Shown: positions 1 to 26,910 of the stretch, piece by piece
Layout of the letters: the number at the start of each line of letters is the position of its first letter
Position numbering within the stretch: the first letter of the stretch is position 1
IMG/VR virus record: IMGVR_UViG_3300009194_000044
Coordinates: 1 to 26,910 of that record
Direction: 5' to 3' (one strand)
Length of the DNA stretch: 26,910 nucleotides
DNA from: a virus
Made by a program: the position numbers and the translations under genes
The notes under the pieces: model-generated
What the model was told of the DNA's origin: nothing
The model's database searches: none
The model's input: only the letters and a program-made list of their open reading frames with translations

Positions 1-967
1 CAGTAAATGTTTTTCTTAATAGATTGCGGCAATCCGCATGAACGCACCACCCAAAATGAGATGCTGTTTTGCGCATAAAGTAGCGATCGCTTACATCATG
101 TTTTCTTAAGCGTCTAACCGTTCGCTGCATTCGTTGTTTTATTCGCTTCCTCAACCGGGTGTGTGTTGGATAAAACTTATATCCAACAAAGTCAATTCCT
201 ATTTGAACCGGTGCAATACGAACGTTATTCTTTATTGTCAGCTTCAATTTGTCAATTTGAGGATTAAGCTTTGACAAAATTTCGTGCGCATCCTCCTTGC
301 TTTCTAATATGAAAAGCAAATCATCCATGTATCGAAGGTAATGCTTAACATGTGCAACCTCCTTAACCCAGTGGTCGATATCAGATAAAACAAGATTGGC
401 GAAATACTGAGAGGTGTAAGCCCCAATCGGCATACCCTGATCGTGCACATCAACAATTGCATCAATCATGTGAAGTGTCTTTTTGCACTTAATAACCTTG
501 CGAATCTTGTCTTTTGCAACAGCAATGTCAATAGATTGATAAAACTTCTTAATATCAACTTGCAAGTAATAAGCATAAGGGTTCTTGCGTAGAACCGCTT
601 GAATACGTTTTGCCAGTAAAGCGACACCTCTACCAGGTATGCTCCCATAAGTATCAGCTGTAAACTTTTTTAATATTAGCGGCCCGATTATATTCATTAG
701 GCAATGGTGCAGCACCCTGTCTGGATAGAAACGAGGACAGTGAATCTCTCGCTTTTTGGGCTCGTAAACCGTAAAAGAATAAAGACTACCAAATTGGTAA
801 TCTTCGTTTATAAGTGATTGCTGAATCTCGTTAACACATGACTCCTGGTTATCAATGAACCATTGCCGCTGGCGGGTCATTTTCTTGCCTTTTACAGCCT
901 TGTGAGACGCTTCTCTTATATTGTCTATGTCGCATATTTGTGTCCATAATTTCCCGTAACGTTTCAT
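1..967 (-). CDS. DGR reverse transcriptase (3' end outside window)
   Basis: The gene starts at the ATG at 967 and stays open for 322 codons to the left edge. It was read directly from the minus strand. It copies the template-repeat RNA into adenine-mutagenised cDNA that replaces the variable repeat in the fibre gene. Visible motifs are a KKREI..R/DRVLHH block (about residues 71-88), SIPGRG (109-114), motif A QVDIKKFY with catalytic D138, IGAYTSQ (181-187) and YMDD (213-216). The IGxxxSQ form is typical of DGR reverse transcriptases; group II intron and retroviral enzymes usually have QGxxxSP-like sequences. The C-terminal thumb is only partly present. It lies downstream of the TR on the same strand, the usual DGR order. 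The sequence before the ATG is A-rich with no Shine-Dalgarno. The family call is secure because a matching TR/VR pair is adjacent. Confidence 0.96.
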   Translation of the reverse strand, partial: MKRYGKLWTQICDIDNIREASHKAVKGKKMTRQRQWFIDNQESCVNEIQQSLINEDYQFGSLYSFTVYEPKKREIHCPRFYPDRVLHHCLMNIIGPLILKKFTADTYGSIPGRGVALLAKRIQAVLRKNPYAYYLQVDIKKFYQSIDIAVAKDKIRKVIKCKKTLHMIDAIVDVHDQGMPIGAYTSQYFANLVLSDIDHWVKEVAHVKHYLRYMDDLLFILESKEDAHEILSKLNPQIDKLKLTIKNNVRIAPVQIGIDFVGYKFYPTHTRLRKRIKQRMQRTVRRLRKHDVSDRYFMRKTASHFGWCVHADCRNLLRKTFT

Positions 968-1180
968 TTTTTTTACCTGCTTCACTCCGGCCAATTTTCG
1001 CAAAATACGCTACTCACAAGCCTTTCCGTAGTTTATGTTTTGCTGTTTTTACAGCAAGGATTTGACGCCCGTGCATTTATTTAATGAAGTATTTGAGCCG
1101 GCGACCCCGTTGACGTTGTTCGCATTGCCAACGTTGCTCGCATTGTTAGCCCGGCCAGCACCAGCCAACAGCCTCGAACC
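968..1180 (-). ncRNA. DGR template RNA (TR plus spacer to RT)
   Basis: This non-coding stretch holds the 87-bp TR followed, in the transcribed direction, by a 126-nt spacer to the reverse transcriptase start. In known DGRs the TR plus downstream spacer forms the RNA bound by the reverse transcriptase and its accessory protein and used as template. A hairpin is visible in the spacer: TTGCTGT at 1040-1046 and ACAGCAA at 1051-1057 around a 4-nt loop (7 bp). The exact RNA ends cannot be read from sequence. Plus-strand ORFs crossing this stretch are antisense shadows. Confidence 0.8.
1094..1180 (-). repeat. DGR template repeat (TR)
   Basis: This 87-bp segment aligns without gaps to 2821-2907. 78 positions are identical and 9 differ. 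On the minus strand every differing position is an adenine in this copy. The segment has 17 adenines, mostly grouped in AAC/AAT codons when read in the frame of the target gene: N123, N124, N127, N130, N132, N133, N135. Such AAY codons are the classic TR design because mutating the two adenines reaches many amino acids without creating stops. Similarity ends sharply on both sides. Confidence 0.96.
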
Positions 1181-1204
1181 GCCGTGGCGACAAACCCTGT
1201 ATTG

Positions 1205-1408
1205 TTATTTAACTCTGATTATCCTGGCATCTCGCAACACTGGCTGGTCGTCAATGCCGGCTTCAAAAAACCTTATCAGCACCGGAGGCCCTTTGTATTT
1301 TCGCCTGTCCGCAATGCCGGCAGAAGTTGCCGGGAATATTACCTTAGAGCCATCAAATTCAACCCGCTCGCGGATCCCAACGCTCATTGCTTGTATTAGT
1401 GTGGTCAT
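1205..1408 (-). CDS. Small hypothetical protein between DGR target and TR
   Basis: This 67-residue protein is unrecognised. Its ATG overlaps the TGA of the 611-residue DGR target as ATGA (1405-1408), which suggests translational coupling, and its TAA lies 24 nt before the TR. No hydrophobic segment or signal peptide is seen. It is mixed in composition and strand-rich in appearance, unlike the helical-bundle accessory protein Avd (about 120-130 residues) of Bordetella-type DGRs. Position makes it either a fibre-associated cap or chaperone, or a DGR accessory factor; neither is shown by sequence. The overlap and conserved-looking placement make it likely to be real. Confidence 0.65.
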   Translation of the reverse strand: MTTLIQAMSVGIRERVEFDGSKVIFPATSAGIADRRKYKGPPVLIRFFEAGIDDQPVLRDARIIRVK

Positions 1409-3240
1409 CTATATTTGTTTACAAAGATTTTTAGTTGAAAATAAGCCTTATTCATTATAGACTTAATTATCTGGTCGGAATACCCTCCATTGGCTGTTGT
1501 TTGAAAACTCAAGTAGTTACCTGAACTAATTGGCACGCCGTCGGCATCGTGCTGTATAACCCCTGCGGACTTCCAAACAAAATACTCTCCCCATAATGCG
1601 GCTGGTATCCATTCAGCTGATGGCACCCTGCTATCATCAAACATAACTCCAACAGTATAACCTGATGAGCCTGAAAAAGTATCCACACTGTTTTCTGCAA
1701 CAAAAGACTCCCCAGGTGCAATAGTCCGAGACCTGTAGGTTATGTTTTCGTTACCACGATTAAGGTAGGTTCCACCTGCCTCGAGGCCAGCAGTTGACTC
1801 AATAGAAAGATACGGCATAGGCGTTTCACGCACCCATACAACATTTAAAGAATTTGGATCATCAATTGCCAAAAGAGTAGAACCGGAAGCTGCATCGCTA
1901 AATGTAGTTCCTTCAACCGTGACAATCACAATAGAATTATTTCCAAAGTTTTGATTGTCGTAAACAACGGATCCTTTGACAATATAAAAACCAAGAGGCA
2001 AAATATTTGATGGGGAATATTCCACACCAACAGTGTCATCGTTCCATAGCGATGCAAAGTAGCCTTTAAATTTGCTGGCAAACTGAGCAAAAAAGGCATT
2101 AATATTAATCTCGCTCGGATTAACGGACACTATTTTACTGAGTATCTCTCCCTGCATTGACGCAGATTGATCGTCAAGGCATATCTCGTTATTCAACACG
2201 GTAACGCATCCTGATGCTGTGTTTTCATCCCAAGTGCCAGGTTGCTGAGAAGAATCATCCATGATCGGGATATTCACAGCAGGAGGCAATGCACCCAAAT
2301 AAATGCCAGGGGCGCGAACACCTGGGCCGTCAGGATTCAGAGTAAAATCTCCTTTCTCGGGGTTATTCATCACCTGATCTGATGCAAGAGGCGTGAAAAT
2401 GCAATCTACAAAAGTCATTCTATTGGCTCCAGGCACACCTGCTGAGTCCATTCCAGCCACAAGAGAATTGTATCTTTCTGTTGATGTCGCGCCATTGACT
2501 GGGATTTCAACATCGTTATAGTAGAATTTGCAATCTGCGCACACTACGCAACCATTCAATTCAATTCCGGTATCATCTACAAAGAAATCCCAAGCCCCAA
2601 AAACAGAAGTATAGATTATTCCTGAATAACCACCGAGTCCTTTGGCTCGTTGAGCTATTGGCACACCGTAGTAAGTGTTGTGTTGAGCTCCGCTGTAACG
2701 AACGTAAAGTCTGATTGGATAATTTTCATTACTTTTGAGGCGTGAGAACACATTATACGAGACGGCGGTAGTGCCGCCTGCCGCCCCATAGTAAACCCCA
2801 GTCTTATCCAAAATCACAGGTGAGCCGGCGACCCCGTTGACGTAGTGCGCATAGCCAACGATGCCCGCATGGGAAGCCCGGCCAGCACCAGCCAACAGCC
2901 CCGAACCTGTCCATACCTTTACTTCTGAATTTCCCGCCGCACAATTCTGGATAACCATGTTTAAATGCGTAAACCCATAAATCAAATACGTATCGGCACC
3001 ATCGAATACAGCAGCCCCCATGTAATCGCCTCGTATAACACACGCATGGTTACCATCAGCCATATCTTCGCTGAAAAAACCAATACAAACAATTTGTGAT
3101 GGTCTGGACGAACCACTTTCCCAGGCACGGCGAAGCGTTTCAAAAGGCTTTTGTTGAGTTCCATCTCCTGAAACATCCGAGCCTTTTTCATGAACATAGA
3201 CGGCTCCTGATATATTTGTTCTCCACTTTAATGGCTTCAT
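1405..3240 (-). CDS. DGR-diversified tail fibre / beta-helix adhesin
   Basis: This 611-residue protein probably forms the distal receptor-binding fibre. The N-terminus has a VYVHEKGSD...GDGT..KPFETL pattern (residues 14-35), typical of the start of right-handed beta-helix (pectate-lyase-like) repeats. No signal peptide is visible. The variable repeat encodes residues 112-140. Compared with the template, the changed residues are G114 (template R), S123, H124, I127, Y130, H132 and Y133 (template N), and G126 (template S). The variable segment lies near the N-terminus, not at the C-terminal C-type-lectin position usual for DGR targets. The gene is the last large gene of the tail-fibre operon, two bases after the 81-residue gene. 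The fibre role is inferred from position and fold; the DGR-target role is seen directly. Confidence 0.9.
   Translation of the reverse strand: MKPLKWRTNISGAVYVHEKGSDVSGDGTQQKPFETLRRAWESGSSRPSQIVCIGFFSEDMADGNHACVIRGDYMGAAVFDGADTYLIYGFTHLNMVIQNCAAGNSEVKVWTGSGLLAGAGRASHAGIVGYAHYVNGVAGSPVILDKTGVYYGAAGGTTAVSYNVFSRLKSNENYPIRLYVRYSGAQHNTYYGVPIAQRAKGLGGYSGIIYTSVFGAWDFFVDDTGIELNGCVVCADCKFYYNDVEIPVNGATSTERYNSLVAGMDSAGVPGANRMTFVDCIFTPLASDQVMNNPEKGDFTLNPDGPGVRAPGIYLGALPPAVNIPIMDDSSQQPGTWDENTASGCVTVLNNEICLDDQSASMQGEILSKIVSVNPSEININAFFAQFASKFKGYFASLWNDDTVGVEYSPSNILPLGFYIVKGSVVYDNQNFGNNSIVIVTVEGTTFSDAASGSTLLAIDDPNSLNVVWVRETPMPYLSIESTAGLEAGGTYLNRGNENITYRSRTIAPGESFVAENSVDTFSGSSGYTVGVMFDDSRVPSAEWIPAALWGEYFVWKSAGVIQHDADGVPISSGNYLSFQTTANGGYSDQIIKSIMNKAYFQLKIFVNKYR
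2821..2907 (-). repeat. DGR variable repeat (VR)
   Basis: This 87-bp copy of the TR lies in frame within the fibre gene (codons 112-140). The 9 differences, all at template adenines, fall in 8 codons; codon 123 carries two. The last 22 nt in the coding direction, GC-rich and ending at 2821, are identical to the TR and would act as the IMH-like initiation end. A short GGCGG/CCGCC hairpin lies 43 bp further on (2764-2778) but is inside coding sequence and may be chance. Confidence 0.96.
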
Positions 3241-3241
3241 A

Positions 3242-3487
3242 TCACTTCTGTGTTACAGTGTAATTAACTCCTTTTCGCGCCCAGTTGTGGTCATTGATGT
3301 AAAGTTGCTTTTCAACAACTACCACGTTTTCGTTTTCGTAAGTTCGCTCATCCGGGCGTTTGATGCTATCAAGCGTTGGCTCAGATAAATTAGGCCTTAC
3401 GGTTTCCTGTATCCAGTCACGGGCAGCATCTGATTGCTGTACCGTTTCGGTATCCCAAAATACTCCTGGTATTACTTCTATCATCAT
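3242..3487 (-). CDS. Hypothetical tail-fibre-operon protein
   Basis: This 81-residue protein is unrecognised. It begins with a short hydrophobic stretch (MMIEVIPGVFWDT), followed by a charged middle and a C-terminus with alternating beta-like residues. It sits between two fibre genes in the same direction, ending one base before the DGR target's start, so it is cotranscribed and probably a virion or fibre-assembly component. A near-palindromic 17-nt motif (3498-3514) lies just upstream. It has no transmembrane helix and no catalytic motif that I can identify. Confidence 0.65.
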   Translation of the reverse strand: MMIEVIPGVFWDTETVQQSDAARDWIQETVRPNLSEPTLDSIKRPDERTYENENVVVVEKQLYINDHNWARKGVNYTVTQK

Positions 3488-3497
3488 TTAACTATCG

Positions 3498-3514
3498 TTT
3501 AATCAATGTTTAAC
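3498..3514. promoter_or_regulatory. 17-nt motif, copy upstream of the 81-residue gene
   Basis: The plus strand reads TTTAATCAATGTTTAAC, close to the 17-mer seen before the capsid, chaperone and 23489 genes. Here the orientation is opposite to the gene it precedes and it overlaps a stop codon. The motif is nearly palindromic, so orientation may not matter. Function unknown. Confidence 0.35.
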
Positions 3515-4213
3515 TACTCTGTGAACGCAACTGCAACTCAATGCCCACAGCTGCCAATTCGCTATCATTTGTGCGTGTAATTTCCCAAGTAAGGATATCA
3601 TCGGCCACTATCTCAAGACCAACATCACCGGCGGCAACTGGTACCTGTACACCACCGGAGTAGGTAACTACCAGACTGGCCACGTTGCGGAAAACTACCC
3701 GCTCAATGACTCCCGGGCCAAGCATATTAATATCTTGAACCATATAAATACCCGTGCCAAAATCAAGCGTGTAAGCCTTTTTGTTTATCTCCTCACGCAG
3801 GCCAAGAACATCATCAATGGCTAAATCGCCCAGTACGGTGCCCTGGTATGCCCAATGTTCCGGGTGCGTTTCCGGATTTTCGCCCGCCGGTGCATCCTCT
3901 TTGAGTCGGTACCATTTTCACTCTTGAAGAAAGTATCCGTGCTTTCGGCATTAATATAACTCACATACTCTGCCTCAGTCTCGCTATATACATAATTCTT
4001 AAGCGGATCGTAAGGCCCTGAGTTACTCCCACCGGTGGCATCCTTCTTATCCATCTTCGCATCCAGCAGCCCCTGCAACCCCTCCACCTGGGCACTGGGT
4101 ATGTTATCATCCTTATGAAAGAATGAATCCAGCCAGTCCCAGAATTGCGCCTGGGTTGGTTTGCTGCCGGTGCGAAACCAGTTCTTTATAGTGTTTATGG
4201 TTTGTTTTGCCAT
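3510..4213 (-). pseudogene. Tail-fibre-type protein, reading frame broken near 3914-3919
   Basis: The first frame runs from ATG 4213 and encodes MAKQTINTIKNWF..GSKPTQAQFWDWLDSF, a start that resembles fibre or collar proteins of Bacteroidota phages, through a coiled KMDKKDA region to FFKSEN. It then enters an Arg/Lys-rich tail unlike the rest and stops at 3821. The -1 frame from about 3917 is open without interruption to 3510 and encodes a sensible continuation (WYRLKEDAPAG..., later LGLREEINKK, then a beta-rich end). Joining the frames at the four-A run (3915-3918 on the complement) gives about 234 residues. No canonical slippery heptamer or strong downstream stem is visible, so a one-base loss in the A run, or a sequencing error, is likelier than programmed shifting. 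The 77-residue ORF from 3743 is the tail of this gene, not a separate one. Confidence 0.7.
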
Positions 4214-5019
4214 TACATTTTTATTAAAGCATATTCAAAACTTATATTCTGAACACTTGAAGTTGCTTCCCTTATATGCACAACAAAAGAGGTAGTGCTT
4301 TTTTCAACAATACTCCAACTTATACCTCCTGAATTATGTACAGTATCTTCGTTCCATATTATAGAACCAACAACTAAATAGTTATTATCAGGCAGTGTTA
4401 TTCCGAGGCTTATTGTAGTCCTACCATCGCCAGAAATATCCCCTATGTTCTTACTACCTTTTGCTAATACCTCAAGCTTTTTGTCTAATTGATTAGTTAA
4501 TCCTGAAATTTCACTTATCTCATGAGATGGATTGGATGGATGCACGTATTTATTAGCATTTTGCGCAATCCCTGAAAGTTTTAATGCTTCTTCCTCAGTA
4601 ATAAGACGGCTTCCCAAAACTTTGTCAACCTTATTTTGATATAGAGAAAGCAAGTTTACAATCCTATTACCGTTTAAGGTACTCCATGCCACATTGTCGG
4701 CTGGGGTAGTTGATGTACCGAATTCAGCATGATAGGTAATTTCTGTTTCAGTACCACTACCCACTGGATAATTCGAAATAGTCTCTATTACTCTTACATC
4801 AGTTTGTATCGTACCCCCCTGGAAAGGCATTAACTTTCCTTTAATTATCACATATCCGGGGGTAGCTGATGAGCCAGACACCTCGCATCCGGACAATATA
4901 TAATTATCACCTCCTAATGCTGTGAATTTTTCAAGCATTGCATAAGATGCCTGCATAAAAGCAAGCAAGTCGGTTGTCAAAGGAACATCCCTTGTGTTTT
5001 CTAATACTATTTTATTCAT
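4213..5019 (-). CDS. Tail fibre protein (proximal)
   Basis: This 268-residue protein opens with an N-terminal baseplate-attachment-like segment (DVPLTTDLLAFMQASYAMLEK). A beta-rich domain follows (residues about 40-120), then a central region with ITEEEALKLSGI.QNANKY and a HEISEISGLTNQLDKKL helical stretch typical of phage fibre trimer stalks, then a beta-rich C-terminal part (about 195-268). Its ATG lies seven bases after the stop of the gpI-like gene and its stop overlaps the next start by one base, as expected in a tightly packed tail operon. The fibre call rests on composition and position after gpJ/gpI. Codon use is more AT-rich than the baseplate genes, a common feature of exchanged fibre genes. 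Confidence 0.7.
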   Translation of the reverse strand: MNKIVLENTRDVPLTTDLLAFMQASYAMLEKFTALGGDNYILSGCEVSGSSATPGYVIIKGKLMPFQGGTIQTDVRVIETISNYPVGSGTETEITYHAEFGTSTTPADNVAWSTLNGNRIVNLLSLYQNKVDKVLGSRLITEEEALKLSGIAQNANKYVHPSNPSHEISEISGLTNQLDKKLEVLAKGSKNIGDISGDGRTTISLGITLPDNNYLVVGSIIWNEDTVHNSGGISWSIVEKSTTSFVVHIREATSSVQNISFEYALIKM

Positions 5020-5025
5020 AGCGCG

Positions 5026-5505
5026 TTAGTTTATGTCGTATCGTTTCCCTGCCAATTTGTAATAATCCACCAGGGCCCTCATGGCATATATATCTCCCTG
5101 CGAGTATGTATATGGGGTTTTCACAATAAAATCAAAGTTGCCGCCGTCGTAAGCACTGCGGTTGTGTATGAGCAGGGCCGGATCGGTGCGCGGTTGTACT
5201 ATCACCGGCTCTTCATCTGTGCGGCGGTGTATGAGTGTTACTACTTCGCCCCCGGCATCTTGTATGTAGATGCGGCGGAGTTGTGTATCGAAGCGGTCGT
5301 TTAGGGCATCCTCCAAATAACACACCTGCCCGGTATGCTGAAGCTTGTAAATATTCTGGTTGCGGTAATTAGAAAATCCTGACGCTCCGGCATACAATGT
5401 TTTGAGAGGTGTTAAAATGGCTTTCAAATACCCCACAAACACCGCTTTTCTCAAACTCTTAGGAGTCAGCCAGGCAATTACCGTATCAAAATTCACATTA
5501 AACAT
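5026..5505 (-). CDS. Baseplate gpI-like tail protein
   Basis: This 159-residue protein follows the gpJ-like gene with an 8-bp overlap and precedes the fibre genes, the place of P2/Mu gpI-type proteins that link baseplate to fibres. It has an N-terminal amphipathic part (VIAWLTPKSLRKAVFVGYLKAIL), then a beta-rich core with NDRFDTQLRRIYIQDAG and a C-terminal helix DIYAMRALVDYYKLAGKRYDI. The function comes mainly from order and size. The sequence is not diagnostic, so it could also be another small baseplate component found in Bacteroidota phages. Confidence 0.6.
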   Translation of the reverse strand: MFNVNFDTVIAWLTPKSLRKAVFVGYLKAILTPLKTLYAGASGFSNYRNQNIYKLQHTGQVCYLEDALNDRFDTQLRRIYIQDAGGEVVTLIHRRTDEEPVIVQPRTDPALLIHNRSAYDGGNFDFIVKTPYTYSQGDIYAMRALVDYYKLAGKRYDIN

Positions 5506-6319
5506 TGGCTCTGTAGTTAATGGTTAAATCCTCGTCTGCAACTGTTAAGTAACCGGCATTAGGTACTACTTTCCCGTCCACATTTTGCCATTCGTTGAGT
5601 GCATACTTTGTTTCACAACTTAGTATAACCGGGATATCAACACCTTCAGTCTCTTGCAATGCATCTACAAGACTGGCCGGTATAAACTCGCCGTTGAAAG
5701 GAAGATTCTTGATGAAATTCTTGATTGCATCTTTAGCCGGTTCCTGAGAACTATCTGCCAACAACAAACCGTTCTCATCAATTAGCAACGGGTCATAGAA
5801 TACATCAAGCGTAATCCTGAGGCTGTCACCGACATCGCTTATGATGTTTATTTTAACACCGGCATCTTTTATGCGTTGTATGTATTCTCCAAATGGAGTT
5901 ATCTCGTTTGGATCCGCAATTGACAAGGGAGCCAATTCTCCACTATCCTCTTTGGCTACTTTCATGTATAACGTACCATTTATTTCATCAACAGCGGCAT
6001 GCGAAACAATCTGAGCACTCTCATCAATTTCCGGATAATAATCGGTGCCATCCACCAAACCATAACCATATTGAAACGCACGGGCCATTTCTGCATACCA
6101 ACGTAGGTTGTGCGTTTTTTGAGATGCCAGTATTTCGTTCACTTCAGCCTTATGCTCGTCAAATAAAGTTTCGTGTATCCATATAGCCACTGCTACCACA
6201 TAGGCAAATAGTCGGTATATAGCAGTTTTACTTGCAGAGTATATCTTCGCGCTCAACGTATCATCGGCGGCGATGGTATCCAACATTTGCTGGTGTATTT
6301 CTTTTACTGTTCGTGCCAT
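5498..6319 (-). CDS. Baseplate wedge protein, gpJ-like
   Basis: This 273-residue protein has a long helical N-terminus: MARTVKEIHQQMLDTIAADDTLS, then a hydrophobic AYVVAVAIWIHETLFDEHKAEV. Baseplate J-like segments follow (PFGEYIQRIKDAGVKINIISDVGDSLRITLDVFYDPL). The pattern and the location between LysM-like/lysis genes and gpI match gpJ, which forms the arms of the contractile-tail baseplate wedge and binds gp25. It overlaps the gpI-like gene by 8 bp, suggesting coupled translation. The hydrophobic stretch at about residues 37-50 is characteristic of this family and need not be membrane-spanning. Confidence 0.75.
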   Translation of the reverse strand: MARTVKEIHQQMLDTIAADDTLSAKIYSASKTAIYRLFAYVVAVAIWIHETLFDEHKAEVNEILASQKTHNLRWYAEMARAFQYGYGLVDGTDYYPEIDESAQIVSHAAVDEINGTLYMKVAKEDSGELAPLSIADPNEITPFGEYIQRIKDAGVKINIISDVGDSLRITLDVFYDPLLIDENGLLLADSSQEPAKDAIKNFIKNLPFNGEFIPASLVDALQETEGVDIPVILSCETKYALNEWQNVDGKVVPNAGYLTVADEDLTINYRANV

Positions 6320-6328
6320 TGTATAATT

Positions 6329-6430
6329 TTAATAATCCTCATTACATGGAAAGCATACAAAAACCAAAGGGCAACCTGTACAGGTGTTAAATCCGCAGTC
6401 CTGAGACCTCTTTATTTTTTTAAGCTTCAT
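6329..6430 (-). CDS. Cys-rich mini-protein with two CxxC motifs
   Basis: This 33-residue ORF has its ATG overlapping the TGA of the LysM-like gene as ATGA (6427-6430) and ends nine bases before the gpJ-like start. It has five cysteines: C12, C17, C20, C26 and C29, in the arrangement CTGC (17-20) and CFPC (26-29), preceded by a basic N-terminus (MKLKKIKRSQ). Paired CxxC motifs suggest zinc binding or a compact disulphide knot. It fills the only gap in this part of the operon and is coupled at one end and closely spaced at the other, which argues that it is real. Function unknown; a small baseplate or spike-tip zinc protein is one possibility. Confidence 0.65.
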   Translation of the reverse strand: MKLKKIKRSQDCGFNTCTGCPLVFVCFPCNEDY

Positions 6431-6930
6431 GAAACAACAAAATCAATTCCTACGGCCCAATAACCTATACCCTCAGGAGTTATAATATTGGCTTCCTCTG
6501 CCGACATGCCTGTAGCCGGCTTTATATTCCTGCCATTAAGGTAATCAACCACCAGCCTGTCAATCTCTTTGTCTGATTTTACAAGCACTCCTGGCTCAAC
6601 ATCATCGGTAAGACCAATGCCGTTTTCTTTAACCAGGTTCTTTATCCCCTCAATATTTCCATAAAGCTGTATTGCGAGGTCAAATATATTTTGGCCTGAT
6701 GCCACAAATGTTTCCTTATATGGTTTTGATAAAGGCGGGGTAACATCAGCCGGTTCATAGTCCGAATATTTTCGGGTATCATCTGCCTGCAATTCAACTC
6801 CTGCCTCCAGCGTGTCAGTAAAGCCAATACCGTTCGCAACAGCAAGGTCATAAATTGCCTGTATGTGGCCGTACTCCAGCACGGCCACATCAAACAAGTT
6901 CTCACCCGGTTTCACTACACGTTCAGCCAT
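6427..6930 (-). CDS. Tandem LysM / tail protein X-like protein
   Basis: This 167-residue protein contains two similar units: residues about 9-50 (GENLFDVAVLEYG...NGIGFTD..EAGV) and 79-120 (GQNIFDLAIQLYG...NGIGLTDD.EPGV). This is the LysM-like pattern of P2 gpX-type tail proteins, which bind peptidoglycan or sit near the tail hub. A proline-rich linker separates them, and the C-terminal 45 residues (NIITPEGIGYWAVGIDFVVS) form a distinct end. It starts on the last base of the holin-like stop and couples to the Cys-rich mini-gene by ATGA. Both a structural tail role and a peptidoglycan-targeting role fit. Confidence 0.75.
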   Translation of the reverse strand: MAERVVKPGENLFDVAVLEYGHIQAIYDLAVANGIGFTDTLEAGVELQADDTRKYSDYEPADVTPPLSKPYKETFVASGQNIFDLAIQLYGNIEGIKNLVKENGIGLTDDVEPGVLVKSDKEIDRLVVDYLNGRNIKPATGMSAEEANIITPEGIGYWAVGIDFVVS

Positions 6931-7313
6931 TACTTATCCTTTTTTACAGGAGTTCCACGCAAAAGGTAACTACCAAAAAAGAAACCCAGAACCATAATGA
7001 AGGCCGTGGAAATATTCCAATCACTCACAAGATTCTCAACGAAACTGGCGGCATCTTCATTAAAAAAATGCAGGATAATTACGGCCCACATGAGTGCAAA
7101 GAAGTTACCAACCACTACGTATGCAATCATTCGCCTGGCTTTACTTCGTTCAGAGTTCTCGCTCAGCGTACTGTGAACAAATTCCGCAATCTTATCAGAT
7201 AGCTTCATGTTCATTTCAGCTTTCTCTTCCTTTGTAAATGCCAGCTTATCCACTCCGCTGCTCACAGAGTCGAATATTTTATCAATGTTTAATTTTCCTC
7301 CAAATAGTCCCAT
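6930..7313 (-). CDS. Three-TM-type holin
   Basis: This 127-residue protein starts with an amphipathic glycine-rich segment (MGLFGGKLNIDKIFD), followed by a charged helix (EEKAEMNMKLSDKIAEF) and Arg/Lys-rich SERSKARRMI. Two clear membrane helices follow: about residues 64-82 (IAYVVVGNFFALMWAVIIL) and 101-118 (NISTAFIMVLGFFFGSYLL). The architecture matches the GTA/phage 3TM holin family. It would open the inner membrane so that the muramidase encoded three bases upstream reaches peptidoglycan. Placement next to the endolysin supports the call. Confidence 0.8.
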   Translation of the reverse strand: MGLFGGKLNIDKIFDSVSSGVDKLAFTKEEKAEMNMKLSDKIAEFVHSTLSENSERSKARRMIAYVVVGNFFALMWAVIILHFFNEDAASFVENLVSDWNISTAFIMVLGFFFGSYLLRGTPVKKDK

Positions 7314-7316
7314 AAC

Positions 7317-7928
7317 TTATACCCTTTCTGTCCACCCTGGGACAAATACTTCTTGTTCAAGATTTGCATTTGTGATGTTGTCGTATCGCTGAAGCTGGTA
7401 GTAGTTCATCCAGCGAAGCAGCCACTTTACAAGCTTTTCACGGTTTCGCGTGTTAAACCTCGATGTTTTAAGGTACTCACGCAGCGTACCAATAGTAACC
7501 GGCCCTATTCCACCATCTACCACAATATCGGGATAGTCGCGCTGGTTTCGGTTCAGCTTATTGAGAGCCTTTTGCAAACACTCTGCACCATAAGCAGTAC
7601 CCATATTCACAGAAGTATCAAACAGTTCGTCGGCAATCTCCTGGGGCATTTGGTTGCATTTTTGTTTGTCCCAGAAATTGTACTGATAAAATGAAGCCAC
7701 GTAAGCCTCCAGCCTGTTATCCCTGTTCATATTGCCTTCCCAGCTTCCACGCTCAACATTCTCTTTGATTTCATCAATGATATCCCAGCCGGGCCAATCG
7801 GGCCAATGAACACGCGAAATGCCTTTATATGTTTCGCCGCCTTTGTCGGCTTTGTGGTTTGAATATCCGCCCTCTATTTTGAGGGTCTCCGCAAATGCTT
7901 TCTGAAAATCTGCCATAACATTATTCAT
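7317..7928 (-). CDS. Endolysin, GH108-type muramidase
   Basis: This 203-residue protein carries the GH108 N-terminal signature EGGYSN..ADKGGETYKGISR, with E19 of EGGY as the expected catalytic acid. A helical core follows, then a C-terminal peptidoglycan-binding-like region (CLQKALNKLNRN...DGGIGPVTIGTLREYL). It cleaves the glycan backbone of the host wall for lysis. There is no signal peptide, so it needs the adjacent holin. The ATG at 7928 overlaps the gp25-like gene's end by 8 bases; an alternative ATG four codons later (7916) would remove the overlap. It is located within the baseplate gene block, so a virion-associated role is also possible. Confidence 0.88.
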   Translation of the reverse strand: MNNVMADFQKAFAETLKIEGGYSNHKADKGGETYKGISRVHWPDWPGWDIIDEIKENVERGSWEGNMNRDNRLEAYVASFYQYNFWDKQKCNQMPQEIADELFDTSVNMGTAYGAECLQKALNKLNRNQRDYPDIVVDGGIGPVTIGTLREYLKTSRFNTRNREKLVKWLLRWMNYYQLQRYDNITNANLEQEVFVPGWTERV

Positions 7929-8220
7929 TTAAGTCATAATCCAATTTAAAATCACCGGATTTGTCAAACTCCAGTGTTTTTACACGATACCCGTCTGCCT
8001 TTAATCCAACAGTGATATCTCTTTTAATCTCTGCCAGCGTATTGTTTTGCTTTTTCAGGAAATTGGGAAGCCCTACACCAAGAGTAGGCGACTCCTTAAG
8101 CTCTCCTTTATTCAACGTAAGAAGCATTGAAACATGCTGGTCATCGCTTGGCCCTGTTGCAAAATCACCGTTCTCGCACAATACATCATCGTTGGCATCA
8201 AGTAGTATATCGCTTCTCAT
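7921..8220 (-). CDS. Baseplate wedge gp25-like protein
   Basis: This 99-residue protein contains GDFATGPSDDQHVSMLLTLNKGELKESPTLGVGL, the conserved region of T4 gp25/P2 gpW-like baseplate wedge proteins, including the ExxxxPxxGxGL stretch thought to contact the sheath. Size is normal for the family. It shares one base with the spike gene upstream and overlaps the endolysin start. In contractile tails gp25 helps start sheath polymerisation together with gpJ, encoded about 1.6 kb downstream. Confidence 0.85.
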   Translation of the reverse strand: MRSDILLDANDDVLCENGDFATGPSDDQHVSMLLTLNKGELKESPTLGVGLPNFLKKQNNTLAEIKRDITVGLKADGYRVKTLEFDKSGDFKLDYDLNE

Positions 8221-8789
8221 TAGTGTGTAACTTTGTCGTTCTCAATTTCCGTAAAATCTCCAATCTCCTTACCCGCAACCGCCGTGTTTAATGCTGCCTG
8301 CAATGCGCTCGGATTTCCGTTCCCCGGCTCGTTGATTGGTGCGCCGGTAAGAATATTCAATATGGCCTCAAGTATTGCATTGTTTTTCTCAAGATTGGAA
8401 ACAAGTGTGGGCGTAATGGTTAAACCACCATTTTCACCGCCATTGATTTCAATCAGGTCAGCTGTTACAATAAAAGTTGAATTGCCAAGTTTGATCTCAA
8501 TGCTCTCCGGGTCATCAGCCGTTAACACGTAAGTATCGGTACTGATATTTTCTACCACCGCCACCAACACCCTGCTCCCCTGCTTTGGAAATACGGTTAA
8601 AGTATTCTCAGATGGCTCTGAAACGGCATTTAAGCGAACATCGTAGAGCGGTGGCAACTCCTGCCTTTCAACCGTACAGGTTTTAGTGACTTTGTCCACC
8701 TCCGAAACCGTTCCCTGGCTTACGAAAACAGGCACAATCTTTTTGGCTGCGCTCTCAATGGCTTCTTGTATTACGCTCTCAAGACTCAT
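8220..8789 (-). CDS. Baseplate spike / gpV-like protein
   Basis: This 189-residue protein has an OB-fold-like N-terminal half: VSQGTVSEVDKVTKTCTVE, then FPKQGSRVLVAVVEN, then TDTYVLTADDPESIEIKLG. A beta-strand region with GNSTFIVTADLIEINGG follows, as in the needle-forming C-terminal domain of P2 gpV/Mu gp45-type spikes, then a Gly/Asn/Ala-rich end. It overlaps the hub gene by 4 bp (ATGA type) and the gp25-like gene by one base. Order hub-spike-gp25 is normal for the central baseplate of contractile tails, where the spike pierces the outer membrane. Confidence 0.78.
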   Translation of the reverse strand: MSLESVIQEAIESAAKKIVPVFVSQGTVSEVDKVTKTCTVERQELPPLYDVRLNAVSEPSENTLTVFPKQGSRVLVAVVENISTDTYVLTADDPESIEIKLGNSTFIVTADLIEINGGENGGLTITPTLVSNLEKNNAILEAILNILTGAPINEPGNGNPSALQAALNTAVAGKEIGDFTEIENDKVTH

Positions 8790-9757
8790 AATTTAAAGCT
8801 CAAAGTATTTTCACGTTCATAACCACTATCAAGCCCGTAACGGATCACTGTCTTTTCAATTCTGTAACGACCTTCTCTGTCGGGCTCCTCCCGGTCAACT
8901 ATCTTTAAAGTATCCCCGGCATGAGTTCGAGGGTACGCGAAGCCTGTAACAGAACCGTTGTAACCATCAAAAGCCAGTTTTTTGTACTGCTCTTCGGTGG
9001 CTTTCTTTAATTCAGCCTCCGATAGGGGGCCAAAGTTCAGAGTTCTAATACTGACGTCGCGCCCCTCGGGCCCCACTTCAAATGTCAGTTTCTTTCCGTT
9101 TCTTAAATTCGATATCCCTTTCACGCGTACCTTTACATCCTCCGCACGCTTGTATTTCAGGTCGTTCTTTTTCACATTGTCATAAAACGTATAGGTGTGT
9201 TCGTCTCCGGTCTGACCGAGGTCATAACCAAAGTGGCAATTCAATACACCATCCTTTACCCAGGAGTAAAAACCAAAAGAACGTTGCAACTCCCAAAGCA
9301 CCCGGTAAGTACTCACGTTCAATATTTCAAAATTGCCCAGCTCTACATCGGGGCAACTAACCTCCAGGCCATCGGAAACATAATGGAGCAATGTTTTCAG
9401 GCTCACAGATTTCCAACTATTATTGAAGCTGTTTTGCTTCAGCGGGTAAAACTCATCGTCGCAATGCAGTACCAGGGGGGCACCACTCTCCACCTCCGAA
9501 ATGAAGCCCGTAAATTCCTGATAATACCTTCCGTCAAACCCCAGCTCCACTTTTACCGGATCACCAACTTTGATATACTCAAGCACTCCTTTCCCTGCCA
9601 GCTCTTTGTAGTTGCGTGGTAATACAATACGTGCTTTATTACCAAGCTCACGCACGCTTTCGGTTATTTCCACCTTGTTAAGGGCTTCAAAAACCACAAA
9701 CCGGCTGGCATCTCCAACCGTTATGCGTCCATTTGGCTCATAGTAATACAGCTTCAT
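8786..9757 (-). CDS. Baseplate hub protein (gpD / late control D-like)
   Basis: This 323-residue protein is beta-rich from the start (MKLYYYEPNGRI..FVVFEALNKVEITESV), with GDPVKVELGFDG..EFTGFISEVESG and later WELQRSFGFYSWVKDGVLNCHFG, features of the P2 gpD/T4 gp27/Mu gp44 hub family. The C-terminal part (GDTLKIVDREEPDREGRYRIEKTVIRYG) is the usual last barrel. A hub trimer connects the tail tube to the spike encoded next. It overlaps the spike gene by 4 bp and begins one base after the preceding gene. Length is normal for gpD. Confidence 0.82.
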   Translation of the reverse strand: MKLYYYEPNGRITVGDASRFVVFEALNKVEITESVRELGNKARIVLPRNYKELAGKGVLEYIKVGDPVKVELGFDGRYYQEFTGFISEVESGAPLVLHCDDEFYPLKQNSFNNSWKSVSLKTLLHYVSDGLEVSCPDVELGNFEILNVSTYRVLWELQRSFGFYSWVKDGVLNCHFGYDLGQTGDEHTYTFYDNVKKNDLKYKRAEDVKVRVKGISNLRNGKKLTFEVGPEGRDVSIRTLNFGPLSEAELKKATEEQYKKLAFDGYNGSVTGFAYPRTHAGDTLKIVDREEPDREGRYRIEKTVIRYGLDSGYERENTLSFKL

Positions 9758-9758
9758 A

Positions 9759-10412
9759 TCAAAATCCTTGTGCTAAAAATTCGGTTGGCTCAATAGAGAT
9801 GGCAGTAAAAGCGAACTTCACGGTATCCACGTAGCCCTCAACAAAACCCACATCCAGTCCTCCATCAATAAAAACCTCCTGTATGCCCAAATCATCAAAC
9901 AGCCGCCCTGATACATGGAAAGTTCCTGACTGCCTGAACATGGCGTCAATTTCCTTCAGGTGAGCCGATGGGTATTGATGGTCTGTAACATCTACCAATA
10001 TTCCGCTTACTTTTATTTCCCAGGGCTTGAGTCCGAAATGCTCTACCACTTCGTGCTCACTCCTGTCAATGGGTGTTCGTTTCACATGCTTTCCACGCGT
10101 AAACCTCACCATCGGAGGAGGTGCCAGAAATTTCTGAGGCTCATTGTCGCGGCTTTTTACAAACGGAAAAGCCGGATGGCCGTTTTCCATCGTGGGTATT
10201 CCAAAATGAAAAACAGCATCCGGGTTTCTTGAACTCTCAAACTTCATGTCGGCAAAGGAGGTATCACTCTCAGGATATACAGGTATGTTCGACAACATAA
10301 AGTTGCTGACCTCAAATCCTGCCTTTATTAGTCGGGGCGCCACTTTCATGGCCGAATAACCAAAGGCATTGTTGTACCTGTCTAATATATCGTTGATGCT
10401 AAGTGTTGCCAT
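9759..10412 (-). CDS. Tail protein, probably DUF6046-like
   Basis: This 217-residue soluble protein resembles, as far as I can recall, the DUF6046 group restricted to Bacteroidota phage tail modules. The middle contains TPIDRSEHEVVEHFGLKPWEIKVSGILVD, followed by YPSAHLKEIDAMFRQSG and a beta-rich C-terminus. It sits between the tail chaperones and the hub. That is where a tape measure would normally be; in this phage the tape measure is on the other strand about 10 kb away. A role as a hub-proximal or tube-end adaptor fits its position, but no catalytic motif is visible. Its first 14 bases overlap the end of the -1 frameshift ORF. Confidence 0.6.
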   Translation of the reverse strand: MATLSINDILDRYNNAFGYSAMKVAPRLIKAGFEVSNFMLSNIPVYPESDTSFADMKFESSRNPDAVFHFGIPTMENGHPAFPFVKSRDNEPQKFLAPPPMVRFTRGKHVKRTPIDRSEHEVVEHFGLKPWEIKVSGILVDVTDHQYPSAHLKEIDAMFRQSGTFHVSGRLFDDLGIQEVFIDGGLDVGFVEGYVDTVKFAFTAISIEPTEFLAQGF

Positions 10413-10976
10413 TTCCTTTTTTCATGCCTAACAGTCCTTTTTCCGCAAGCCACTCGACCTGTCTGTATTTTTCCATCCAGACACTGTCGGGCAGATCTTC
10501 AGGAAAAGGAATGTTTAAATAATAACTTATCAGGGCATTGGCCTGACGGATGAAATTCGATATCTGCCTTTTGCTACTATCCTCGTCTTCGACAATGTCG
10601 ATGCGAGGATAGTAGCCTATAAGTTTTTTACAATCGACTTACGAACCGGAATGAGCTCGGCAATTGCATCAAAGGCACCAAAGAAAAGTGCGTCATCAGC
10701 TTTCACCTGTTCTTTACCGGTCAGCAGACAGGAGTTAATTAGCAAAGTTTTTGCTTTGTCCGGATTCTTATCCAGCCACTTTTCAAACTCGCTCATCGTC
10801 TTTCGATCGGGTACCCTCACAATCACGTCAAGGTATTTGTCCCCGTTATCATCCATTGGCAAGCTGGCCATTTTCACTTTGTCCGATCCGTAGCGTTCTT
10901 TCCATGCCTTAATCATTTCGGCGGTAACGCCATCGGGCAGGTTTGAATTTGATTGCTGTTTTGATTGTTCAGCCAT
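10399..10976 (-). CDS. Tail assembly chaperone, -1 frameshift fusion (G-T type)
   Basis: The in-frame chaperone (119 residues) stops at 10617. At 10629-10623 the message reads A AAA AAC, an ideal bacterial -1 slippery heptamer in the zero frame GTA AAA AAC. After slipping, the -1 frame continues through CTT ATA GGC TAC and stays open for about 70 codons (LIGYYPRIDIVEDED... to ...KKGNGNT) until TAG at 10399-10401, giving a fusion of roughly 190 residues. In many phages the shifted product links tape measure and tube. The extension has no start codon or spacing of its own, so it is best explained as a frameshift product. Confidence 0.85.
10573..10629 (-). promoter_or_regulatory. Programmed -1 frameshift signal: slippery site plus stem-loop
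   Basis: The slippery heptamer AAAAAAC occupies 10629-10623. After a 6-nt spacer (10622-10617) comes a perfect 13-bp stem, GCTACTATCCTCG (10616-10604) with CGAGGATAGTAGC (10585-10573), around an 18-nt loop. The loop can itself fold (TCGAC/GTCGA). Spacing and stem strength are those expected of a frameshift stimulator. The stem is not needed by either protein sequence alone. Confidence 0.88.
10617..10976 (-). CDS. Tail assembly chaperone, unshifted product (G type)
   Basis: This 119-residue protein lies immediately after the tube gene, the standard location of the short tail chaperone that coats the tape measure during tail assembly. It starts with a polar, Gln/Ser-rich segment, then KAWKERYGSDKVKMASLP, VIVRVPDRKTMSEFEKWLDKNPDKAKTLLINSCLL and a short hydrophobic C-terminus. 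The DRKTMSEFEKWLD..P.KA pattern resembles chaperones of Bacteroidota phages. It ends with the frameshift site. A 17-nt motif shared with other late genes lies 12 nt before its ATG. There are no enzymatic motifs. Confidence 0.8.
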   Translation of the reverse strand: MAEQSKQQSNSNLPDGVTAEMIKAWKERYGSDKVKMASLPMDDNGDKYLDVIVRVPDRKTMSEFEKWLDKNPDKAKTLLINSCLLTGKEQVKADDALFFGAFDAIAELIPVRKSIVKNL

Positions 10977-10988
10977 TTGAAGTAGGTT

Positions 10989-11005
10989 TTTAAATGTTGA
11001 TTAAA
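10989..11005 (-). promoter_or_regulatory. 17-nt motif before the tail chaperone
   Basis: In the gene direction this reads TTTAATCAACATTTAAA and ends 12 nt before the ATG at 10976. The same 17-mer, varying at two central positions, precedes the major capsid and 23489 genes at 13-14 nt. The constant distance to the start codon suggests a translation-initiation or late-control element; it does not match the host -33/-7 consensus. Confidence 0.5.
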
Positions 11006-11011
11006 CAATGA

Positions 11012-11431
11012 TTACGCGTTGTTATAGTCGATGTCAAGCACAAACAAGTTGTACTGTTTTTTGACATCCATATCTCCGGGAACGTCGCGCCCGGTGTCCT
11101 GGAATTTAACCAGCAGAGTGTCGTTTACAATGTCGTTGTCTTCATTCACAAACGTTACATTGATTTTGAAAGGCTTAATCTTAAGAACACTGGTTCCTGC
11201 GGCCTTTTCTATTGCACTGGCAGATGCCAGGCGAAGGGTCATGGTTGCCGAGTTGGTTTCCTTACCCATGCTGTAACTGGTCATCTTGTTACTCCCGAGG
11301 CTGTGATTGGCCTGATGCTCCTGTTCGGTTGCATAGGTCAGTTCGGTAACCTCATAAGACATGGATCCAAACATGGCAATATTCACATCACCACTATCGT
11401 AGGCTTTGCCGTTTTTAGTAATCAGAGACAT
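11012..11431 (-). CDS. Tail tube protein
   Basis: This 139-residue protein directly follows the sheath gene with a one-base overlap and precedes the chaperone pair, the invariant tube position. The sequence is beta-rich: GDVNIAMFGSMSYEVTELTYATEQEHQ, then MGKETNSATMTLRLA, then KPFKINVTFVNEDN, then KKQYNLFVLDIDYN. This is compatible with the stacked-hexamer tube fold shared with Hcp/gp19/P2 FII. Length is typical. It forms the inner conduit for DNA. Confidence 0.8.
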   Translation of the reverse strand: MSLITKNGKAYDSGDVNIAMFGSMSYEVTELTYATEQEHQANHSLGSNKMTSYSMGKETNSATMTLRLASASAIEKAAGTSVLKIKPFKINVTFVNEDNDIVNDTLLVKFQDTGRDVPGDMDVKKQYNLFVLDIDYNNA

Positions 11432-12696
11432 TACAAGCTTGTTTTAAGATTAATACTACCCTGAATTTCATTGATGGTACCGGTAGGCACCACGGTAAAT
11501 GAAACTTTCAGGACTTTATCTCCTGTGAGAAGATTGCTGTTGGGATCCACCTTGGTTTCTCCTCCGGAAATCTCACCGGCCGTAACCATGGCGGCAAACT
11601 CTGAATCTCCAATACCCTCAAAGTACTTACGAATACCCACAGGCAGTAATCCGGTGGACGCATCCACGGGAACAACGGTTTTCACCTTTGGCAGCAATGC
11701 TGTTCTAAGGCGGCGAGCTGCCTTAGCATAAGTGAGTCCAAGAGCAATGGTGTTTTCGTTCATATACCCGTCCTGATCCACAATTTCGGCGGCACACACA
11801 TGGTCGTTATTGAAACGATACCCGCTGATACCGGTGTAAGAAATGGCGAATACATAACCATACTGGTCGAAAGTGGAAAGGTCTGCCTCCACTTCGGTAA
11901 TCTTTTTGTGGCTGCTCAATCCGGCCACCAACCACTTACCCTTTGGGGCATCACTTAAATCAAGCGACTCCACTTCACCAATGGATTGATTTACGGCAAT
12001 ACTGGCAGAAACACCAAGCATGGTTCCCACATCGGCAAATTTTTGCGCATCACCAACGAGGGTTTCCGCGTAGCCAAAGTCTTGAGCAATACACACAGAA
12101 ACATTGGTATAAGGAATGGTAATACCCTCCACCTGGATATCTTTGAGGTCAAGAACCCCGGCCACGCTGTCGGCAATGCCACGTCCCTCAATGAAAATAT
12201 TCAGGGGGCGGTCAGTTTCCCAGGACCAGTCATGCAGTGTTTGTGCAGCAGGAATGGCATTCCTCACCACTTCCTCCATACCATCCACCACAGTTGGCGC
12301 ATACAAATCGTCAGGATTGTAGGCAACAGCCAGGCGGCGAATCTGCCCATTGGCACCTGCCACAAGTGACTGGCCATTGGTATTCAGCATGGTTTCCATA
12401 TCGCTGGCCACAGGAGCCACCAACACAAATAGCGTGGTACCTTCACCGGCCATGCGGTAGAATTCCGAGATGTGGCGGTACACCCGCACATCATTATCCG
12501 TATCATAAGCCTCGTCGATGCCCAACAATTCGGCATCCTTAAGACTTGTGATTTCCAAGACATCCCCATTGGCGAAGCCGGTGACTCCCTCTGCTGCTGC
12601 TACCGACGGGCCGTTTACCAGCAAACCGCTAATAGCATCGGCATTGTCGTTTACCGCTGCACCAATAGTGCCTTTATTAATAATCACTCCTCTCAT
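11431..12696 (-). CDS. Contractile tail sheath protein (DUF2586-like)
   Basis: This 421-residue protein starts MRGVIINKGTIGAAVNDNADAISGLLVNGP and contains FYRMAGEGTTLFVLV, IPAAQTLHDWSWETDRPLNIFIEGRGIAD, FDQYGYVFAISYTGISGYRFNNDHVCA and a C-terminal beta handshake-type strand (VSFTVVPTGTINEIQGSINLKTSL). These features match the DUF2586 tail sheath group of Bacteroidota and Mu-like phages. The sheath contracts to drive the tube through the envelope. It is followed by the tube gene, overlapping by one base, and preceded by a two-base gap. Confidence 0.88.
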   Translation of the reverse strand: MRGVIINKGTIGAAVNDNADAISGLLVNGPSVAAAEGVTGFANGDVLEITSLKDAELLGIDEAYDTDNDVRVYRHISEFYRMAGEGTTLFVLVAPVASDMETMLNTNGQSLVAGANGQIRRLAVAYNPDDLYAPTVVDGMEEVVRNAIPAAQTLHDWSWETDRPLNIFIEGRGIADSVAGVLDLKDIQVEGITIPYTNVSVCIAQDFGYAETLVGDAQKFADVGTMLGVSASIAVNQSIGEVESLDLSDAPKGKWLVAGLSSHKKITEVEADLSTFDQYGYVFAISYTGISGYRFNNDHVCAAEIVDQDGYMNENTIALGLTYAKAARRLRTALLPKVKTVVPVDASTGLLPVGIRKYFEGIGDSEFAAMVTAGEISGGETKVDPNSNLLTGDKVLKVSFTVVPTGTINEIQGSINLKTSL

Positions 12697-12698
12697 AA

Positions 12699-13118
12699 CT
12701 ACTTAGCTTTTTCGATAACCAGACGGGCCCTGTCCTTTGTTACCAGTTCAACCTCCTTTTTGGGGCCACTCAACTGGGCAAGGTTCTCGTTGGTGAAATA
12801 CTCACCCTTGCCATTGCGCCAGAGTTTTGAAACGCCCAGACGCTTCATTATTTCCAGCTGCTTTTCGGCATCCTTTACCTCACTGTTTGGCTTTTCCTCC
12901 GGAGTTTCCTTTTCGGTATCTTTGGGGTTTTCCTCCGGGGCCTTCTTAGGAGCTTCCTTCGAAGTCTCTTCAGGCTTTGGAGTCTCCTCCGAATTTTCCT
13001 GCTCCTTTTCATCACCCGCAGGAGGAGTGGTGGTATTGTCAACCACGGGCTGATTCACGCCCTGTTGCTTGTCAGCCGCCTCAGGGGCCGGCTGTTGGTT
13101 TTTCTTTTTTTCTGCCAT
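12699..13118 (-). CDS. Low-complexity Pro/Glu/Lys-rich head-tail region protein
   Basis: This is a 139-residue protein. Residues 1-85 are disordered and repetitive, rich in E, P, K, T (ETPKPEETSKEAPKKAPEEN and similar). The last 50 residues form a compact-looking domain (EIMKRLGVSKLWRNGKGEYFTNENLAQLS..., then VELVTKDRARLVIEKAK). That C-terminal pattern resembles the small Mu gp35-like domains found between capsid and sheath genes, where it may act in head-tail joining. The position agrees. The acidic/basic repeat could reflect recent repeat expansion. Confidence 0.6.
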   Translation of the reverse strand: MAEKKKNQQPAPEAADKQQGVNQPVVDNTTTPPAGDEKEQENSEETPKPEETSKEAPKKAPEENPKDTEKETPEEKPNSEVKDAEKQLEIMKRLGVSKLWRNGKGEYFTNENLAQLSGPKKEVELVTKDRARLVIEKAK

Positions 13119-13120
13119 GA

Positions 13121-13345
13121 CTATTTGAATTTGTCTAATGCGTTAATAATTAAAGTGACAAGTACCGAACCGGCCGCCCACAGACCACTGATAACTTTAT
13201 TCCGCGTTTCGAGCGTATTGACACGTACGGAAAGGTCTTCATCCTTTTCCATCTTCTTTTCAATGTTCTCAACGCGCGAATGAAGCAGAATGAGAAGCTC
13301 TCGTTGCGAGAGCTTTCTCATATCTATTTGGTCATTGGTGGACAT
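13121..13345 (-). CDS. XhlA-like small membrane protein, holin-associated
   Basis: This 74-residue protein has an N-terminal coiled-coil region (about residues 10-48, RELLILLHSRVENIEKKMEKD...RVNTLETRN), then one membrane helix (about 50-68, VISGLWAAGSVLVTLIINAL) and a basic end DKFK. The coiled coil plus C-terminal transmembrane arrangement is that of haemolysin XhlA-type proteins, which assist holins. It lies between capsid and sheath genes, away from the endolysin-holin pair at 6930-7928, so a structural or superinfection-related membrane role cannot be excluded. Confidence 0.6.
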   Translation of the reverse strand: MSTNDQIDMRKLSQRELLILLHSRVENIEKKMEKDEDLSVRVNTLETRNKVISGLWAAGSVLVTLIINALDKFK

Positions 13346-13365
13346 GGATAGTACTATTAAAACGA

Positions 13366-14427
13366 TTACACTGCGTTTGCAGAAACAATGGCACCGCGAG
13401 CCTCTTCACGAGTAGGCATCACAATATAATTGTGGCGGAAGTTCACCAGATTTCTCTGGTTTTGCGGGTCGGTTTTTGCCTCCTGGAAGTACATCTTAAT
13501 CATTCCGCTGGCTTTGGCCACACGTTCCAAAGAGAAGAAAGTAGATGCACGGCGGTCGGTTGCAGCGGGTACTGCACCATAAGACAACTTAGTTCCGGTG
13601 GCGGGATTGTAATAAGGCGCTCCGATGTAGGAGTAAAAATCAAACGAAAGCTGGTTGTAAGGCTTGCCGGTAGTTGCATTAAAGAACTGGTCTTTAAACT
13701 TCTGGTCAAGCAACAACAGGTCGTTCACGTGGTCGGTACTCAGTACCAAACGACGTCCAAGCTCGGGCACTTCTTTTTCGTCCAATGCGGCTTTCAACCG
13801 AACCAGGTCTTCCCATACCAGGCGCAAACGCCCTGTACCATCATCCGGGCCGGTGGTAACCAAAACAGGCATGTCACCTGCACCATCAGCCGGAGCAATG
13901 GCATGAAGTGCCTTTTTGATTTTTGCCGCAGCAATGGCCTTGGCATGCTGACCTTTCACGGCCGCAATCTTGTCATAAGCCAGAGCATACAACTCATCAT
14001 CCGTAACGGGAGTCACTTTGGTCTGATACTTATCCAGGGTAATGACCATATCTTCACCGTCAAGCTCCTGAATGGGTATTGGGTAAGTGGTATTGTTAAT
14101 CAACACATCAGGTCGCACACCCATAAATGTAGAGTGTATGGCTTCAGCCTCATCACCCACCGGATTTACATACCTCGAAAAATCTTCTATCCCGTCCAGG
14201 AAGCTTCCTTGTTCTTGAGTACTCAACTCATTTTTAACCTGCTCAGTCCACACCTCACGGTACACACCGGCCATGGTCATGCCCGAAGGCATTGGAATAA
14301 AAGAGGAGGCGAAAAGAACGCCCGTCACAATCTCGGCATTAAAGCCGGTTACCATTTCAATACCCACACCTCCTACAATGGAGACCAGGATTGAAAAAAG
14401 AATCGAAAGAATCAGTTTTGTTTTCAT
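13366..14427 (-). CDS. Major capsid protein
   Basis: This 353-residue protein follows the protease/scaffold gene. The body (from about residue 55) has DGIEDFSRYVNPVGDEAEAIH, IPIQELDGEDMVITLDKYQTKVTPVTDDELYALAYDKI, LVLSTDHVNDLLLLDQKFKDQF and LVNFRHNYIVMPTREEARGAI, a capsid pattern of Bacteroidota Mu-like phages. The N-terminal 50 residues are unusual: KTKLILSILFSILVSIVGGVG then VTGFNAEIVTGVLFASSFIP, two hydrophobic stretches before MPSG. The 17-nt motif 14 nt before the first ATG supports that start, so the hydrophobic part is probably translated and may be removed by the prohead protease. A start at M47 or M50 is the alternative. Confidence 0.82.
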   Translation of the reverse strand: MKTKLILSILFSILVSIVGGVGIEMVTGFNAEIVTGVLFASSFIPMPSGMTMAGVYREVWTEQVKNELSTQEQGSFLDGIEDFSRYVNPVGDEAEAIHSTFMGVRPDVLINNTTYPIPIQELDGEDMVITLDKYQTKVTPVTDDELYALAYDKIAAVKGQHAKAIAAAKIKKALHAIAPADGAGDMPVLVTTGPDDGTGRLRLVWEDLVRLKAALDEKEVPELGRRLVLSTDHVNDLLLLDQKFKDQFFNATTGKPYNQLSFDFYSYIGAPYYNPATGTKLSYGAVPAATDRRASTFFSLERVAKASGMIKMYFQEAKTDPQNQRNLVNFRHNYIVMPTREEARGAIVSANAV

Positions 14428-14441
14428 TGTCTTGTTAACTG

Positions 14442-14458
14442 TTTAAAGATTGATTAAA
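14442..14458 (-). promoter_or_regulatory. 17-nt motif before the major capsid gene
   Basis: In the gene direction this reads TTTAATCAATCTTTAAA, ending 14 nt before the capsid ATG. It matches the copies at 10989-11005 and 23459-23475 except at the two central positions. It lies in the 64-bp gap after the protease gene. Confidence 0.5.
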
Positions 14459-14491
14459 TAAGGGTTACAAGCCTGTTAAGAGCTGTAAGAT

Positions 14492-14962
14492 TTACAATTC
14501 GGGTTCAACGTCAAACTGCTCTTTGTAGAGCGATTTGAACTTCTCAGGATCCTCTTTGGGCATCTTCTCCAAATCGGCAGCTGCTTTCTCCTGGTAGTCT
14601 TTCCACTTCCAGTCTTTACGCTCCTGTTCTTTGCCCTGAGAACCCTGTGCGCCTCCGCCCTGAATGCTGCCACTTACCGGGGTGTAAGCATTCATGTCGG
14701 CAAAAATGCCGTTTAACTCTTCAAGGCCAAGCTTTTCGCCACGGGCAATGTACTCGTCGCGCTTTTCCTTGTTAATTTTTTTGGAGGCAATGGCGGCATC
14801 TACTGCCTGCTCAATGCTCTTTTTCACGAGTGCCTGAGCATCCTCTTTAGCCTTATCGCCCTCGGCCATTTTGGCATCAAGTGCGGCCATTACTTCGGCG
14901 TCGGTACTTTCGTCGGTCACGCCCTGCAAATTGTACTTTGCGATGATCTGCTTTTTGTCCAT
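14492..14962 (-). CDS. Nested scaffold protein from internal start
   Basis: Codon 215 of the protease gene is an ATG preceded by an extremely A-rich stretch (AAACAAAAAAAG), the preferred initiation context in this phylum. Translation from it would give 156 residues (MDKKQIIAKYNLQG... onward): helical, charged, with Gly/Gln-rich and Lys-rich parts, as in capsid scaffolds. The same protease-with-nested-scaffold design is known in lambda (C/Nu3) and Mu (I/Z). Independent expression is inferred, not shown. Confidence 0.55.
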   Translation of the reverse strand: MDKKQIIAKYNLQGVTDESTDAEVMAALDAKMAEGDKAKEDAQALVKKSIEQAVDAAIASKKINKEKRDEYIARGEKLGLEELNGIFADMNAYTPVSGSIQGGGAQGSQGKEQERKDWKWKDYQEKAAADLEKMPKEDPEKFKSLYKEQFDVEPEL

Positions 14963-15604
14963 CTTTTTTTGTTTTGGAATTTGACTTTCATTTGTCAGGG
15001 CTGCAAACCGCTCAAAAACGGCCTGAGCACCCATATCGGAAGCCTCATCGGTGCTGAGGCTTACAATCTCTTTTGTTTTAGCATCTACAATACCATCCAC
15101 CAGACCCGCATCAAGTGCCTGCTCTGCATCAAACCAGTGGTCGGTACCATCGAGCCAGGTGTTTACTTCCTCCTCGCTTTTACCGGTAAGCTCAATAAGC
15201 TTTTTGCGGAAATTACTCTCCATGCTTCTGAGAAGTTTGGCATAGCTTTCAAAATCTTTGGCGTTGCCAATAGCTCCTCCACTGGGTAGATGAATCATGA
15301 TAAACCCGTTCTCTGCAATGTAAGTGCGGGTGCCGGCCATCATAATAATGGATCCCATACTCGCGGCCACCCCGTCGATGTAGATATCAATTTCACCATC
15401 GAAGCCCGCCAAAAAATTGTAAATAAGATTGCCGTCGAAAACATACCCGCCATAGGTGTGCAGGTGAAAATCAATATTGCGATACCCCGCCGTCTTTATT
15501 TCATCCAGAGCGTTCTGAATGTTCTCAGTTGACAGGTAACATCCACCCACGTAGCCGTAAATGGTAAGAATTGCTTTATCGGTTTTCTTTTCGAGCTTAA
15601 TCAT
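14492..15604 (-). CDS. ClpP-like prohead protease fused to scaffold domain
   Basis: This 370-residue protein has a ClpP/S14-like fold at residues 1-185. HLHTYGGYVFDG (48-58) corresponds to the oxyanion-region glycines, S82 in GVAASMGS is the expected nucleophile, and H105 in FIMIHLPSG the expected base. WFDAEQALDAGLVDGIV (157-173) is the usual end of the domain. Residues about 215-370 are helical and charged, the scaffold part. It would cleave scaffold and capsid proteins during head maturation. It is the first gene of the leftward late operon, next to the divergent control region and directly upstream of the capsid gene. Confidence 0.88.
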   Translation of the reverse strand: MIKLEKKTDKAILTIYGYVGGCYLSTENIQNALDEIKTAGYRNIDFHLHTYGGYVFDGNLIYNFLAGFDGEIDIYIDGVAASMGSIIMMAGTRTYIAENGFIMIHLPSGGAIGNAKDFESYAKLLRSMESNFRKKLIELTGKSEEEVNTWLDGTDHWFDAEQALDAGLVDGIVDAKTKEIVSLSTDEASDMGAQAVFERFAALTNESQIPKQKKMDKKQIIAKYNLQGVTDESTDAEVMAALDAKMAEGDKAKEDAQALVKKSIEQAVDAAIASKKINKEKRDEYIARGEKLGLEELNGIFADMNAYTPVSGSIQGGGAQGSQGKEQERKDWKWKDYQEKAAADLEKMPKEDPEKFKSLYKEQFDVEPEL

Positions 15605-15756
15605 GTGCTTTGTTTTGATGCAATTTTAAGGGCGTTGCAGTTGCCTCACAAATAGTTGTGCAAGCGTTGCAGAAAATATTGCAAGCCTTGCGCTATTTTT
15701 TTCTCATGGATTCCATAAGACCGACTTTTGCCATGAACCGATAATAAAAAGTATCA
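15605..15756. promoter_or_regulatory. Divergent late control region with repeats
   Basis: This 152-bp gap separates the two late operons, which point away from each other, so both promoters probably lie here. It contains two direct copies of GCGTTGCAG (15632-15640 and 15664-15672, 32 bp apart, about three helical turns), a dyad CACAA-N4-TTGTG between them (15647-15660), and a related TTGCAAGC at 15680-15687. The clustering resembles binding sites for a late activator or repressor. I see no clean -33/-7 promoter pair. Confidence 0.5.
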
Positions 15757-16254
15757 ATGGCAAAGGAACGTGAACAACGAGTGGCACGCATTCTATATGT
15801 TGAGCAGCATAAGACCGCCAAAGAAATAAGCGGCCTTATCAACGTAAGCGAAGCCACCCTCAGCAAATGGATCAATAAGTTTGGGTGGAAGAATGAGCGC
15901 ACTGCCCGGCTTAGCTCTCCGGCTCTTAGAGGCGAAAATATCAAGCAACTGATTAACGAGCTGAGCGAACAGCGACTGGAGTCGAGCCGGGAACTCAGGC
16001 AGGCCATAGAAGTGGCCGACCTCGAACGCACCACCGATTTGCGCAAGCAGATTGCCGGCATTGATGATGCTGTGAGCAAATGGAACAAGACCCTTCAGAA
16101 CATCCACAAAGAAAACCAGGTGAGCCTTGCCACTTACTTATCGGTGATGGAAATGATTTTTGATGCCCTGAGAGAGTATGATGAGAAATTGTACTACAAG
16201 CTTATCGACTTTCAGGATAAGCATCTGAACGAGGTATCTCTAAGGTTTAAGTAA
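15757..16254 (+). CDS. Small terminase subunit-like DNA-binding protein
   Basis: This 165-residue protein has a helix-turn-helix near the N-terminus (about residues 18-45, HKTAKEISGLINVSEATLSKWINKFGW), followed by a long helical, charged region suited to oligomerisation. The pattern is that of Mu gp27/DUF1804-type small terminases, which recognise phage DNA and deliver it to the motor. It is the first gene of the rightward operon and ends exactly one base before the large terminase ATG. An alternative transcription-factor role is unlikely given this position. Confidence 0.78.
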   Translation: MAKEREQRVARILYVEQHKTAKEISGLINVSEATLSKWINKFGWKNERTARLSSPALRGENIKQLINELSEQRLESSRELRQAIEVADLERTTDLRKQIAGIDDAVSKWNKTLQNIHKENQVSLATYLSVMEMIFDALREYDEKLYYKLIDFQDKHLNEVSLRFK

Positions 16255-17775
16255 ATGAAGCAGCAGGACAAACAGGCACTTGAAAGATTCAGACAGCGAC
16301 TGGAGCAGATACGCGCGGGCGGATATGTAAACCTTAACGAAACACGTGCCGACCAACAGGAACGCATTGAAAGGGCAAAAACCGACTTTGCCTTCTTTGT
16401 AAGGGAGTACTTTCCTCATTATGCTGATGCGGAAACGCCACATTTCCATGTGCGACTGGCCAAAGGTGTTAAGAAAAACAAGAAGTGCCGGTACCTGGTT
16501 CGCTGGGGGCGTGGCCTTGCTAAGTCGGTGGCTTGTGATACGCTTATTCCGCTTTGGCTTTGGATTAATGGTGAAGAAATCTACATGGTCATTGTGGGTA
16601 ACAACCAGGATAAAGCCGAAATACTTCTTTCGGATGTTCAGGCTGAATTTGAAGCCAATCAAAAACTCATTCACGATTTTAAGGAGCAGAAACTTGCCGG
16701 AAGCTGGGCAGACGGTGACTTCAAAACAAGAGATGGGCGGTTTATTGGCAAGGCCATTGGTATGGGCGTTTCACCGCGTGGCTTAAGGATTGGCTCCAGA
16801 AGGCCCAACCTTATTATATGCGATGACCTTGAAGACAAGGACACCATCAAAAACCCCATGCGTCAGGATGAAGTGGTTACCTGGATTGAACGCGACCTCT
16901 TGCCAACCATGGATGGTGAAACCCGCCGCTATCTGCACCCAAACAACGACCCATGGCCACGCTCTATACAGAACCAACTGGAAGCCCGGCATCCTGCATG
17001 GAAGGTGGACGAGGTAAAAGCATATAATCCCGTGACCTACGAGCCTGCATGGAAAGAAAAGTACGGCCCTGAGTATTACAAGGAAGTGGAAGAGGACTTA
17101 GGCACCATTGCCGCTCTGGCCGAGTACAACAATGTGAAGCATGTAGAGGGTAAGATCTTTACCGATGAAATGATACAGTGGGCCACGCCTCCACGAATCG
17201 ACCATTTCGATATTGTAATAGGCTTTTGGGATGTGGCGTTTTCCGGCAAAAGTGACTTTAACGCAGTTAAGGTATGGGCACTCAAGGGCCGTCAGTTCTG
17301 GCACCTCAAAGCATTTGTAAAGCAGTGCAAGATGGTTGATGCCATCCGCTTCATGTATGAATATGAAGACAGCCTGCCTGAATCGGTTATTGTCCACTGG
17401 AGGGTAGAGAGTCAGTTCTGGAACGACCCTTTGCGCGATGCCCTCTACCAGGTTGAGCAGGAAAAAGGCCGCCCTCTGAACATTGTAATAAAGGAACGCC
17501 CCAGGGCGAATAAATACGACAGGATACTAACCCTGCATCCCTACTATCAGAACGGACGCACCTATTACGATAAGCGGGAACAGGGCAGCAATGATATGCA
17601 GACAGGTATTGCACAGCTCAAAGGCATAGAACCGGGCTACAAAACACATGATGACGGCCCCGATGCCGATGAGCAGGCCATCAATGAACTGGCATCTTAT
17701 GCACGAACCTCTGCTTTTGAACCCCGCACCACATCATATCAACAAATACGTTCAACCTCAAAAAACAGATACTAA
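16255..17775 (+). CDS. Large terminase subunit (TerL)
   Basis: This 506-residue packaging motor has a Walker A-like WGRGLAKS (84-91), a Walker B LIICDDLED (186-194), and a C-terminal RNase H-like nuclease beginning at FDIVIGFWDVAFSGKSDFNAV, in which D326 is the expected first catalytic acidic residue. DGPDADEQAINELA near the end carries the last acidic residues. It pumps and cuts DNA at the portal vertex. Length and motif order are normal for Mu-like TerL. It starts directly after the small subunit stop and overlaps the gp36-like start by one base. Confidence 0.92.
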   Translation: MKQQDKQALERFRQRLEQIRAGGYVNLNETRADQQERIERAKTDFAFFVREYFPHYADAETPHFHVRLAKGVKKNKKCRYLVRWGRGLAKSVACDTLIPLWLWINGEEIYMVIVGNNQDKAEILLSDVQAEFEANQKLIHDFKEQKLAGSWADGDFKTRDGRFIGKAIGMGVSPRGLRIGSRRPNLIICDDLEDKDTIKNPMRQDEVVTWIERDLLPTMDGETRRYLHPNNDPWPRSIQNQLEARHPAWKVDEVKAYNPVTYEPAWKEKYGPEYYKEVEEDLGTIAALAEYNNVKHVEGKIFTDEMIQWATPPRIDHFDIVIGFWDVAFSGKSDFNAVKVWALKGRQFWHLKAFVKQCKMVDAIRFMYEYEDSLPESVIVHWRVESQFWNDPLRDALYQVEQEKGRPLNIVIKERPRANKYDRILTLHPYYQNGRTYYDKREQGSNDMQTGIAQLKGIEPGYKTHDDGPDADEQAINELASYARTSAFEPRTTSYQQIRSTSKNRY

Positions 17776-18212
17776 TGGCATTTTTATCAACCACCGATTA
17801 CGATGTACAAATTCGCAACGAAATTGCACAAATCATAGACCCCACCACCGAACGCTCCAAGATAAAGCGTGCCGAAGATATGGCCATTGCCCAGATGAAA
17901 AACCACCTTGCGGGCCGGTACGATATCGATGCCATTTTTGTGGATGCTCCGGACGATGGAGAAACCGACAACCGTGATGCTTTCATTGTAATGCTGGCCA
18001 TTGATATTGCACTGTATCATCTGTGGACAAAGGAGGGACCCAACAATATTCCCAAGACACGTGAACTGCGTTACAACGATGCTCTTGAATGGCTCAAAGC
18101 AGTACAGAAAGGACAGGCCGCAAATCTGCCACCCATCATCAATGAAGATGGCGAAGAGACCTTTGATGTGAGAATATGGAGTGAGCATGAACGGGAAAGC
18201 AACAGATTTTAA
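17775..18212 (+). CDS. Mu gp36-like head-tail protein (DUF1320-like)
   Basis: This 145-residue protein starts MAFLSTTDYDVQIRNEIAQI and continues RAEDMAIAQMKNHLAGRYDID, AFIVMLAIDIALYHLWTKEGPNNIPKTRELRYNDALEWLKAVQKG. This is the helical pattern of DUF1320/Mu gp36 proteins, related to head-tail connectors such as gp15/gp6. It lies between terminase and portal, unlike in Mu where gp36 follows the capsid gene. It probably binds beneath the portal. Size is typical. Confidence 0.8.
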   Translation: MAFLSTTDYDVQIRNEIAQIIDPTTERSKIKRAEDMAIAQMKNHLAGRYDIDAIFVDAPDDGETDNRDAFIVMLAIDIALYHLWTKEGPNNIPKTRELRYNDALEWLKAVQKGQAANLPPIINEDGEETFDVRIWSEHERESNRF

Positions 18213-18218
18213 CCAATG

Positions 18219-18235
18219 ATTAATCAACTCTTAAA
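18219..18235 (+). promoter_or_regulatory. 17-nt motif (degenerate) before portal start
   Basis: ATTAATCAACTCTTAAA matches the 17-mer TTTAATCAACGTTTAAA at most positions and ends 10 nt before the ATG at 18246. It argues that 18246, not 18216, is the portal start, because otherwise the motif would be translated. Confidence 0.35.
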
Positions 18236-18245
18236 TGCCGGTAAA

Positions 18246-19490
18246 ATGAACCATATAACAGAGAAAAAAAGTTACTTGTTTGGATTGGTAAGCAGGGAAA
18301 CAACCCGCCCGGTGGATGCTGCATCTGCACCCACAAAAAGCGCAGGCAAAGGCATTATTGCCAATATTGTGCAGGAGTTTACCGACCGCAGCCGTGCCGA
18401 AATAAAGAAGTGGCGCGATGCCATTATTGCCGCAGAAAACCCGGAGGATCCCCGTTGGTATCTGCTTCAGGATATCTATACCAACCTGATGACCGACGGG
18501 CACCTGATGGCAAACATTGAGATTCGTAAAGCCGCCGTGCTATCTACCCGGTATTACATTCAGGACAATGGGGGGCAGGAGGATGAAGAAAAAACAGGCC
18601 TGTTGCAAACAGAATGGTTCTATACCATACTGGAGCATTTGCTTGATACCACCTACCGTGGCTATACAGTCCTTGAGCTACTCGACCCCAATACCATGCA
18701 GTGGGAACTGATTCCCAGGCGAAACGTAGTGCCGCAAACCAACCGAATACTTTTTGAGGTGAGTGGCACACAGGGTGTAAATTTTACCGACCCGGCATTT
18801 GAGAAAAACATACTCTGGGTAAAGAACATCAACCGGCTGGGGATACTCAACGATATTGTGCCCCAAATTATATGGAAGCGAAACGCCCAGCAGGCATGGG
18901 CCGATTTCTCCGAACGGTTCGGAATACCCATGGTAACGGCCACCAGTACCAAAACCGATAAGAAAACCCTCGATTACATTGAGGATATGCTGCGCAAACT
19001 GGGGCAGGCTGCCAATGCGGTATTGCCCGATGGTACAGAGATACTCATTCACGACAATGCCAAAAAAGGAGACCCGTACAACGTGTTTGACAAACAGATA
19101 GACCGCACCAACAGCGAGATATCTAAACGCATTGTGGGCGGTACCATGGTGAGCGACCAGGGAAGCAGCCGCAGCCAAAGCGAAGTTCATGAGCGAACGC
19201 TTGATGAGAAGATTGCAGAGCGCGACCGCCTGATGATTGAGTTTACCGTAAATAACAAACTCATTCCCATGCTTCGCAACTGGGGCTTTTCATTTGCCGA
19301 TGGCGACCAGTTTGTTTTCGACCGCAGTGAGGAGATGTCACTGGAGCAGCATTGGAAGATTGTAAAAGAGGCCATGCAGTATTACAACATTCCGGAGGAT
19401 TGGGTAAGCCGAAGATTCAACATTCCTATTGATGGGCTCCGGGAGAAAACACAGCAAACCGGTGGCGGTATTGCTGCAAATTTTCGTTAG
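18246..19490 (+). CDS. Portal protein (Mu gp29 / DUF935-like)
   Basis: From the start chosen here the protein has 414 residues. The region with FTDRSRAEIKKWRDAI, DPRWYLLQDIYTNLMTDGHLMANIEIRKAAVLSTRYYI and FSERFGIPMVTATSTK, together with ISKRIVGGTMVSDQGSSRSQSEVHERTLDEKIAERDR, is characteristic of DUF935/Mu gp29 portals. A dodecameric portal forms the DNA gate at one capsid vertex. An upstream ATG at 18216 adds ten residues, but those codons coincide with the 17-nt motif that precedes other starts at similar distance, so I prefer 18246. It is followed after 14 bases by the gpF-like gene. Confidence 0.88.
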   Translation: MNHITEKKSYLFGLVSRETTRPVDAASAPTKSAGKGIIANIVQEFTDRSRAEIKKWRDAIIAAENPEDPRWYLLQDIYTNLMTDGHLMANIEIRKAAVLSTRYYIQDNGGQEDEEKTGLLQTEWFYTILEHLLDTTYRGYTVLELLDPNTMQWELIPRRNVVPQTNRILFEVSGTQGVNFTDPAFEKNILWVKNINRLGILNDIVPQIIWKRNAQQAWADFSERFGIPMVTATSTKTDKKTLDYIEDMLRKLGQAANAVLPDGTEILIHDNAKKGDPYNVFDKQIDRTNSEISKRIVGGTMVSDQGSSRSQSEVHERTLDEKIAERDRLMIEFTVNNKLIPMLRNWGFSFADGDQFVFDRSEEMSLEQHWKIVKEAMQYYNIPEDWVSRRFNIPIDGLREKTQQTGGGIAANFR

Positions 19491-19504
19491 GGAGTGGCCC
19501 CACA

Positions 19505-20815
19505 ATGGCCACGGCTGCTCCCAAACAACTATATGAGCCATGCCCCCGATGCGGAGGTTTGCACCCCACAGATGCGGCCGATATACCTCCGGAGGTAACA
19601 CGAAAGGTTAACCGCGAAATAAGCCGCATTGTAAAAGAGGTATGGGATGGCTCGGCCTCCAACATAGACCAAAAGCTGCACGTAATTACCGGAAGGCTGT
19701 TGGAGAGCAATGTGATAAACGGCTTTAAGCAGGACTGGCTGGGCGTGGATTTCGACACCCCCGATGCGGCCATGCTTACAAGGCTTACCCGCGACACCTG
19801 GCAATTTGCCGGAGCCAAAACATACCAGAACCTCAGGGACATGACACTGGCCCTGAAGGGTGACGATGGTAAGTTGCGTTCGTACCAGGACTTCAGAGAA
19901 GAGGCCTTTAAGATTTCGGGCAAATACAATGAAGCCTGGCTCAAGACCGAATACAACCAGGCAGCCGGAGCGGCCACCATGGCATCGCGCTGGAACGAGT
20001 TCTCAAAGAACTCCGAAGACATGCCCTATCTGCAATACGTTACGGTAGGGGATAACAATGTACGGGACAGTCATGCATTGCTCAACGGCATCATCAAGAA
20101 AATGATTGATGACTTTTGGCGCACCCACTTCCCACCTAACGGATGGGGCTGCCGTTGCGATGCCGAACAATTGGCCACCGGTGTTGCCACAGAAAGCGAA
20201 AACGTGCCAGATGTACCGGTTCCCGAAATGTTCAGGACAAACCTAGCAGTTACCGGAAACATCTACCCGCCCAAGCACCCGTTTTACGAGGGTGTGCCCG
20301 ATGATGTACTAAGGCAGTCGGTGGCATCGCTGCCCGACAGTGTGGCCTATAAGCGGATATATGAAACCGATGAGGGCGGATTCGTGGATCTGCACATGTA
20401 TCATGGCATTGGCGAAATGGCCGCCAATATTCGCACGGCCAAAATACTGGCAAATGCAGGACATAAAGTGAAGCTGCTGCCCATACTCAAGAGCACCGAA
20501 GACGATTTGCGCAAGCAACTGTTTGGCAAGCAATACAAGCCAGGCAAAAATGCCGATGCCTTTGTGGATGGTAAAATGGTGGAGTTGAAACAACCCAAAG
20601 CGGTGACAAAGTCGGCCATTCATAATGGCATAGGAGAGGGGAAAGACCAGGCGGGTATTGTAGGCTTTGAAATGCCGATAAACAGCGATTTAACAGAACT
20701 TAAACGATTTGCCAAAGGTAAATTGAAAGTGTCAGGAGCCGATGTGGAACTGTGGGCCATAGACCAAAACGGAAATATTGAAGTAATAACCCGGCAAATG
20801 CTGGGGCTTAAATAA
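19505..20815 (+). CDS. Mu gpF-like minor head protein with C-terminal nuclease-toxin-like domain
   Basis: This is a 436-residue protein. It opens with CPRCGG (13-18), a zinc-ribbon-like half. A Mu F/SPP1 gp7-type head morphogenesis domain spans about 30-225 and ends with the diagnostic PPNGWGCRC (210-218). Residues about 295-436 are an extra module: HMYHGIGEMAANIRTAKILANAGHKVKLLPI, then NADAFVDGKMVELKQPK, then VELWAIDQNGNIEVIT. D351 or D355 followed by E360-x-K362 fits a PD-(D/E)xK-like nuclease site and resembles CdiA C-terminal tRNase-type toxins. Toxin-like fusions to Mu F proteins are known as polyvalent phage proteins. No separate immunity gene is visible next to it. The F domain is secure; the toxin assignment is by motif only. 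Confidence 0.85.
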   Translation: MATAAPKQLYEPCPRCGGLHPTDAADIPPEVTRKVNREISRIVKEVWDGSASNIDQKLHVITGRLLESNVINGFKQDWLGVDFDTPDAAMLTRLTRDTWQFAGAKTYQNLRDMTLALKGDDGKLRSYQDFREEAFKISGKYNEAWLKTEYNQAAGAATMASRWNEFSKNSEDMPYLQYVTVGDNNVRDSHALLNGIIKKMIDDFWRTHFPPNGWGCRCDAEQLATGVATESENVPDVPVPEMFRTNLAVTGNIYPPKHPFYEGVPDDVLRQSVASLPDSVAYKRIYETDEGGFVDLHMYHGIGEMAANIRTAKILANAGHKVKLLPILKSTEDDLRKQLFGKQYKPGKNADAFVDGKMVELKQPKAVTKSAIHNGIGEGKDQAGIVGFEMPINSDLTELKRFAKGKLKVSGADVELWAIDQNGNIEVITRQMLGLK

Positions 20816-20914
20816 AAGCTAAGCGGCCACCCAAATAAATGGATGGCCGCTTAGGGAGGTCGGGGACTGCTCCCCAACCGTTACAAATATACAACTCTTT
20901 TTAATTGTACGCAA
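20807..20914 (-). ncRNA. Candidate small antisense-strand RNA: promoter, two hairpins, T-rich end
   Basis: On the minus strand a Bacteroidota-type promoter is visible: TTG (20914-20912), 20 nt, TATATTTG (20891-20884). The predicted start, near 20878, coincides with a hairpin (GGT-GGGG, 20858-20865, against CCCC-ACC, 20872-20879). A second, perfect 10-bp stem follows, TAAGCGGCCA (20820-20829) with TGGCCGCTTA (20844-20853), and then a T-rich GCTTTTATTT. This would make an RNA of about 60-70 nt in the 100-bp gap before the tape measure. Read on the plus strand the hairpins lack a T tract, so they are poor intrinsic terminators for the gpF gene. RNA expression is inferred. Confidence 0.4.
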
Positions 20915-20915
20915 T

Positions 20916-22901
20916 ATGGACGGTAAAGCAAAAGTAGAGCTTATTCTTCAGCTTAAAGAGCGCGTGAAAACCGGGCTTTCAAAAGCCAAGGATAAAGTGG
21001 AGCGATACACCGGAGACATGAAAAACAGGCTTACGAGCCTCAAAAACTCGCATGTGCAGGCATTCAGGGCGATGCGTGCCGAAATTCCCATGTTTGGAAG
21101 GGCCATGGAGATTCTTGGCAATCCGTATGTACTGGTAGCAGCCGGGGCTATTGCTTTAGGGGCTGCACTTGGTGCAGTCACTTCTAAAGCGGCTGATTTC
21201 GAACATGAATTTTTACAAATACGGCAGCTCAACCTCGATAAGCCGGAAAAAAGCCTAAACAGTTATAGGTCTTCAATACTGGATGTTTCTATGGATACGG
21301 GGAAGGCAGCTACCGATACCGCTAAGGCGTTTTACGACATACAATCAGCTACGGGGCTGTTTGGCAAAGAGGTGGCAGACATAACCACCAAAGTTGCCAA
21401 CTTTAGCCTGGCAACAGGTGCACAATTGCCAGATGCCGTAAACCAAACCGTTAAAGCCATGAAGGCATTTGGTTTGGGTGTCGCCGACATTGACCGCCTG
21501 CTTGAGTCGAACGCCAAAACGGTGCAGGTAGGTATTACCACATTCGACGAGCTGGCAAAAGTGCAAACCGAGTATGCAGGAGCCGCAGCCGCAGCCGGGC
21601 AAAATGTGGACACCGCCAACAAAGTGTTTGCGGCATTTACATCTATTGCCAAAAACAGCGCCACTGCTGCCACTATGACTAAGTCGGCTTTTGAAGGACT
21701 TACCCAGGCCAATACCGTGAAAGGATTAAAGGCTATGGAAATAAGTCTGTACGATACTAACGGTGAAATGCGTGATTTGTCAGCAGTACTGAGGGACGTA
21801 AGTTCAGAGTTTGGCAAGATGACTCCCCAGGCGGTGGATGAAATCATTGCCAAAATAGGAGGCCCCGAAGGCTTGCGCAATATGTTTATGAAGCTTAAAA
21901 CTGATTCGGCAGATTTTTTCAAAACATTGGAAGCCTATGATAACAGTAAATTTAATCTTGACAAGGCACTTGCGAATGCTAAGAATGACTTTACCACATT
22001 AAAAATGATTGTAGGCAATCAATTAAATACAGTCATGATAAAATTAGGTGAAAAAATATTGCCTGTTTTTGCAAAATGGCTTCAAAATGTATCATTGATT
22101 TTAACAAAAGTATATGATAATTGGGAGGATATATTGGCTGTTATAAAAACAACAGTTACAGTAATAGGCACAATAATAGTTGTTTGGAAAGCCTGGACTT
22201 TGGCCCAGTGGGCTTTGAATGTGGCAATGAATGCCAACCCTATTGGCCTACTTATTACAGGTATTGCCGCATTGATAGCTTATGTAATAATGGCTATAAA
22301 ATACTGGGACAAATTTGGAGCCGCCATGTTATTGGTTGCAGGGCCTTTGGGTGTTATTGTCAATATTGTAATGAATATCAAAAAATACTGGGACGAAATT
22401 GTCAGCGCTTTCAAAGATGAGGGCCTGCTGGCAGGACTCAAAAGACTGGGTCTTGTTATTATTGATGCGTTGGTATATCCTATTCAACAGTTACTGGAAT
22501 TAATTGGCAAAATACCGGGAATGAATTTCGCGAACGACTGGGCAAGAGGAGTTGAAAGCTTTAGGCAAAAGGTACTGGGTATTGATGTATCAAAAGGCAA
22601 AAAAGAGGAAGAATCATTGGTGGATGATCCTGAAGGAGAGACCGCTGGCAATCCATTCGGTTCTGGTGGCACCACCGATGACATTTCTCCCACAGCCACC
22701 TCCGGCACAGAATCAGTAAGCCGGGTTACTGCCAGTGCGGCCAAAGTACGCAACATTACGGTAAACATCGACAGCTTTGTAAAGGGTGGCATCAATACCG
22801 AAAACACCACCATGCAAAATATGGATGCTCCCGAAATAGAGCGATACATGACCGATATGTTTATGCGCGTAATACGTAACCTTGAAATAAGCGGAGGATG
22901 A
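20916..22901 (+). CDS. Tail tape measure protein
   Basis: This 661-residue protein starts with an amphipathic helical region, then a hydrophobic segment (about 70-92, NPYVLVAAGAIALGAALGAV). The TP901-type tape measure core follows (about 95-330, with DVSMDTGKAATDTAKAFYDIQSATG and GPEGLRNMFMKLKTDSADFF). Two or more membrane-like stretches span about 405-495, and the C-terminus is Gly/Ser/Thr-rich. It sets tail length and is ejected ahead of DNA, where the hydrophobic parts may enter the inner membrane. Its place among head genes, on the strand opposite the rest of the tail module, is unusual. Bases about 21940-22340 are noticeably more AT-rich than the flanks, suggesting a replaced segment. 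Confidence 0.9.
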   Translation: MDGKAKVELILQLKERVKTGLSKAKDKVERYTGDMKNRLTSLKNSHVQAFRAMRAEIPMFGRAMEILGNPYVLVAAGAIALGAALGAVTSKAADFEHEFLQIRQLNLDKPEKSLNSYRSSILDVSMDTGKAATDTAKAFYDIQSATGLFGKEVADITTKVANFSLATGAQLPDAVNQTVKAMKAFGLGVADIDRLLESNAKTVQVGITTFDELAKVQTEYAGAAAAAGQNVDTANKVFAAFTSIAKNSATAATMTKSAFEGLTQANTVKGLKAMEISLYDTNGEMRDLSAVLRDVSSEFGKMTPQAVDEIIAKIGGPEGLRNMFMKLKTDSADFFKTLEAYDNSKFNLDKALANAKNDFTTLKMIVGNQLNTVMIKLGEKILPVFAKWLQNVSLILTKVYDNWEDILAVIKTTVTVIGTIIVVWKAWTLAQWALNVAMNANPIGLLITGIAALIAYVIMAIKYWDKFGAAMLLVAGPLGVIVNIVMNIKKYWDEIVSAFKDEGLLAGLKRLGLVIIDALVYPIQQLLELIGKIPGMNFANDWARGVESFRQKVLGIDVSKGKKEEESLVDDPEGETAGNPFGSGGTTDDISPTATSGTESVSRVTASAAKVRNITVNIDSFVKGGINTENTTMQNMDAPEIERYMTDMFMRVIRNLEISGG

Positions 22902-23452
22902 AAGAGACCATAGGTTTTGTAAAGATGGTGGACAGAGTGGCCCGTGCTGTTGAAAAAATACCACAAATGGCGGGTACCGAAGCCGTGAACTTCTCCAAAC
23001 AACGGTTCAGGGAAGGCAACTGGGTGGACCACTCTACCCGCCCATGGAAGCCCCGTAAATTTAAAGGGGGTACCAAACGCAGGCAGGGCAGGGCCATTTT
23101 GGTAGATAGTGGCCGGCTAAGGCGAAGCATTCGTAAAACACTGGTAACCCGCGACCGGGTGGTAATAGGTACCGATGTGCCTTATGCGCGTGCGCACAAC
23201 GAGGGGTTTCGTGGCACGGTAACACAAAATGTTAGAGCACACAGCCGTCGCAACCGTGGTGGTCGCAAAAGAGGTGCCGACGGTAAGTTCCTAAAAAACC
23301 AAAGTACACCAACCCACAGAGTACGTGCCCACCGCCGACGCATGAAAATAAACCTGCCCCGCCGCCAGTTTATTGGCAATAGTGCCGTGCTCAACCAACG
23401 TGTTGAGCGACTCATGACCGCACAAATAAGCAGGGCCATAAAAAACGGTTAG
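22898..23452 (+). CDS. Virion morphogenesis protein (Mu gpG / P2 gpS-like)
   Basis: This 184-residue protein contains REGNWVDHSTRPWKPRK, GRAILVDSGRLRRSIRKTL, RDRVVIGTDVPYARAHNEGF and a very basic C-terminal half (RRNRGGRKRG..., RVRAHRRRMKINLPRRQFIG). The VDSG.LR.S...VIGT...YA..HN.G pattern is that of Mu gpG/P2 gpS virion morphogenesis (tail completion) proteins. It overlaps the tape measure by 4 bp (ATGA). The long Arg-rich insertion is more extended than usual and may bind nucleic acid. Confidence 0.82.
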   Translation: MKETIGFVKMVDRVARAVEKIPQMAGTEAVNFSKQRFREGNWVDHSTRPWKPRKFKGGTKRRQGRAILVDSGRLRRSIRKTLVTRDRVVIGTDVPYARAHNEGFRGTVTQNVRAHSRRNRGGRKRGADGKFLKNQSTPTHRVRAHRRRMKINLPRRQFIGNSAVLNQRVERLMTAQISRAIKNG

Positions 23453-23458
23453 GCCTTA

Positions 23459-23475
23459 TTTAATCAACGTTTAAA
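23459..23475 (+). promoter_or_regulatory. 17-nt motif before the 23489 gene
   Basis: TTTAATCAACGTTTAAA ends 13 nt before the ATG at 23489. It is the best example of the motif also found before the capsid and tail chaperone genes. Confidence 0.5.
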
Positions 23476-23488
23476 TAGTTATTGAGCA

Positions 23489-24046
23489 ATGGATAAAGTA
23501 TATAAAAAAATAGTTGATACTATCAACAACAACCAGGCAGAGTTTACCGCTCAAAACATCCCGGCCATACGCATGGTAGATGTTTATCTGGGGCAGCCCG
23601 ATGACCCCGAAAGTTTTGAAGTGTTTACACCCGGAGTATTTGTGGACTGGCAAATAATGCCGGGCCTCGATGGCAACCCCAGCGAGGTAAACATAGATTT
23701 GCACCTGGTGCAGGAGCCGGGTGCAGGTACCGAAAGCTTTTCGCAGCAAATAACCAAAGGCCTTGAGTATATACTGGTAATGAAAACGCTCAAAAAACTG
23801 ATGAACCGCATGAGGGCTGCCAACATTACTCCACTAACCTACAACGGCGAGCGGCCACGCCTTACCGAGTTTTTTAAATACCACATCGTAAGTTACAAGG
23901 CCTTTATCGATGCCGACAACGAAAGCATTCACCGACCTACCATTCAGGATATCGAACTCACCGACCTTGACCTTACCGATGGCAAAATAAGACAAAAAGA
24001 AGATTTGCCACCGGCTTCGCCCGCCATCGACACGTTCAGGCGTTAA
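23489..24046 (+). CDS. Probable tail completion / terminator protein
   Basis: This 185-residue protein is the last gene of the rightward late operon. An N-terminal helix (MDKVYKKIVDTINNNQAEF) is followed by a beta-rich core (AIRMVDVYLGQPDDPESFEVFTPGVFVDWQI, then SEVNIDLHLVQEPGAGTES) and a helical LEYILVMKTLKKLMNRM. Size, the FTPGVFVDW...V.I.LHLV pattern and position after a gpG-like gene fit a tail terminator (Mu gp37/lambda gpU-type), which caps the tube. I do not recognise a specific family. A 17-nt motif precedes it; a T-tailed hairpin for the opposite strand follows its stop. Confidence 0.6.
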   Translation: MDKVYKKIVDTINNNQAEFTAQNIPAIRMVDVYLGQPDDPESFEVFTPGVFVDWQIMPGLDGNPSEVNIDLHLVQEPGAGTESFSQQITKGLEYILVMKTLKKLMNRMRAANITPLTYNGERPRLTEFFKYHIVSYKAFIDADNESIHRPTIQDIELTDLDLTDGKIRQKEDLPPASPAIDTFRR

Positions 24047-24049
24047 AGC

Positions 24050-24082
24050 AAAAAAAGAGGGCCACCCAATATGGGCGGCCCT
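24050..24082 (-). terminator. Intrinsic terminator between convergent genes
   Basis: On the minus strand AGGGCC (24082-24077) pairs with GGCCCT (24063-24058), with an inner GGG/CCC pairing, and is followed by seven T (24056-24050). It terminates leftward transcripts from the 24109-25109 genes. In the plus direction there is no T tract, although the hairpin may also stop the late operon. Confidence 0.75.
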
Positions 24083-24108
24083 TACTCGTTGTAGCAGATA
24101 ACCAGGCG

Positions 24109-24318
24109 TTATTCCATTGCCGAAAACATATCTCTCAAGGTTCTCAAATAATCTATCTGCTCATCTACCATGCCCCAATATTGCTGGTCACGGTCGGCAG
24201 TGAGCGTGTACTTGGCCAGATTGAAGCAGGCATCATCCAGTACATGAGAGAGCTCACGAGGTGTAATGTCTTCGCTTACAAACTCCTTTACAGCCGTCAA
24301 ATCATAGTCCTTTTTCAT
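24109..24318 (-). CDS. Hypothetical small acidic protein
   Basis: This 69-residue protein is coupled to the antirepressor gene: its ATG overlaps the TGA of that gene (24315-24318). It looks all-helical: an N-terminal YDLTAVKEFVSEDITPRELSHVLDDACFNLAKYTL and a C-terminal VDEQIDYLRTLRDMFSAME. No DNA-binding or membrane motif is visible. Cotranscription with a Bro-N protein and the terminator just after it mark it as the last gene of a small leftward operon, probably regulatory or accessory. Confidence 0.65.
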   Translation of the reverse strand: MKKDYDLTAVKEFVSEDITPRELSHVLDDACFNLAKYTLTADRDQQYWGMVDEQIDYLRTLRDMFSAME

Positions 24319-25109
24319 GACTGGCCTCCTTTCTCATCAAAGAAACCATTAGACCGGAGCTTGCGACTTCCGGCCATTATTATTCTTGCGCCTGCCTTGC
24401 TACAAAACCAGGCAGGATGGGTATTTCCATATATCCAAATTTTGCAGGCCATTTCAGGGCCAAGCTTGCGGGCTGTTTGTGTAGAACCTGTGCGCACACG
24501 CATATTTGTGAGAATATCATTAAGGCTGTACCAATCCTTATCTTCAACAATAATATGCCGTATGTTAGCGTCAAGCATCGTAACAAAGTCAAAAGCAATG
24601 TGACGGGCATCAATCACCCGAACATCTATGGCATTTTTTTTGCTTTTATTAGTTTGCCCGTCAATTTGGTTGTGCGTTGATGTAATAGCATTGGCAAGTT
24701 TTCCCACGGCTTCCATCAATGCTGTCATTCCTTTTTCCAAACCTTCAATGCGCCGGTCAACATCCGGATCTACACCATAATGCCCGTTTTGTCTGATGGC
24801 AGGTAACACTTCTGAAGTAACCCATTTGCGAAACTTCTTAGCCTCCGGCTTGCTGCTACGCATAATCAATGCATATAAGCCGCTCTCGTTGACCATCAAA
24901 ACATTTCTGCTTTGACCTGAGCGGAAAATTTTTCCGTTCAGCTTTTCATCATCGTCAAGCCTTCTTGTTGCTTTGTGAACATGATCCAACCCAAGAATAT
25001 CGCAAATATCTTTTGCAACAAAGAAAGGTTGACCTTGAATTGATTCAACTTGTAAAGGTTGATTCTCATTAAAATTAAAAACCTTTACTAACTCATTTTT
25101 CTGTCCCAT
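24315..25109 (-). CDS. Bro-N domain antirepressor-like protein
   Basis: This is a 264-residue protein. Residues about 8-108 are a BRO N-terminal domain: VFNFNENQPLQVESIQGQPFFVAKDICDILGLDH, KATRRLDDDEK, VNESGLYALIMRSSKPEAKKFRKWVTSEVLPAIRQNG. A helical linker follows (about 118-150) and then a second domain (about 155-264) with WYSLNDILTNMRVRTGSTQTARKLG, resembling C-terminal parts of phage antirepressors. Such proteins counter a prophage repressor or act in early regulation. The region immediately upstream can form an elaborate RNA structure whose 8-nt element (TGACTTCC) ends 2 nt before the ATG. Confidence 0.85.
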   Translation of the reverse strand: MGQKNELVKVFNFNENQPLQVESIQGQPFFVAKDICDILGLDHVHKATRRLDDDEKLNGKIFRSGQSRNVLMVNESGLYALIMRSSKPEAKKFRKWVTSEVLPAIRQNGHYGVDPDVDRRIEGLEKGMTALMEAVGKLANAITSTHNQIDGQTNKSKKNAIDVRVIDARHIAFDFVTMLDANIRHIIVEDKDWYSLNDILTNMRVRTGSTQTARKLGPEMACKIWIYGNTHPAWFCSKAGARIIMAGSRKLRSNGFFDEKGGQS

Positions 25110-25286
25110 TAGGAAGTCATTTAATGGTAAAAAAAGAACACTGGCCGTTTAGGTGTGACTTCCAATTCAACGCGGGCGAAGAATCAGTCTGGTAGTTTCC
25201 ACCCAGACCACCATGCGGCCAGTGCCTTTATGTTTAAAAAACTAACTCAAAAGGGTATTGCCCCTGAGTGTTGAAATTGGAAGTCA
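25110..25286 (-). ncRNA. Structured leader or small RNA upstream of Bro-N gene, pseudoknot-capable
   Basis: The following pairings are visible. B' 25270-25286 pairs with B 25156-25171 (16 bp, one bulge). A' 25216-25224 pairs with A 25139-25147 (CACTGGCCG/CGGCCAGTG, 9 bp). Hairpin C is 25187-25192 with 25203-25208. Hairpin D is 25245-25249 with 25265-25269, with an inner GGG/CCC. The transcription order B'-D-A'-C-B-A makes the two long pairings interleave (pseudoknot topology). A is followed on the minus strand by TTC and seven T (25135-25129), terminator-like. A third GGAAGTCA copy (25112-25119 on plus) abuts the antirepressor start, so B could alternatively pair there and mask it. A promoter lies directly upstream. 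Function is inferred. Confidence 0.55.
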
Positions 25287-25290
25287 AGAG

Positions 25291-25322
25291 CAAATATATA
25301 AAATTATTTATTCCTTTTGCAA
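25291..25322 (-). promoter_or_regulatory. Bacteroidota-type promoter for the structured leader
   Basis: The minus strand shows TTG at 25322-25320, a 21-nt spacer, and TATATTTG at 25298-25291, a match to the -7 consensus TAnnTTTG. The predicted start, about seven bases on (near 25284), falls at the beginning of the first long pairing arm. The -33 part overlaps the end of the OB-fold protein gene. Confidence 0.6.
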
Positions 25323-25838
25323 GTCAGACAGTTTATTTCTCAAGTAATCCATTGTTGGCAGAAGTTCAGACTTTGATATTAAAACATTAACAAGCAGTCC
25401 ATCACACTTACCTTTTACAGTTACAAAATCACCTGAGTTTAAGTCTGACAAGCCGTCCGTTTTATTAAATGAACACTGCACGCTACGCACAAAATTACCA
25501 GCGTCAAGAGTAATATATGGACTTCCCATAATATCTTTCCCTATAGACTCCACCCTTCCTTGCACTATAACAACCTTGTCTTTCAAGTCCTCATCAGCTC
25601 GAATTTCATTTTTCTCATAATGAGCAACCATATTACGAGCCGTCCATGTATATTTTTCTCTTTTTTCGATTGTTTTCTGTAATTCAACAATCATAACACT
25701 GTCTTTTTGTGCTTGAGTCATTTCTGGTTCAGGAGTATATTCAACCGGGTCAATGACAACTGAAACAACAGCAATAACTACTGGTATAGCAATCAAAACA
25801 GCAATGCTGATACCAAACCATTTAAAAAACTTTTTCAT
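25308..25838 (-). CDS. Membrane-anchored OB-fold (tRNA_anti-like) protein
   Basis: I choose the ATG at 25838 (176 residues; MKKFFKWFGISIAVLIAIPVVIAVVSVVI) because the upstream extension to 26018 is low-quality and overlaps the antisense of the next gene. Residues about 4-29 form a signal anchor, and residues about 35-75 are charged and helical. From about 85 there is an OB-fold pattern: KVVIVQGRVESIGKDIMGSPYITLDAG, VQCSFNK, LNSGDFVTVKGKCDGLLVNVLISKSELL, as in the tRNA_anti-like family. Such proteins sit outside the inner membrane; the ligand is unknown. As a prophage gene it could be a lysogenic conversion or moron function. Confidence 0.75.
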   Translation of the reverse strand: MKKFFKWFGISIAVLIAIPVVIAVVSVVIDPVEYTPEPEMTQAQKDSVMIVELQKTIEKREKYTWTARNMVAHYEKNEIRADEDLKDKVVIVQGRVESIGKDIMGSPYITLDAGNFVRSVQCSFNKTDGLSDLNSGDFVTVKGKCDGLLVNVLISKSELLPTMDYLRNKLSDLQKE

Positions 25839-25866
25839 AGCAATAAATTTAGAAGTGAGTAAAAAA

Positions 25867-26097
25867 TCAAAAGAGTTGCATTTGCGACTCTTGTATAGTG
25901 TGTATTTGTTTGAGTTCGCGGCGCGCGTTGGTGCCGAGGTAATTATAGAAAGTACGTTGGGAAATATCGTAATTAGGCCGTACAATGTTGTCGAAAACCC
26001 ACTGCTGCGAAACGCCACGCCGTGTATGGGAGGTGGTTATTTCCTGTATCTTAATGATTCGACGCAATATATTTGCTCTATTATAGGCCACGTGCAA
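25867..26097 (-). CDS. Small helix-turn-helix-like protein
   Basis: This is a 76-residue, basic, helical protein: NRANILRRIIKIQEIT, then RRGVSQQWVFDNIVRPNYDISQRTFYNYLGTNARREL. The segment ISQRTFYNYLGTNA looks like the recognition helix of an HTH domain and recurs, in my recollection, in small early proteins of Bacteroidota prophages. No other domain is present. Its last codons form a short hairpin with a TGCATTTGCG loop (25871-25892) followed on the minus strand by T-rich sequence, perhaps a weak terminator. Role probably regulatory. Confidence 0.65.
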   Translation of the reverse strand: MHVAYNRANILRRIIKIQEITTSHTRRGVSQQWVFDNIVRPNYDISQRTFYNYLGTNARRELKQIHTIQESQMQLF

Positions 26098-26127
26098 ACT
26101 TTTTATTATTTTTACTCCTGTCCAGGG

Positions 26128-26157
26128 AGCTCCGTTGCATTTGCGCGGGGCTTTTTT
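26128..26157 (+). terminator. Terminator-like hairpin on the plus strand
   Basis: AGCTCCG (26128-26134) pairs with CGGGGCT (26146-26152; one G-T pair), followed by six T (26152-26157). The T tract is on the plus strand, yet no plus-strand gene is evident to its left. The loop TTGCATTTGCG matches two other hairpins in this region. Confidence 0.5.
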
Positions 26158-26178
26158 ATTTAAAACAAAATTAAACTT

Positions 26179-26280
26179 TTAGGCCGATACTTCCAAGGGC
26201 TGAGGCGCTAACGGCATGTAATATGCCAGTTTGCCGCAGGCGCGACACAAACCGGCACATACATGCGCGTTATAGTGCAT
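26179..26280 (-). CDS. Possible Cys-containing mini-protein
   Basis: This 33-residue ORF starts at ATG 26280, within the 3' hairpin of the upstream gene, and stops at TAA 26181-26179. It has three cysteines (C8, C12, C15) in VCAGLCRACGK, a zinc-binding-like spacing, followed by LAYYMPLAP. It lies in the only gap between two small genes of the same strand. Short length and the absence of a second metal-binding half make it uncertain. Confidence 0.35.
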   Translation of the reverse strand: MHYNAHVCAGLCRACGKLAYYMPLAPQPLEVSA

Positions 26281-26291
26281 TTGCCCACGCA

Positions 26292-26558
26292 CTACGGAAG
26301 TTCAATATAGAAACCCCCACGCTCAACCATCACTTCCATTCCTGCAATCTCTTCTTTGTCATAACCTTCCTCAATCAATTCCGACTTAGTTCTTAATTCA
26401 CATGGGTCGTCATCACCTGTCCAAATCAAATGACTGTTACTAATTTTGGCATCACCCAGCCCGCTCAATGTTTTATTACTTGCAACCACTATTAAATCTT
26501 GGTTTAATTGCTCTTTACTCATTTTGTCGAGCTTCTTTTTTAAGTCTTTAAGTTTCAT
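26292..26558 (-). CDS. Hypothetical early-region protein
   Basis: This is an 88-residue protein. The N-terminus is a Lys-rich helix (MKLKDLKKKLDKMSKEQLNQDL), followed by IVVASNKTLSGLGDAKISNSHLIWTGDDDP and an acidic helix ELIEEGYDKEEIAGMEVMVERGGFYIEL. This resembles small conserved proteins seen in Bacteroidota prophage early regions, but I cannot assign a function. There are no membrane or DNA-binding motifs. A 10-bp inverted repeat (GTTATAGTGC 26269-26278, GCACTATAAC 26591-26600) flanks the gene. Confidence 0.7.
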   Translation of the reverse strand: MKLKDLKKKLDKMSKEQLNQDLIVVASNKTLSGLGDAKISNSHLIWTGDDDPCELRTKSELIEEGYDKEEIAGMEVMVERGGFYIELP

Positions 26559-26730
26559 CTTTTACTGTTTTAATGCCTACCCGCAAAAACGCACTATAAC
26601 ATGCGGTCATAAAAAATTGCGGTGTAAGCGGTAAATATTTAATTTTCTACATTTATTCAAGTTCATTGGTTAGCGGAAAGTCGTGCAGTTAAATCCGCAA
26701 CTTTTCATACCGCCAGCCGTTAGAAAAGCA

Positions 26731-26910
26731 TTAACCCCATAGCACTCCAGTACCACCGCACGATCTACATGTGTCAGGTGTGGCATCTGAACTTAACCAT
26801 GCTCCGCTTGTCTGATTATAGAAGCCATTTGGAACTATCCCATTCCCGCAGCAAACAGGGCATACATGTGGGGTTAACGACTTTCTAACATCATGTGATA
26901 CGTCATCGCC
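26731..26910 (-). CDS. Zinc-ribbon protein, DnaJ-like CxxC/CxGTG (5' end outside window)
   Basis: The frame is open from the right edge for 59 codons to TAA at 26733-26731. It reads VCPVCCGNGIVPNGFYNQTSGAW, then DTCRSCGGTGVLWG. Two knuckles, CPVCCGNG and CRSCGGTG, match the CxxCxGxG pattern of DnaJ-type zinc fingers. Small phage proteins of this style, with VPNGFYNQTS in between, are common in Bacteroidota. The start codon and any upstream domain are missing. The 172 bp between it and the next gene hold no further ORF that I can support. Confidence 0.75.
   Translation of the reverse strand, partial: GDDVSHDVRKSLTPHVCPVCCGNGIVPNGFYNQTSGAWLSSDATPDTCRSCGGTGVLWG

Follow-up and report, generated by a model that had tools for sequence, protein, structure and literature searches.

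At one end of a 26,910-bp IMG/VR virus record (IMGVR_UViG_3300009194_000044; here called the window, meaning the whole stretch of DNA analysed, which is probably a fragment), a reverse transcriptase (RT) gene lies close to a long direct repeat, one copy of which is inside a tail gene, raising the questions of whether this locus is a diversity-generating retroelement (DGR) and, if so, which part of which protein it diversifies. Read 5′ to 3′, the minus strand carries an 81-aa gene (3242-3487), a 611-aa tail protein that is the putative target (1405-3240), a 67-aa gene (1205-1408), the template repeat (TR, 1094-1180) and the RT gene (2-967); every feature described below lies on this strand. The 81-aa gene, located just 5′ of the target, occupies the same place in the ORF lists of four related loci (L002, L003, L004 and L067). 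A preliminary description had called the surrounding operon Mu-like, and profile matches to Mu-type structural genes agree with this (Portal_Mu, 1.6e-73; Phage_Mu_F, 2e-15), but no MuA-type transposase was found among the genes scanned of the 26,910-bp fragment. The phage is probably Mu-like, of gut type and a parasite of Bacteroidales. Because the target sits within a tail gene cluster that includes a sheath, a baseplate hub and the Mu-type portal, binding to a receptor or to another host-surface structure would be its natural role; the preliminary description had gone further, proposing that it is the distal fibre and that its diversification would vary host range.

The TR and the variable repeat (VR, 2821-2907) are each 87 nt long and align without gaps at 78 of 87 identical positions. 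All nine mismatches fall at TR adenines of the coding (minus) strand, of which there are 17 (hypergeometric P = 4.7e-8). These comparisons agree with the preliminary description in the position and identity of the repeats and in the adenine-only pattern of their differences, and the pair was the sole long direct repeat within positions 1-5000. The VR is in frame with the target, forming codons 112-140 of 611, and in this frame no substitution of a TR adenine can produce a stop codon. The number of possible protein variants (~2e9) is maximal in the same frame, compared with 1.5e6 and 9e3 in the other two, and for five of five TRs of the target family the real frame was both stop-free and the one permitting most protein variants. 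The residues encoded by the TR follow a regular pattern in which one small or hydrophobic residue stands between successive pairs, as illustrated by RANNASNVGNANNVNGVAGS in the window and RANNANNVNNANNVNGFAS in the related locus L066.

The RT gene can be read from position 1003 (TTG), although the ATG at position 967, which equals the start in L002, is the likely initiation codon; the ORF spans 2-1003 and its C-terminus is cut by the contig end. It is open over 334 aa and the motifs YMDD and IGAYTSQ are both present and intact, as had been reported. Profile searches matched RVT_1 (7.8e-17) and the reverse transcriptase family phrog_1423 (5.6e-105). The preliminary description had proposed searching this protein against DGR and retron RT profiles, and would have taken clustering with retron or group II enzymes, or variation in related genomes at non-adenine positions, as refuting its reading; neither result was found. 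Among solved structures the closest was the 8ub7 series (5.3e-43), labelled in the database merely as 'Reverse transcriptase', which we take to be the Bordetella DGR enzyme; the group II enzyme GsI-IIC matched at 2.5e-12 and retron-type or retron RT chains at 4e-8 to 3e-6. In a tree built from a small sample that held two group II RTs and no retrons, the protein grouped with the RTs of BPP-1, crAss-like phage and Hankyphage, apart from both group II RTs with support of 100/100.

These observations bear on the simplest alternative, in which an ordinary duplication acquired chance substitutions beside an unrelated RT of retron or group II type. The RT does match group II and retron profiles, but weakly and in every case far under their cut-offs, and it is placed with DGR enzymes. 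Moreover, the adenine specificity (P 5e-8) recurs in four other loci, and two nearly identical genomes, described below, differ at five positions, all of them TR adenines. The duplication reading is refuted by this bias across loci and by the near-identical pair, and we give it practically no credence.

The preliminary description had also regarded the system as complete-looking. The TR, VR and RT are indeed all present, but because the RT is cut off by the contig end and an Avd gene was not found, that description holds only in part. The contigs of the window and of L002 both stop inside the RT gene, and searches of the window, L002, L004, L066 and L071 returned no match to BPP-1 Avd or to Pfam bAvd (the search having been made without a near positive control). 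The 67-aa gene between the target and the TR, which overlaps the target stop by 4 bases and is conserved in L002 and L003, was considered as a candidate for Avd. It had no Pfam or PHROG match; assignment as Avd is unsupported, since no Avd match was obtained and the gene is retained in L003, where no RT was found.

Variation among related loci was then compared with the template. The closest relative, L002, is a 9.4-kb IMG/VR contig that is 84% identical to the window over 4.2 kb, with a target that is 91% identical. Its TR differs from that of the window by one base (86/87 identical), its own TR and VR differ at 12 positions that are all adenines (P 1e-11), and all 14 differences between the window VR and the L002 VR are at TR adenines (P 1e-13). 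Three more distant loci (L004, L066 and L071) encode a homologous target together with their own TR and RT; there, adenines account for 18/19, 14/14 and 12/13 of the TR/VR differences, respectively, the exceptions being one non-adenine difference each in L004 and L071. A further record, L065, was identical to L066 across the 12.3 kb compared. L071 and L075, contigs from different metagenomes, have identical TRs and show 5 differences in 5170 aligned nt, all five of which are in the VR at TR adenines. Thus VR variation in related genomes, for which a check had been suggested, was restricted to TR adenines in both of these comparisons (14/14 for L002, 5/5 for L071/L075).

Because L071 and L075 differ solely in the VR and at TR adenines, the sequences argue that DGRs of this target family have recently been active, and we infer the same for the copy in the window. 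The alternative, that the VR records past diversification by a system now dead in the window phage, can draw on L003, a fossil in which the VR and ~30 nt of the TR are kept and no RT was found in the 101-kb record, and on the fact that the window RT is not readable to its end. However, the reading frame of the window RT stays open for 334 aa and its motifs are preserved, the TR is undamaged and all but identical to the one in L002, and no non-adenine change separates the TR from the VR, such that decay of the window system appears highly improbable. With an adenine-only TR/VR pair, an RT nearest to those of DGRs and variation among relatives that is confined to TR adenines, the DGR reading stands, and a DGR that randomises the VR of a tail protein in a Mu-like phage is very probably the best explanation of the locus. 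A second hypervariable segment, at 2625-2730 between the window and L002, was considered as an additional VR and rejected; it looks like recombination because synonymous sites differ as well and no template was found in the sequence examined.

In the DGR mechanism, the TR RNA (1094-1180) would serve the adjacent RT as the template for a cDNA carrying errors at adenine positions, and this cDNA would replace the VR (2821-2907) inside the tail-protein gene. About 10 codons would be randomised without creating stop codons, mostly as pairs between fixed small residues (A-NN-A-SN-V-GN-A-NN-V-N). The randomised segment would lie early in a domain that is most likely a right-handed beta-solenoid, where it would probably form a surface that binds a variable structure on the outside of the host. 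The cis-acting elements can be placed by analogy with BPP-1. Identity between the TR and the VR ends exactly after a GC-rich segment shared at their 3′ ends (GGGGTCGCCGGCTCA), and the VR copy of this segment (2821-2835), which lies inside coding sequence, is a candidate IMH, with its counterpart at the 3′ end of the TR (1094-1108) as a putative IMH*. A stem closing the TR region (1055-1199) is predicted from arms at 1186-1199 and 1055-1070, although it is weak (z -1.5). Inverted repeats flanking the TR were clearer in L066 (14 bp) and L071 (13 bp), and folding of the TR RNA was significant in L066 (z -3.7) but not in the window (-1.5) or L071.

The VR corresponds to residues 112-140 of the 611-residue target, a point absent from the preliminary description. 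It is therefore in the N-terminal third of the protein and not at the C-terminus, and the N-terminal third is likewise its location in all relatives, including L002, L004, L066 and L071. Surveys have found VRs to be nearly always C-terminal and systematically on C-type lectin folds (Roux et al. 2021, PMC8144416). The same work linked C-terminal placement to keeping cis elements out of coding sequence, and suggested that hardly any fold other than the C-type lectin can tolerate massive variation (PMC8144416). The N-terminal VR, together with a scaffold that is probably not a lectin, is what sets this locus apart from ordinary DGRs, and neither feature had been noted in the preliminary description.

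Searched against the PDB, the start motif of the target (Y-V-x(4-6)-G-S-D-x-x-G-D-G-T-x(3)-P-[FY]-x-T-L-x-x-A) was weakly matched by the tail fibre of a phage, by a tail spike and by a xylosidase, as well as by asparagine-tRNA ligases. Weak matches were also obtained to the tail protein family phrog_4577 in seven of nine family members and to DUF1565 in three of nine; no Pfam family matched the window target at E 0.1. AlphaFold models of the full target (6 sequences) had a mean pLDDT of 47, and models of residues 1-333 (9 sequences) a mean of 54, being good only from residue ~157; pLDDT was 60-95 over residues ~157-300 and below 40 in the VR itself. When the models were compared with known structures using VIA-align, the best rows were almost all beta-solenoids (Z 6.4 over 87 residues; Z 6.3 over 202 residues for a PL6 lyase), values under 8 being ones that can be generic. 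No C-type lectin chain was present among the VIA-align rows, a result that does not by itself prove absence. The N-terminal domain (residues ~1-330) is accordingly described as solenoid-like; VIA-align on the full model also gave weak matches to cupin-like domains at 393-540, so that the C-terminal part (~393-540) is weakly cupin- or jelly-roll-like. Foldseek searches against PDB and BFVD returned no match below E 0.6. Above that value, pectin lyases, PL6 lyases, tailspikes and pentapeptide proteins were recurrent in the Foldseek lists.

The location of the VR within this domain was approached from its two sides. An invariant GDYxGAAxxDG motif occupies residues 71-81 and the modelled solenoid starts at residue 157, leaving a gap of ~75 residues, which by our own reasoning is short for an inserted C-type lectin domain. 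Since the start motif precedes the VR, the modelled solenoid follows it and only this gap lies between them, the VR itself would be carried on the solenoid. Based on the models, the N-terminal domain of the target is probably a right-handed beta-solenoid and not a C-type lectin fold; for the fold at the VR itself, we infer the same from its surroundings.

The same DGR could instead act on the usual scaffold, if the target contains an inserted C-type lectin-like domain, cryptic or of miniature size, to which the VR belongs. C-type lectin folds have been reported systematically at annotated VRs, and VR domains still uncharacterised are expected to represent further variants of this fold (PMC8144416). 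Additionally, the VR falls in the low-confidence part of the AlphaFold model, and an N-terminal VR on a C-type lectin domain is already known from Tentaclins (PMC10743442). Nevertheless, the window target matched no Pfam family, its profile showed no match when compared with two DGR targets of crAss-like phages, and the ~75 residues available are bounded on both sides by solenoid-like sequence; we consider an inserted lectin domain possible but unlikely. If the VR is indeed N-terminal and on a beta-solenoid, both conclusions of the surveys would be loosened, that of C-terminal placement and that of the C-type lectin fold (PMC8144416). No DGR target on a beta-helix was found in the openly accessible literature.

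To place the locus among known systems, it was compared with four groups of DGRs. In Bordetella phage BPP-1 (mtd/avd/TR/brt), the target, small gene, TR and RT have the same order and strand as in the window, mutagenesis is at adenines, the target is a tail protein and the RT is homologous (32% identity over 95%). In contrast, the BPP-1 VR is at the 3′ end of its gene, not at residues 112-140 of 611, the window target is unrelated to that of BPP-1 by search and is probably not a C-type lectin, and a homologue of Avd was not found. Hankyphage, a Mu-like transposable phage of Bacteroides (PMC6199706), resembles the window in its Mu-like structural genes, in a host that for the window phage is probably also among the Bacteroidales, and in a DGR that lies beside tail genes. 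Its VR, however, comprises residues 2188-2225 and is C-terminal in a large C-type lectin protein, the window RT is only 31% identical to its RT, and tblastn found no match to the window target in a collection containing Hankyphage records. Tentaclins (PMC10743442) resemble the window in that the VR lies close to the 5′ end of its gene and the phages have a tail sheath. They are an exception in VR position that is still on a C-type lectin domain (PMC10743442), their proteins having a DUF6273/C-type lectin domain at the N-terminus, after which come Ig (Fn3/Ig) domains, whereas the window target has no Pfam match and its relatives carry a DUF1565-type start motif. The mutation mechanism proposed here is of a known kind; its target is unusual, both in where the VR lies and in a scaffold that is probably not a lectin.

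Finally, the distribution of the target family was examined. Four distinct phage types carry a VR at the same site of one homologous protein: the window with L002, L004, L065/L066 and L071/L075. Related loci were recovered on IMG/VR contigs ranging from 7 to 169 kb, with one more in a Muribaculaceae MAG (L067), the single relative that a pattern scan of 84,980 species genomes yielded; no RT was found in this MAG. When the TR adenines were left free in a pattern scan, L002 alone matched. A more distant relative, L078, had no TR at the locus and no RT in the record, and tblastn searches of 50,697 named phage records with the targets of the window, L066 and L067 gave no match to the family. The occurrence of homologous targets across differing phages, together with the L003 fossil, indicates that the module passes between phages of quite different types and that it can also disappear. 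It is somewhat more likely than not that, in a family of gut-type phages comprising a Mu-like phage, phages with contigs of up to 169 kb and two members in which TAG is a sense codon, DGRs randomise coils or loops close to the beginning of a tail protein with a right-handed beta-solenoid. With an N-terminal VR on a probable beta-solenoid, a target family that recurs in several unrelated phages and still varies between near-identical genomes would offer a new natural scaffold for randomised binding surfaces.

The fourth group compared, the crAss-like phages (cr55_1, LMMB, and the zeta and epsilon groups), has RTs that are among the closest in named phages, that of cr55_1 being 40% identical over 96%. 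Their targets differ from that of the window in carrying a C-type lectin VR domain (PMC12386605, PMC11054128). A further likeness is the reading of TAG. The RTs of L004 and L066 are readable only with TAG as a sense codon, and in L004 an in-frame TAG falls within the GxxxSQ motif, which is recovered when that codon is read as Gln. TAG-recoded RTs are shared with crAss-like phages, and TAG recoding has been reported for the zeta group.

The reverse transcriptase (RT) genes of L004 and L066, two contigs carrying a homolog of the target tail protein gene, contained in-frame TAG codons (L004 10920-11025, L066 8640-8840), and the GxxxSQ motif of the L004 RT was regained once TAG was read as glutamine. 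These features suggest that stop codons are recoded in the L004 and L066 phages (167-169 kb). The RT of L071 (5432-6850) contained NFTDD where a YxDD motif is usual, and this RT adjoined a diversity-generating retroelement (DGR) whose VR, the repeat rewritten at TR adenines, differed between near-identical contigs (L071 and L075). Contig breaks within the VR were observed at the start of L075 and at the end of L079, a further contig in the comparison, as expected if assembly had been halted by several VR variants in the sample.

The locus in L003, another contig with a homologous target, is a fossil DGR. Here the TR was reduced to its first ~30 nt (10060-10095) and the VR-bearing target was retained, with no RT found anywhere in the 101-kb L003 record.

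Within the target gene of the window, positions 2625-2730 were strongly diverged from L002, a sister contig with a near-identical TR. Because synonymous sites differed too and L003 resembled L002 across this stretch, the divergence is likely a recombination mosaic rather than a DGR product. Located 3′ of the target is a small gene (window 1205-1408, counterpart at L003 9840-10040) whose product repeats S-x-G motifs (AMSVG, TSAG) and is possibly a tail accessory, rather than a DGR component.

The structural operons (window 1-15604 and 15757-24046) are divergent, since the tail, capsid and protease genes lie on the minus strand and the terminase, portal, F protein and tape measure genes on the plus strand. 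C-terminal residues 348-400 of the Mu-F-like head protein (19505-20815) matched CdiA_C (8.8e-6). In contact-dependent inhibition this is a toxin-type domain; here it is fused to a phage structural protein. At the far end of the window, within 24315-26018, were two further genes, one Bro-N antirepressor-like and the other superinfection-exclusion-like (tRNA_anti-like).
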